Shown piece after piece: positions 1-64,000 of a DNA stretch of 64,000 nt; position 1 is the stretch's first letter; each line of letters opens with the position of its first letter. Both the position numbers and the translations under genes were made by a program. Source of the DNA: Strigamia acuminata (lineage: Eukaryota > Arthropoda > Chilopoda > Geophilomorpha > Linotaeniidae). Below the pieces are notes generated by a model. The model saw only the letters and a list, made by a program, of their open reading frames with translations, was not told where the DNA came from and made no database searches. Location: assembly GCA_949358305.1 (NCBI GenBank), contig OX442314.1:54197369-54261368 (forward strand). The letters run 5' to 3'.

Positions 1-1047
1 GCAAATTGTAACAGAATTTGGAATTGCTGTCTTAGGTGAGTGTCATTGCATTTTGGTAGGTTTGTTGTTTCATAAAAGGGAGAGCTAAAAAAATAAAATG
101 AGTTACATTGTGTTTGATTATTGTTAAGTATATACAAACATGGATTTCATGAACCATTAACTGTAGTCGAAAAGTCAGTTAAAATTTACAGTTAACCTTT
201 TACTACACTGTAACAGCTGTGTGCTTGCTGACTGATACTGAAAGCAGAATAAAGCAGACTGCTACCTGCCAAAAGAGGAGACAAGCTACTGCACACCCAA
301 TTCTGTTTTTACACGATTTTGACAACACAGGTGTAGAAATGACAGAGAACTGTTTTGGATTTATGGGCCCTTTCATTCAATATCTAAGTGTCATTGTGTC
401 ATGACTTTTCCTATTGCTGTGACGCATTTGCATCCAAACACACCTGGTTGAATAACCATGTGGACAACGTGGTCGGTTTGTCAGAGATCCAACTTATGTT
501 AAACCATTTTAAGGCTACTTTTGCACCATTCTACTTGCACTTGCTGCAGGTGACTCTTTAGAACCAGGAACTCCTCCTGGCCTACTGACGAGTGTACCAA
601 GTGGGTCATTTTGGAACTGTTGTCTGTCACTTGGGAACCGGTCGCAAAATAATCTCACAGGTCTTAATCTATCTGAGGGAATGAGTTGTTATAACACGTG
701 TACCTGCACTTAATTTTCTTCCGGATACAAGGACTCAAGCAGCCAATTAAATTGTCATTGCAAGGATTTCGTTTTGTGCTGATGAAGTTATACTGTAACA
801 GAAATTTAGATTCTGAATGTTAATAGAATTGAAATATAAGGAGAATTTAAACATTAATAAATATTCATCATCCGGAGTCTGTCTGTCTATCCGACCTCTG
901 TCTCCTTTGAAACTGATAGACGGATTTCAAGTTTGAAATGTGCAGTCGACTGCTCTTGATGGGTCGGGCCACAGGATTGGGCTACATTGGGTCAATGAAA
1001 CCCAAACGAGGGCGACCAACGAAGGCGGAAGCTGTTGAAAAACACCA
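1..1047. other. No gene recognised
   Basis: AT-rich sequence with only short open frames. No domain, repeat unit or transposon terminus was recognised here. Confidence 0.5.
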
Positions 1048-1988
1048 GGAACCGACACAAATGACACTAAAATTCCTTGGATTTCCACTAAAAAAAACTA
1101 ACTCTCTCATTTACTGAATTTTCCACTAACGCTCCTTTTTTGTTCCACTAAATTTAAACACTAAAAAAAAACTAAATTTCCCACTACTGAGTTTAGCCCA
1201 CTATAAAAAACTAAGTACATCCACTATTTCTACTAATTTTTTTATTACAAAAGGAAGGCCTTCCTGGCTTTCGATGGTCTATCTCGCTTCCTTTTCTCGC
1301 CCAAAGGCACGTTCTACTTAGGTACTGCTCAATAATAGGACAAGAACAAGTTCCCTCATCCCAACAAGACCTCTTCATGGCCACGCGGATGTCCACGACG
1401 ACACACCACCCTCGTTCGCTCCCCGATAATCCACGGCGTGGTCGCTAGACTTCCCAATTGCTGCAGCGCCTTGCGGAGCTTCCAACAATTGGGGAGTCCG
1501 CCGGCTCATCGGGGAGCGGCAGGAGTCAACAAACGAGGGTGGTGTGTCGTCGTGGACATTCGCGTGGCCATAGTCGTCCATGAAGATGTTGCAGCTGGCG
1601 AGGGGCCCCGAGGTCTTGTTGGGACTGGGTCCCGACACGTGACTAGAACTGGGGACTAGGACTCGGGCCTTGGCGGGGACTCGGTTGCGAGAGCGGGCGA
1701 CTGTTGGGGCGCTCTTAGACCATGCGGGGAAAGGGTTGGTCGTCCTCAACGTTAGCCAAACGTTCGCACAGCTGCAGCACAAAAAAAAACAAAAAAAAAA
1801 CATAGAAGTAGTAGTGGTAACAATAGATTTTTTTTCCCAAATTTAATTTTAGTGGAAAATTTAGTTTTTTTTTATTATTAAAATTAGTGGAGCAAAAAAG
1901 GAGCGTTAGTGGAAAATTCAGTAATTAGCGAGTTAATTTATTTAAAGTGGAAATCGGAGGACATTTAGTGGATCAATAAATGGGACCC
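1048..1988. mobile_element. Foldback (MULE-like) element, copy A
   Basis: The left arm (about 1048-1230) is an imperfect reverse complement of the right arm (about 1815-1988); both carry repeated CCACTAA / TTAGTGG words and A- or T-runs. The centre (about 1240-1790) is GC-rich, unlike the arms. The right end reads AAATGGGACCC, the same terminus as the copy at 8618-9393. The left end is diverged and its position approximate, and no target duplication is visible. The right end abuts the truncated reverse transcriptase of the neighbouring gypsy relic, so this element or a later deletion removed the rest of that pol gene. The MULE-like assignment comes from the 9-bp duplication seen at the other copy. 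Confidence 0.7.
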
Positions 1989-3300
1989 ATGGGACTCCAA
2001 AAAGCAGTCTTCGGTCTATCTTCAGACCGAACTTCAATCTGCCAATATCCTTTGGCTAGATCAATTGTGCTAAGCCATTCAAATTTTCCGACTTCGCGCA
2101 AAATTTCCTCAATGGTTGGCATTTGAGGCGGGTTATATTTGGTGTGTGCATTGATTTTTCGAAAATCAATACACAGCCGCGGATCACTTCCTGGTATCAT
2201 GACTACGACAGTTCTCATGCTATAGTCTCCTTCAGCCTTGGGGACTATTCCTTTGTCAAGCATATCTTGGCAAAGTTGGCGAATAATTTTCCTTTTTTGT
2301 GGATTTGAGCTTTTAAAGGGAACACGAATAGGTTTGTCCGTGTCAAGTTCTATCTCATGTTGGATGAGATGTATTCTTCCAGGTTGCTTTAAAAGAATTC
2401 GCTTGTGTTTATTTAACACTTGTTTAAGCATTAAAGTTTGTTCTAAATTTAAATTGGCTTCTTCGACCAATTTCTGGACCACGTTTTCTTCGTTTACTTT
2501 GGCCTGAAAAATAGATGCAGAATTGTCTTTTGCAAAAATTGCAAAAGTGGATTCTGACTCTTCTATTTTTTTATTGTAACGGTCTAAAATCGCTTGTGGA
2601 ATGTAGGGCAAATCGCTATTAATTGGCTCCACAAAATTCCACGACATTGTTTTCGGGTTAGGCTGTATATTTAATTTTTTCATAATATCACAGCCTAATA
2701 ATACCATGGGATATTTGTTATATATCACAATAAAGGGGTGTCGAAGAACACGGTGTGTCCATTGAAATGACAGATGGAGAGTTCCATCGGGAATGACGTC
2801 ATCGCTAGCCGTGGTGATGCGTACATCTGGTCCAATTGGTCGAATATATTTTTCTAGACCTAGGGAATTGACTACAGAGCGTGCTAAAAAACTTTTGTTA
2901 GCACCCGAGTCTAACATTCCTGTAATAGAGCCTTTTAAAGTTTGCAATTTTAGAATTGGCAAATTATAGCTGTTTGGAATTCCAGCTATTTTGCACTCAA
3001 ACTTTCTACCAACTTTTGGAGCTTCTATTGGAGGCTCCAATGGTAGTTCATCTAGTAGCTCATTTGTTACTAGAGTTGTTGCTACAAGTAGCTTGATACA
3101 TTCATCAAGTTCAGCCATTTCTGGACTTGGAATTGGTTCAGTTCCTGATTTTACATTTATTGTAATTTCAGATGCAGGGCTATTTTTCTCAATAGGTCTA
3201 TTAACTAATTCTCTGAAAAATGTTTCACCAATTTTGTCCAACAGAAACTTCTTTCAAGTCAGACAAATCAAATTCGGGAAAAATTAGAGGTTCTAGTTTT
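1989..3300 (-). pseudogene. Ty3/gypsy pol fragment: protease and N-terminal reverse transcriptase
   Basis: The reading frame (1973-3241, minus) encodes an aspartic protease with the motif LDSGAN near 2901-2915, a flap/core region ending VLLGCDIM, and the start of a reverse transcriptase: fingers motif DPRLCIDFR and palm motif DLAKGYWQIE. It stops at SPMGP, where the foldback element begins, so the YxDD loop, RNase H and integrase are missing. The order protease then RT, with a short spacer, matches the intact pol at 16349-20419, and several motifs are shared (QPNP, NPQKR, DPRLCID), so this is a divergent member of the same lineage. The fragment is broken and cannot make a working Pol. Confidence 0.88.
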
Positions 3301-3382
3301 TCTTTAATTTTAGACGGTAATTCTAAATTTTGGTCTACTTTTTCCGAGGGTGCAGTATTCACTAGACCAGGCAAATCTGCAT

Positions 3383-6252
3383 TTACATGTTTTTTCGAAG
3401 GAGTTCAACCAAATTTCTTACAGCCTTTTCAAGTTCACCCGTTGGGGTGGACTTGCTTTTCGTTCTATCAGGACAATCATTTTGCCAATGACCCAGTTTA
3501 TTACAAATATTACAAGGGTCAGTGGAAGGTGATTTTTTCGCTGCTGCTGGTGAAGCAGAGCAAGAACGAACTGATTGTTCTGGTGACACTGCAGGTGACT
3601 TCGAATTTCTATTCGTATTAACCTTCTTTGCGTCGAATGAAACTGTTTTTGGTTTCATAGCTGGTTTGTACTTTCCAGCTACAGGATTATTTTTTGTAAG
3701 TAGAGCGGTGGGTTTGCCATCAGTTTCTACTTGTTCTGTTTCTCCTTCAGAAACAGCTTCTTCCTCTGCATTCGTTAAATGTGACAACATTTCAGGTGCA
3801 GGGTGAGGATTTTTTGAATCCTTTTTTGAAGAGTCTTTTTTAGAGCTTTTACTCTCTAATTCTTCCAAGAAATCATCATATCTTGGGGGAAGTAACAAGG
3901 AGAGACCATGACTGGTTTCTTTGTTACGTTCAGCGAGCTTTTTCTCTCGCTTCATGTATGCTGCTTTTTCATCAGCATTTCGATAAGCTTTATATTTCTT
4001 ATCTAATGTTATTTGATTAGCTTCCATAAATTTGGATAGTTCTGAAAATTTTCCAGGATCAAGAGAATTAGACATCATTAGAATATTATTTGAATATTCA
4101 GTAGACCAGCCCTAAACTGGTCATCTACAGACGCATCACATAATTTAAGTGGCATTTTTGCTAGTAAGTTCTCCGCGCGTAATAAATAAGCGCGTAAACT
4201 TTCTCCTTTACATTGTTTCAAGTTCCTCCAGAGTAGACGAATGTCTTCACTGGATTCCCCGAAACTGTACATGAATTGTTTTACAAAATCGTCCCATTTT
4301 GTAAAATTTCTTCTGGTAAACCAGTCGTTTGCTTCATCAAGCAAAACTTTCGGTATTAATTTGGTGAGTGCGTCTTCACACCCAAAACTATGCATTCGAG
4401 CTAGTTCTAAAATTTCAGCTAGGAATTTAGATCCGGCTAGCCAAGAACCATTAAATGCATTTGGAATTATTCGATCCCATCGAATAAATCTTTCTTCTAT
4501 CGTTCTATGCGTCCATTTATCAGACGTATATTCAGTTATCTTTTGCAAAATGACTTCATCTATTTTGTCTTTTTGCTCTATTGATTTGCTAGTCTTTTAG
4601 AGAAGCCGATCAATTTCTTCTTTAGTGTAGAACTGATTAGATTGAGTTTCATTTTCAGTTCGACTGTGTCGCTGACGTCTGGATCGTGGACAAGATCGCG
4701 AGGACTCAGCGTCTGAAGTAGATGAGCTGTGACCATTATTAGGTGGAGGATTGGGATCCGGTGGATCGTTATCGTTCGAGGGTCGGTGATTCCCATTTGG
4801 AGGTCCCCTTCCACCTTGATTGTCTTTGGAAGAGCCGTGATTACCAGAGTTACCACCTCCTCCAGGATCATCCCCATCTGGTGGTCCTCCGCCAAGTGGA
4901 TTACTTCGATAACGTGGTGGGTCACGAACATCTTCGTGACACCCTCTTTTAGATGAATTATTGTTTTCATTAAAAGATTGTTTATCATTACGTGGGTTTC
5001 CACGTTGTCTGTTTTTTGCAGCTAACAGATCTATAAGTTTATCACCGTTATTAAAAAATCGATCAAAACTTTGAGAGGTTTTAAGATTTTTTGAAGTCAG
5101 GTGGGTCAGGCTCACGCTTTCTCTTCTTTTGACTTCTAATGCTATGCAATGCAGTGAGTCATCACTGCTTGAGCAACCTGACTGACTCCCATTTCTAGAG
5201 TTAGTCGACTGTAAATTAATTGTGGAAGGTAATTTTGAAACATCTTTTGTAGATTTTTTGTCAGGTTTAACAAAAACATCATCTTCACAAACTGTTTGAA
5301 TGTGAGTAACTACTTCTTCAAATTCTTCTTGAGCCTTTAACAGGTCGGCACGTAAAATTTTATTTTCACGTGTTTGTGCTGTCAAGTCGGCTCTTAGTAG
5401 TTGCTCAGCAGTAGACAAATTTTTTGTATACTGCCCTTCATTTATCACAGCCTGGTTGCCTTGCGAGAAATACTTCATTTTCTCGTTCAGCTAATCTTTT
5501 TGCACGAGCTTCTTGCTCGGCAGAGCGTTGGTCTAACATCTGTTTTGATGCTAGAACATCACGCTCTCGTGCTTTCGAATTAAGATTTGCTGTAATTAAT
5601 TCAGAATTAGCAATTTTCAAATTCTGATTCGCAGTTTCTAAATCTCTTTTAGCTTCGGATAATCTTTGAAGAGATTTTTGCTGTTCCTCGTGAGTAGCGG
5701 TAAAAACTCCAATTTTTACTTCCAGCTCGGCGATACAGAGATGATCGTTCGCTTATTGTTGCATGAGCGCCGCGTTGTGCTCTCGAAGTTCAGCATTTGA
5801 CTGTTCCATTTTAGCTATTACTTCATTATGTTTATCTTGACTGTGTTTGGCTACCATAGCTTTATGAATTTGTTCGACAGTCATTTCTTCAGTCACTTCT
5901 ATTCCTGCAAGCCTTGCTTGCGTGGTGATTGCTTCCATCATTGTGTAGCGCAGCGGAGAATGAGGAGTTTCCATGTCGACATCCTCGGAAGAATCAGGTG
6001 GTCTTCTCCGTGTGCTGGTGTTGACAAGGTCGACGGCGAGTGAAATTCACTCGGCGACTCAGCTCGCTGTACGCTGACGTTGAGCTCGTCTTTTCGTGAT
6101 TTGGAGCTTTCGCTCGTAATCGGAATATTTAATTCCAACTGTCCGTGGAGTGATGGAGAATCACTCTCTTCATGTAGTGGCTCTATTTCTAGAGCTTGCC
6201 GTTTTTTGGCAGGGCAACCGCGAGGTCGTTTCTCAGCAACTGACGTAGCCAA
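3383..6252 (-). pseudogene. Decayed Ty3/gypsy gag
   Basis: The gag region is split into pieces on the minus strand. From N to C terminus they are: a start near 6252 with a basic AT-hook-like stretch (KRPRGCPAKKRQ); glutamine- and alanine-rich coiled-coil segments at 5753-5974 and 5438-5620; 4597-5478 (coiled coil, then Gly/Pro/Asn-rich); 4078-4548 (retrotransposon Gag core with WxRWDR, FNGSWLAGSKFL and W-DDFVKQFM); and 3383-4078 with one zinc knuckle CNICNKLGHWQNDC. Frame changes near 5980, 5460 and 4078, plus in-frame stops near 5753 and 4597, separate the pieces. This Gag would bind element RNA and build particles if intact, but it is inactivated. Confidence 0.82.
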
Positions 6253-6344
6253 TTTGTTGAGAAAAACAAAGAGAAAGAATAGAAAAAGAAAAGACAGTTA
6301 CTAATGGCGGGAAATAGTTAACTAGCGAATCTAAACAATTGGAA

Positions 6345-6362
6345 ATTCCGGCCGGGCTCCCA
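6345..6362 (-). promoter_or_regulatory. Putative primer binding site of the gypsy relic
   Basis: Two bases inside the LTR end, reading on the minus strand, is TGGGAGCCCGGCCGGAA. It begins with the TGG expected opposite a tRNA CCA end. The tRNA was not identified. Confidence 0.5.
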
Positions 6363-6364
6363 AG

Positions 6365-7164
6365 TGTTGCGATCCGGGTATTTACTTGACAAAATACTAA
6401 CCTTATTGTCAAGTAACATGCAATTGAGATGCCGTTGATAGGACTTAACTTTGACGCCTGTAAACTGGTGTCTAGGGGTAATTTTAAGAAAGGAAAACTA
6501 CAGTTTGAATTGAATGAAAATAATTCAATAACTTTATTCGGTGAATTTACAATGAATATGATAATTATAAAACTGATAATTTTGACTAGTAATTAGAAGA
6601 ATAAAATAGAGAAGGAATGAAATAGAGCGTGAGCGGTGAGACTCACGCTAAACAAAGAAATCTTTTGGGCGCGTAACAAACGGAGTTTGTCACGTACACC
6701 AAAAATGGTAAGGCGGACTCGCCGAGACAAATTTCGCCGCTCGTACGATGGGTAAACTGTAGACTCCGGAGGAAGCTCGCGGTGGTCTACAGTTGTTCTC
6801 AACTCACCAAACTAACACTATCAATACTTGAAGTTTCAGGGTTTTCCTATTCAAAGCAGTGATGTTGTGTTGTTGTTGGTGATGTGGTCGAGAGTGAGCA
6901 AAACCGCCAAAATTTGGGGTTTTTTTATGCATTCTCTGGTCCTGCGCACAAAATGTGCGTAGTGTTGATTTTGATGCAATACAGGATGTAGTACATCACC
7001 ATCATCACTCTGACGTAATGCCCTGGCTCAAAGAGGGTAAAGTGTGCCTGGGGGATTTCCGCTCCCAAGTTACACTTTTGGCGTGTGCCATATTAAACAA
7101 TTAAATAAATAATTATTTAAGTGGTGACGATGATTTTATGCGAAATAAAACCAGGGTCACCACA
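6365..7164 (-). mobile_element. 5' LTR of the decayed Ty3/gypsy element
   Basis: On the minus strand it starts TGTGGTGACCC at 7164 and ends TCGCAACA at 6365, giving about 800 bp with TG...CA ends, followed at once by a primer-binding-like site and the gag region. The first eleven bases are the same as the start of the 13.5-kb element's LTRs, which ties the two families together. No 3' LTR is present because the element is truncated in pol. The transcript would run to lower coordinates. Confidence 0.75.
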
Positions 7165-7498
7165 CTGTATGTTCTGATGTTTTGGTATTGGTAAATATTC
7201 GGTAGTTTGTTGCCTAACTGCGGTAAACTGTACTTGTAATCTTTTAACAGAATATAACAAATTCAATAAATGTTAAATTTTATTCTTTCTTTTAAACCTT
7301 GATATTGCTAAACGGTATATTAACGTGTGTTCAATTCATAAATTATTGTCTTACCTTTTGCACAGTCGTTATAGCAATGGTCCTAAGAGGTTGTTCACCA
7401 TCACGACTTCTAATAATCAATTGCATTTCAACATTTTCTTCATATGTAAGATGCGCTACTGGTGACGGATGTATCAATATCTATATTTTTAAAGAAGA
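7165..7498. other. No gene recognised
   Basis: AT-rich DNA between the gypsy LTR and the minisatellite. No feature was recognised. Confidence 0.4.
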
Positions 7499-7735
7499 AA
7501 TAGAAAATTTCAATTGGATCTAGAAAATTTTAATTGAATCTAGAAAATTTTAATTGGATCTAGAAAATTTCAATTGGATCTAGAAAATTTCAATTGGATC
7601 TAAAAAATTTCAATTGGATCTAGAAAATTTCAATTGGATCTAGAAAATTTCAATTGGATCTAGAAAATTTTAATTGGATCTAGAAAATTTCAATTGGATC
7701 TAGAAAATTTCAATTGGATCTAAAAAATTTCAATT
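7499..7735. repeat. 20-bp minisatellite, about 12 units
   Basis: A unit of the form TCTAGAAAATTTCAATTGGA repeats head to tail with no spacers. Units differ mainly at one C/T site (TTTCAATT or TTTTAATT), one G/A change (GGATC or GAATC) and an occasional TAAAAAATT variant. The interspersed variants suggest unequal exchange or replication slippage. Confidence 0.95.
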
Positions 7736-8608
7736 ATTTACAGCCTGCCATCTCAACTTTTCCTTCTGTAAGAAATTGTTATTACATGAAAAGAAATGCT
7801 ATTAGGAATGGGACTCGATTTAAGCAGCCCCGTCTTTGACTCCTTTTCCATCCAAGAATGAATTAAATTCTCCCCACTCTAAACCATGCCGAGACAACTA
7901 TTGCAACACACATGTTTCTTGACTATTTTGAAGATGAATATACGGAGCGTTTTATTGGTAATCTGGCAATTTGTCGTCCATATCGTAAGTAGTTTGTTCC
8001 CTCACGTTACCATGTTCCTGCCTCTACTAGTAAATGTTTTTCTCTATGTAAATAAAGGAGCAGTTTCCCAGAAAAAAAGTAATAATCCACATTTTTATGA
8101 GCACATCATTGTTTGAGAGCATTTTGACATTGCTGGAAAGCTTTGTACTGTACTTGTATAACTCATACACTATAATATTCTTAATTATAAATTATTCCGG
8201 GTCGGAATAATTCCGTATTTTATCAAAAAGTGTTTTTATTAAATTTAGAGAGTCATTTTAAAAAGAAACTTGGTTTCATTATTTCATATTGTATAAGTCT
8301 TTTTGAAAGCATCTGCCTTCTTCCTTTTTAGTAATAAAAAGGAAGATTTCAACAAAGTTAAAGAGGAAATAAAACACGTTTAATCGGATTTAAAAATGAC
8401 AATTATTTCCTGTTGCCATCACAGCTTTCCCTTCTTTTGTTTTTACAATACTAAACTAATGACCATTTCGCCTCATGAACTAAAATAAATTGAAATTTCT
8501 TTTAAAATATAAGGTTTATAAAACCAATTCTGTTAATCAGCAAAATTGTTTTATTTTGTTATGTTGCTGAAAACGAATGTGTAGTGCAAGAACGACCGGA
8601 GAGAACTG
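7736..8608. other. No gene recognised
   Basis: AT-rich DNA with short open frames only. Nothing supportable was found. Confidence 0.4.
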
Positions 8609-8617
8609 ATTTTATTC

Positions 8618-9393
8618 GGGCATAAATTAAAATCCCACTAAAGTGGCTTAGATTTCCACTAAAAAAAAACTAAATCTTACACTGACTGGTTTTTCCATTA
8701 TCGGTAATTTTTTGTCCCACTAATTTAACTAAGCCAAAAAAAACTATTTTTTCCACTAAAAATATTTTTTCAATCCAACTTATTTTTTCACTAAAAAAAC
8801 TTATTACATCCACTTTTTCTCCTATTAAGAAATGAAGGCCCGGCATCTCGACGGGGAGTCCGAGGTCTTGTTAGGACTGGGTCCCGACACGGGACTAGGA
8901 CTGGGGCTTTAGCGGGGACTCGGTTGCGAGGGGCATCAAAGTTTTGTTTGGTCCCGACACGTGACTAGGACTGGGGCCTTGGCGGGGACTCGGTTGCGAG
9001 GGGCATCGAGGTCTTGTTAGGACTGGGCAGGGACTTGGTTGCGAGGGGCATCGAGGTCTTGTTGGGTCCCGACACGTGACTAGGACTGGGGCCTTGGCGG
9101 GGACTCGCTTGCGGGAGCGGACGACTGTTGGAGGGCTCGTAGACCATGCGGGGGGATGGTTGGTCGTCCTCTTTGCCCGCTGAGACGGACTTGAGGTGCA
9201 AAACGTTCGCAAAACTATTTTACCAAAGTAGTAATAGTAGTGGTAAATCAGTTTTTTCTTGCAAATTTAATTTTAGTGGAAAAAATAGTTTTTTTTGCCT
9301 TAGCTAAATTAGTGGGACAAAAAATTACCGATAGTGGAAAAATCAGTCAGTGTGAGATTTAGTTTCTTTTTAGTGGGGTTTTAAATGGGACCC
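8618..9393. mobile_element. Foldback (MULE-like) element, copy B, with 9-bp target duplication
   Basis: The terminal inverted repeats are about 135 bp: left arm from 8618 (GGGCATAAATTAAAA), right arm ending 9393 (TTTTAAATGGGACCC). The element is flanked by the 9-bp direct repeat ATTTTATTC at 8609-8617 and 9394-9402. A 9-bp duplication and long arms fit Mutator-like/foldback elements. The GC-rich centre (about 8830-9200) holds an imperfect tandem repeat of roughly 65-70 bp built on GACTAGGACTGGGGCCTTGG. No transposase is present, so this is a non-autonomous copy. Its centre is homologous to the centre of the element at 1048-1988. Confidence 0.88.
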
Positions 9394-9570
9394 ATTTTAT
9401 TCAGCTAACTGGGGGTACAGAGGGTGAATACTCAAACAATAAAACACTGCAATTTTTAATTTATTTCCTTGTCTTAGTTTGTCCAATGTCCCTCCCATGG
9501 ATTATCAAACATTCCCTCGTCAATATGAAAATGTTCACAATACGCTTCCGTATAAAGTGTGTAAACGTCC

Positions 9571-10287
9571 ATAGGACATTACAGTAGCTGCATTCAAAAA
9601 TTAAAATATTTGTGTTTTAACAATTTTAGTTTAAGTATATTCTAAGTTTAAATTTTGAGTGTGAGAATTTTAACTCTATTTTAGAAAATTGACAATATGT
9701 GATAACTTTTACATGACATCATTGATCACCTGATGTGTAATCAATACCAAAATGAAGCATATAATACTCTTCAAGCGATTAGAAAGAAGTATGAATTGTT
9801 GGAATGTTATTATTTTTAGTGGGATTTAAAATTTTTATGCCTTGCTGATAGAAGGGAGGTAGAAATTTTAAAAGAGTATGACCAACTGACACCAGAGGTC
9901 ATTGATAGCATCAATTCAAATATGAAGTCATTGGATATGACATGGAGAAAGAAAGAAGCAATTAATTAATAAAGCATGTAAGTAATATTTATTATCAATC
10001 TTAGTTAGAAAAATATCAAATTTTATGGTTTGAATAAAAATGGTATAAAATTAAAGATACATGTTCACATGTGAGTTACCTATTTTCATGAAAATTCTTC
10101 AGAAATTGAAATTCAAAATTTTTGTATTTATGTTTTATGTGTGTGTGGCACAAAATTTTAAAATAAAACAGGAATGTCTTAAGTTGTGAAATGATGTCAT
10201 GTAATTACAGATAAAATTTTAATTTTTGAGTGCATGGATTTTAATTTAATTTAGCTTCAATTTTAACAAAACTTTGTATACAAATGT
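9571..10287. mobile_element. Left part of an old AT-rich repeat with inverted ends
   Basis: The left end (about 9571-9620, CAGTAGCTGCATTC then AAAAATTAAAA) is an imperfect inverted match to the right end at about 12090-12153, which resumes after the LTR element at 25658. The repeat is interrupted twice: by the solo LTR at 10288-11989 and by the 13.5-kb element, which landed a few bases from its right end. It carries no recognisable transposase, and its superfamily is not assigned. Confidence 0.5.
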
Positions 10288-11989
10288 GTGACGATTCTAC
10301 TTTTGGCTGATTTATTAGCCGGATAACTAGATAAATAGGTCTGAACAAGACGTTGTTAAGTCTTACAACCACCTGACCGAGATAAGCTACGAAATGTGCG
10401 CTAAAATGAATATATTACGAATAATTACAAACTTACAGTTTTACATGCTTTATTAACGAGATACAATTGGATCTGGGTTCTATGCTCGTGTAAACGGGCG
10501 GCAACGGCTGGTTGAGGATCCGGGCGGTCCGGAAGAATAGGGCTGACTGGTCGGCATCGTCACAACGAACGCTACGGAGACATATGGGGCTCCGTGGCTC
10601 AAACACGTTGAATGCAAAGAATCCTTCGCATTTGCCGAGTTCTAACTTACCGACCATTCAATCGAATGAGTCGGACTTCGAATACATCTAGAGCTATAAA
10701 AACATAACAAATAAAGTTAGATATTATTTTTTGGGCGGGGACAGTCACGATGGCCGTGAAACCATCGAGGGAAGTTTTGACACTTCCATTCGCCAGCATG
10801 CCTTACGATAACTCGATCTCGTGATCCAGAACCGGATAATATAATTGTTGGATTACCATGGTCCAAGTATTTGTTTAACACAATGTAACACATTGCTCAC
10901 GGGCTACCAACCCGACGTGTTGCCTGTAGACGGGCCCTTTACTGACTTCCGACGATAGCGTCAGATATCACAGAAGGACCAACAAGTTACCCTAGGTAAC
11001 GAGTAACATGGACCCCAGTAGTCCGTTCGCTGACTGGAGACACGAATGTCCCCATCTACAGAAGGACCAACAAGTTACATGTGTAACAGACCCTGCGAAG
11101 TCAGTTTACTGACTGTTGGCATAAAATGCCAGTTACACAGAAGGATCCACAAGTTACCTTAGTAACGGAACCTGAGAAGACATTTTTTACCGACTGGAAA
11201 CATGACATGTTCCGTATACCGAAGGGGCAACAAGTTACATGAAGTGACAGTCCCTGAGAAGACATTTTTTACCAACTGGTAACACGAATGTCACCGTTTA
11301 CAGAAGGGGCAATGGTCGCCTTAGCAACAGTCCCTGAGAGTGCTTAATTACAACAACCACCCATGCTAAGTTCATAGCAGTTAGTTGAGGGGCCATTTCA
11401 TGTCGAAGCATGCTTATTACCGGCGTTAGCCATCCCGGATTCGCTCTGCAGCAACAATAACAGAACAGCGAATATATTAGTTAGAGAGTGGGATAAAATC
11501 CAGCATCATCAATAACATAAAAGTGATTACCGTATGCTTATTAAGTTGAGAGTTGAGGTTACCCGATGTGTCGATAAGAGAGAGAAATCAAACAATAACC
11601 AACAATACATTACAGACATACAGATAACCAAGAGAGTGAGCGAGCGCAACTTCCGGTTAAACCAATGCTTATATAGTTCTTTAGAACAATTAGATTGGCA
11701 ATCAGTGGCTGGATCCACAGATTTGTGGGTCACTTTAGTCCGGACCTAGTAGAAGACTTGGTCTGGACCTAGCAGAGGACTGGGTCCAAGAGGAACCCAA
11801 TTGGTTCCCTTTAACAGGTAAGTAAAACATGTGTCAAATAATGTATATTCAAAGCAATAAACAATATATATTTATTTGTTTAGTTTTAATAGTCATTAAA
11901 ACTCTTAATTCTCGTATTAAACCGCGCGCATTGATTAAACAGCGCCGTCTAGTGTGAACATTCGTAAATACGGTTTTATAACCGTCACA
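10288..11989. mobile_element. Solo LTR, copy A (about 1.7 kb)
   Basis: It starts GTGACGATTCTAC and ends CCGTCACA, so the termini are inverted copies of TGTGACG. It is flanked by the 5-bp repeat AATGT at 10283-10287 and 11990-11994. A diverged relative lies at 60685-62429. Shared internal landmarks are the GACGTTG...CCGAGATAAGCTACG block near the start, CGCCAGCATGCCTTACGA, a GCTTATATAGTTC box near 11670, a splice-donor-like CAGGTAAGTA at 11815-11824, an AATAAA near 11852 and AGCGCC(G/A)TCTA near the end. No internal coding region is attached, so it is a solo LTR. The boundary is ambiguous by one base. Confidence 0.75.
10971..11340. repeat. Tandem repeat inside solo LTR A, five units of 79-88 bp
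   Basis: CAGAAGGACCAACAAGTTAC-type units start near 10971, 11059, 11138, 11219 and 11301. Each contains a CGACTGG/TGACTGG word and a GTAAC word. The relative at 60685-62429 has only one such unit, near 61670, so the array expanded in this copy. Confidence 0.85.
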
Positions 11990-12153
11990 AATGTAATGCA
12001 AAACTGCACTTAAAATTGAAGTAAAATAGAGTTTAGTAAAGTTGTATTTTAGTTTGTATTTTTACCAATTTGAGTTTTATAGTCAGGAAATGATGTCAAT
12101 TTTGTTTTAAAATTGAACTAAAATACAAAATGTTTTAATTTTTGAATGCAGCT
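11990..12153. mobile_element. Right part of the old AT-rich repeat
   Basis: It continues the repeat left of the solo LTR and ends ATTTTTGAATGCAGCT, the inverted match of the left end near 9585. The 13.5-kb element follows directly. The last bases, AGCT (12150-12153), are the target duplicated by that insertion. Confidence 0.5.
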
Positions 12154-13169
12154 TGTGGTGACCCGACTGGACCGGGGTCAACGAAGAGTTTCTCTCGTGA
12201 CCTCGTTTCGGGTGTAAGGGGAGCCGCAAGCGCGTCTCCCTTCCCTCAGTGCATTGACATCTAGTCAATGGACAGGCGTCTGCCCTGAGGGAGTGGGGAT
12301 GGCTCGTCCACCCCACCATTGGGTGATTCCGGTCACCTGTCAACCCCGCTTTGTGCAAAGGAATGTGCCTTGCACTGAGCGGGCAGAACCAACACAACCA
12401 TCAAACGAGAAACACACGTAAACCCGTCGTCCTACAAGATCAGGCCCAAGTAAATATACTGGGATTGACCAAGGACAAAGGACAATTTACCGTGAGTACG
12501 TTTGGTCAGTGTCAAACTCCGCAGAGTAACCTGCGAGATAAGATTACCACACTATTTTAGCACACCAGCTAGAAATAGTAAAAACCACTCCAGTTTAGCG
12601 AGTTGTGCAGACAAACGGTCGCACAAGCCTAAACTGCAGTAAAACCACGACGAGCGTTCCCGCCGCTGTGTGACCGCCGGGAGCCAGAAGAGTCCGCCGC
12701 TGTGTGATCGCCGGACACCACACAAAAACCTAGACAACAGACCGAAGTAAGCCTTTTAACTAAGCATTCACTCGCGCCTGACCAGCGTGAGCCCGAAGGA
12801 CCAGCCAGAGACGAGCCGAGTACGCCATATTGCCACGCCGGCCCAAGACGACATCACGTTGCCACAACGAGGACGCCATCTTGGACACAACCGAGACAAC
12901 AGACGACCTCGCCGATTCCAGCCAGCTTTCATCTTACCTTTACCTTTCCATTTCCCATCACCCATTCCGATTTACCTTTTACTTACCTCTCATATATATA
13001 TATAAGATATATCTGTACATTGTCCCACAGAATAAATCTATATTATATTTTACCTTTTATATCTGTGTAATCATTTCTTTGGGTAAACCGCTTGAGACAA
13101 AGCGGTAGTGAGTTAGTCGAATTAAGTAATCAACCCACGAGTTAGCGACGGTTAGAGTTGAGCGCGACA
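12154..13169 (+). repeat. 5' LTR, copy 1 (1016 bp)
   Basis: It starts TGTGGTGACCCGAC and ends GAGCGCGACA. A TATA-like run (about 12990-13002) lies shortly before an AATAAA polyadenylation signal at 13031-13036, placing the U3/R boundary near 13020. It matches 24638-25653 base for base as far as can be read. Confidence 0.96.
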
Positions 13170-13171
13170 CG

Positions 13172-13189
13172 TGGGGGCCTGTCCGGGAT
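13172..13189 (+). promoter_or_regulatory. Primer binding site, tRNA-Pro-like
   Basis: TGGGGGCCTGTCCGGGAT starts two bases after the LTR. It differs only at positions 8-9 from the well-known tRNA-Pro binding site of gammaretroviruses, so a proline tRNA with a changed acceptor stem is the likely primer. The tRNA itself is not in this window. Confidence 0.75.
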
Positions 13190-13241
13190 CAAGTTGAATA
13201 ACTGATTCTAACCTGTGATTACATCATACCCAAAGCAAGAA

Positions 13242-16200
13242 ATGGCAGATAATACTCGAGTAACAGACTCCGACTCAGACGTTAACAAACGAGCCGGTAG
13301 TCGCAAAGGAACCGACTATCATTTGAGGTCGGGAGGTCCTTTGCCCAAAGCCTCAGCGCACGAGTCTAGGCAAAAACGCCGCAAGGCCAAGCCAGACCGA
13401 CGAAGCGCTTCGGAGGCATCGCACCCGTCTCACGCCGAGACGAGGCAGCGATTAGACGAGACGGAGCGGAGTGAGGATCCGTCCCACCCCAAACCGCCGC
13501 GTCCCAATCGTGACGGCGAGACGAGCGGAAACGAGGTTTTATCCCGTAACCAATCGCCTCGTCTAACGCACGATACCGAGGTGAGCGATCCGAGAGCGAC
13601 GTCTTCGATACAAAGGACGGCGTCCGACACGACAGCGAATTCAGCGCTAAACACGCCAGTTACACACAGTCGACCAGCCTCGGTAATGTCTGAAGGGCAC
13701 AAGTCCAACTCGTCCTCTGTCAAGCGTGTTTCGAGCCAGCCTTACAGCGTCTCGGGCACCTTGATTGATGCGATGCAATTGGCACAAGCGGAGGGAGTGA
13801 GATACACCCTTCCGACGGGAAAGATTACAGTGTACGAAACGTTACAAATCGTACGTGCAGCTTTAAAAGCGCACAGTGTATCCCCACAAATCACCATTGT
13901 TGAAGGTGCACACGCTCAACAATTGGTTGATTCCGCTCAATTTGAAGCGGATGCAGAGAACGAGGCTCGACAAGCCATTCGCGAGAGACGGAGGAAGCTG
14001 GCGGAAAGAGAAGCGCAAGCTCTCGAGTACGGCAGAACCCAGCCCAATCCGACTACTCCCGAGGAGGTAGAAATAGTTGACCGAGCCCTGAGAGCACATC
14101 GATATGCTTTCCACTCGCAACAAGAAGCAGAGCGAGCATTTATGGCCAGATTGCGACGAGATGACCCGAAATCCGTTCGCAAACCAGAGGTCAGTTCATC
14201 CGAGCTGTCCGACGAGAGCCTAGAGGGAGACCCAAAGCGCACGCCGAAGGCCAAACCCAAACCCCAGCCGGAGAGGGCAACACCAGCTACTCCGCGCAAG
14301 AGAGATGCGTCGGCCAGAGAACAACAAACTCGGCCCCGCATGCAAGCTCTCGATTCGGCCACAAATAATGCGATAACGCGGTTAATCAACGCTAATAATG
14401 CTAGGCGAAATGAAGAGCAAGCTCTCACAAGCCAACAACATGATAATCCGCAAGGGACTGAGTGGCAACAACCAGTGCCCATCCTTAAAGACGACGAGTC
14501 GTCAAGGAGACAATCGCATGATCGCACCTCTTCGCGAGAAGAAGGCAAACGCGAGGAAAGACCGAAATATTATCACTACGGAAATAGTGATTCGTCGTCA
14601 GATGGACTGGAGTCAAATGCACCCAGTCATCACGATTCGGAGAGAGGTTCCGGAGAAAGACGAAGGGAAAGAGAACGCGATGAACGCAGGGAAAAGGAAC
14701 GTGACGCCCGACGTAGGGGCCGGAAAGAGTCGAACTCTTCACGGCGCAACCCGCCACGCCGCTCACCGTCCCCCGACCCCAGCTCCGACCCCTCATCCAA
14801 CGACGACAGACGAAAGGATAAATCAAGTAATCGCCGGAAGAGATCCAACTCTCCGCGCGATAGAGAGAAACGACGTCGATCGGAAAATAGCGACCACCGA
14901 CGGGAGGAGTTTCAGGACCTTCCCCGACAAAGCGCGTTTACCGATTCGACGGGTCGGCAGTATACGATGGGAGAGCTTGGAAGAGCACTACTTGGCTCGT
15001 TAAAAGCCGAGGGAATCGATCTGAGCAAACGAAATGATCGTAATCGTAACACTGGTGACCGCGTAAAGAAAAAATATGCTGTCTCCCGGCGTGATACAAT
15101 GAGTGTCACCGGGAATATTAGGTGGCAATTTTATATTCAGAACCGTTTCGACGGGTCATGGAAAGCGGGAGATCGCTTCCTTGACGAAGTAATTCGAATT
15201 AAGACTGCCACTAAAGCCACCGTAGGAGACATGCTCACCCACGGTATTGTCGAGCTAATGACAGGCTCGGCACGTGAGTGGTACCAAGGATTGAAAGGCG
15301 TCAATTGGGACGACTTTTTAATGAGATTCGACCTGCGCTACGGCGAGACACCCGAAGAGGTGAGCCGAAAGATGCGAGGTCTTCGCCAGATGCCTGGTGA
15401 AACCATAATGGATTACGACATTCGCGCCAGATTGTTGTTCGAAAAGGCCCCGATGGAATTTCATGCCACGGGATTCAACCTTTTCTTTCTCGGCGGTTTG
15501 TCGGAGTACTCGCAACGGGTGTTACTTGAAGAAAGGGCACCGACAGGAGGCAGCTACGAGGAGATGAGCGCCTTCCTGTTCGAGAACACGATAGATATCG
15601 AGAAGAGGTATTATTCCGCTTTACCAGAAGCGGAGAAAGCAGCAACCGCTAAACGTCTCAAGTTGAGTGCGGAAAGATATGGGGCGACAGATAAGATTAT
15701 GCGCCCTACTGAATATCTTAGCGGTATAATGGAGCTGGCAGAAGCTAGCGTTGGTTTACAAATAAAAAATAAACTGACATCCACGCTGCCTTCCAACCCT
15801 TTGGCCGCCCCTAAAAAGGCACCGACAGCGTCAGCCATGCAAGCGACACTGGAGGAGGTCAAGGAGGGGGAGGAAGCCGGACAAGATACCGGAAAATCAG
15901 ACGAAAAAGAAGAAAAAGACGATTATTCGACGGACGAAGAAATACGAAGCTATCGCGATACCTTATCAACGGGTTGCGATGAAGAAGGACCGCTAGTACA
16001 TCTCATCCATCGAGATAGAGCGGTAGAAGAATTTCGCGCCAGGTTAAAACCAAATGCCGGCCGAATTCCGAAGTATTTTCGGAAAAATTACACGCCACCG
16101 TCGAAAGCAGACCCTGAAAAGAAAAAATCGACTGAAGCCCCAAGAGACAAATCAAATATTCGCTGTTTCAAGTGTAACCAACCGGGTCACTATTCCAATG

Positions 16201-16325
16201 AGTGCCCAAGAACAGCGAAAGAAGACGCTAAGTTTGACGCGATAATGAAGCAGATGGCAGAGATTAAACTCGCCATGGCAAAAAACGAGTCAAAAAACGA
16301 GTCAGCGCAGGCGGCGAAGAAGTAA
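13242..16325 (+). CDS. Gag polyprotein, copy 1 (1027 aa)
   Basis: Structural protein of the retrotransposon particle. The frame is open from 13215, but the first ATG with a good context is at 13242 (MADNTRVTDSD), which I take as the start. The N-terminal half is hydrophilic and low in complexity. Residues about 468-560 are an Arg/Glu/Ser-rich tract resembling RS/RE domains. Residues about 620-720 hold the retrotransposon Gag core (RWQFYIQNRFDGSWKAGD, W-DDFLMRFDLRYGE). A single CCHC zinc knuckle, CFKCNQPGHYSNEC, lies at about 975-988. Gag ends 23 bases before the first pol ATG and in a different frame; two A_AAA_AAC heptamers near its end imply a -1 frameshift into pol. At over 1000 residues it is much longer than typical Ty3/gypsy Gags. 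Confidence 0.94.
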   Translation: MADNTRVTDSDSDVNKRAGSRKGTDYHLRSGGPLPKASAHESRQKRRKAKPDRRSASEASHPSHAETRQRLDETERSEDPSHPKPPRPNRDGETSGNEVLSRNQSPRLTHDTEVSDPRATSSIQRTASDTTANSALNTPVTHSRPASVMSEGHKSNSSSVKRVSSQPYSVSGTLIDAMQLAQAEGVRYTLPTGKITVYETLQIVRAALKAHSVSPQITIVEGAHAQQLVDSAQFEADAENEARQAIRERRRKLAEREAQALEYGRTQPNPTTPEEVEIVDRALRAHRYAFHSQQEAERAFMARLRRDDPKSVRKPEVSSSELSDESLEGDPKRTPKAKPKPQPERATPATPRKRDASAREQQTRPRMQALDSATNNAITRLINANNARRNEEQALTSQQHDNPQGTEWQQPVPILKDDESSRRQSHDRTSSREEGKREERPKYYHYGNSDSSSDGLESNAPSHHDSERGSGERRRERERDERREKERDARRRGRKESNSSRRNPPRRSPSPDPSSDPSSNDDRRKDKSSNRRKRSNSPRDREKRRRSENSDHRREEFQDLPRQSAFTDSTGRQYTMGELGRALLGSLKAEGIDLSKRNDRNRNTGDRVKKKYAVSRRDTMSVTGNIRWQFYIQNRFDGSWKAGDRFLDEVIRIKTATKATVGDMLTHGIVELMTGSAREWYQGLKGVNWDDFLMRFDLRYGETPEEVSRKMRGLRQMPGETIMDYDIRARLLFEKAPMEFHATGFNLFFLGGLSEYSQRVLLEERAPTGGSYEEMSAFLFENTIDIEKRYYSALPEAEKAATAKRLKLSAERYGATDKIMRPTEYLSGIMELAEASVGLQIKNKLTSTLPSNPLAAPKKAPTASAMQATLEEVKEGEEAGQDTGKSDEKEEKDDYSTDEEIRSYRDTLSTGCDEEGPLVHLIHRDRAVEEFRARLKPNAGRIPKYFRKNYTPPSKADPEKKKSTEAPRDKSNIRCFKCNQPGHYSNECPRTAKEDAKFDAIMKQMAEIKLAMAKNESKNESAQAAKK
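16280..16298 (+). promoter_or_regulatory. Two tandem -1 ribosomal frameshift heptamers
   Basis: A AAA AAC occurs in the gag frame at 16280-16286 and again at 16292-16298. This is a classical simultaneous-slippage heptamer. After a -1 slip at either one, the frame is open through the gag stop (16323-16325) and runs into the pol ATG at 16349, giving Gag-Pol. The same arrangement is kept in copy 2. I did not fold the downstream RNA. Confidence 0.8.
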
Positions 16326-16348
16326 TTTCTCGACCGTCTGCGCCATTC

Positions 16349-19300
16349 ATGAAGAAGAAGGGGTTTAACAAAGGGTTCGATAGGCCGCCACCAGTCAAAG
16401 AAATGGGTAGTGAAATAGCTAACGCCCAAATTCAAGACAGGGCCAACAACGCTTTGCAGGTAATCACCGCAAACGCTGAGGCTGAGGCGGAAGAACCGAA
16501 CCTACTGCTTGAAGAATTACCTCAAGTAGTCGAAGACACAGAAGAATTTCGTGTTTTCATGTGCAACGTGGCGGTCGAATACACCAACCGCCTATGCATG
16601 TTGCCCATGACAATAGAACGTGAAAAAATTATGGGACTGCTAGACTCGGGAGCAGATCGCTCGTTCGTTTCCGAAGACATAGTAGCATCATTGGGTCTCA
16701 CCGATAAGATAAAAGGCGTTAATAAAAATATACGTCTAAAAACCGCCAACGGAATGGCGCGTCCAAAAGGAGTTATATTATTGACCATGGAGTGGCTCGG
16801 AGGGGTAGAACAGCACCCTTTCCTGGTCCTGCCCACATGCGACAGAAGTTTTCTGTTGGGCTTAGACCTCATGGCGTCAATGGAAATACAACCAAATCCA
16901 ATAACGAAATCTTGGAATTATATCAGAAATGATAAGGAAAGACCCGCAATTGTCGTGCCACCAGCTCTTGTAAAAGAAGCGGCCGACAAGACACAGTGGG
17001 AGAAAGGCCTAAAGAAATTCGTTCAAGAGTACGATTTTAAAGCATTCGTAACAGAATTGCAACGGGACAATGTAGTGGAAACGCTTGTCGCCGACGCCGC
17101 TTTAGAATTAAACGAAGCAGCAGCCCTACGAAGGGTCCTACTTAAATATGAGGGGATCCTGTCGAAAAAACCGGGCCGAACGAATAGGGCTATTCACGAA
17201 ATTAAATTGACGGATAATAAACCTATACGAGTTGCGTATAAGGGAATGAACCCGCAAAAACGTGAAATAGTGCAAAAAATGTGCCAAGAAATGCTAGACA
17301 GTGGCATTGTCTCCGAGGCCCAGGGAGAATACGCGACGCAAGTTGTGCTCGTGATGCGCCCGGGCTCGGACCCACGCCTATGCATTGATTACCGCCCATT
17401 AAACGCGGTGACAGAGATAGATCCCATACAGATGCCGTCTATCGAATCCATTTTAAGAGAGCTTAGCCCCTTTTCTTGGGTTACGACGATGGATCTGTCA
17501 AAGGGATACTGGCAAGTGGAGATGAGGCCAGAGGATAAGCTAAAAACAGCATTTTACTCGCCAATTGGACGGTTGATGTTCAACGTCATGCCATTTGGTT
17601 TAGTGAACGCTCCCAGTACCTTTCAGAGACTAATCGAAAGCGTATTGGGTGATATCCTGCACCAGTTTGTATGGGCATACCTAGATGACATAGTTATTGC
17701 CTCTAATACATTCGAAGAGCACGTTGAGCACATCGACCAAGTGCTCACCCGGCTGGCAAAAGCTGGGTTACACGTGCACCCGGGCAAGAGCAAGTTCTGT
17801 CGAAAGGAGCTTGCCTTCCTGGGTTATCGCATTGGAGTCAATGGTTTAGCTATTGGCCCCGAAAAAATCGATGCGATTAATCGTTTCCCACCACCCGAGG
17901 ACGTTAAAGGTGTCCAACGGTTTATGGGAATGATAAACTTCTTTGGCAGGTTGCTACCGGGTCTAGCTGAAGTGGCAGCCCCAGTTACCGACCTCCTGAA
18001 GAATGAAAACGAATTTGTATGGTCAAATGAGTGCAACATCGCATTTAATGCGATAAAGAGGATGCTGACGGAAGTCGGCGTAATGCCTCTACCCGACTTA
18101 AACCGGCCGTTCATATTACATACGGACGCCAGCAGAGTTGGGTTGGGAGCCGCGTTGCTTCAAACACACGTGCGCAACGGAGTCAAACAAGACCTGCCGT
18201 GCATGTTTATAAGTCGCAAACTCCAAGGCGCTGAAAAAAATTACAACGCCACAGAGTTGGAGTGTTTGGCAGTTGTGTGGGCCATAAGGAAATTCAGAGA
18301 TTATCTCGAATATACCAAATTTGTGGTCCACACAGATCATCAAGCGTTACAATGGCTGATGAAATTAAAGGAGCCAGCCGGTCGACTAGCCAGATGGCAG
18401 TTAGAACTGATGGCATGCGACTTGACCATTCAATACAAGCCCGGCAAATATAACGTCGTGGCTGACGCTCTGTCACGGGCACCAGTGTCAGATCCAATCG
18501 ACGCTGACGATGATGGCGAGGATGACTCCCGCATCATTTATTGCCCTACGAGTTGTCACCGTTGGGATTTAAGGAAGATGAATGAAATTCCCACCGCGTC
18601 TCCAGCAGACGTAAAATTCTGTGGATTCTGGACGCGATTATACCAACCAGCTGCTGACAATTACCCAAATGCAAAGAAGGAATTTAAGCTAGAGCGGAGA
18701 ATAAATGACCCGCTTCTAAGCGCCTTCCACGCTCGTGTCGGAAAGCAAATGAAAAGCAATCCCCCAACAAGGGAGGAAATAATTGTGCAACAAAAATTAG
18801 ACAAAAAATGTCAGGACAGAGCTAGATTCGTACTGACAGGAAAATATCCGCCCAACTTAACCAGAAGGCAGAAGCGTCGTTATGCACACGAATCCATAGA
18901 TTACCTATTGGATGACGGCCTTTTGGTGAAACATCACCCAAATCACCAAGATGACTTGAGTGAATCGGACACCGCAGTAAAGGTAGTAATACCTGCTTCC
19001 TTAATCGGTCGCGTGCTGTGGTTGTTACACGGGCACCCGCTTGCGAGCCATGCGGGAGTAAGCAGAACACTCTATCGTGCTACACAGCTTTTTCACTGGA
19101 CAGGGATGAAAAAAGATATTGCTCTTTTTGTCCACCAATGTCAGCGATGTCAAGCGTGCAAGCCGAGGAGTAAATCACCATTCGAAACTATTTTCTTAGG
19201 GCCTTACGCGCCTTTTGATTGTTTAAGTGTCGATGTGATGGGCCCAAAACCCGTTACGGGAAATAAAAATGCGTACATTATCGTTATAATGGACGTAGCA

Positions 19301-20419
19301 ACTCGTTGGCCCGAGTTGTACGCCGTCGCTAGACCTTCAGCAGAAAAAATCGTTGAATGCATCTACGACGTAGCGTTACGTTATGGATTTCCACGTAAAA
19401 TAATATCCGATAACGGACCCCAATTTATCTCGAAAATTTGGGGTAAGTTTTGTGAGAAATTCGGGATTGTGGCGTCACATACTTCGACCTACAACCCCAG
19501 AACAAATCCCGTTGAGCGACTCAACAGGGACATTAAATATGCACTAAGCATATTCACTGACATCCACAATAGGTGGGATGAATACTTGAGGGAGATCGCG
19601 TTCAGCATACGAACAACAGTCTCGAGGACGAGAGATTTTTCTCCGGCCTACCTCAACTTCGCCCGAGAGCTACGAGTGCCTTGGGACCCACGAGTGGCAG
19701 AGTCGGTAAATGTGGTGGACCCAGAGAAACCACATGAGTATGTGTATAAATTGGAACAAACAATTTCGAGCACATACAAACATATGATGGCGCACATTTT
19801 TAACATGCGCGACCGCATTTTACAAGATAAAAGCGGTGGAAAATTCGTGAATTTCGAGATCAATGATTTGGTGTGGAAAGATGCACACACCCTCTCAAAT
19901 GCAGCGAGAGGGATCACCGCCAGCTTGGCCGACAAGAGAGATGGTCCGTATGTGATCATCGGCAAGCATGGCGGTAACGCGTATAAATTACGTAAGCTCG
20001 AGGACAATACCGAGCATAAATCGATACAAGTACGAGAGTTAACTCCGTACATTCCGGAATTCCCGCAAGAAATGTGGGCCAAAGGCCAAGTCAAGTCTAA
20101 AACTGACGGCCAAATCGTCGATATGTTCGCTGGCGAGTCGGAAAAAGCACCGCCAAGTGACAACGAGGAGTATTTCGACGCCCCTTCACCTCCGGTCAAC
20201 GAGATCGTTGAATCCGTTCCGGATCCAATTTTGGTCGGGGGGGAAACAGGAGAAACTCCTGAAACAAACACAAAAAACACGGATGAAAAAGAAAACAATA
20301 ATGAGGAGGTACAGACACAAAAAACAACAAAAAATATCGTACCTGCCTCGATCCGTAACCTGCGACCAAAAAGAGATAATCCGTTTATAAAAGGCGGAAA
20401 GGTCGTAGGAAAGAAGTAA
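16349..20419 (+). CDS. Pol polyprotein, copy 1 (1356 aa): PR-RT-RNase H-INT
   Basis: Replicates and integrates the element. Domains in order: aspartic protease with LLDSGAD at residues 97-103; reverse transcriptase with DPRLCIDYR, DLSKGYWQVEM near 381 and the catalytic YLDD at 444-447; RNase H with LHTDAS near 590 and TDHQALQWL near 664; integrase with an HHCC zinc finger near 890-935, first catalytic Asp (LSVDVMGP) near 962, DNGPQF near 1021 and catalytic Glu (NPVERLN) near 1056. All key residues are present. The acidic, low-complexity C-terminal tail (about 1260-1356) is where copies 1 and 2 differ most. ATG 16349 is only the first Met; translation more likely enters by frameshift from gag. 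Confidence 0.96.
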   Translation: MKKKGFNKGFDRPPPVKEMGSEIANAQIQDRANNALQVITANAEAEAEEPNLLLEELPQVVEDTEEFRVFMCNVAVEYTNRLCMLPMTIEREKIMGLLDSGADRSFVSEDIVASLGLTDKIKGVNKNIRLKTANGMARPKGVILLTMEWLGGVEQHPFLVLPTCDRSFLLGLDLMASMEIQPNPITKSWNYIRNDKERPAIVVPPALVKEAADKTQWEKGLKKFVQEYDFKAFVTELQRDNVVETLVADAALELNEAAALRRVLLKYEGILSKKPGRTNRAIHEIKLTDNKPIRVAYKGMNPQKREIVQKMCQEMLDSGIVSEAQGEYATQVVLVMRPGSDPRLCIDYRPLNAVTEIDPIQMPSIESILRELSPFSWVTTMDLSKGYWQVEMRPEDKLKTAFYSPIGRLMFNVMPFGLVNAPSTFQRLIESVLGDILHQFVWAYLDDIVIASNTFEEHVEHIDQVLTRLAKAGLHVHPGKSKFCRKELAFLGYRIGVNGLAIGPEKIDAINRFPPPEDVKGVQRFMGMINFFGRLLPGLAEVAAPVTDLLKNENEFVWSNECNIAFNAIKRMLTEVGVMPLPDLNRPFILHTDASRVGLGAALLQTHVRNGVKQDLPCMFISRKLQGAEKNYNATELECLAVVWAIRKFRDYLEYTKFVVHTDHQALQWLMKLKEPAGRLARWQLELMACDLTIQYKPGKYNVVADALSRAPVSDPIDADDDGEDDSRIIYCPTSCHRWDLRKMNEIPTASPADVKFCGFWTRLYQPAADNYPNAKKEFKLERRINDPLLSAFHARVGKQMKSNPPTREEIIVQQKLDKKCQDRARFVLTGKYPPNLTRRQKRRYAHESIDYLLDDGLLVKHHPNHQDDLSESDTAVKVVIPASLIGRVLWLLHGHPLASHAGVSRTLYRATQLFHWTGMKKDIALFVHQCQRCQACKPRSKSPFETIFLGPYAPFDCLSVDVMGPKPVTGNKNAYIIVIMDVATRWPELYAVARPSAEKIVECIYDVALRYGFPRKIISDNGPQFISKIWGKFCEKFGIVASHTSTYNPRTNPVERLNRDIKYALSIFTDIHNRWDEYLREIAFSIRTTVSRTRDFSPAYLNFARELRVPWDPRVAESVNVVDPEKPHEYVYKLEQTISSTYKHMMAHIFNMRDRILQDKSGGKFVNFEINDLVWKDAHTLSNAARGITASLADKRDGPYVIIGKHGGNAYKLRKLEDNTEHKSIQVRELTPYIPEFPQEMWAKGQVKSKTDGQIVDMFAGESEKAPPSDNEEYFDAPSPPVNEIVESVPDPILVGGETGETPETNTKNTDEKENNNEEVQTQKTTKNIVPASIRNLRPKRDNPFIKGGKVVGKK

Positions 20420-20897
20420 AATAAATTACGAGTCGATGGCGGCACTAAAAATAAATTCTAATCGACCGATAGTGCAAGCCATCACGTTGCGAGACTCGAA
20501 GAAAATTTCGCTAAGTCCAACAAAGCGATGTCGGTCGAATTCACGTCACAAGATGGCGTGGAAACGCGGGACCCGTAGCAAAATTATCGGCACGGGTCGG
20601 ATACCGCGTGCAAAAGACCCCGTAGCAGCAATCGCGCACGGGAGTGAGAACAAAGGAGACCCGTAGCGTAACATGCGCACGGGTAGGTGCGCACTAGTCT
20701 CAAACACCCGGGTTCTGGAGTATATTACCCAGAATCCATCGCGATTACCTCGTGTTCACACGGACTTCCGCTTTTCACAGCTGATCACTGCATTCGTGCG
20801 TGATCCTCGTTTTTAACGTTTTTACCGAGTTTTTTTGAGATAGTTTTATCATCCTTTTTTCAATCGTGATTGAGCTTTTTTGTGCGCGCTCCTCGCC
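20420..20897 (+). promoter_or_regulatory. Region between pol and ORF3: possible splice acceptor or internal promoter
   Basis: A GC-rich stretch with repeated GGGACCCGTAGC / GACCCCGTAGCA words (20568-20665) is followed by a pyrimidine tract and CAG at 20771-20780 (CTTCCGCTTTTCACAG), a good 3' splice-site candidate for joining a leader exon from the LTR transcript to the ORF3 message. A TATA-like GAGTATATTA near 20718 is the alternative, an internal promoter. The CAG and its pyrimidine tract are conserved in copy 2. Use of either signal is inferred. Confidence 0.45.
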
Positions 20898-20987
20898 ATG
20901 GACGAGGAAGAGAACGACGTGCTTGCCATCGAGCACGAGGACGAGGCAAACTGGGACCACGATGTAAACCAAGTCCCACCCGATCAG
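20898..20987 (+). CDS. ORF3 exon 1 (30 codons), copy 1
   Basis: An ATG in a strong context (CTCGCCATGG) opens a short, very acidic frame (MDEEENDVLAIEHEDEAN...). At 20985-20993 it meets a splice-donor match, CAG|GTAGAA, with the exon ending in phase 0. The acceptor before 21836 is also phase 0, so exon 2 would be read in frame from its Met. In copy 2 the exon is preserved, but the frame just past the donor has acquired a stop that copy 1 lacks, which fits a reading frame that ends at the donor. Splicing is inferred, not shown. Confidence 0.7.
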
Positions 20988-21835
20988 GTAGAAGTCGGCA
21001 TCGGCACACGAGAATTAGTTCCGTGCTGCTGAAAAAGAAATTTTGTTTGACTAATACCTGACATGAGTGCTTTGCACTCGCAATAGCGTATAATTAATTA
21101 TTAACCGCGATCGCTCACACGATCGTATTTTTTCCTTGTTAATTTGTTTTCGGGATGCGATCGTAGACTTCACGTCGCCTCGCGTCTCGAAAATTCCTCA
21201 TGACATGAGTCACGAGCGAGACAATGGGCTCGAGCCATAAATAATTTTATGACAAGGGGAGAATATTCTGTAAAAGAATATTTTTCTCCACAAGTAATTT
21301 GACGCATCAAATTGATGCAACTTAACATTCGTACGATGAATTTTTCGATGTGTTAGATAAATTTAATTTGACTTTAACTTTTTGTTAAAAAATTAGACAA
21401 AGTCCGACTTCGGAATAATTCTTTATTAGGTTTATTTATTTAATAAAATTTCGACAAGCACATTTATTGTGCAATTTTAGTAATAATTTACACCCGACGA
21501 ATTCTTTTTACGAATGACTGATAATTATTAATTTAATTATTAGTAATGTCCTAATTAACGTTAGAATTAATTTGAAGTAAAATCTGATGATAAGAATCCA
21601 GATTAAAGGCTCGATTCCGTCTCGCTGTGCGTTTTGGACATGAGACAGATTTTTTTACGTGATGACTTCTCTTTTTCTATCCGACGAGGGACAATTCGTC
21701 CTACGTTTGCACCGATAGACAGGAATCGGTCTCGACGGACGGCTGCACGTATCGGCAACGTCCCTCGAAACCAACCATTTATCTACGTATTTAATATTAA
21801 CTTTTTATTAATTGTTTATTTCTCCACCCTTCCAG
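20988..21835 (+). other. Putative 848-bp intron of ORF3, copy 1
   Basis: It begins GTAGAA and ends with a pyrimidine-rich tract and CCAG (TTTCTCCACCCTTCCAG) directly before the ORF3 ATG. It is markedly AT-rich, especially 21240-21600, while the coding regions on both sides are GC-rich, as expected for an intron. It has no long open frame. The same boundaries are present in copy 2 at 40636-41480. Confidence 0.7.
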
Positions 21836-24601
21836 ATGGCATTACGTAAAACATGGGGACCACTAGACCCCGCTTGCATCACTCGTGGCGGGATATTTCG
21901 AGGCGCGCTGCCCGAATTTTACCGACGATGTTTCGGCGAGGACGCCGACCCTTGGCGCCTGCGAATACTACATTCCCGATGCATCGCCCGACGTTGGGTA
22001 CGAGATTGCACGCTCCTGGACACGTTCCCGGAGGGGATGCGCGAAGGCATCGCCACAGAGTTAGCTCGTGACGATGACCCGAAATCGCCAATTTTCCACC
22101 CCGGATTGTCAAGTCAGTACACTGGCAACCCGGCGGAGGAACACGTGCTGCACGCGTGGCGAGCAGCCGAGACAGAAGAGGCCCGTGAGGCCATCTATCA
22201 GCATTATAGACAACAGCTGGTGGATACGGCTGCGGCAGTGGCCGAGCGCATCCTCCAAAACGAGGGGATGACCGCGGATGATATTCATCTGTGGTTTGAG
22301 AGGCTGCGATTGGGGGAGAGTACGCCCCAGTGGAGACCTCGGATGGGAATTTTAACGTCCCAAGCCGAGATGTGGCAGCTCCACCACCTGGGGATTTTGG
22401 GGCCCAAGAGCAGCTACCCGCGGAAGAGCAAGCGCTCCAAAGGCGCCGGGGACAGCCAGTCGCGTTCCCCGGCGACAACCAAGAAGCAGCGTGTCGCTCA
22501 AAACACGACTGAAAGCAACGAAGCTGGGCCATCCACTAGTACAGTGCGTGACCCTTCGCAGTATTCCCGACCGCGAATTTTCGTAAACCGTCAGATTAAA
22601 GACGGTAAGGAGTGCAAGGAGGTTTGGATGTCTGGTGACGAAGAGCGAGTCTCTCGTCCCAGCACTTCTAGACGTCCGCTGACTCATCGCGAGCAGCGGA
22701 AAAAAGATCGCAAGGAGCGATACTTCGCGAGGTGCGAAGCTCGGGGCCGTCCCATCCCCGAACCCGCCTACATCTCCAAGAGAGCGGGTCGACGAAGTGG
22801 TAGCCAGTCAGGTGAGCGAAACGTCCCAGCGGCAGATACGCGGGACCTTCGCGAGATTCTGACTCAGATGAAGCGGACGAAACTGACACGTTTCGATCCC
22901 GCAATGAAACACGCCAGGAAGATGGGTGTTGTCACCGACGGAATGGTGACCCCACACGAGGTGGCAAGGTGGCTCGCAGACTATATAAATTCGCGACCGC
23001 GACCCGATGGCATGCCAACCGCCATCGTGCAGCCCTCGAGCTCCGGACAACATCTCCCGGCGCCCCAAGTCGCAATGACTGGAGTGCAGACGACGGAGAC
23101 GCCACCACCGCCGACGCAGCCACCACCACCGCTGCCGACGCCACCGCTGCCGACCAAGACGCAGCCGCCTCCGAACCTGCCGCCGCCGTCGTTGCTGAAT
23201 TCGAGCGATCCGCCGGATTTACCCACCGACCGCTCAGTCCTTCTCCCCGTTGGACAGAGCATTATGCAGGAATGTCGAGCCAATTTGACCGGCATTTACA
23301 GGCCGAGCCGACCCCGTCCCGGTTCCTCGGCCCTGTTCTTCGAGAGGCGAGACGAAGAAGCGCGACTCGCGAGAGAAGCCGCCAACCCGACTATCTCCGA
23401 GCTCTCAGCGTTTCGCTTCGTGATGGAAGACCCAAGAGTCTCCGCACCCGCCTTGCGAGGTGTGGATCAAGCCCAGCGATATTTCATCGAATGGGCAACG
23501 GCGATGATGAGTAAGCTCTCGTGTGCCTTCACTGCGGATTCGGAGCGATCGAATCCAGTGAATCGTCGCAGCCTACAGCTATCATTGACCAAGGTCATGA
23601 TGCAGCTGCTAACCCCAGCACTCTTCGGAGAAGGGCGTCAGGCGATGGCCGCATGGTCTGTCGTGGACAGAGAGGGTGTACAGGTTCCCCGTGCACTCCT
23701 CGCAGAGTGGAGCTCCATTCTGCCCGACCCTGTGTTGACTCGCTACGAGCTAACCAGGGATGTGGTAAACCCAGAATTTGAAGGGTACAAGTTGCGAAGC
23801 ACGGCGTTTCGTTACACCTCCGCCACCTGGACAGCGGCGCCTACCCAACAACTGCGCGCCTTGACCATCCAGACGGAAGAATCGGCAGAGGATGTAGACA
23901 TGGTGATCTCGCCGACGAGCGGAGTTCCGATTCCGCCAACGATGCCTGCGGAGATATCCCCGCAAGGACCCGCCCTGTTTGAAGTGGCGGGTAAACCCAA
24001 GCGCTTGCTGTGCCGAACGCCACCCGTCAGGTCCGTCGAGCAAACGAAGCCGACACCGCCCGAGGCCCCACCGGCTCGAGCGGCGACAACGACGCAAGCC
24101 GTGATTCCCGCGGCCACCCAGAAGCCGAAGCCGGCACCGCCTCCACCAGACTATTACGGGCGAATCATCGAAGAGTTTCCCCATCTTTCGATGACAACGG
24201 CGACCAGGAGGTTTATCCTCGCACAACGGGATAAAGGCAAATCGGTCTTCATCTGGCTTCACAACCAGATACGGAAGACTAAGGACCTCATCTTCCACCA
24301 GAGGTTGCTGAGAGCCCACCGTGCACCAGTGACGCCAGCGGAAGCCAATGCCATCCGGCATACGAACACCGGCTTCTCCGCCTACATCCCGAGCGTTTGG
24401 TTACACGAGAGGACGCGTGCCCCGCATGAGCCAGTTGACGGCCATGCATTATGCTTCATTACGGAGCATGAGGACCCCCGAGATCGGTCCTCGGCGCTAG
24501 TAGGCGATCTACCCGCGCCACCCGGCACTCAACCGCCTGTCCCTGGAGTGAGTTACGCCCAGGTGACGGACTCAGTGTCGGGTCCCCCAGAAAAGAAGTG
24601 A
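21836..24601 (+). CDS. ORF3 main exon, copy 1 (921 aa), unknown function
   Basis: The function is not recognised. The frame is open from 21812, but ATG 21836 follows the splice acceptor directly. Visible features, numbered from this Met: an N-terminal Trp/Arg/Cys-containing region; basic, nuclear-signal-like clusters near 194-220 (PRKSKRSK, KKQRV) and 284-305; a proline-rich segment near 421-455; a conserved helical-looking core at about 515-675; and a Pro/Ala-rich C-terminal third. I see no signal peptide, membrane anchor or cysteine pattern, so it does not resemble an errantivirus envelope. It occupies the env position between pol and the polypurine tract, and its core recurs in a relic at 58022-58868. 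Roles in nuclear import, RNA handling or countering host silencing are possible but unproven. Confidence 0.85.
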   Translation: MALRKTWGPLDPACITRGGIFRGALPEFYRRCFGEDADPWRLRILHSRCIARRWVRDCTLLDTFPEGMREGIATELARDDDPKSPIFHPGLSSQYTGNPAEEHVLHAWRAAETEEAREAIYQHYRQQLVDTAAAVAERILQNEGMTADDIHLWFERLRLGESTPQWRPRMGILTSQAEMWQLHHLGILGPKSSYPRKSKRSKGAGDSQSRSPATTKKQRVAQNTTESNEAGPSTSTVRDPSQYSRPRIFVNRQIKDGKECKEVWMSGDEERVSRPSTSRRPLTHREQRKKDRKERYFARCEARGRPIPEPAYISKRAGRRSGSQSGERNVPAADTRDLREILTQMKRTKLTRFDPAMKHARKMGVVTDGMVTPHEVARWLADYINSRPRPDGMPTAIVQPSSSGQHLPAPQVAMTGVQTTETPPPPTQPPPPLPTPPLPTKTQPPPNLPPPSLLNSSDPPDLPTDRSVLLPVGQSIMQECRANLTGIYRPSRPRPGSSALFFERRDEEARLAREAANPTISELSAFRFVMEDPRVSAPALRGVDQAQRYFIEWATAMMSKLSCAFTADSERSNPVNRRSLQLSLTKVMMQLLTPALFGEGRQAMAAWSVVDREGVQVPRALLAEWSSILPDPVLTRYELTRDVVNPEFEGYKLRSTAFRYTSATWTAAPTQQLRALTIQTEESAEDVDMVISPTSGVPIPPTMPAEISPQGPALFEVAGKPKRLLCRTPPVRSVEQTKPTPPEAPPARAATTTQAVIPAATQKPKPAPPPPDYYGRIIEEFPHLSMTTATRRFILAQRDKGKSVFIWLHNQIRKTKDLIFHQRLLRAHRAPVTPAEANAIRHTNTGFSAYIPSVWLHERTRAPHEPVDGHALCFITEHEDPRDRSSALVGDLPAPPGTQPPVPGVSYAQVTDSVSGPPEKK

Positions 24602-24626
24602 TCGCTCAGCCCCACGGTCTGAGCTC

Positions 24627-24637
24627 GGAGGGGGAAG
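24627..24637 (+). promoter_or_regulatory. Polypurine tract, copy 1
   Basis: GGAGGGGGAAG ends at the base before the 3' LTR. This is the expected plus-strand primer for reverse transcription. Confidence 0.9.
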
Positions 24638-25653
24638 TGTGGTGACCCGACTGGACCGGGGTCAACGAAGAGTTTCTCTCGTGACCTCGTTTCGGGTGTA
24701 AGGGGAGCCGCAAGCGCGTCTCCCTTCCCTCAGTGCATTGACATCTAGTCAATGGACAGGCGTCTGCCCTGAGGGAGTGGGGATGGCTCGTCCACCCCAC
24801 CATTGGGTGATTCCGGTCACCTGTCAACCCCGCTTTGTGCAAAGGAATGTGCCTTGCACTGAGCGGGCAGAACCAACACAACCATCAAACGAGAAACACA
24901 CGTAAACCCGTCGTCCTACAAGATCAGGCCCAAGTAAATATACTGGGATTGACCAAGGACAAAGGACAATTTACCGTGAGTACGTTTGGTCAGTGTCAAA
25001 CTCCGCAGAGTAACCTGCGAGATAAGATTACCACACTATTTTAGCACACCAGCTAGAAATAGTAAAAACCACTCCAGTTTAGCGAGTTGTGCAGACAAAC
25101 GGTCGCACAAGCCTAAACTGCAGTAAAACCACGACGAGCGTTCCCGCCGCTGTGTGACCGCCGGGAGCCAGAAGAGTCCGCCGCTGTGTGATCGCCGGAC
25201 ACCACACAAAAACCTAGACAACAGACCGAAGTAAGCCTTTTAACTAAGCATTCACTCGCGCCTGACCAGCGTGAGCCCGAAGGACCAGCCAGAGACGAGC
25301 CGAGTACGCCATATTGCCACGCCGGCCCAAGACGACATCACGTTGCCACAACGAGGACGCCATCTTGGACACAACCGAGACAACAGACGACCTCGCCGAT
25401 TCCAGCCAGCTTTCATCTTACCTTTACCTTTCCATTTCCCATCACCCATTCCGATTTACCTTTTACTTACCTCTCATATATATATATAAGATATATCTGT
25501 ACATTGTCCCACAGAATAAATCTATATTATATTTTACCTTTTATATCTGTGTAATCATTTCTTTGGGTAAACCGCTTGAGACAAAGCGGTAGTGAGTTAG
25601 TCGAATTAAGTAATCAACCCACGAGTTAGCGACGGTTAGAGTTGAGCGCGACA
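24638..25653 (+). repeat. 3' LTR, copy 1 (1016 bp)
   Basis: Identical by eye to 12154-13169, with the same TG...CA ends, TATA-like run and AATAAA. It is followed by the target duplication AGCT. Confidence 0.96.
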
Positions 25654-25657
25654 AGCT

Positions 25658-26173
25658 GTAGTATTGGGTATACAGGGTGTATCAGAATTCATGTTACACA
25701 GAAATAGGGGGTATAGAGGGGGACCAGGAGATCACATTTCCACTAATCAGAAATTCCAAAAAAAATTTCCCACTTAGTCACAGCCCCTAAAACAATGGAA
25801 GATTTCAAATATCGCACCATGCATATCGTCCACGTTTGCCAGGTCCAACATAAGCTTATTTTAGTATCAATATACATGTATGATGAGATAGGCAAAATTA
25901 TCTTTATAATTTTTGCAACAAAAAAACAACACTTACATTCAGATGAAAACAACGAATAGGAAATTTTAGTTTGATGACCATCTTGTAATTAACATTTCCA
26001 AATTGAAATTGCAAGGCTAGACAAAAAAGAACTTTAAAGTAATAAACGTGCCTGTATTTCTTTTTAAGTTTGTAACTTACGGCTTGAAACTTGAGCAACT
26101 GGCCGTTCAAGGGTAAGTAAGTTTTGAATTGTAAGATTGCTGAGAGATTTTCCCTGCAAAAACATTTGCTTAT
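25658..26173. other. No gene recognised
   Basis: This begins with the last few bases of the old AT-rich repeat. A TATACAGGGTG word at 25671-25681 resembles the end of mariner-type elements, but no partner end was found. Confidence 0.4.
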
Positions 26174-26212
26174 TTACATATATGTAAAAAGAATGGAGCA
26201 ATGGAGATTTAC

Positions 26213-26737
26213 CATTGAAAAATATGCATCAGTTATGTAATTAGTTACACGCAGATATTTTAGAATCGTTTCTATTGTAGTAAATATCTTATTTCTTAAA
26301 TTATCCTTCTCTCCATACATATCATACACTCCCCAACATTGAGTTTTATAATAGTTTTTGCTTGTGTTTTCAGATTTGAAATTTTGATATTCTTGCGTTG
26401 TTTGTGGAAAAATGTAAACTTTTGGAAAATCGCCGTGTTTGGTTTCAATTAAATGCGCATCAACTGTTGTTGGTTCGGTCATGTAATACAAAATTCTTTC
26501 TCCAGTTTGGTAAACACACACTGCCAAATTCACAATGAGCAATGTGAAAAATAGAATAGACATTTTTTTTTTCTTTTTTGAAATGTTCTTCATAGATTTG
26601 ATGAATGCTGGTATCTCTGACTGCTCTGCCATCACATTGCCAACGAGGTGTCTTATTTTTCTTTGTCGACGTTGTTGGATTCGTTCAAATGGTCGATTCA
26701 GTGTGTGTTCACCCACTCTATGTATTTTTATCGCCAT
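26213..26737 (-). CDS. DEG/ENaC (amiloride-sensitive sodium channel family) first coding exon
   Basis: It encodes the N-terminal part of a degenerin/epithelial sodium channel subunit, a trimeric plasma-membrane cation channel. From ATG 26737 there is a basic cytosolic region (about 60 residues), a first transmembrane segment near 60-82 (MSILFFTLLIVNLAVCVYQT), then the start of the extracellular domain with the family-typical YYMTEPTTVDAHLIET and GDFPKVYIFPQ. The exon most likely ends at a donor ATG|GTAAAT (26213/26212), phase 0, after 175 codons; the remaining exons would lie at lower coordinates but were not found. The conserved cytosolic His-Gly gating motif seems to be replaced (SEIPAFI where S-IHGI is usual). 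It may be a divergent paralogue or a relic. This is the only clear host gene piece in the window. Confidence 0.78.
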
Positions 26738-28182
26738 ATTTGCTTAAAAATAGAGCTGCAAATTGAAATTCACAATAGATTATTTTTTGTTGCACAGTAC
26801 AGTCGTGGACAAAAGAAACTTCCCTTCAGTTTATCTGTTTAAAGTTTATCTATCCTTATTTGCCCGGTCTATATTTTAATACTGTTGTTAGGACAAGACG
26901 AGAGACCGGGTCAAGATTGATGTCATTGAATCTCAATGGATTTTTATGCCACCACCTCCATCCTCACACCAAAAGGGTAGTTTTAGGTGCTCAGCGCTGT
27001 CAGGGCTTAAAAAATTTGAGTTTTGGTGCCTTAAAGTAACCAATTAGGCGCTACATTTAAGAAAAATCAAATTTAATTTATTTTTAAAATTTAAAATCCG
27101 ATTTTTTCACTTCTCCAATTTTGTAGAATTTTAGCGACTAATTGATCGTTTTATAGGCACCCAGTACGGAAAAGGAGGGAGCTGAGTGGTGCAGGAAGAG
27201 AAAAGAGCGCTGGGTCTCAACTGAGACAGACATGTGAAGTGAAGTCCTGAAGCCAACAAGAGCAGTCGTGCTCTGTGCTGACTCTGCTCTCCCCCTTATT
27301 CACCACAGCAACGCTTAGTGGTGAGATGTCGAATCCACTACAGCCTCCATAAGCGGTTGCATGGGCTGTACAGGTGAGTACAGCAGAATAGTTATGTCCA
27401 ACCGGCCACATCATTCATGGGGATCACTCCCTGTGTGTGACAGGTCAGTTGCTGGTGTGGCGTGCCTTCGCCAACACGTGGGTAGACTGGAGACTTCAAT
27501 CCCTAGACAACGATTAAAGGTCACTAACCCAACAATCTGGAGTCCTTATCTTATTTTACTTGAGAATGCGTCCAAACCCAGGTTACCATGGGTAAGACCA
27601 TACCGTCACAATATTTTATTTTTGGAATTAGGGGCCCATGAAATTCAGAGTCCTAAGGGGCACCTCTTATGCCAAGGTGGAAGAAAATACTACCTGGGTA
27701 GGGAAGCACAATACCAGTTTTTTTCTGCTTGCTGGCAACCCAGCCATGCTACACCACTGGTTCTGATGGGTTTATTCTGGAACCTTTCAAAACACGTTCC
27801 TGTGCATTCGGGCAAATGTCGTAACTACGGTTGTCACAGCAATCCGAAAATAATACAACTAAGTCTTTCATTACGAAAAAAAAACAGAATTTAAAACCAT
27901 GTGATAATTACATTCTTTGTTGAAATACTGACTATTTTGATAGTATACTCTGTAGAGAGTGGCATTCACATAAGTTTGAATGTTATTTTGCAAATCCACT
28001 GCCTTTTTACTGTGACTTGATCCAGATTTGCAAAACTCAGATATTATTGAATATCTCCCCCATAATAACACAATGAACTGAATATAGACATGGAAAAATA
28101 CATACGGTTTTAAAGTCCACTCAGGTGAAAACGTGGCACTCTATCCACTCAAAAACACCGCATTGCAGCTGTATTGATGTTT
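26738..28182. other. No gene recognised
   Basis: Mixed-composition DNA. A 177-codon open frame at 27361-27894 has no recognisable domain and was not accepted as a gene. Confidence 0.4.
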
Positions 28183-28391
28183 TGTGAAAGCTGACAAGTA
28201 ATTACCATTTTAAAAAATTCACGAGATTTCTGAGAATGGTAATGAGTGGTTCGTGAAAGTTGACAAGTAATTACCATTTTAAAAAATTCACGAGATTTCT
28301 GAGAATGGTAATGAGTGGTTCGTGAAAGTTGACAAGTAATTACCATTTTAAAAAATTCACGAGATTTCTGAGAATGGTAATGATATGGTTC
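28183..28391. repeat. 69-bp tandem repeat, three units
   Basis: Units start near 28183, 28262 (GACAAGTAATTACC, second unit) and 28331, with a period of exactly 69 bp between matching words and near identity. Each unit contains an internal inverted pair (ATTACCAT / ATGGTAAT), so each can fold into a hairpin. Confidence 0.93.
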
Positions 28392-28559
28392 GTGACTTAC
28401 CGTAGGTATCACAAATGTGAAATTTCATTTTGTGAAGTAGCAAAATACTCAATTCCCCATCACATTCGATTGTACAATTCAGGGCCGGCGCGAGAGGTGG
28501 CATATTTCTAGGGGCGGCGTCTTTGGCGGCACAATCCGATTTTTTTCCAACATTAAAAA

Positions 28560-28731
28560 TGGAGTGTCTTACTCCATAGGTCAATCTTGACCAATCGTTA
28601 TGTTTCGGCGCTTTTAAGAGCAGCGCCACCTATATTGTAATTCTTGAATAAATCAGTCACTTTAGTTTAACTCAGCTGACATGTTGCTTTCTTGACCACT
28701 ACCTACATCAACGATAAATAAATACACAACA
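28560..28731 (+). repeat. 5' LTR of the Mag-like Ty3 element (172 bp)
   Basis: It starts TGGAGTGTCTTACTCC and ends ATACACAACA, and contains AATAAA at 28647-28652. It is preceded by the 5-bp target AAAAA (28555-28559). It differs from the 3' LTR only by one extra 4-bp AATA unit near its end. Confidence 0.95.
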
Positions 28732-28733
28732 AT

Positions 28734-28744
28734 TGGCGACGAGG
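28734..28744 (+). promoter_or_regulatory. Primer binding site, tRNA-Ser-like
   Basis: TGGCGACGAGG lies two bases after the 5' LTR. It is complementary to a tRNA ending CCTCGTCG plus CCA, which fits animal tRNA-Ser(GCU). Confidence 0.75.
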
Positions 28745-28935
28745 GGGATCGCAATCGACGACCCACGACCAGATGCAGTATCGTATCTACTTTTTTGTGA
28801 GTTTTTTGATCGTTTGATGAACTTTTTGGCCATTTTTGACCGTTGCTGACCACGCCGTCCCCGAAGTAGGCCTAGTCGTTTTGTGCTTCGAATTTTCCCG
28901 TTTTTTGTGCCATATTCCGTCTCCTTGCCATCAAG

Positions 28936-30577
28936 ATGTCGACGTTGAAAGGCACACCTCGCGAATACGATCCCAACGACGACTGGGAACTATATTGCTT
29001 GCAAATGGCGAGTATTTTCGCCTGCAACAAAATAGTTGATGATACGGAGCAGGTTCATACGCTGATTTCGTACGTGGGAATGCCGACGTTTAAGCTTTTG
29101 GTGTCGCTTGCAGCACCCAAAAAGCCGGCTGAACTGAAGTACGCCGAATTAGTAGCGCTCGTGCAGAAGAACGCCCGCCCGAAGCCGCTTACTTTGGCCG
29201 AAATTCGACGATTCCACCGGCGCGATCGCCTGCCAGGTGAATCGGTTACCGACTATGCCGTGGTTCTGCAGGAACTCACCATGAATTGCGACTTCAAAGA
29301 AAATAAAGCAGACGAGCTGCGGAATCGATTTTTGTGTGGCCTGCAAAACGAGCAGGTCCAACAAGCGTTAACCCTGAAAACTGATTTGACTTTCGACGAC
29401 GCTGTTTCTTTTGCGGCTTCCGCTGAGGTGTCATCGAAGGAGTTTTCAACTATTGCTGCCCAAAATACCACCGCCACTTCTGTGCATAAACTCCACGAGT
29501 CAAAGCCGCGTTACGAGCCGAACAAGCGAGGCGGGAAGCGTTTCGTGAAGAAAAATGCTGCTTTTCCTGTTCCACACCAACCATCTAGTAAAGGAAATGC
29601 GTCGGGGTGCTCAGCCTGTGGAAAATCGAACCACTCGCGCGATTCGTGTCGTTTTCGAGACGCCAAGTGCCACGGCTGTGGTAAAACTGGACATATTCGT
29701 CCGGTGTGTCGCTCTCGTGTTCCAGCATCGGATTCCACTCACGTTGTTCGTTTTAACGAGGACATGGACTTCTATCGAGTTCACACTGGTCCCGCAACTG
29801 CAGTTAATTCCGTGCATTTGCCACGTGTGAAGCCAGTTATGATCACCATTTGTATCGATGGTGTCAATCTCGATATGGAGATGGACACGGGGGCAGGTGC
29901 TTCAATTATTGCTCTTGATTTATATCTAAAACATTTCTCTCATTTTCCATTGCAGACCATCTCGTGCAACATGTACACGTACACAGGCGACCAAATACAG
30001 ATGGAGGGAGTTATCGAGGTTCCTGTCAGGTTCAAAAATCGAAATTTCTTATTGCCACTCTGTGTCGCACGGGATGGTCCAGTTCCGTTGTTGGGCAGAG
30101 GTTGGTTATGCATGTTCGGGCTCCTTTCAAAAACTGCTGAAGCGGTCGGCGCGAAAATCTACAAGGTCGATTCCGTTGCAACTCAGCCCGAGGTTCTTGA
30201 TTCCACTTCAGCCAAAGCTTTGGAAACGTTGTTGCTGAAGCACGAGCACACTTTCCGAGATGAAATTGGTTGCTTTAACAAGTCCACAGTTCACATTGAC
30301 GTTGATCCAACGGTGCAGCCGATTTTTCTAAAAGCTTATCCAGTCCCCATAGCAGTTAAGCCATTGGTCGAGACTGAATTGGCGCGTTTGCAAGCGCTCG
30401 GTATTATAACTCCTGTCGCATCATCACGTTGGGCAACGCCCGTGATGCATGTTAAAAAGTTTGATGGCACCATCAAATTGGCTGGTTGCTACAATCGGAC
30501 AATTAACAAAGCTATTTTTCCCAACTCATATCCTTTGCCTTTATTTGCAGATGTGACCGCCAAATTATCGGGGGGGG
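28936..30577 (+). CDS. Gag-Pol N-terminal part of the Mag-like element (Gag, protease, start of RT)
   Basis: ATG 28936 opens a frame with a Gag core (about residues 30-190), two CCHC zinc knuckles (CSACGKSNHSRDSC and CHGCGKTGHIRPVC, about 220-255), a retroviral-type aspartic protease (MDTGAGAS near 315) and the beginning of the reverse transcriptase (WATPVMHV). Gag and Pol share one frame. At 30570-30577 an eight-G run shifts the frame; a short out-of-frame tail then runs to a stop at 30615, while pol continues in the other frame. A one-base length difference in the homopolymer accounts for the break. It could be a real mutation or a sequencing error. Confidence 0.9.
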
Positions 30578-30592
30578 AAAACTTATTCAGTA

Positions 30593-33022
30593 TTGGATAT
30601 GAATTCAGCTTTTAATCAACTGGAATTGGATGAGGAGAGTAAAATGTCATGCACGATTAACACTCATTTGGGCCTTTTCAGGGTAAATAGGCTCTTTTAT
30701 GGTATTTCGTCCGCTCCCGCTCTATTTCAACAAACTATGGACCAGTTGACGGCCAAGGTGAATAGTGCGCAACCATTCATAGATGATTCCGCCGTGAAGG
30801 GTGTAACCAACGCGGTCCACTTGCAAAATTTGGATGTGCTCTTGTCGACATTCGGTGGAGCCGGTCTCACGTTGAATCGCCGGAAGTGTCGCTTTTTACA
30901 ACAATCGATTCAGTTTTTAGGTTTAAATATTTCCCAAAACGGTATTTCTCCGATAGATTCAAAACTCGCTCCACTCAGAGATGCAAGGCGCCCCGATGAT
31001 GTCACTTCCTTGAAGTCGTTTCTTGGCCTCATCAATTACTACGGTCGCTTTGTTGCAAATCTGTCTACTCTGCTCGAACCGTTATATCGTTTAACACGAG
31101 ACGACGTCGAGTGGAAGTGGACAGCGGAGCATGAGTCCACCTGGAAAAAGGTTAAGGTTGCTGTGTCCACTGAGTCGGCGCTAGCCCACTTTGACCAGTC
31201 TAAAAAATTATTTTTGACGGTTGATGCTTCCCCGGTAGGTGTGGGAGCATTCCTTTCTCATCTTGATTCTGATGGTAATCACAAGCCCATTGCTTTTGCG
31301 AGTTCTCTCTTGTCGGCCGCGCAGAAGAATTACGCACAAATAGAGCGTGAGGGATTCGCCATTATTTATGGCATCAGGAAATTCCACCACTACCTGTTTG
31401 GGCGTCGTTTCTTCCTGCGTACGGACCACAAACCCCTTGTTTCTATATTTGGAGAGAAAAAGGGATGTAATCAGATCGTGGCTGCACGACTGCATCGTTG
31501 GGCAGTATTTCTGTCCGCATACGATTTTATTATTGAACACGTGCCTGCTGTGGACAACGCCATTGCCGATGGCTTGTCTCGTAATCCACAACCGAGTGTG
31601 GACAGCAAAGAAGATTTAGAAGTCGGCATTAACAAAATTTATTCAACTCTCATTTCAGATTTTCCCATGACTGCCACTTCTCTCAAAGCTGCGTACGCAG
31701 CCGATGAAGTATTGCAAACTGTTTTACGACATGTTCGCACTGGCTGGAAAACTCGCACGTCGGATGTCGCTGAATTTTACAAGCATCGAGACTCGTTCTC
31801 AACTTTTGATGACTACTTATTTCTCTCAGACAGGTTGGTGATTCCGAAAACTGTTTGCCGTTCGGTGTTGGTCGAGCTCCACGCGGGTCATTACGGCATT
31901 GTCCGTACCAAATCGTTGGCGCGAGCCACGGTTTGGTGGCCTGGAATCGACGCTGACATCGAGCGCACAGTTAAGAATTGCGATGTATGCCAGCAAAGCT
32001 TGCCCGATCCACCTAAATCAAACACCGTCAGTTGGCCAGTTCCAGACCAGGTGTGGGGACGGGTACATCTCGATTTTGCCGGTCCATTTCACAACGCGAT
32101 GTTCCTGCTGGCGGTTGACGCAAAAACCAAGTGGTGCGAAGTTCGCAAGATGACGACAACCACTGCTGCCGCCACCATTAAAGTAATCAAGTCTTGGTTC
32201 GAAAATCACGGTTTGCCATTGCATTTCCATACCGACAACGGGCCACAGTTCACCTCGCAGAAATTTCGCCAGTTCTTGGCGATAAATGGAATTCGTCACA
32301 CTCTCTCACCGCCATACCATCCAGCTACAAATGGCGCGGTTGAGGGTTTTGTGAAAACTTTTAAAACTCAAATTGACAAATTTTTAACATTGAATTTTTC
32401 CTTGTCGGACGCCGTATCTCGTTTCATCGCATCGTATCGCTCGACACCACACGCTACGACGAAAGTCTCACCAGCTGCCGCCTTTCTTCAGCGTGAAATG
32501 AGAACACGACTTCACTTGCTGAACCCACGACTATTGCCTGATGTCGACCAGATTGACATTCCGCGCCGTTTCGAAGTTGGGGATCTCGTGTTTGCTCGAG
32601 ATTATCGCGGTACGCCTAAGTGGATACCAGGAATAATAAAGAAAAAGACTTCCTCATCCACGTACGACGTAGAAGTTGCCCTTGATGTGACGTGGAATCG
32701 CCACATTGACCAGTTGCGACGTCGCGCGGATCCGAGTTTGTTGCCACAAAATGGGGGGAAAGATTGTAGAAGTTCCCTGCTCCCTTTTGCTCTCACTTCG
32801 CCGCCGACTGCACCGCCTGTGCCCGTGCTTGATCCACCACTCGTCATTCCACCTGCTGTCGTACCACAGAATGTTGTTCCCACACATGCACCACCGTTGC
32901 CCATTCGTGCGCCATCGCCACCTGCAATTGCTGGCTCGAGTGCTCCAGTTCCTTCAGCGCGTAGTCCTCGACCAGTCCGAACCAGGAAACAAACGGACTT
33001 CTTTGGTTTCCTACCAAATTAA
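30593..33022 (+). CDS. Pol C-terminal part of the Mag-like element (RT, RNase H, integrase)
   Basis: This continues the reverse transcriptase in the frame after the G-run. It has the palm motif DMNSAFNQLEL and a catalytic loop written FIDD rather than the usual YxDD. RNase H follows (LTVDASPVGVGAF, RTDHKPLVS). The integrase has an HHCC finger (HAGHYG...CDVCQ), the catalytic Asp residues in HLDFAGPF and HTDNGPQF, and the Glu in NGAVEGFV. A proline-rich tail ends at 33022. There is no independent Met context for a start; this is the downstream half of the gag-pol gene beginning at 28936. The catalytic residues are intact. Confidence 0.92.
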   Translation: MDMNSAFNQLELDEESKMSCTINTHLGLFRVNRLFYGISSAPALFQQTMDQLTAKVNSAQPFIDDSAVKGVTNAVHLQNLDVLLSTFGGAGLTLNRRKCRFLQQSIQFLGLNISQNGISPIDSKLAPLRDARRPDDVTSLKSFLGLINYYGRFVANLSTLLEPLYRLTRDDVEWKWTAEHESTWKKVKVAVSTESALAHFDQSKKLFLTVDASPVGVGAFLSHLDSDGNHKPIAFASSLLSAAQKNYAQIEREGFAIIYGIRKFHHYLFGRRFFLRTDHKPLVSIFGEKKGCNQIVAARLHRWAVFLSAYDFIIEHVPAVDNAIADGLSRNPQPSVDSKEDLEVGINKIYSTLISDFPMTATSLKAAYAADEVLQTVLRHVRTGWKTRTSDVAEFYKHRDSFSTFDDYLFLSDRLVIPKTVCRSVLVELHAGHYGIVRTKSLARATVWWPGIDADIERTVKNCDVCQQSLPDPPKSNTVSWPVPDQVWGRVHLDFAGPFHNAMFLLAVDAKTKWCEVRKMTTTTAAATIKVIKSWFENHGLPLHFHTDNGPQFTSQKFRQFLAINGIRHTLSPPYHPATNGAVEGFVKTFKTQIDKFLTLNFSLSDAVSRFIASYRSTPHATTKVSPAAAFLQREMRTRLHLLNPRLLPDVDQIDIPRRFEVGDLVFARDYRGTPKWIPGIIKKKTSSSTYDVEVALDVTWNRHIDQLRRRADPSLLPQNGGKDCRSSLLPFALTSPPTAPPVPVLDPPLVIPPAVVPQNVVPTHAPPLPIRAPSPPAIAGSSAPVPSARSPRPVRTRKQTDFFGFLPN

Positions 33023-33168
33023 TACTTGTGTATGTTTTAAATTAATTGATTTCATTTTGTGTTAGTTTAAATTCCAACTTTGTTCTTTATTAGCTTTTAT
33101 ATACATGTGTTTAATGTTTAATTTGTTTTATCCTTTTCTTGATTGTATAATTGGTGTTTCTCCCAATT

Positions 33169-33179
33169 AAAGGGGATGT
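33169..33179 (+). promoter_or_regulatory. Polypurine tract of the Mag-like element
   Basis: AAAGGGGATGT directly precedes the 3' LTR. Confidence 0.75.
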
Positions 33180-33347
33180 TGGAGTGTCTTACTCCATAGG
33201 TCAATCTTGACCAATCGTTATGTTTCGGCGCTTTTAAGAGCAGCGCCACCTATATTGTAATTCTTGAATAAATCAGTCACTTTAGTTTAACTCAGCTGAC
33301 ATGTTGCTTTCTTGACCACTACCTACATCAACGATAAATACACAACA
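33180..33347 (+). repeat. 3' LTR of the Mag-like element (168 bp)
   Basis: It matches 28560-28731 apart from a missing 4-bp AATA unit, and is followed by the target duplication AAAAA. Confidence 0.95.
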
Positions 33348-33625
33348 AAAAATTTTTTTTTACTGTTCAAATGGGCAGCATATGCCTTGCTCGCCTCAGC
33401 TGGAAATATGTGTTGCACCGGCCCTGTTGAGAATTCACCACAAGTCATCGTGGATTCTAGTCGCCGACGTGTTGAGAACCGACGGCACCGACGCCATTTT
33501 ATTTCGAAGCGAGCGACGAGAAGCCATAATCGTCGCGAGCAACGTGAAGATTTCATTATTTCTTTTCACATTAATATTGAATATTTATGTAATTTTACCT
33601 TTAATTTTATTTGTTCATTCTTTTA

Positions 33626-34383
33626 TACAGGGTGAACAAAAAGTCTGTATCTTTACTTAATATTTCTGAAAGTGCTGACAATGCATCTAATCTGATGATG
33701 GCAAAGTACTAAAGTTGGGTGGGGAAATCTTTTGATGACCCAAAATTTGACATTGAGTTGTTGCTTCAAGGTCATTGAGAAATTATCTCGGAAACCGTTA
33801 GAGATAGACTGAAATTTCCAATTGTAAACTTGTAGACCATCATTTGTTTAGTCTAAAAATGACTAATGCTCAAATCTTTTGTACTAAAATTATTTAAGAA
33901 AATCGCAATTTTCTAAAGTAAACACAAGTAAAAAAAAAAATGCCCCAAATTGAAAAAGTGTCAAAAACGTGCTGATTAGACGTAAAATGATCCAAAAAAT
34001 CGATTCCCCTGGTCGGAATTTGCATATCTAGCACCGTTGCAGAGATATGGGCAAAAAACTGAATTTTTTTATGACTTTCTTTTCAAAACTACTTTTTCAA
34101 TTGTGATTTTCTTAAAATTTTTTAGTACAAAAGATTTGAGAATTAGTCATTTTTAGACTAAACAAATGTTGCTCTACAAGTTTACAATTGGAAATTTCTG
34201 TCTATCTCTAACGGTTTCCGAGATAATTTCCCAATGACCTTGAAGGAACATCCCAAGGTCAAACTTTGGGTCACCAAAAGATTTCCCCACCCAACTTTAG
34301 TACTTTGCCAACATCAGATTAGATGCATTGTCAGCACTTTCAGAAATATTAAGTAAAGATACAGACTTTTTGTTCACCCTGTA
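33626..34383. mobile_element. 758-bp foldback MITE with mariner-type ends
   Basis: The ends are TACAGGGTGAACAAAAAG and its exact inverse, flanked by TA duplications (33624-33625 and 34384-34385), as in Tc1/mariner elements. The arms are about 290 bp long with only scattered mismatches, leaving a loop of roughly 180 bp. There is no transposase frame. Transcription across it would give a long hairpin RNA. Confidence 0.9.
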
Positions 34384-34385
34384 TA

Positions 34386-34959
34386 TTTCTGTAATTTCCC
34401 GTAAATTTTATTCTAGTCAAGAATAAATTAAGCGTTGTGGCAAGCACCCGTGAAATGGTCACACGAGTGCTTGGAGCAGCGTCAAGAAACGAGACGGCTT
34501 GGAGCGCAGCTCATCCCGAGCTGACCACACGGGTCGAGAGGCGGGCGTCGTCGCACGATGCGCGCCTTTGTCCGAGTTGACTCGCCGGCAAAAACGGCCT
34601 TCGCCATAGGAGTCATGTTGCGGATGATATCAGATCATCCGAGAGCGTAGCTCAGGTGGAGAAAGCTCAGATTGCCAATTAGGCCTAAAATCCAAACCAG
34701 CTAAATTAGCGATCAAACCAAACGGTGTTTAATCGCGCACAAACATTTTAGAACTGAGTCAAAAGATACAAAACAATCGGGGGAAAAGTACACACAAACA
34801 ATGCTTAGTGGTAACATTGTTTGTTTCACAAAATTAAGGACATTATTAAGAAAACAATGCAAAATCAGGGGACAAATAAATGGCTATTCTGCACAGCAGA
34901 AACAAATCACATAAAATTCACACTTTCATATGAAAAATGAATCAATAAAGAGCTTAAAA
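34386..34959. other. No gene recognised
   Basis: A GC-richer patch (34430-34650) lies in otherwise AT-rich DNA. It could be part of a repeat split by the MITE just upstream, but no boundary was identified. Confidence 0.35.
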
Positions 34960-35022
34960 GATGAAACAGTATAATTTATGTTAGTTTTAAGTTAAAACTA
35001 ACATAAATTATACTGTTTCATC
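34960..35022. repeat. Perfect 31-bp palindrome with a one-base centre
   Basis: 34960-34990 is the exact reverse complement of 34992-35022, separated by one G. No similar structure was noticed elsewhere in the window. Confidence 0.95.
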
Positions 35023-36111
35023 TCCCACGGCACAAACAGTTCAAATACACTCAAATAAAGTCGATTTTACATGAAAAACCCATCAAAGCGCGTTATAGAG
35101 CGAAATACCGCGAAGCAGACGACGGAGCCGACGACTGAGCCGCCGCTCGTGGCATCGAAAACCCGATACCGAAGTGGCAGGAGGCGAGCGAAACGAGTCG
35201 AGTGCGGTTCGCTCGCTCCAAATGCGGGAAAAGGCTTCGGAATATTTCGATTTATTTTGATGTTATTTGCAATTTTGTGTAAATTCATCTTTTTTTGTAC
35301 CGCCGAGTAACCGTGGTGGACCGAGGTGAACTATCGACCGGAGCGTTTTGTAAAAATAGTAAATGTATGTTTATTGATGAATGGTTGAGTCCACGATCGA
35401 TCCGGGCAGGAGGCCGATTGTCCGACCCGTCCTTCCACCCTCGAGTGTATCGGTCTATTTTAGAAAGAAGGAACTTGAAATGCTTGTGGGTGCAAGTACT
35501 GACGCCCAATTCTTAATGGTTTGGCTTTGAGCTCCCACTTTCTGACACTGAATGAAATTATTCGGCTTAGTCATCCGTTAAGAATTCTTGTCCAGTGGTG
35601 ACAAATGCTTTTGCTTGCATGCTCATTTTATTTATTTATTTATTTCTTATTTTGTCTTCTAGTTGATGATGTGAATTATCGAGCATTATCTGGTTATGTA
35701 AGAAAGATTGTGATAGGGTTTGTCTCTATGGTAATGAATATTTACTTTGGAAATGTCATGTGTTTTGTGAATTATGCACAGGGGGGGGGGGGGAGAGAGC
35801 AGATAATTAAAAAAGTTACGAAGTCTAGAACCTGTAACCAGAGATTGTTATTATATGGCATGAGACAAGTAATGTTTAGGATTCTTTTTTCTTGGTGTAA
35901 TGAGATAATTCACAAGAATCCGTGACAAAATGGATGGGATCCAAGAAGGAATTACAGTGAACGAAAGGATATAATATATTTGCTGTGCAGTTGAAGATTT
36001 CAGGGGTTTGCTTTGGATTTGTTTCAAATGTTCTCACTGGGTGGCGGTGAAGCGAGTTGCAGTGCATGATTTCCAGTGGGAGATAAACGAAAAATGCGGA
36101 TCAGAAAATAA
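35023..36111. other. No gene recognised; includes a 13-base G run
   Basis: Only short open frames are present. A homopolymer of 13 G lies at 35781-35793. A GC-rich patch at 35090-35235 has no recognised identity. Confidence 0.35.
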
Positions 36112-36816
36112 CTAGTGTGATGTCTTATTAAAAGCGGAATTTGGATGTCTTTGTAACAGTTTATTTAAGTTTGTTGGCCTAGTTTGAAGAACTCGACTTT
36201 CAGGGACTGTTGGCAGTCCCGGTTCGTGTTTGATTAGCGTCCGTTTTCCCGCCCTGTAGTATATGCTTTTGGTTGAATGAGACGGGGTGTTCTTTTCAGT
36301 AGCAATTTTTACTTTGTGGTTCGTCTGGGAGTCTGTTTCCGTCTTATGTTGAAGCTGCAACTTAGCATCACTTGGTTTTCTTAACGCGCTCAGTTCAACC
36401 TTCCATCGAGTCTTAATTGCACTTGTAAATAGCGAGCCAATTTTCGATCCAGTTTTCAACTGCGGCGCAACTTTCGGTTCAGTTATCAACTGCGGTTTGA
36501 TTTTCGGTTCAGTTATTAACTGCGGCGCGATTTTCGGTTCGGTTTGCAACTGCGGTTGGATTTTCGTTTGTTTTTCAACTCCAATTTCAACGAGTCGCGC
36601 ACTTGCAGCCGGTTGAGTGTATTCCCACTGCGCTTCGGAATCCACGCGCTCGCACGCACGTATTTCAGGCCTGATTGGCGATTGAATACCCAGATCCATC
36701 GGCTCCCAAACGTTATATTCAATGTTTTTGTACGGCGATTCGATATCCATAGGCTCGGCGCTGCTTATCTCGTATTCCGAAAGCAGCCAATCCACTTTCC
36801 AGAATTTCATTCGGCG
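36112..36816 (-). pseudogene. C-terminal 234 codons of an unknown ORF split by copy 2
   Basis: The frame (minus) continues from the fragment at 50327-50560. It begins with Arg-Arg, then MKFWKVDWLLSEYE and MDIESPYKN, followed by a tandem 10-residue repeat (EPKIAPQLIT, EPKIKPQLIT, EPKVAPQLKT) and a Lys/Thr/Ser-rich end. Counting codons across the 4-bp target duplication shows the two halves were one 312-codon frame before the retrotransposon landed. The uninterrupted paralogue at 52802-53745 supports this. No domain is recognised. It could be a small host gene or a gene of an unknown repeat. Confidence 0.7.
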
Positions 36817-37833
36817 TGTCGCGCCCCTACTTCGCTCTCGCTGACTCGTGGGTTGATTACTTAATTCGACTAACTCACTACCGCTTCGTTCGAGCGGTTT
36901 ACCCAAAGAAATGATTACACAGATATAAAAGGTAAAATATAATATAGATTTATTCTGTGGGACAATGTACAGATATATCTTATATATATATATATGAAAG
37001 GTAAGTAAAAGGTAAATCGGAATGGGTGATGGGAATGGAAAGGTAAAGGTAAGATGAAAGCTGGCTGGGATCGGCGAGGTCGTCTGTTGTCTCGTTCGTG
37101 TCCAAGATGGCGTCCTCGTTGTGGCAACGTGATGTCGTCTTGGGCCGGCGTGGCAATATGGCGTCCTCGGCTCGTCTCTGGCTGGTCCTTCGGGCTCACG
37201 CTGGTCAGGCGCGAGTGAATGCTTAGTTAAAAGGCTTACTTCGGTCTGTTGTCTAGGTTTTTGTGTGGTGTCCGGCGATCACACAGCGGCGGACTCTTCT
37301 GGCTCCCGGCGGTCACACAGCGGCGGGAACGCTCGTCGTGGTTTTACTGCAGTTTAGGCTTGTGCGACCGTTTGTCTGCACAACTCGCTAAACTGGAGTG
37401 GTTTTTACTATTTCTAGCTGGTGTGCTAAAATAGTGTGGTAATCTTATCTCGCAGGTTACTCTGCGGAGTTTGACACTGACCAAACGTACTCACGGTAAA
37501 TTGTCCTTTGTCCTTGGTCAATCCCAGTATATTTACTTGGGCCTGATCTTGTAGGACGACGGGTTTTACGTGTGTTTCTCGTTTGATGGTTGTGTTGGTT
37601 CTGCCCGCTCAGTGCAAGGCACATTCCTTTGCACAAAGCGGGGTTGACAGGTGACCGGAATCACCCAATGGTGGGGTGGACGAGCCATCCCCACTCCCTC
37701 AGGGCAGACGCCTGTCCATTGACTAGATGTCAATGCACTGAGGGAAGGGAGACGCGCTTGCGGCTCCCCTTACACCCGAAACGAGGTCACGAGAGAAACT
37801 CTTCGTTGACCCCGGTCCAGTCGGGTCACCACA
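36817..37833 (-). repeat. 3' LTR, copy 2 (1017 bp)
   Basis: It differs from the 5' LTR of this copy by one visible substitution (37689 region versus 50178 region) and one two-base unit in the TA microsatellite. A polypurine tract adjoins it at 37834-37844. Confidence 0.95.
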
Positions 37834-37869
37834 CTTCCCCCTCCGAGCTCAGACCGTGGGGCTGAGCGA

Positions 37870-40635
37870 TCACTTCTTTTCTGGGGGACCCGACACTGAG
37901 TCCGTCACCTGGGCGTAACTCACTCCAGGGACAGGCGGTTGAGTGCCGGGTGGCGCGGGTAGATCGCCTACTAGCGCCGAGGACCGATCACGGGGGTCCT
38001 CATGCTCCGTAATGAAACATAATGCATGGCCGTCAACTGGCTCATGCGGGGCACGCGTCCTCTCGTGTAACCAAACGCTCGGGATGTAGGCGGAGAAGCC
38101 GGTGTTCGTATGCCGGATGGCATTGGCTTCCGCTGGCGTCACTGGCGCACGGTGGGCTCTCAGCAACCTCTGGTGGAAGATGAGGTCTTTAGTCTTCCGG
38201 ATCTGGTTGTGAAGCCAGATGAAGACCGATTTGCCTTTGTCCCGCTGCGCGAGGATAAACCTCCTGGTCGCCGTCGTCATCGAAAGATGGGGAAACTCGT
38301 CGATGATTCGCCCATAATAGTCTGGTGGAGGCGGTGCCGGCTTCGGCTTCTGGGTGGCCGCGGGAATCACTGCTTGCGTTGTTGTCGCCGCTCGGGCCGG
38401 TGGGGTCCCGGGCGGTGTCGGCTTCGTTTGCTCGACGGACCTGACGGGTGGCGTTCGGCACAGCAAGCGCTTTGGTTTACCCGCCACTTCGAACAGGGCG
38501 GGTCCTTGCGGGGATATCTCCGCAGGCATCGGTGGCGGAATCGGAACTCCGCTCGTCGGCGAGATCACCATGTCTACATCCTCTGCCGATTCTTCCGTCT
38601 GGATGGTCAAGGCGCGCAGTTGTTGGGTAGGCGCCGCTGTCCAGGTGGCGGAGGTGTAACGAAACGCCGTGCTTCGCAACTTGTACCCTTCAAATTCTGG
38701 GTTTACCACATCCCTGGTTAGCTCGTAGCGAGTCAACACAGGGTCGGGCAGAATGGAGCTCCACTCTGCGAGGAGTGCACGGGGAACCTGTACACCCTCT
38801 CTGTCCACGACAGACCATGCGGCCATCGACTGACGCCCTTCTCCGAAGAGTGCTGGGGTTAGCAGCTGCATCATGACCTTGGTCAATGATAACTGTAGGC
38901 TGCGACGATTCACTGGATTCGATCGCTCTGAATCCGCAGTGAAGGCACGCGAGAGCTTACTCATCATCGCGATTGCCCATTCGATAAAATATCGTTGTGT
39001 TTGATCCACACCTCGCAAGGCGGGCGCGGAGACTCTTGGGTCTTCCATCACGAAGCGAAACGCTGAGAGCTCGGAGATAGTCGGGTTGGCGGCTTCTCTC
39101 GCGAGTCGCGCTTCTTCGTCTCGCCTCTCGAAGAACAGGGCCGAGGAACCGGGTCGGGGTCGGCTCGGCCTGTAAATGTCGGTCAAATTGGCTCGACATT
39201 CCTGCATAATGCTCTGTCCAACGGGGAGAAGGACTGAGCGGTCGGTGGGTAAATCCGGCGGATCGCTCGAATTCAGCAACGACGGCGGCGGCAGGTTCGG
39301 AGGCGGCTGCGTCTTGGTCGGCAGCGTTGGCGTCGGCAGCGGTGGTGGTGGCTGCGTCGGCGGTGGTGGCGTCTCCGTCGTCTGCACCCCAGTCATTGCG
39401 ACTTGGGGCGCCGGGAGATGTTGTTCGGAGCTTGAGGGCTGCACGATGGCGGTTGGCATGCCATCGGGTCGCGGTCGCGAATTTATGTAGTCTGCGAGCC
39501 ACCTTGCCACCTCGTGTGGGGTCACCATTCCGTCGGTGACAACACCCATCTTCCTGGCGTGTTTCATCGCGGGATCGAAACGTGTCAGTTTCGTCCGCTT
39601 CATCTGAGTCAGAATCTCGCGAAGGTCCCGCGTATCTGCCGCTGGGACGTTTCGCTCACCTGACTGGCTACCACTTCGTCGACCCGCTCTCTTGGAGATG
39701 TAGGCGGGTTCGGGGATGGGACGGCCCCGAGCTTCGCACCTCGCGAAGTATCGCTCCTTGCGATCTCTTTTCCGCTGCTCGCGATGAGTCAGCGGACGTC
39801 TAGAAGTGCTGGGACGAGAGACTCGCTCTTCGTCACCAGACATCCAAACCTCCTTGCACTCCTTACCGTCTTTAATCTGACGGTTTACGAAAATTCGCGG
39901 TCGGGAATACTGCGAAGGGTCACGCACCGTACTAGTGGATGGCCCAGCTTCGTTGCCTTCAGTCGTGTTTTGAGTGACACGCTGCTTCTTGGTTGTCACC
40001 GGGGAACGCGACTGGCTGTTCCCGGCGCCTTTGGAGCGCTTGCGCTTCCGCGGGTAGCTGCTCTTGGGCCCCAAAATCCCCAGGTGGTGGAGCTGCCACA
40101 TCTCGGCTTGGGACGTTAAAATTCCCATCCGAGGTCTCCACTGGGGCGTACTCTCCCCCAATCGCAGTCTCTCAAACCACAGATGAATATCATCCGCGGT
40201 CATCCCCTCGTTTTGGAGGATGCGCTCGGCCACTGCCGTAGCGGTATCCACCAGCTGTTGCCTATACTGCTGATAGATGGCCTCACGGGCCTCTTCTGTC
40301 TCGGCTGCTCGCCACGCATGCAGCACGTGTTCCTCCGCCGGGTTGCCAGTGTACTGACTTGACAATCCGGGGTGGAAAATTGGCGATTTCGGGTCATCGT
40401 CACGAGCTAACTCTGTGGCGATGCCTTCGCGCATCCCCTCCGGGAACGTGTCCAGGAGCGTGCAGTCTCGTACCCAACGTCGGGCGATGCATCGGGAATG
40501 TAGTATTCGCAGGCGCCAAGGGTCGGCGTCCTCGCCGAAACATCGTCGGTAAAATTCGGGCAGCGCGCCTCGAAATATCCCGCCACGAGCGATGCAAGCG
40601 GGGTCTAATGGTCCCCATGTTCTACGTAATGCCAT
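37870..40635 (-). CDS. ORF3 main exon, copy 2 (921 aa), unknown function
   Basis: Same length as the copy 1 protein, with only scattered substitutions, for example in the basic cluster and the proline-rich segment. The ATG at 40635 again follows a pyrimidine tract and CCAG directly. A full-length open frame in both copies argues that the product matters to the element. For the domain description see the entry at 21836-24601. No function is recognised. Confidence 0.85.
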   Translation of the reverse strand: MALRRTWGPLDPACIARGGIFRGALPEFYRRCFGEDADPWRLRILHSRCIARRWVRDCTLLDTFPEGMREGIATELARDDDPKSPIFHPGLSSQYTGNPAEEHVLHAWRAAETEEAREAIYQQYRQQLVDTATAVAERILQNEGMTADDIHLWFERLRLGESTPQWRPRMGILTSQAEMWQLHHLGILGPKSSYPRKRKRSKGAGNSQSRSPVTTKKQRVTQNTTEGNEAGPSTSTVRDPSQYSRPRIFVNRQIKDGKECKEVWMSGDEERVSRPSTSRRPLTHREQRKRDRKERYFARCEARGRPIPEPAYISKRAGRRSGSQSGERNVPAADTRDLREILTQMKRTKLTRFDPAMKHARKMGVVTDGMVTPHEVARWLADYINSRPRPDGMPTAIVQPSSSEQHLPAPQVAMTGVQTTETPPPPTQPPPPLPTPTLPTKTQPPPNLPPPSLLNSSDPPDLPTDRSVLLPVGQSIMQECRANLTDIYRPSRPRPGSSALFFERRDEEARLAREAANPTISELSAFRFVMEDPRVSAPALRGVDQTQRYFIEWAIAMMSKLSRAFTADSERSNPVNRRSLQLSLTKVMMQLLTPALFGEGRQSMAAWSVVDREGVQVPRALLAEWSSILPDPVLTRYELTRDVVNPEFEGYKLRSTAFRYTSATWTAAPTQQLRALTIQTEESAEDVDMVISPTSGVPIPPPMPAEISPQGPALFEVAGKPKRLLCRTPPVRSVEQTKPTPPGTPPARAATTTQAVIPAATQKPKPAPPPPDYYGRIIDEFPHLSMTTATRRFILAQRDKGKSVFIWLHNQIRKTKDLIFHQRLLRAHRAPVTPAEANAIRHTNTGFSAYIPSVWLHERTRAPHEPVDGHALCFITEHEDPRDRSSALVGDLPAPPGTQPPVPGVSYAQVTDSVSGPPEKK

Positions 40636-41480
40636 CTGGAAGGATGGAGAAATAAACAATTAATAAAAAGTTAATATTAAATACGTAGATAAATGGTTGG
40701 TTTCGAGGGACGTTGCCGATACGTGCAGCCGTCCGTCGAGACCGATTCCTGTCTATCGGTGCAAACGTAGGACGAATTGTCCCTCGTCGGATAGAAAAAG
40801 AGAAGTCATCACGTAAAAATCTGTCTCATGTCCAAAACGCACAGCGAGACGGAATCGAGCCTTTAATCTGGATTCTTATCATCAGATTTTACTTCAAATT
40901 AATTCTAACGTTAATTAGGACATTACTAATAATTAAATTAATAATTATCAGTCATTCGTAAAAAGAATTCGTCGGGTGTAAATTATTACTAAAATTGCAC
41001 AATAAATGTGCTTGTCGAAATTTTATTAAATAAATAAACCTAATAAAGAATTATTCCGAAGTCGGACTTTGTCTAATTTTTTAAAAGAAGTTAAAGTCAA
41101 ATTAAATTTATCTAACACATCGAAAAATTCATTGTACGAATGTTAAGTTGCATCAATTTGATGCGTCAAATTACTTGTGGAGAAAAATATTCTTTTACAG
41201 AATATTCTCCCCTTGTCATAAAATTATTTATGGCTCGAGCCCATTGTCTCGCTCGTGACTCATGTCATGAGGAATTTTCGAGACGCGAGGCGACGTGAAG
41301 TCTGCGATCGCACCCCGAAAACAAATTAACAAGGAAAAAATACGATTGTGTGAGCGATCGCGGTTAATAATTAATTATACGCTATTGTGAGTGCAAAGCA
41401 CTCATGTCAGGTATTAGTCAAACAAAATTTCTTCTTCAGCAGCACGGAACTAATTCTCATGTGCCGATGCCGACTTCTAC
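40636..41480 (-). other. Putative ORF3 intron, copy 2 (845 bp)
   Basis: The donor and acceptor are in the same positions as in copy 1. It is AT-rich with several small indels and substitutions relative to copy 1, more than in the flanking coding sequence. Confidence 0.7.
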
Positions 41481-41570
41481 CTGATCGGGTGGGACTTGGT
41501 TTACATCGTGGTCCCAGTTTGCCTCGTCCTCGTGCTCGATGGCAAGCACGTCGTTCTCTTCCTCGTCCAT
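41481..41570 (-). CDS. ORF3 exon 1 (30 codons), copy 2
   Basis: The ATG at 41570 with the same strong context, the acidic 30-codon frame and the CAG|GTAGAA donor are all preserved. Nine codons past the donor a TGA appears where copy 1 has CGA, so the conserved frame ends at the donor. Confidence 0.7.
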
Positions 41571-42056
41571 GGCGAGGAGCGCGCACAAAAAGCTCAATCA
41601 CGATTGAAAAAGGATGATAAAACTATCTCAAAAAACTCGGTAAAAACTCGGTAAAAATGTTAAAAACGAGGATCACGCACGGACGCAGCGATCAGCTGTG
41701 AAAAGCGGAAGTCTGTGTGAACACGAGGTAATCGCGATGGATTCTGGGTAATATACTCCAGAACCCGGGTGTTTGAGACTAGTGCGCACCTACCCGTGCG
41801 CATGTTACGCTACGGGTCTCCTTTGTTTTCACTCCCGTGCGCGATTGCTGCTACGGGGTCTTTTGCACGCGGTATCCGACCCGTGCCGATAATTTTGCTA
41901 CGGGTCCCGCGTTTCCACGCCATCTTGTGACGTGAATTCGACCGACATCGCTTGTTGGACTTAGCGAAATTTTTCAGAGTCTCAGATTTTGATGGCTAGC
42001 GCTGTCGATCGATCATTTTTTTGTTTTTCAGCGTCGCCATCGACTCGTAACGTTTT

Positions 42057-45000
42057 CTACTCCTTTCCTACGACCTTTCCGTCTTTTATAAACGGATTAC
42101 TTCTACGGGGCCGCAGGTGATGAGTCGAGACAGGTACGACGTTTTTTGTTTTTAGTGTCTGTACCTCCTCATTATTGTTTTCTTTTTTATCCGTGTTTTT
42201 TATGTTTGTTTCAGGAGTTTCTCCTGTTTCCCCCCCGACCAAAATTGGATCCGGAACGGATTCAACGATCTCGTTGACCGGAGGTGAAGGGGCGTCGAAA
42301 TACTCCTCGTTGTCACTTGGCGGTGCTTTTTCCGACTCGCCAGCGAACATATCGACGATTTGGCCGTCAGTTTGAGACTTGACTTGGCCCTTGGCCCACA
42401 TTTCTTGCGGGAATTCCGGAATGTACGGAGTTAACTCTCGTACCTGGATCGATTTATGCTCGGTATTGTCCTCGAGCTTACGTAATTTATAGGCGTTACC
42501 GCCATGCTTGCCGATGATCACATACGGACCATCTCTCTTGTCGGCCAAGCTGGCGGTGATCCCTCTCGCTGCATTTGAGAGGGTGTGTGCATCTTTCCAC
42601 ACCAAATCATTGATCTCGAAATTCACGAATTTTCCACCGCTTTTATCTTGTAAAATGCGGTCGCGCATGTTAAAAATGTGCGCCATCATATGTTTGTATG
42701 TGCTCGAAATTGTTTGCTCCAATTTATACACATACTCATGTGGTTTCTCTGGGTCCACCACATTTACCGACTCTGCCACTCGTGGGTCCCAAGGCACTCG
42801 TAGCTCTCGGGCGAAGTTGAGGTAGGCCGGAGAAAAATCTCTCGTCCTCGAGACTGTTGTTCGTATGCTGAACGCGATCTCCCTCAAGTATTCATCCCAC
42901 CTATTGTGGATGTCAGTGAATATACTTAATGCATATTTAATGTCCCTGTTGAGTCGCTCAACGGGATTTGTTCTGGGGTTGTAGGTCGAAGTATGTGACG
43001 CCACAATCCCGAATTTCTCACAAAACTTACCCCAAATTTTCGAGATAAATTGGGGTCCGTTATCGGATATTATTTTACGTGGAAATCCATAACGTAACGC
43101 TACGTCGTAGATACATTCGACGATTTTTTCTGCTGAAGGTCTAGCGACGGCGTACAACTCGGGCCAACGAGTTGCTACGTCCATTATAACGATAATGTAC
43201 GCATTTTTATTTCCTGTAACGGGTTTTGGGCCCATCACATCGACACTTAAACAATCAAAAGGCGCGTAAGGCCCTAAGAAGATAGTTTCGAATGGTGATT
43301 TGCTCCTCGGCTTGCACGCTTGACATCGCTGACATTGGTGGACAAAAAGAGCAATATCTTTTTTCATCCCTGTCCAGTGAAAAAGCTGTGTAGCGCGATA
43401 GAGTGTTCTGCTTACTCCCGCATGGCTCGCAAGCGGGTGCCCGTGTAACAACCACAGCACGCGACCGATTAAGGAAGCAGGTATTACTACCTTTACCGCG
43501 GTGTCCGATTCACTCAAGTCATCTTGGTGATTTGGGTGATGTTTCACCAAAAGGCCGTCATCCAATAGGTAATCTATGGATTCGTGTGCATAACGACGCT
43601 TCTGCCTTCTGGTTAAGTTGGGCGGATATTTTCCTGTCAGTACGAATCTAGCTCTGTCCTGACATTTTTTGTCTAATTTTTGTTGCACAATTATTTCCTC
43701 CCTTGTTGGGGGATTGCTTTTCATTTGCTTGCCGACACGAGCGTGGAAGGCGCTTAGAAGCGGGTCATTTATTCTCCGCTCTAGCTTAAATTCCTTCTTT
43801 GCATCTGGGTAATTGTCAGCAGTTGGTTGGTATAACCGCGTCCAGAATCCACAGAATTTTACATCTGCCAGAGACGCGATGGGAATTTCATTCATTTTCC
43901 TTAAATCCCAACGGTGACAACTCGTAGGGCAATAAATGATGCGGGAGTCATCCTCGCCATCATCGTCAGCGTCGATTGGATCTGACACTGGTGCCCGTGA
44001 CAGAGCGTCAGCCACGACGTTATATTTGCCGGGCTTGTATTGAATGGTCAAGTCGCATGCCATCAGTTCTAACTGCCATCTGGCTAGTCGACCGGCTGGC
44101 TCCTTTAATTTCATCAGCCATTGTAACGCTTGATGATCTGTGTGGACCACAAATTTGGTATATTCGAGATAATCTCTGAATTTCCTTATGGCCCACACAA
44201 CTGCCAAACACTCCAACTCTGTGGCGTTGTAATTTTTTTCAGCGCCTTGGAGTTTGCGACTTATAAACATGCACGGCAGGTCTTGTTCGACTCCGTCGCG
44301 CACGTGTGTTTGGAGCAACGCCGCTCCTAACCCAACTCTGCTGGCGTCCGTATGTAATATGAACGGCCGGTTTAAGTCGGGTAGAGGCATTACGCCGACT
44401 TCCGTCAGCATCCTCTTTATCGCATTAAATGCGATGTTGCACTCATTTGACCATACAAATTCGTTTTCATTCTTCAGGAGGTCGGTAACTGGGGCTGCCA
44501 CTTCAGCTAGACCCGGTAGCAACCTGCCGAAGAAGTTTATCATTCCCATAAACCGTTGGACACCTTTAACGTCCTCGGGTGGTGGGAAACGATTAATCGC
44601 ATCGATTTTTTCGGGGCCAATAGCTAAACCATTGACTCCAATGCGATAACCCAGGAAGGCAAGCTCCTTTCGACAGAACTTGCTCTTGCCCGGGTGAACG
44701 TGTAACCCAGCTTTTGCCAGCCGGGTGAGCACTTGGTCGATGTGCTCAATGTGCTCTTCGAATGTTTTGGAGGCAATAACTATGTCATCTAGGTATGCCC
44801 ACACAAACTGATGCAGGATATCACCCAATACGCTTTCGATTAGTCTCTGAAAGGTACTGGGAGCGTTCACTAAACCAAATGGCATGACGTTGAACATCAA
44901 CCGTCCAATTGGCGAGTAAAATGCTGTTTTTATCTTATCCTCTGGCCTCATCTCAACTTGCCAGTATCCCTTCGACAGATCCATCGTCGTAACCCAAGAA

Positions 45001-46124
45001 AAGGGGCTAAGCTCTCTCAAAATGGATTCGATAGACGGCATCTGTATGGGATCTATCTCTGTCACCGCGTTTAATGGGCGGTAATCAATGCATAGGCGTG
45101 TGTCCGAGCCCGGGCGCATCACGAGCACAACTCGCGTCGCGTATTCTCCCTGGGCCTCGGAGACAATGCCACTGTCTAGCATTTCTTTGCACATTTTTTG
45201 CACTATTTCACGCTTTTGCGGGTTCATTCCCTTATACGCAACTCGTATAGGTTTATCATCCGTCAATTTAATTTCGTGAATAGCCCTATTCGTTCGGCCC
45301 GGTTTTTTCGACAGGATCCCCTCATATTTAAGTAGGACCCTTCGTAGGGCTGCCGCTTCGTTTAATTCTAAAGCGGCGTCGGCGACAAGCGTTTCCACTA
45401 CATTGTCCCGTTGCAATTCTGTTACGAATGCTTTAAAATCGTAATCTTGAACGAATTTCTTTAGGCCTTTTTCCCACTGTGTCTTGTCGGCCGCTTCTTT
45501 TACAAGAGCTGGTGGCACGACAATTGCGGGTCTTTCCTTATCATTTCTGATATAATTCCAAGATTTCGTTATTGGATTTGGTTGTATTTCCATTGACGCC
45601 ATGAGGTCTAAGCCCAACAGAAAAATTCTGTCGCATGTGGGCAGGACCAGGAAAGGGTGCTGTTCTACCCCTCCGAGCCACTCCATGGTCAATAATATAA
45701 CTCCTTTTGGACGCGCCATTCCGTTGGCGGTTTTTAGACGTATATTTTTATTAACGCCTTTTATCTTATCGGTGAGACTCAATGATGCTACTATGTCTTC
45801 GGAAACGAACGAGCGATCTGCTCCCGAGTCTAATAGTCCCATAATTTTTTCACGTTCTATTGTCATGGGCAACATGCATAGGCGGTTGGTGTATTCGACC
45901 GCCACGTTGCACATGAAAACACGAAATTCTTCTGTGTCTTCGACTACTTGAGGTAATTCTTCAAGCAGTAGGTTCGGTTCTTCCGCCTCAGCCTCAGCGT
46001 TTGCGGTAATTACCTGCAAAGCGTTGTTGGCCCTGTCTTGAATTTGGGCGTTAGCTATGTCACTACCCATTTCTTTGACTGGTGGCGGCTTATCGAACCC
46101 TTTGTTAAACCCCTTCTTCTTCAT
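42057..46124 (-). CDS. Pol polyprotein, copy 2 (1355 aa)
   Basis: Nearly identical to the Pol at 16349-20419, with the protease LLDSGAD, RT YLDD, RNase H and complete integrase motifs all present. The clearest differences cluster in the last 30 residues and in the non-coding DNA just after the stop. It is in the -1 frame relative to gag, as in copy 1, and no frame breaks are visible. Confidence 0.96.
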   Translation of the reverse strand: MKKKGFNKGFDKPPPVKEMGSDIANAQIQDRANNALQVITANAEAEAEEPNLLLEELPQVVEDTEEFRVFMCNVAVEYTNRLCMLPMTIEREKIMGLLDSGADRSFVSEDIVASLSLTDKIKGVNKNIRLKTANGMARPKGVILLTMEWLGGVEQHPFLVLPTCDRIFLLGLDLMASMEIQPNPITKSWNYIRNDKERPAIVVPPALVKEAADKTQWEKGLKKFVQDYDFKAFVTELQRDNVVETLVADAALELNEAAALRRVLLKYEGILSKKPGRTNRAIHEIKLTDDKPIRVAYKGMNPQKREIVQKMCKEMLDSGIVSEAQGEYATRVVLVMRPGSDTRLCIDYRPLNAVTEIDPIQMPSIESILRELSPFSWVTTMDLSKGYWQVEMRPEDKIKTAFYSPIGRLMFNVMPFGLVNAPSTFQRLIESVLGDILHQFVWAYLDDIVIASKTFEEHIEHIDQVLTRLAKAGLHVHPGKSKFCRKELAFLGYRIGVNGLAIGPEKIDAINRFPPPEDVKGVQRFMGMINFFGRLLPGLAEVAAPVTDLLKNENEFVWSNECNIAFNAIKRMLTEVGVMPLPDLNRPFILHTDASRVGLGAALLQTHVRDGVEQDLPCMFISRKLQGAEKNYNATELECLAVVWAIRKFRDYLEYTKFVVHTDHQALQWLMKLKEPAGRLARWQLELMACDLTIQYKPGKYNVVADALSRAPVSDPIDADDDGEDDSRIIYCPTSCHRWDLRKMNEIPIASLADVKFCGFWTRLYQPTADNYPDAKKEFKLERRINDPLLSAFHARVGKQMKSNPPTREEIIVQQKLDKKCQDRARFVLTGKYPPNLTRRQKRRYAHESIDYLLDDGLLVKHHPNHQDDLSESDTAVKVVIPASLIGRVLWLLHGHPLASHAGVSRTLYRATQLFHWTGMKKDIALFVHQCQRCQACKPRSKSPFETIFLGPYAPFDCLSVDVMGPKPVTGNKNAYIIVIMDVATRWPELYAVARPSAEKIVECIYDVALRYGFPRKIISDNGPQFISKIWGKFCEKFGIVASHTSTYNPRTNPVERLNRDIKYALSIFTDIHNRWDEYLREIAFSIRTTVSRTRDFSPAYLNFARELRVPWDPRVAESVNVVDPEKPHEYVYKLEQTISSTYKHMMAHIFNMRDRILQDKSGGKFVNFEINDLVWKDAHTLSNAARGITASLADKRDGPYVIIGKHGGNAYKLRKLEDNTEHKSIQVRELTPYIPEFPQEMWAKGQVKSQTDGQIVDMFAGESEKAPPSDNEEYFDAPSPPVNEIVESVPDPILVGGETGETPETNIKNTDKKENNNEEVQTLKTKNVVPVSTHHLRPRRSNPFIKDGKVVGKE

Positions 46125-46147
46125 GAATGGCGCAGACGGTCGAGAAG

Positions 46148-49100
46148 TTATTTCTTCGCCGCCTGCGCTGACTCGTTTTTTGACTCGTTTTTTGCCATGG
46201 CGAGTTTAATCTCTGCCATTTGCTTCATTATTGCGTCAAATTTAGCGTCTTCTTTCGCTGTTCTTGGGCACTCATTGGAGTAGTGGCCCGGTTGGTTACA
46301 CTTGAAACAGCGAATATTTGATTTGTCTCTTGGGGCTTCAGTCGATTTTTTCTTTTCAGGGTCTGCTTTCGACGGTGGCGTGTAATTTTTCCGAAAATAC
46401 TTCGAAATTCGGCCGGCATTTGGTTTTAACCTGGCGCGAAATTCTTCTACCGCTCTATCTCGATGGATGAGATGTACTAGCGGTCCTTCCTCATCGCAAC
46501 CCGTTGATAAGGTATCGCGATAGCTTCGTATTTCTTCGTCCGTCGAATAATCGTCTTTTTCTTCTTTTTCGTCTGATTTTCCGGCATCTTGTCCGGCTTC
46601 CTCCCCCTCCTTGACCTCCTCCAGTGTCGCTTGCATGGCTGACGCTGTCGGTGCCTTTTTAGGGGCGGCCAAAGGGTTGGAAGGCAGCGTGGATGTCAGT
46701 TTATTTTTTATTTGCAAACCAACGCTAGCTTCTGCCAGCTCCATTATACCGCTAAGATATTCAGTAGGGCGCATAATCTTATCTGTCGCCCCATATCTTT
46801 CCGCACTCAACTTGAGACGGTTCGCGGTCGCTGCTTTCTCCGCTTCTGGTAAAGCGGAATAATACCTCTTCTCGATATCTATCGTGTTCTCGAACAGGAA
46901 GGCGCTCATCTCCTCGTAGCTACCTCCTGTCGGTGCCCTTTCTTCAAGTAGCACCCTTTGCGAGTATTCCGACAAACCGCCGAGAAAGAAAAGGTTGAAT
47001 CCCGTGGCGTGAAATTCCATCGGGGCCTTTTCGAACAACAATCTGGCGCGAATGTCGTAATCCATTATGGTTTCACCAGGCATCTGGCGAAGACCTCGCA
47101 TCTTTCGGCTCACCTCTTCGGGTGTCTCGCCGTAGCGCAGGTCGAATCTCATTAAAAAGTCGTCCCAATTGACGCCTTTCAATCCTTGGTACCACTCACG
47201 TGCCGAGCCTGTCATTAGCTCGACAATCCCGTGGGTGAGCATGTCTCCTACGGTGGCTTTAGTGGCAGTCTTAATTCGAATTACTTCGTCAAGGAAGCGA
47301 TCTCCCGCTTTCCATGACCCGTCGAAACGGTTCTGAATATAAAATTGCCACCTAATATTCCCGGTAACACTCATGGTGTCACGTCGGGAGACAGCGTATT
47401 TTTTCTTTACGCGGTCACCAGTGCTACGATTACGATCGTTTCGTTTGCTCAGATCGATTCCCTCGGCTTTTAACGAGCCGAGTAGGGCTCTTCCAAGCTC
47501 TCCCATCGTATACTGCCGACCCGTCGAATCGGTAAACGCGCTTTGTCGGGGAAGGTCCTGAAACTCCTCCCGTCGGTGGTCGCTATTTTCCGATCGACGT
47601 CGTTTCTCTCTATCGCGCGGAGAGTTGGATCTCTTCCGGCGATTATTTGATTTATCCTTTCGTCTGTCGTCGTTGGATGAGGGGTCGGAGCTGGGGTCGG
47701 GAGACGGTGAGCGGCGTGGCGGGTTGCGCCGTGAAGAGTTTGACTCTTTCCGGCCCCTACGACGGTCGTCACGTTCCCTTTCCCTGCGTTCATCGCGTTC
47801 TCTTTCCCTTCGTCTTTCTCCGGAACCTCTCTCCGAATCGTGATGACTGGGTGCATTTGACTCCAGTCCATCTGACGACGAATCACTATTTCCGTAGTGA
47901 TAATATTTCGGTCTTTCATCGCGTTTGCCTTCTTCTCGCGAAGAGGTGCGATCATGCGATTGTCTCCTTGACGACTCGTCGTCTTTAAGGATGGGCACTG
48001 GTTGTTGCCACTCAGTCCCTTGCGGATCATCATGCTGTTGGCTTGTGAGAGCTTGCTCTTCATTTCGCCTAGCATTATTAGCGTTGATTAACCGCGTTAT
48101 CGCATTATTTGTGGCTGAATCGAGAGCTTGCACGCGGGGCCGAGTTTGTTGTTCTCTGGCCGACGCATCTCTCTTGCGCGGAGTAGCTGGTGTTGCCCTC
48201 TCCGGCTGGGGTTTGGGTTTGGCCTTCGGCGTGCGCTTTGGGTCTCCCTCTAGGCTCTCGTCGGACAGCTCGGATGAACTGATCTCTGGTTTGCGAACGG
48301 ATTTCGGGTCATCTCGTCGCAATCTGGCCATAAATGCTCGCTCTGCTTCTTGTTGCGAGTGGAAAGCATATCGATGTGCTCTCAGGGCTCGGTCAACTAT
48401 TTCTACCTCCTCGGGAGTAGTCGGATTGGGCTGGGTTCTGCCGTACTCGAGAGCTTGCGCTTCTCTTTCCGCCAGCTTCCTCCATCTCTCGCGAATGGCT
48501 TGTCGAGCCTCATTCTCTGCATCCGCTTCAAATTGAGCGGAATCAACCAATTGTTGAGCGTGTGCACCTTCAACAATGGTGATTTGTGGGGATACACTGT
48601 GCGCTTTTAAAGCTGCACGTACGATTTGTAACGTTTCGTACACTGTAATCTTCCCCGTCGAAAGGGTGTATCTCACTCCCTCCGCTTGTGCCAATTGCAT
48701 CGCATCAATCAAGGTGCCCGAGACGCTGTAAGGCTGGCTCGAAACACGCTTGACAGAGGACGAGTTGGACTTGTGCCCTTCAGACATTACCGAGGCTGGT
48801 CGACTGTGCGTAATTGGCGTGTTTAGCGCTGAATTCGCTGTCGTGTCGGACGCCGTCCTTTGTATCGAAGACGTCGCTCTCGGATCGCTCACCTCGGTAT
48901 CGTGCGTTAGACGAGGCGATTGGTTACGGGATAAAACCTCGTTTCCGCTCGTCTCGCCGTCACGATTGGGACGCGGCGGTTTGGGGTGGGACGGATCCTC
49001 ACTCCGCTCCGTCTCGTCTAATCGCTGCCTCGTCTCGGCGTGAGACGGGTGCGATGCCTCCGAAGCGCTTCGTCGGTCTGGCTTGGCCTTGCGGCGTTTT

Positions 49101-49231
49101 TGCCTAGACTCGTGCGCTGAGGCTTTGGGCAAAGGACCTCCCGACCTCAAATGATAGTCGGTTCCTTTGCGACTACCGGCTCGTTTGTTAACGTCTGAGT
49201 CGGAGTCTGTTACTCGAGTATTATCTGCCAT
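46148..49231 (-). CDS. Gag polyprotein, copy 2 (1027 aa)
   Basis: Same length and organisation as the Gag at 13242-16325: low-complexity N-terminal half, Arg/Glu/Ser-rich tract, retrotransposon Gag core and one CCHC knuckle. Only scattered substitutions are visible. The start at 49231 (MADNTRV) was chosen for its context, although the frame is open a further nine codons upstream. Confidence 0.94.
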   Translation of the reverse strand: MADNTRVTDSDSDVNKRAGSRKGTDYHLRSGGPLPKASAHESRQKRRKAKPDRRSASEASHPSHAETRQRLDETERSEDPSHPKPPRPNRDGETSGNEVLSRNQSPRLTHDTEVSDPRATSSIQRTASDTTANSALNTPITHSRPASVMSEGHKSNSSSVKRVSSQPYSVSGTLIDAMQLAQAEGVRYTLSTGKITVYETLQIVRAALKAHSVSPQITIVEGAHAQQLVDSAQFEADAENEARQAIRERWRKLAEREAQALEYGRTQPNPTTPEEVEIVDRALRAHRYAFHSQQEAERAFMARLRRDDPKSVRKPEISSSELSDESLEGDPKRTPKAKPKPQPERATPATPRKRDASAREQQTRPRVQALDSATNNAITRLINANNARRNEEQALTSQQHDDPQGTEWQQPVPILKDDESSRRQSHDRTSSREEGKRDERPKYYHYGNSDSSSDGLESNAPSHHDSERGSGERRRERERDERRERERDDRRRGRKESNSSRRNPPRRSPSPDPSSDPSSNDDRRKDKSNNRRKRSNSPRDREKRRRSENSDHRREEFQDLPRQSAFTDSTGRQYTMGELGRALLGSLKAEGIDLSKRNDRNRSTGDRVKKKYAVSRRDTMSVTGNIRWQFYIQNRFDGSWKAGDRFLDEVIRIKTATKATVGDMLTHGIVELMTGSAREWYQGLKGVNWDDFLMRFDLRYGETPEEVSRKMRGLRQMPGETIMDYDIRARLLFEKAPMEFHATGFNLFFLGGLSEYSQRVLLEERAPTGGSYEEMSAFLFENTIDIEKRYYSALPEAEKAATANRLKLSAERYGATDKIMRPTEYLSGIMELAEASVGLQIKNKLTSTLPSNPLAAPKKAPTASAMQATLEEVKEGEEAGQDAGKSDEKEEKDDYSTDEEIRSYRDTLSTGCDEEGPLVHLIHRDRAVEEFRARLKPNAGRISKYFRKNYTPPSKADPEKKKSTEAPRDKSNIRCFKCNQPGHYSNECPRTAKEDAKFDAIMKQMAEIKLAMAKNESKNESAQAAKK
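46175..46193 (-). promoter_or_regulatory. Two tandem -1 frameshift heptamers, copy 2
   Basis: A AAA AAC occurs twice in the gag frame (minus strand, 46187-46193 and 46175-46181), matching copy 1. The -1 frame is open from here into pol. Confidence 0.8.
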
Positions 49232-49303
49232 TTCTTGCTTTGGGTATGATGTAATCACAGGTTAGAATCAGTTATTCAACTTGATCCCGGACAGGCCCCC
49301 ACG

Positions 49304-50322
49304 TGTCGCGCCCCTACTTCGCTCTCGCTGACTCGTGGGTTGATTACTTAATTCGACTAACTCACTACCGCTTCGTTCGAGCGGTTTACCCAAAGAAATG
49401 ATTACACAGATATAAAAGGTAAAATATAATATAGATTTATTCTGTGGGACAATGTACAGATATATCTTATATATATATATATATGAAAGGTAAGTAAAAG
49501 GTAAATCGGAATGGGTGATGGGAATGGAAAGGTAAAGGTAAGATGAAAGCTGGCTGGGATCGGCGAGGTCGTCTGTTGTCTCGTTCGTGTCCAAGATGGC
49601 GTCCTCGTTGTGGCAACGTGATGTCGTCTTGGGCCGGCGTGGCAATATGGCGTCCTCGGCTCGTCTCTGGCTGGTCCTTCGGGCTCACGCTGGTCAGGCG
49701 CGAGTGAATGCTTAGTTAAAAGGCTTACTTCGGTCTGTTGTCTAGGTTTTTGTGTGGTGTCCGGCGATCACACAGCGGCGGACTCTTCTGGCTCCCGGCG
49801 GTCACACAGCGGCGGGAACGCTCGTCGTGGTTTTACTGCAGTTTAGGCTTGTGCGACCGTTTGTCTGCACAACTCGCTAAACTGGAGTGGTTTTTACTAT
49901 TTCTAGCTGGTGTGCTAAAATAGTGTGGTAATCTTATCTCGCAGGTTACTCTGCGGAGTTTGACACTGACCAAACGTACTCACGGTAAATTGTCCTTTGT
50001 CCTTGGTCAATCCCAGTATATTTACTTGGGCCTGATCTTGTAGGACGACGGGTTTTACGTGTGTTTCTCGTTTGATGGTTGTGTTGGTTCTGCCCGCTCA
50101 GTGCAAGGCACATTCCTTTGCACAAAGCGGGGTTGACAGGTGACCGGAATCACCCAATGGTGGGGTGGACGAGCCATCTCCACTCCCTCAGGGCAGACGC
50201 CTGTCCATTGACTAGATGTCAATGCACTGAGGGAAGGGAGACGCGCTTGCGGCTCCCCTTACACCCGAAACGAGGTCACGAGAGAAACTCTTCGTTGACC
50301 CCGGTCCAGTCGGGTCACCACA
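49304..50322 (-). repeat. 5' LTR, copy 2 (1019 bp)
   Basis: TG...CA ends, with a TATA-like microsatellite and AATAAA as in copy 1. The same primer binding site follows the LTR (minus strand, about 49284-49301). Confidence 0.95.
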
Positions 50323-50326
50323 GGCG

Positions 50327-50560
50327 GCATCTGCGCGCCTTATGCGCTGTTAGTCTCGCCTTGGCATTTACTTGTTTTTGCCTCAACCCGAAAGGAGCGC
50401 ATTTCTGCTTGCAAATTCTCCTTCGTTTTACTCGGCACTCATCATCCACATCGTCAAAGTGAAACCGCTTTCCACTATCGCCTTTATCGTCGGCAAATCT
50501 ACCATAAAACACGACGGAAGACATGTTGCTTCTTCGAACATAAGTGTGAGAATGAATCAT
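50327..50560 (-). pseudogene. N-terminal 78 codons of the unknown ORF split by copy 2
   Basis: The frame starts at ATG 50560 (MIHSHTYVRR) or ATG 50524 (MSSVVFYGRF). It contains an acidic patch (DDVDDE) and a very basic stretch (VKRRRICKQK, NAKARLTAHKARR), suggestive of nucleic-acid binding or nuclear targeting, but no known domain is recognised. It is cut off at 50326 by the retrotransposon insertion and resumes at 36816. The paralogous frame on the minus strand at 52729-53250 is not interrupted. Confidence 0.7.
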
Positions 50561-51047
50561 TTTAATCGCTCTACTGCTACTTATGTCAAATTAGAAGTTT
50601 GTTACGTCTAGGATACGTTACGTCACGTTTGCTAAGTTATCAATACGGAAGAGCTGTTGCTTGTTCAAAGACAAATGTCAGAATGAATCGTTTTACTCGC
50701 TCTCCTCTTTATATTGCACGAAACGTCTTCGATACGTTACGTTACTGTTACGTCTTCGATGCGTTACGCCACGTCTGCCGTTTATGTCGGTTGGATTAAG
50801 TCACGTTTTCTGTATGTTTGAGATTCTAGTAAACCCTAAAACCCGAAATATTGATGAAATCAGCTAAAACGAAAACCCGAAATGATGAAATTTGCGATTG
50901 GTTATTGAAACGAAAACTAGAGATTCACAAAATTTATTTATTTATAATTCGTTTTTTTTTTTAATTCCCAATAAATCACAGCAATATCATACGCGTAAAC
51001 AGAAAACGTAAATATTGCACGTTTTTCTGCATATTGATTATTGCTGT
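50561..51047. repeat. Duplicated 5' flank of the unknown ORF
   Basis: This is nearly identical to 53251-53745. Both copies end at the same place (CATATTGATTATTG), beyond which the sequences diverge, so this marks the outer boundary of the duplicated unit. Confidence 0.8.
50600..50830 (-). promoter_or_regulatory. Probable promoter of the unknown ORF
   Basis: On the minus strand a TATAAAG box lies at about 50706-50713, some 150 bp before the ATG. Both sides carry many ACGT-core words (CGTTACG, TTACGTC, CACGTC), several in tandem. The paralogue keeps the box (TATAAG near 53400) and the ACGT words. Confidence 0.5.
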
Positions 51048-51407
51048 TTGCTTTGCTTCCACTCGAGAGTGATGCTTTGCCAGCATTTTTAAATAATGTT
51101 CCGCTCCCGCTGCTGTCGAATTGATTGGAGTGTACTTGTAAACAGAACATGTTAAAGAGGCCTAGACACGTGTTGACTGTTGACGAAATCCACGAGAATG
51201 AAAACCCAAACCTTTTCATTTCTAAGGGCCCCATTTTGTGTCAGTGCTTAGGGCCCCAACCAGTTGTGAATGCACCTTTAATTTTTAAAGTTTCCTGTGT
51301 TTCTGTATTTCTTGAACAAACTCAAATATGGGGATTGGGATGTGCCAAAGCTTTAATCTTTCCAATTCTACCGTGCTCTGTTCAGATTCTTTATTTGTAC
51401 AGGGACA

Positions 51408-52673
51408 ATGGAAGCCATTTTGGATGCCAAGAACTTATGGGAGACAGTCATTCAGTTGGAGAATCCACCACGAGAGAATGCAGTGGCGTATAATTGATGG
51501 AAGCGACGCAACAGTGAAGCACTCGGAGTAATAGTAGTTACTCTAGCCCCAGAGCAAGCAGCGATGCACGTTGGAATGAAGAATGCAAGAAAACTGTGGA
51601 ACGATTTGGCAGCGCACCATGCGGGACATCAACGAGATCGACAAATTGACATTGGAGGAGAGTTGTTTTGTGTTAAAATGAATAAAAGTGAAAGTGTAGA
51701 ACAATATATGAACAGAGTGATAGCCATTGGAAGAAGATCAGCAGCAGCAGGACGTGAAATAGAAGAAAGTGAAATTGTTTATTATTTAGTTAAGGGGTTA
51801 AGTGCAAAATATGTTCACATAGCTAGAGCTTTTTATGCAAAGAGAGATTTAAATATTTTGGATTTAAAGAGGGCTATTAAATTAGAAACTGAATGGGAAC
51901 AAGATTCCAAAGAAAGTGAGGGAGCTTTTAAAGCCAAGGCTAGTAATAAGCATAAAATTGAATGTTATAAATGTGGAAAAATGGGTCACATGGCAAAAGA
52001 GTGTAAAACAGGGTCCAGTGAAAAGAAAAACGAGGGGTTCAATTGTTATGCATGTGGGAAACCAGGGCATTATTCAAAAGATTGTCGATCAAAAGGACGA
52101 GGGCGTGGAAACGCTGGACGAGGGCGAGCTGCGACAGCAAGCTATGAAGAAAAGCCAAATGAAGAAAATGTGTATAGGGAGCAGGCATATGGTTTTGGTG
52201 CAAGAACAGAGGATGAAATTGATTTAAAAGATGTGTGGTTGTTAGATTCAGAGGCAACAATACATATGACTTCAAATAGAGAGTGTATTAATGATTTAGT
52301 TGAAAAATGTGGAGATTTGCATTTAGCAAAACATGAAGCATCAATTGAGTCAGAAGGAATGGGAGTTGTAAAACTGATTAGTAAATTACCGGGTCATAAT
52401 GTAGATATTAATATGAGTGATGTTGCACACGTACCTAAGTTAGCTGGTAATTTAATGTCTGTGAGTGAGTTGACACGTAAAGGTTCGATAGTGTTGTTTT
52501 GTACTACTTTTATGTGGCTTAAAAATTTACAGGAATTAGCACACTACCTGCAGAGAATTATGAAAATTGTCCATTTAATTGTAGCAAGAAAACACAATGT
52601 TCAAGGTGCATTAATGGACTCTATCGTGGTTTTGGATGAAAAAAAAAACCTAGATGCATTTAGAAGTGATTGA
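51408..52673 (+). pseudogene. Copia-like gag-protease relic
   Basis: The frame begins at ATG 51408 (MEAILDAKNLWETV) and is broken by TGA at 51495-51497, then stays open to 52673. It holds a copia-type Gag (LGVIVVTLAPEQ, ARKLWNDLAAHH, YYLVKGLSAKY), two zinc knuckles (CYKCGKMGHMAKEC, CYACGKPGHYSKDC) and the start of the aspartic protease followed by the conserved AHVPKLAGNLMSVSEL. The protease active site reads WLLDSEAT, with Glu in place of the essential Gly of D-S-G. After about 52490 the sequence collapses into unrelated, deleted pieces; integrase, RT and RNase H are absent. This is a dead remnant. Confidence 0.88.
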
Positions 52674-52688
52674 CATGACTGAAAGTTA

Positions 52689-52801
52689 ATGATGATAGGT
52701 TATTATCCAACTCAAAACACAATACAAATCAAACCCAACGCCAATGCAGCCAAAACAGAACCAAACCCAATGCCAATGCAGCCAAAACACAACCAAACCC
52801 A
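52689..52801. repeat. Short CCAATGCAGCCAAAAC tandem repeat
   Basis: Two to three copies of CCAATGCAGCCAAAAC(A/C) with AACCAAACCCAA spacers adjoin the truncated end of the duplicated unknown ORF. Confidence 0.7.
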
Positions 52802-53745
52802 ACGCCAATCATTTTCGGTTCGGTTTGCAACTGCAGTTGGATTTTCGTTTGTTTTCCCGCTCCAATTTCAACGAGTCGCGCACGTAGATCGGGCCTAATC
52901 GGCTCCCATACGTTATATTCAAAGGTTTTGTACGGCGATTCGATATCCATAGGCTCGGCGTTGCTTCTCTCGTATTCCGAAAGCGGCCAATCCACTTTCC
53001 AGAATTTCATTCGGCGGCATCTGCGCGCCTTATGCGCTGTTAGTCTCGCCTTGGCATTTACTTGTTTTTGGCTCAACCCGAAAGGAGCGCATTTCTGCTT
53101 GCAAATTCTCCTTCGTTTGACTCGGTACTCATCATCCACATCGTCAACGTGAAACCGCTTTCCACCATCGCCCTTACCGTCGGCAAATCTACCATAAAAC
53201 ACAACGGAAGACTTGTGGCTTCTTCGAACACAAGTGTGAGAATGAATCATTTTAATCGCTCTACTGCTACTTTAATCAAATTAGAAGTTCGTTACGTCTA
53301 GAATACGTTACGTCACGTTTGCTAAGTTATCAACACGGAAGAGCTGTTGCTTCTTCAAAGACAAGTGTCAGAATGAATCGTTTTACTCGCTCTCCTGCTT
53401 ATATTGTTGTTATAATGTTACGTCTTTGATGCGTTACACTAGGTTACGTTACGTCTTCGATGCGTTACGCCACGTCTGCCGTTAATGTCGGTTCGATTAA
53501 GTCACGTTTTCTGTACGTTTTAGATTCTAGGAAACCCTAAAACCCGAAATATTGATGAAATCGGCTTAACGAAAAGCCGAAATGATGATGAAATTTGAGA
53601 TTGGTTATTGAAACGAAAACTAGAGATTCACAAAATTTATTTATTTATAATTCGTTTTTTTTTTATTCCCAATAAATCACAGCAATATCTTACGCGTAAA
53701 CAGAAGACGTAAATATTGCACGGTTTTCTGCATATTGATTATTGA
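52802..53745 (-). repeat. Uninterrupted paralogue of the unknown ORF unit
   Basis: Matches 36540-36816 joined to 50323-51047, with the retrotransposon absent. The frame on the minus strand (ATG 53250) runs through the site where copy 2 inserted in the other unit, then truncates after the first 10-residue-type repeat and passes into the simple repeat at 52689-52801. Relative to the other copy it lacks the C-terminal 100 or so codons, so it too is incomplete. Both units lie in the same orientation with the copia relic between them. Confidence 0.82.
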
Positions 53746-53882
53746 TGTCTTTGTCTGTAGGTCTGCCTGGTTTGTTAGGTTTAAATTTAGTACGGGGTAT
53801 TTACGTGTCCCTTTGTAATTAAAAGTGTGTTTCTATGCATAGTTATCAGCCATCCGTTGTATATTGCTATTTTAAAAAGAGT
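53746..53882. other. No feature recognised
   Basis: Short AT-rich spacer between the duplicated unit and the MITE. Confidence 0.4.
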
Positions 53883-54440
53883 AGGTGCATTCAATACCAA
53901 TAAGGAGAAGTGACTTCTTTCACTTATTTGACTTCTCACAACCGGATATGACGACTTTTGTGTCATATCTCTGATAAGTCGTTTTGAAAGAAGTCAAATA
54001 AGTGAAAGAAAGAGAAGTGAAAAAATAGTTACTTATTCTTAACAATAAGTGACTTAAATAATGGTGCGCATGCGCACATCGCCTGGTTACGCCTCGTTTT
54101 GGAAATTTTTGGCCGCCATCTTTTCCTATCTAATTCGCTCATCGCCGAGAGGATTTTCGATGCCTAAAGCAAAATAAATACGTGCTCTAAAATTCTAAAA
54201 ATCACATGAACTTCTAATTAACACAAGAAAAAGAGATGCATGTGGTTTTTAGAATTTTAGAGCACATATTTTTTTTTGACAAATGCGAGATTGACATTGC
54301 TACGGCCGCACGCTTCTTGACAGAAGTCAAACACTTAAGTAAAATAATAAGCGCGTTCAAACATAAGTCACTTCTTTCAAATGACTTATTTTTTTAACTT
54401 AAGGAGAAGTCACTTCTCCTTATTGGTATTGAATGCACCT
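53883..54440. mobile_element. 558-bp foldback MITE
   Basis: Terminal inverted repeats AGGTGCATTCAATACCAATA and its inverse bound the element. The sub-terminal parts carry repeated GAAGTGACTTCT-like words. A second inverted pair (GTGCTCTAAAATTCTAAAAA near 54182 and its inverse near 54260) lies inside. Flanking AGT, or TA if the outer base is excluded, may be the target duplication, so the superfamily is left open. There is no coding frame. Confidence 0.85.
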
Positions 54441-54980
54441 AGTGTTTATTATTGTCAAGTTTTAGTTTTAGTTATTCTCATGCCTTATCTTATAAGCCTT
54501 TTTAAGTTTAGAATTTAAGCCTTTTCTTGTTGTTCTATTTAAGTGGTTAAAAATAGTTTGGAACACGACTTGAGATGTTGATTAGTTACTATTGTTAACT
54601 TCGAACTTGCTTAACGTTACATTCTGGAATTTTCCTTTGGAACGTTCTTGTTTCTTCACGTTGTTATTAGATTCAATTGTTGACCGCATGCTGATCTTTT
54701 GTTGGAAGTTTATTTTTGCCGTTTTATATTCTATTTCTCTCTCTTGTTATTATGCCTTTGGTGAATCAACATCACTGTTAAATTTCGTCTCGGAGGAGTT
54801 TGTCATAATCCTACAAGAAACTCACACAGTTTGCAGCTAACAGTTTGATGTGAGTCACCAAAGATTCCACTCATTTCCTTTTATAACGAAGTTGCCAATC
54901 CTTCTCGAGTGCTTCCTTCATTTTTTGAGCGCAGCTTGTTATACATCACTTAATCTGAACATTACTCTCGATTTACAAGA
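54441..54980. other. No gene recognised
   Basis: AT-rich with short open frames only. Confidence 0.4.
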
Positions 54981-55405
54981 ATGGGCATAACTGTCAGTTC
55001 AAATATGGCACCACATCTAGCAGGTGAAAAGTGTGCAAATATAGCAAAATTTGATGAGGCTTATATCTATCTTAACTTCTGTAACGGTATTCGGAAAATT
55101 TGCTACGTTTTTCGTGGTAACAATGTGCCAGAAAAGCGGCTTGTGAAAAGCTGGCCATGTGGCTTCATGGTGGTTGGAGGTATGACTGGCAGAGGACGGC
55201 TTCCACTTATCAGAATGCCAAAAAAAGTGAAAGTTAAAGCAGTATACTATTGTGACTACATACTGAAACCATATTTGTACTACAAGAGAAATCCCATTGC
55301 TGTATCCAGAAAAGGTGAACAAAAAAGTGACCTTACATCACGATAAAGCTTCCTCACACACTGCTAAGCTCACCACAACCTACCACGAAAATCTGAAAGC
55401 TTAAA
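54981..55405 (+). pseudogene. Mariner/IS630-type transposase relic
   Basis: The frame 54981-55346, plus a shifted continuation to about 55405, resembles the DDE catalytic region of mariner-type transposases: KFDEAYIYL around the first Asp, GFMVVGGMTGRGRLPL, VKVKAVYYCDYILKP, then after a one-base shift LHHDKASSHTAK around the second Asp. The N-terminal DNA-binding part and the last catalytic acid are not seen. It is too short and frame-broken to be active. Confidence 0.72.
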
Positions 55406-55989
55406 TCTAAGTAAATCACAAGTAACCTCATGTAAGATGCTAAACAAACATAGATTATTCATGTGCCGTCTAAGATTAGTTTAAATATCATTTATTACAG
55501 CAACAAAACTTAAATAATAAAGTTCTTTTATTAATTCTAAGGCGGGAGCGAACATCAGGATGAGTCGGTAGAGCTAAAACCTGGTCGGAATGAGAACAGG
55601 CGGCAACTGAGCACAAACAAGTCCGTTTGGGCAACGCTAGGTCTTGTAAACCACCCAACTCGAACCTATCAAGAAGAATTAGCATACATCAACCAAAACA
55701 TCAATACAAACGGGTTGAAACAGCTCAAAAACGGCGTTGTCGGGCGCAGTTAGAAGCGGAAGTAGGTAAAACCCAAAACCACAGAAAAAGAAAGGCAGAG
55801 ACAATGGCCGCCATGGGCCGAGCATAGGGAGGCGAAAATAAATCACAAAATCAACGGTGGCAGCTAGAGACCAAATCACAACAGGAAACATGGTCGATAA
55901 TTAAAGCATTAATTATCCCGATGAGCTTTTCCACCATTCGAAAGGTACTTTTAATTACAACAACTGACGAAGAAGAACAGGTTCGGGCC
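55406..55989. other. No gene recognised
   Basis: No domain or repeat was recognised. Confidence 0.35.
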
Positions 55990-56560
55990 CGGACAAAATG
56001 GCGGACCAGGACGCGAACCGATGCACAAAGAAGGCTAAGAATGTTCGCCAAATCCTGACAACACCTCAGAATCTAATGAAACCACACAGCGAGAAACAAA
56101 CTAATTTTAGTGCATTTGAAGCGCGGTTCAAAGTTGGGAACGGAATCCATAATTTAGTGGAGGAAGCAAAACTTCAATTGACGAAGGCATTGCAGCTAGA
56201 ACACGTGTTGAAAAAGTAGGAAAAGATTTTAACTGAGACACCGGGCAAGACACATTTACTTCAACACACAATTGATCTCGATACGGACAAGCCGATAGGC
56301 GTGCCCTTCAAGAGTTGGAACCCGCAAAAACGCGAAATTTTGCGGCAGCTCTGCCAGGAGATGTTGGACAAGCGTTACGTGTCTCCGGCAGAAGGAGATT
56401 GCAGAGCAAGAATAGTGCTGGTAATGGCTATGTATCGACTATCGGCCTATCAATGAACATACGTTGTACGGCTCCCCACAGATGCCCATCATTGATGAGA
56501 TCTTGCGGGAGTTGGGAGAATTTCAGTGGGTCACCATCATCGACCTTACTGTGCGTGTTT
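55990..56560 (+). pseudogene. Ty3/gypsy reverse transcriptase relic
   Basis: It encodes, with an in-frame stop at 56217-56219 and later frame breaks, the start of a reverse transcriptase: IDLDTDKPI, WNPQKREILRQLCQEML, AEGD and a broken LC-IDYR-type region, then MPIIDEILRELG in another frame. The motifs are closest to the relic at 1989-3300 and to the 13.5-kb elements. Together with the ORF3-like relic at 58022-58868 on the same strand it appears to be what is left of an older related element. Confidence 0.78.
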
Positions 56561-58021
56561 TTTATTCTGTGAACACAATTGCTTTGTCATTAATTAAGTT
56601 AAGTTCGAGTTAATCAATGCATTTCTTGTTAGATATTAGACTTTATCGAAGTTATTCACACGCCAATGTAATTATTTAGCAGGAGTTATGTTTTTGATTG
56701 CTTTTCTCGCTTAGCTACTACGGTAGCCTTTGCAATGTTTTCTAATGTAAGCCTTGACAACAAGTCATGTCACCTTCTCTGTAATTATTAAGAGTTTTCT
56801 TTGTAAGTGCCAAACCTTTATTAAAACACTTTTATGTCAAACTTCAACAAGTGTAAAAGTCCTTTGCTTCCCTTTGAGAGTAACCTTTGCTTTCATTGCG
56901 TCTCGTCGTCCTGCACACAACTGGACGAGAAGTCAGTTTGCAAGGCCAGTTGCTTGGCCAAAGCAATTGGCCGTGACTTGCACCGCTCCTCGCGACCGAG
57001 CGAGCCTGCCCCTTTCACTTTCCTGCGCAAACGGTCCATGCCCCTTTAGTTACAGTCTAATAGTGCGCTCAACTCGTGAGGATTGCGGGCGAGCAGCTCA
57101 AAGTCGTTAATGAACGATAGATGCTGCGTGATGTCGCTCTTAAACTTGCTCATCTTTCATTTAGGAAATTTTTCAGGGCGCTCCCTTCTCTCGATTCGTG
57201 GAGAAGTCCGAGGACGGCGAGAAGCCATCGCCGTCATTTGCCGTCGACGCCAAATTGAGATCGTCGCCGACATCAGTTTTCTTTTATTTTACTTATTTCC
57301 TTATTTTAATACTCAGTCTTTCATGTTTAATTTTAATATTTACTTTAATATTCCGTGAATTTTATTAGAAAGTTCTTTGAAGTCTAAAGAATAAATATAT
57401 TGTATTGTTCTGAGAAATTCCCTTTGTATTCATTGAATTTCTCTCTCAGATTTAAGTTTAGTTATAGAAGAAGTTAAGCATTTAATTATAAATAGAAATT
57501 AAGTGTTGTAAGTCCTGTCGTAGCAACAACGAATTCAGAGATTGATATTCTGGCTCGTTACAACATGTGATAAAACCCCCTCAACTCCCTAGTTTTTTGG
57601 GCCCTCGTCTGTAGGTAAACTAGCGAGGTCTTGGTGTATGTTGCAGGTGCCATCCACATGAGATGGGCACTCCCTTTCTTGTTGCAGTTGGCATAGAAGT
57701 TACCTGAACTTCATTGCCCCCCTCCGTTCTGTTAGGAGAAAATATCCTAAAACCTATTAACATTTGAATCCCAAGAGCTCCACAGGACCACACCTCCCGA
57801 TAGCAGACAACTGGAGCCAAAAAAGGCAAACAGGAGGATATGAGCTGCAAATAATTGCTGCAGAACCCAGGACAAATACACAACAGGTAGAACAGTTTAT
57901 TAGCAACAAATGAGCGCAAATAACAAGATAAATCGTTGCAGATCGGGCCCGGGACGTTGCGCACGCCAAGGTCGTCGGAACCAGACGATGATCGCAAAAA
58001 AGGCACGTTTTAGCAGGGCCA
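56561..58021. other. Unassigned spacer between RT relic and ORF3-like relic
   Basis: By position this should correspond to the rest of pol and the region before ORF3, but nothing can be aligned by eye. A GC-richer patch lies at 57170-57275, with AT-rich DNA around it. Confidence 0.35.
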
Positions 58022-58868
58022 CATATGCAACCGTTACCGGAATATGTTTCGCCGATAAATCATTACATTCCAGTGCCGGAAGTGGCGTTGCTGCCATATT
58101 CAGATACGTTAGCAATGAGACCCTTGGACGATTTCGATCAGAACATCTCTCAGCTGTGGAATCAATGCCTGGAAAATCCCGCAAGAGCACAGGAATTGTT
58201 AGCGGCTAGCTTTGATGAGTACCAAGCCGCTCAACTGAATGAGGCACTAAGTGATTGGCGCCGGAGAGCAATGGAGTTTTGTCAACGACCATTAAGGGAT
58301 CAAAACGAGAGAAGGCTGCAAAAGTTCCAGAAAACGTTAATTCAGAGACTTGCTGTTCCCGAAGGTGTTCACCAATGATGAGGCTGCGTTTGTTGCTGCG
58401 AGTATTTTGTGGACGTCACCTATAAGGATCCCGGAGTCGATGATTGAAAACTGGGAGTCCGTTCTCTATGACCCCGCCTTGCTGAGGAGCACGCTTACCT
58501 GCAAGGTGTTGGCCAATGGAGAAGTAGCGGCGCAGTGTGTGCTACGATTGCAAGGTGAGTGGCACCAAAGACTGACAGAATTAGAAATGCAGAGGGAGGC
58601 ACAAACTTTTGGAGAACGCTCCGTGCCAACCTGGAGGCCTGCTGGTGCTCCTGTGTGGCCTATTGCCCAACCGTCCACAGCACCAACCGAAATTACTTCC
58701 TCAGTTAGCAAGCCACATATGACGTACGTGCCAACTCCAGGGTGTGAATTATTCAAGTTTCGTGCTTCATCCACCGCAGTGTTAGTGAACACTAAATCTC
58801 GAGCCAAATCCGAGCTTTCCCCGAATCACGAGACCCCAGTTGAGAAAAGGAAAAAAGAATTTAAGTAG
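58022..58868 (+). pseudogene. Divergent relic of the retrotransposon ORF3 core
   Basis: Two frames (58025-58378 and 58350-58868) joined by one frame shift near 58360 align with the core of the ORF3 protein. Shared features: ISxL...(E/D)(N/D)P early; N-(E/R)R-L followed by T-(L/V)(I/M)xxL and PxxF; then the pattern P-x3-(L/I)-x-(E/N)W-x-S-(V/I)L-x-DP-x-L-x-R-x2-LT. This is remote but colinear similarity over about 150 residues. No domain of known function is recognised. Its place downstream of a related RT relic on the same strand matches the gene order of the intact elements. Confidence 0.68.
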
Positions 58869-60684
58869 TAGTCGCGCAGAACTCTGAGTACGCTAAAATT
58901 GGCATTTCTACTCAAACTTGAAATTCTCGAAGGCCACTCGAGCCCCGCTCATCAATAATTTGACACTGTGTCGTCAGGTCTTCAAGTGGCTGGAAAATGC
59001 TGTCTGCAAACCTCAGAGGGCTACTCAGCATCACCGACTAAGTTCGGTGCGAAAAGCACCCATGGGAAGTCGATATTGTTACGCGGTGGAAAACATACTG
59101 TGAACCAGTTGTCACCTCCGTGCTTCTGTACACATTAAACTTGAATAACCCCATAAACTCTCACTAGAATTCGCCTTAAGCGATGATGTAATTGATTTAC
59201 CTTAACAGGATTTAAAGAATCAGCTCTCTTCATTCATTAAGAGAACTTGGAATGTTCTATTATAAATCAAGCATGGGAACAAGTCCACAATTGTTTCGTG
59301 GGGATAGGACTACATTTTCCAAGAGGAATAGCTCTTTGGGACCCTCCCCGCATGCAACAACTAGACGGAAATAGTTGTGAACCCACCATATTATATTTCA
59401 TGCGCCGTTACATGATTGACAAGGATATGATGCGCCACAGCCACCCCATCCATTTGCACCATCGTATTCTCTATGAAATTGTTCATAAGAAACTATTGCC
59501 TTTTGACAAGGAGGACAATTAAGCCCAAAAATGGAACTTTATGTATTGTGCTTTTTTTTCTTTTATTATTTTTTTACTTTTATAAAATTTCCTAAGTCTG
59601 AGAGATAACGATGAAGTTGCAAACGTTCAGGAGAGTCGCAAACGAAGCAGTGGTCACACTATTCGAAAGGAAGTATGGGTACTTCAAGACACCTCTATGA
59701 TTGGTCAAGCATCAACGCTAGTCTCGCGAGAGTCCAATCTCATCCGAGATTGGTGGAAATCCTTAAGTTCGTGGAACCTTAATCTTGTCAGATTTCAGGG
59801 TTATGACGTAGTCGCAAAACAATATGGATACTTTTCAAAGTATTCTAAAACATTGCCAAATTTATTTAATAAAAATGACCTTTTATGAGAATTTTAAAGT
59901 ATTAAAACCCACAATTTTAATAAGACGCGTCGAATCGTTTGAATCGACGGCTTCTCTACACAACTTGGTTGCTAGGCAACACGACAGCGAGAATTTTTCT
60001 TCGCTAAAATTCGAACGGTACTCCATTCGTGAATTTTGATTCCAATGTCTTGAAATCATGTATTTTAAACCAACATTTTAATGTAGGTCCAGTCTGTAAA
60101 ATAAGTTAAACCATTTTGAAATAAAATATAAATTTTAATTCCTTCGAAAATGTCAATTTTCTTTTGAATTTATTTAGGCAAATAAATTTAGGTTTAACTT
60201 GAAGTCTCAAGCAAAGTTACTTATCCAGAACATTATAAAAAATAAAGCAACTGTTAAATTGACAGAATTCTTTAAGAATTCCGTCAAAGTCGAACTCTTC
60301 AAAATTAGGCCCAACCGCGTGGTTTTGTCAGATTGTCGACGACAAAATGACGCTACCCGGGCGGGGTCAACTTCAACAAGTTCGGGCAAGATTTTCCAAT
60401 TTTCGTGTTAGGCCTTTAGGCCTGACCACGCGGTAGAAATTATTAGTTTTGTTAAAACTTACAATTCCCACGGCGGTAAATAGGAATAAAGTGAGTTACA
60501 CTTATTAACTTGGCAAGATGTTCTAAAATAAAAATATATTAAACACATATAAATTTCGTTCGAAATTTATTTTACACACAAAATTTTTACTGCAAAAATT
60601 ACACTACTCGAATTCACCATAGACATACAAAACTTCAAATTTTAGTTAAAATTTGGCAGCCTATCTCGGTAGAACCTCCACTTG
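58869..60684. other. No gene recognised
   Basis: AT-rich DNA. A 91-codon frame at 59247-59522 has no recognised domain. Confidence 0.35.
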
Positions 60685-62429
60685 TGACGATTCTACTTTT
60701 GGGCTAATTTATTAGTCCTTTTGATAGATAATTTATCGGTTTATACAAGACGTTGCTAAGATTAGCAACAACCTAACCGAGATAAGCTACGGAAGCCTTA
60801 ACAAATATGAGTACGTGACAGAGTAGAAATAACTTACAGTTTTAGGGTGACATAACATATTTATTACTAAATATTGATGGTTAACAAAGATGGGTTCTTG
60901 ACGCGTGTAAACGGCGGCATCAACTGGTTGAGGATCCGGGCGAAGCCAGAGGGATACGGCTGACTTGCGGCATCGTCACAAATATCGCTACGGAGACGTA
61001 TTTGGTCCGCAGCTCGATTATCTAATAGTACGAAGAGTTCTTCGTATAATTGGGAATATTCAGCAGAATATTCCATGTTTCAAATGAATAAAAGTAAAGT
61101 GATTAATGGAATATAACAAATGAATTGTTATATAAATATTAATTGGGCGGGGACCGTCACGACAATTGAGAGAACGTCGCGGGAGTTGTTGAGACTCCAT
61201 CCGCCAGCATGCCTTACGACGACAAGATCTCGTGATCAGGCGCCGAGTATTTAATTGTGTGCTTTAACTCGCTATCGGTGGTACCAACCACCAGGTAAAC
61301 ATTTCTATGGACTTACCGGGGTAAAAGATATTGCCAATACAGGATTACCAATGCCCGAGTAATTTGTTTAACACGATATATTTTATATATCGTTCACGGG
61401 TTACTAACCCGGAGGATACGATGGGACGGGGACCGTCACAACAGTTGAAAGAACCGTCGCGGGAGGATTTGACTGCTCCATCCGCCAGCATGCCTTACGA
61501 TGACGGGGTCCTTTGACCGAGCACCGGGTAAAATATTAATTGGCCACTGCCGTTGGATTACCATTACCCAAGTAGTTATTTATCGCAACATCTTGAAGAT
61601 ATTGCTCACGGGCTACCAACCCGGCGTGTTACCTGTGCATTAGGCCTTTACCGACTTTTAACGAGCGGAAGGACCAATCGTAGAAAGACGGGAACCTGCG
61701 TGGGCTGTTTACAACAGCCATCCTGCAGCGGACTGAGGCCAGTTAGCTGAGGGACCTACTTTCATTTAGCAAGGTCGTACTGTATACGACCGTTATATTA
61801 AGCCACCGTACGAAATCCTACTGTCCCGTGGAACAGCCGGCTAACGTTACGGGGCCATTTCATGCGAATGCATGTCTATTACCGGAGTTAGCCTTCCCGA
61901 AAAGGCCTTACAACAACAATAACAGATAGTAATGAATACTATCCGTGGAGAGCTGAGGTGGCCTGATGTGTCGATAGAGAATAATGAAATCAAACGATAA
62001 CAATTCAACTACAGACAATATACGTGTTCAGTTATCAAGCCAGGGGGGTGAGAGGTGAGAAACTGAAGCTTATATAGTTCTGTAGGACGACTAGATTGGC
62101 GACAGCCAATCAGTGTACGAATCGGTGGATTCGTGGGTCACTAGTCCGGACCTAATATATGACTATGTCCAGATGGGCCCAGTTGGGGTCCGAAAGGGTC
62201 CGATTGGTTCCCTTTGACAGGTAAGTAATGTGGATATTGTTTCGATAGAATCAACATCATCAAGTAATTAATACTTAATTCATATTGAATAAAATAGTTA
62301 TATTTTATTCACCGTGTCCAAGTAATAATTTATTACGCTTTTTAGTTTCATCGAGTTTGAATTACGCGCGTTTGTTAAACAGCGCCATCTATTGTGAACA
62401 TTGATAAATACTGATTTGTAATCATCACA
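60685..62429. mobile_element. Solo LTR, copy B (about 1.75 kb)
   Basis: It starts TGACGATTCTACTTTTGG and ends AATCATCACA, with the 5-bp repeat ACTTG on both sides (60680-60684 and 62430-62434). It is related to 10288-11989 over much of its length. A roughly 300-bp segment with GGGACCGTCAC and CGCCAGCATGCCTTACGA words is duplicated here (61143-61230 and 61433-61510), while the tandem array of copy A is reduced to one unit. TATATAG (62073 region), CAG|GTAAGTA (62218-62227) and AATAAA (62287 region) are kept in the same order. Confidence 0.75.
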
Positions 62430-63005
62430 ACTTGTTTGAAGAAAATTTTGGGGAAAAGAGTATTGTCATTTGAAGAATTGGTTACGGCATTATGTGAAGT
62501 TGAAGCCATGATCAATTCGAGACCAATATCCTACGTTTACGGAGACGCCAACGAGAGGGAACCGTTAACACCTTCTCATTTTTTGGTCGGGAAACGCCAA
62601 GTAACTCTCCCAGGAACTCACCACCACAACACCCGAGAACTGCCGTCTCATTCCGTGGAATTGTTGAAACGATGGAAGCTGCGAGAGAAGTTAATTAAAC
62701 ATTTCTGGTCCAGATGGCGGAAGGAGTATTTGACTGAATTGAGAGTTTTCAAGACCGCACGGGAGAAAAAAGAATTGCGTAAAGATGATGTAGTTCTTAT
62801 TCAAGACGAGAATCAGCCTCGTTCGGTTTGGTTAATGGGACAGGTTGTCGACGTGTTTCCAGGGAGAGATGGAAAAGTGCGGTCTTGTGAAATTCGTTTG
62901 GCCACGGGAAAGCGGTTGAAACGCCCGATTCAGAGACTGTGTGTTTTGGAATCCCACGAGGAGATGGTTGAGAGCGAGCTCAACGGGGCCCAATGTGAAA
63001 ATTGA
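62430..63005 (+). pseudogene. BEL/Pao integrase C-terminal fragment
   Basis: The frame resembles the end of a BEL/Pao Pol: CLKKILGKRVLSFEELVTAL, VEAMINSRPISYV and LTPSHFLVG from the tail of the integrase core, then LLKRWKLREKLIKHFWSRWR and the downstream DUF5641-type domain (KDDVVLIQDEN, W-MGQVVDVFPGRDGKVR). It ends normally at 63005. Its upstream end is the solo LTR at 60685-62429, and no integrase sequence is readable on the far side of that LTR. It is therefore a partial gene. Confidence 0.85.
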
Positions 63006-64000
63006 GAATTTTTAAGTGTTTTTACAAAAATGTTGTTTTTGATAATTTGTGGAAATTGTTTTAGTCTTTTAGTTATTTGTTCGAATTTAATTAATAATTG
63101 ATTGTTTGCTTTAGTGTTTGACTTTTTGATTGGAATTTAAGAAATCTGACCTACTTTTTGTATTTGACCCACATTCGTTTTGATATAAACCTTAATCCTT
63201 TTTGACACCTCCTTTTGTGTGATGTCATTCGATATATTGACGAATGGAATCAAATGTATTGTTTTAACCTTTTCTTTGTCTTAAACTTGAGAAATAAAAT
63301 CAGTGTAATTTTTGCAACCAGCTAACGTGTGTCCGCGTGAGTTTTTTTGCCGTGAAACTTTACATTCTTCGAGTTGCGACAAACCCGAATAAGATTATGA
63401 ACAATTGAAACCAGTGGATTTGCAAGAGGCGACTCTCTTGCATTATTTAAACCGATCGATTGCTTTTTCGAAGCTTGCAGTGTGTTGGATTCAACACAAT
63501 AAAAAGGTTCTATAAGAAAGGTAAGATATATTTATTAGCAGCATATATATGAAAAATAAACGAAATTGATATTGAGGATTGTATTTTAGATAGAAATTGT
63601 GGAAAGAGAACAATCTGGGCCACGTGTTAGTTAACATCACACCTGTGCCGAAAACTTCATTGATTTTGTTTCCATCAATTGGATATAAACCTATTACCAC
63701 CCTGGATTTTTCTAAATTCTCTGGGTTTGCAGTGCCTGTGATTTGTGAATGGTTGTGAATGGTAGTCTAAAAAGAGGAAGAAGATTATTTTTAACTAAGT
63801 TTTTAAAAAGAGTAGAATGTGTAATCCGTGATAGGTTAGTGTTTTTGAAGTGCTTATGTGCAGCTGAAACACAAAGATGTGTGGATTATGAGCTGAAACT
63901 GCTGATAAATGTTTTTCCCGATGGGTGTAAAATCAAACCATCATGGTGTTCATGGTGAGTAAGGACAGCTGGTCAAGTGCATGCAAAGATATTGGAGCCA
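63006..64000. other. No gene recognised; may include the 3' end of the BEL/Pao element
   Basis: AT-rich DNA with an AATAAA at about 63294-63299. It could contain a BEL/Pao 3' LTR, but no second copy is available here to define it. Confidence 0.35.

Follow-up and report, generated by a model that had tools for sequence, protein, structure and literature searches.

The window analyzed here, a stretch of 64,000 nucleotides from the centipede Strigamia acuminata, contains two closely related LTR retrotransposon copies, denoted E1 and E2, each of which carries a third open reading frame (ORF3) downstream of gag and pol (Table 1). The two LTRs of E1 are identical (0 of 1016 positions differ), and the element is flanked by AGCT duplications at 12150-12153 and 25654-25657; the LTR pair of E2 differs by 1 substitution in 1019 aligned columns plus one 2-base gap, and a paralogous empty site, with a single GGCG, is located at 52898-53312. 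The Pfam matches in the pol of E1 follow the protease-RT-RNase H-integrase order typical of Ty3/gypsy elements (Metaviridae), and the TG...CA ends of the LTRs and the length of the target duplications, within 4-6 bp, are those of this group. Thus, E1 and E2 are Ty3/gypsy-type LTR retrotransposon copies, both recent. A comparison with the Troyka elements was dismissed given that the 3-bp duplications and CG...CG ends given for these in excerpts of the report (PMC12440569) do not fit E1 and E2.

Table 1. Features of E1, E2 and a degraded third element, with positions in the 64,000-nucleotide window
Feature	Positions	Strand	Details
Retrotransposon copy E1	12154..25653	+	13,500 bp; 4-bp target duplication AGCT on both flanks
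E1 5' LTR	12154..13169	+	TG...CA, 1016 bp
Putative tRNA primer-binding site, E1	13172..13189	+	starts TGG, 2 bases past LTR; read by eye
gag	13242..16325	+	1027 aa; Retrotrans_gag and CCHC knuckle (Pfam)
pol	16349..20419	+	1356 aa; protease, RT, RNase H, integrase (Pfam)
Conserved non-coding pol-ORF3 spacer	20512..21835	+	15/1318 aligned sites differ between E1 and E2
Bulged-A hairpin 1	20572..20596	+	CCCGTAGC-loop-GCACGGG
Bulged-A hairpin 2	20619..20642	+	pattern and descriptor scan
Bulged-A hairpin 3	20660..20683	+	pattern and descriptor scan
Possible 30-codon upstream exon	20898..20987	+	ends CAG|GTAGAA; in phase 0 with ORF3; donor weak (rank 26/598)
Predicted splice acceptor	21816..21835	+	ends at ORF3 ATG; rank 1/878 AG sites
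ORF3 of E1	21836..24601	+	921 aa, no known domain; intact frame
ORF3 conserved core, E1	23603..23770	+	about residues 590-645
ORF3 conserved C-terminal segment, E1	24173..24331	+	about residues 780-832
E1 3' LTR	24638..25653	+	same sequence as E1 5' LTR
Retrotransposon copy E2	36817..50322	-	GGCG target duplication (+ strand) on both flanks
ORF3 of E2	37870..40635	-	921 aa, 98% identical; ATG at 40635; intact frame
E2 counterparts of the three hairpins	41793..41904	-	pattern and descriptor scan
Degraded pol, third related element	56094..56550	+	similarity search
Degraded ORF3 core, third element	58341..58865	+	similarity search, alignment against shuffles
Degraded ORF3 C-terminal segment, third element	58900..59100	+	similarity search, alignment against shuffles

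Among the 7987 proteins scored in the search for pol relatives, 651 (of which the best 120 are listed) reached E <= 1e-60, and none were found in viral contigs or phages. The pol tree, which includes 120 of 123 proteins (3 were dropped for too little RT-RNase H coverage, and the pol at 30593-33022 is absent), places E1 and E2 together on a long branch (1.62) in an uncertain position, with a program warning of long branches meeting. The window itself contains this other pol at 30593-33022, no tRNA genes were found in it, and no Rfam family reaches the gathering score.

The initial annotation assigned the segment 20420-24601, which comprises a 1.4-kb post-pol spacer and ORF3, to a 921-codon frame kept in both 13.5-kb copies, and this frame is indeed present, with start codons at 21836 in E1 and 40635 in E2. 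In dinucleotide shuffles of the ORF3 DNA (n=500, six frames), the longest open frame never exceeded 488 codons. The dN/dS ratio between E1 and E2 is 0.21 for ORF3, compared to 0.13 for gag and 0.23 for pol; only 21 codons of ORF3 contain amino acid-changing differences, against 36.2 expected, a number as low as this being reached in 0 of 5000 neutral simulations, 4128 of which introduced a stop codon. Thus, ORF3 is under purifying selection comparable to that affecting pol. Additionally, at 56-59 kb, a degraded third element retains the ORF3 core and C-terminus, in this order after a related pol, and both alignments (z 8.1 and 9.1, respectively) were matched in 0 of 500 shuffles; hence, ORF3 occurs in another related element, in one divergent, degraded copy. 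Because the frame exceeds those in shuffled sequence, is subject to purifying selection and has its core and C-terminus represented in this distant copy, ORF3 is a real gene. That it is a chance frame or a passenger would agree with the lack of homologues in the protein collection but is refuted by the selection, frame length and divergent copy tests, and we consider it extremely improbable.

The alignment with the third element also refines the conserved core, which exists but does not span residues 515-675 as initially proposed; the segments with a counterpart outside E1 and E2 lie around residues 590-645, with the alignment trailing to 708, and 780-832. A candidate upstream core match at 58025-58375 was rejected as not exceeding shuffles, and no relative of the N-terminal half of ORF3 was detected, including in the vicinity of the third copy. 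A match of the proline-rich part of ORF3 to 9129-8818 (E 7e-4), obtained without the low-complexity filter, was not counted.

No recognized family was identified for ORF3, in agreement with the first reading of the sequence. Pfam detected no domain in the whole E1 protein, and a PDB search gave no match. Protein searches seeded with words from residues 1-500 yielded nothing at E <= 0.001 among 7988 scored candidates, and those seeded with residues 515-865 nothing at E <= 1 among 7997. One scan of viral contigs produced no pattern match, another produced 24 matching stretches with 0 confirmed, and bacterial and archaeal contigs yielded 6 with 0 confirmed, these scans reaching close relatives or shared words only. 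Structure predictions were of too low confidence for use (pLDDT 37 for the full-length protein and 48 for the core), and a Foldseek search with the low-confidence core model returned nothing at E <= 0.001. The initial view that ORF3 may be an undescribed factor was not refuted by the tests set for it, as ORF3 matches no recognized family and is present in one other divergent element.

It is conceivable that ORF3 is an enzyme captured from the host or another element, as with the GDSL esterases and DEDDy exonucleases described in the consulted parts of a study of bdelloid rotifer LTR elements (PMC5408684), and its third-position GC content (GC3) of 0.64 exceeds that of gag (0.51) and pol (0.49). 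However, the whole protein lacks a Pfam domain, its N-terminal half has no detected relative, in the third copy or elsewhere, and the Lipase_GDSL_2 match to the N-terminal 200 residues (E 0.1) is at chance level, so that a GDSL esterase identity was rejected and a captured enzyme appears quite improbable.

The absence of envelope features that had been claimed for ORF3 is confirmed. In 19-residue windows across the whole protein, hydropathy peaks at 1.07, with none above 1.6, and by this measure neither the signal peptide nor the transmembrane anchor of Env is present; furin-type RX[KR]R sites and CxxC motifs are lacking, the 10 cysteines are scattered, and there are three NxS/T sites. The location after pol and an env-style splice acceptor (see below) might be taken to indicate a highly divergent envelope or entry protein, but the hydropathy, cleavage site and cysteine tests led us to reject this identity, which is highly improbable and could be rescued only by a signal or anchor spliced from an unseen exon. 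The evidence supports the description of ORF3 as a non-envelope, soluble-looking, selected gene.

The basic, nuclear signal-like clusters noted initially hold up in part: K[KR]x[KR] motifs are overrepresented (4 compared to a shuffle mean of 0.63), but the peak basic density is unexceptional (524 of 2000 shuffles are as dense). Matches to nuclear export signal-like patterns (7 compared to 6.7 per shuffle) are at chance level. ORF3 further contains long proline-rich stretches and a single PPDY motif; PPxY can serve as a late domain. Together with the large size of the protein, its position after pol and selection equal to that on pol, this could point to a soluble second structural or packaging factor acting with Gag in the cytoplasm. 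However, ORF3 shows no similarity to the Gag of its own element (best E 2.5) and, whole or in pieces, no match to Pfam gag, capsid or matrix families, so a Gag or capsid relative was rejected, and a lone PPxY motif means little in a protein rich in proline; we regard such a structural role as unlikely.

A scan that covered the 5' LTR and the internal region up to the 3' LTR (878 AG sites) placed the best acceptor exactly at the ORF3 ATG, and the acceptor tract differs between E1 and E2 by one C/T difference; ORF3 is therefore probably made from spliced RNA, like Env and the CERV protein of Cer1. The two best-scoring donors upstream of the acceptor, at 13580 and 15359 within gag, are identical in E2 and in phase 0 to ORF3, as can partly be expected from their use of GAG codons. 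The strongest donor in the scan, at 22811 within ORF3, is located past the acceptor, which counts against the splicing interpretation, as does the weak rank of the donor of the possible 30-codon exon. The latter exon is identical in E1 and E2, but special conservation was rejected because so few sites of the spacer differ.

The spacer is less diverged between the two copies than synonymous sites (about 0.05), but non-coding sequence elsewhere in the element also changes slowly: the initial 600 bp of the LTR, with a single diverged site, are even less diverged. The spacer harbors three tandem bulged-A hairpins per copy, with identical arms and different loops, and a descriptor scan for any repeated bulged hairpin of this type found these three and a simple tandem array only. 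The expected count of 0.00 overstates the case because the pattern was composed after inspection of the sequence. No matching hairpins were found in the degraded region of the third copy, and the spacer has no Rfam match at E <= 1. Spacer RNA folds more strongly than shuffles (z -3.4, -5.5 and -4.1), but spacer-specific folding was rejected given that gag, pol and ORF3 fold equally strongly. The degraded third copy, the conserved spacer harboring the three hairpins and the top-ranked acceptor at the ORF3 start codon were not part of the initial annotation.

The conserved spacer, with repeated palindromes just upstream of the possible short exon and GT...AG intron, also bears on the possibility that ORF3 is a transcriptional regulator with an internal promoter, the inverted repeats being DNA binding sites rather than RNA hairpins. 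The K[KR]x[KR] motifs would suit such a regulator, whereas Pfam finds no DNA-binding domain, and the bulged A and differing loops fit RNA at least equally well; we deem this rather unlikely.

Judging from these sequence features, ORF3 may have a role in how the element deals with its RNA, and the reading that we tentatively favor, at somewhat less than an even chance, is that of a CERV-like nuclear factor produced from spliced RNA and handling the unspliced genomic RNA. Under this scheme, ORF3 would be translated from a spliced subgenomic RNA with the acceptor at its own ATG and a donor in one of three places, namely the gag or pol frame, the LTR or the 3' boundary of the 30-codon spacer exon; the protein would enter the nucleus, as CERV does, and allow export of the unspliced, intron-containing genomic RNA for gag-pol translation and packaging. 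The three hairpins would be the cis signals for this export and, because they would be intronic if the donor is upstream of them, would mark unspliced RNA only. A bolder proposal, which we consider doubtful, is that ORF3 and the triple hairpin form a protein-RNA pair, independent of Rev and CERV, which discriminates unspliced genomic from spliced ORF3 RNA for export, and that ORF3 founds an undescribed family of retroelement proteins. To our knowledge, the route by which intron-containing genomic RNA of LTR retrotransposons without Rev leaves the nucleus is known in few cases. With ORF3 intact and under selection, one clear acceptor and a compact candidate signal made of repeated hairpins, the present element makes the export question amenable to a direct reporter test.

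Cer1 of C. elegans is an element of the Ty3/gypsy type. In the consulted parts of its description, CERV is a nuclear protein made from a spliced mRNA, and export of the genomic RNA depends on it (PMC10309623). Like ORF3, it is a novel, fast-evolving, non-envelope protein with a nuclear localization-like motif (in ORF3, at the motif level), whose main, last exon lies downstream of pol at the element's 3' end and is preceded by a splice acceptor, predicted in the case of ORF3; both elements encode an unusually large Gag (690 aa in Cer1). The N-terminal exons of CERV are shared with gag (PMC10309623); in E1 and E2, the candidate phase-0 donors in gag are conserved. CERV, which is likened to ORF3 by description, consists of 517 aa, with a leucine zipper, a Cys-rich loop and predicted H, M and G domains (PMC10309623), whereas the ORF3 frame matches neither the L-x6-L-x6-L-x6-L zipper nor the C4 cysteine pattern; because these motifs are absent, ORF3 is not established as a CERV. 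The Discussion of that paper closes by asking whether other 3' open reading frames share the job of CERV (PMC10309623). HIV-1 Rev and its structured RNA target offer a functional analogy only, that of a protein and an RNA marking unspliced genomic RNA for export (PMC10309623, in part); no sequence relation of Rev to ORF3 is known, and binding and export by ORF3 would follow by analogy.

Other third genes and accessory proteins share some features with ORF3 and differ in others, as far as the consulted portions of the respective papers go. The env-F of errantiviruses, insect endogenous retroviruses, is likewise a third open reading frame, with a main exon spliced to varying upstream exons (a short leader-peptide exon, an AU dinucleotide, or gag), but ORF3 lacks its hydrophobic N-terminus, transmembrane segment (by hydropathy) and furin-type site (PMC12992720). 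The sORF1 and sORF2 of the MDG1 group are, like ORF3, LTR retrotransposon accessory proteins with low dN/dS, the former nuclear and the latter transmembrane and fusogen-like, but they are short (about 110 and 70 aa) and, except in some Lepidoptera, encoded upstream of gag, in contrast to the large post-pol ORF3, and the portions consulted report no evidence of splicing of their RNA (PMC11952523). The ORF3s of retrovirus-like bdelloid rotifer LTR retrotransposons are non-envelope third genes downstream of pol, as is the present ORF3, which matches neither of their enzyme families in Pfam (PMC5408684). The initial annotation was thus correct in recognizing a non-envelope third gene but overstated its novelty given the Cer1 and bdelloid precedents, and ORF3 adds a variant to this already known class.

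The window contains two recent copies of one Ty3/gypsy LTR retrotransposon, E1 and E2, in opposite orientations. Downstream of pol lie a 1.4-kb spacer and then a third gene, ORF3; the long frame noticed after pol in the initial annotation is indeed present in both copies.

Features of the two retrotransposon copies
Feature	Position	Strand	Description
E1	12154-25653	+	identical 1016-bp LTRs; 4-bp target duplication
E2	36817-50322	-	LTRs with 1 substitution/1019 aligned columns and a 2-base gap; 4-bp duplication
gag			1027 aa; gag domain, zinc knuckle
pol			1356 aa (E2: 1355); protease, RT, RNase H, integrase
ORF3	21836-24601 (E1); 37870-40635 (E2)		921 aa
Three tandem spacer hairpins	20572-20596; 20619-20642; 20660-20683		

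A TGG site just 3' of the 5' LTR and, ahead of the 3' LTR, a purine-rich tract were read by eye. A paralogous repeat (52898-53312) preserves the site as it was before E2 inserted, with a single 4-bp target GGCG. In a quick pol tree (RT-RNase H), E1 and E2 occupy a long branch (1.62) and group with none of the 118 fetched relatives; this isolated place may be a long-branch effect. The window also holds a separate compact Ty3/gypsy-like element (28560-33354; 175-bp terminal repeats 97% alike, two overlapping frames) and, at 51564-52673 and 62436-63005, a Copia-type gag with CCHC knuckles and a fragment of DUF5641, a domain known from BEL/Pao elements.

ORF3 is a gene. The longest open frame in any of the six frames of 500 dinucleotide shuffles of its DNA does not exceed 488 codons, and dN/dS between E1 and E2 is 0.21, compared with 0.13 for gag and 0.23 for pol. 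When the 55 E1/E2 differences in ORF3 were re-placed randomly, with base and CpG classes kept, a mean of 36.2 codons changed, against 21 seen; none of the 5000 runs gave as few, and 4128 introduced a stop. Constraint is tighter C-terminally (dN/dS 0.32 for the first 430 codons and 0.13 for the last 421); the 70 proline-rich codons between these parts yield 0.77, from three changes only.

The gene predates the E1/E2 family. Within the window, tblastn detected a degraded relative on the + strand. Its pol survives in pieces at 56094-56550 (44% and 59% identity), followed in the expected order by two pieces resembling ORF3 (58308-58511, E 6e-5; 58909-59064, E 0.023), which in piecewise alignment reached z 8.1 and 9.1 against shuffles (0/500 each). 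Another piece (58025-58375) was rejected as an ORF3 counterpart (z -0.8 against shuffles). Because two pieces beat the shuffles and this one did not, the conserved parts are placed at about residues 590-645 and 780-832; conservation of a core, as initially proposed, stands, with these limits replacing 515-675. For the N-terminal half, neither method detected a counterpart in the window. A fourth element (5136-1985, - strand; pol 43% and gag about 23% identical to E1) is uninformative on a following ORF3 because its shortened gag-pol ends within RT.

Judged by its sequence, ORF3 is not an envelope: as the initial annotation held, membrane anchor and envelope cysteine pattern are lacking, with maximum hydropathy of 1.07 (19-residue windows) and neither RX[KR]R nor CxxC in a motif scan. 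It is also assigned to no known family, in keeping with the earlier failure to recognize a domain. Pfam gave no match for the E1 protein, only Peptidase_M16_C for the E2 protein (E 0.26, under its cut-off), and chance-level matches for pieces; a PDB sequence search gave one match for the whole protein (E 0.79) and none for the core profile; and no relatives were found among 5.8 billion proteins, a search that needs shared 5-residue words and that distant relatives can escape. Structure predictions reached pLDDT of 37 (4 sequences) and 48 (3 sequences), and we therefore make no claim on the fold.

ORF3 is probably expressed by splicing to an acceptor at its ATG. With sites scored by a simple splice-site frequency table, the AG immediately 5' of the ATG was the best of 878 acceptors between the 5' LTR and the start of the 3' LTR; E2 retains it, its pyrimidine tract differing by a single C/T. 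Candidate donors include two GTGAGC sites within gag (13580 and 15359), both in phase 0 and unchanged in E2, a site in pol (19442), LTR sites such as 12746, and 20987, a weak donor through which a 30-codon exon would be added in frame to ORF3. The top-scoring donor of the whole scan, however, lies within ORF3 (22811), at odds with this scheme.

The first 92 bases of the spacer (20420-20511) diverge strongly between E1 and E2 (22 of 91 aligned sites); over the rest (20512-21835), 15 of 1318 sites differ, compared with synonymous divergence near 0.05 in gag, pol and ORF3. The first 600 bp of the LTR (12154-12753) are even less diverged (one site); the remainder carries 18 differences, of which six fall within the final 16 bases, a stretch of uncertain alignment. 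Divergence rises abruptly over 20326-20511, the end of pol and start of the spacer, and falls steeply beyond it; 10 of the 31 amino-acid differences in pol fall at residues 1324-1356. Recombination between lineages of the element, with a boundary here, would account for this jump.

The three spacer hairpins have the arms CCCGTAGC and GCACGGG, a bulged A, and differing loops of 9-10 nt. This pattern, written post hoc, has an expected count of 0.00 for the window and was found three times per copy and nowhere else. When the window was scanned for bulged hairpins of any kind, with three or more occurrences sharing their arms inside 150 nt, the only hits were these and, at 7.4-7.8 kb, a simple tandem array (7448-7767, 20-bp unit). 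That the arms are the same while the loops differ suggests selection on the stem. Overall folding strength does not set the spacer apart (mean z in 200-nt windows: gag -1.89, pol -2.43, spacer -2.13, ORF3 -2.00, flanks -0.46). Most of E1 folds beyond dinucleotide shuffles and the flanks do not; base composition differs between the two.

Non-envelope third genes have precedents in Cer1 of Caenorhabditis elegans (PMC10309623) and bdelloid rotifers (PMC5408684), and additional ORFs in plants have been reviewed (PMC7264820). Such a gene is accordingly less unusual than first proposed; this one may still be undescribed, as initially suggested, in that searches of an open-licence library gave no paper recognized as describing the ORF3 protein. 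The closest working model is CERV of Cer1, a novel nuclear protein made from spliced mRNA; when cerv carries a stop, genomic RNA stays in the nucleus and GAG is lost (PMC10309623). Our best estimate, at slightly less than an even chance, is that ORF3 works like CERV, which is not to class it as a CERV; the spacer hairpins would then be a putative cis signal for this action. Alternatively, ORF3 could be a particle protein, a captured enzyme, or a DNA-binding regulator whose sites would be the spacer palindromes. NLS-like motifs in ORF3 number 4 against 0.63 expected, NES-like matches are at chance level, and peak basic density is not over shuffles; the basic nuclear-signal-like clusters initially described are therefore upheld as motifs, not as density. 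Compared with CERV, ORF3 differs in having neither leucine zipper nor C4 pattern (motif scan) but resembles it in place, probable splicing, absence of envelope features and NLS-like motifs.
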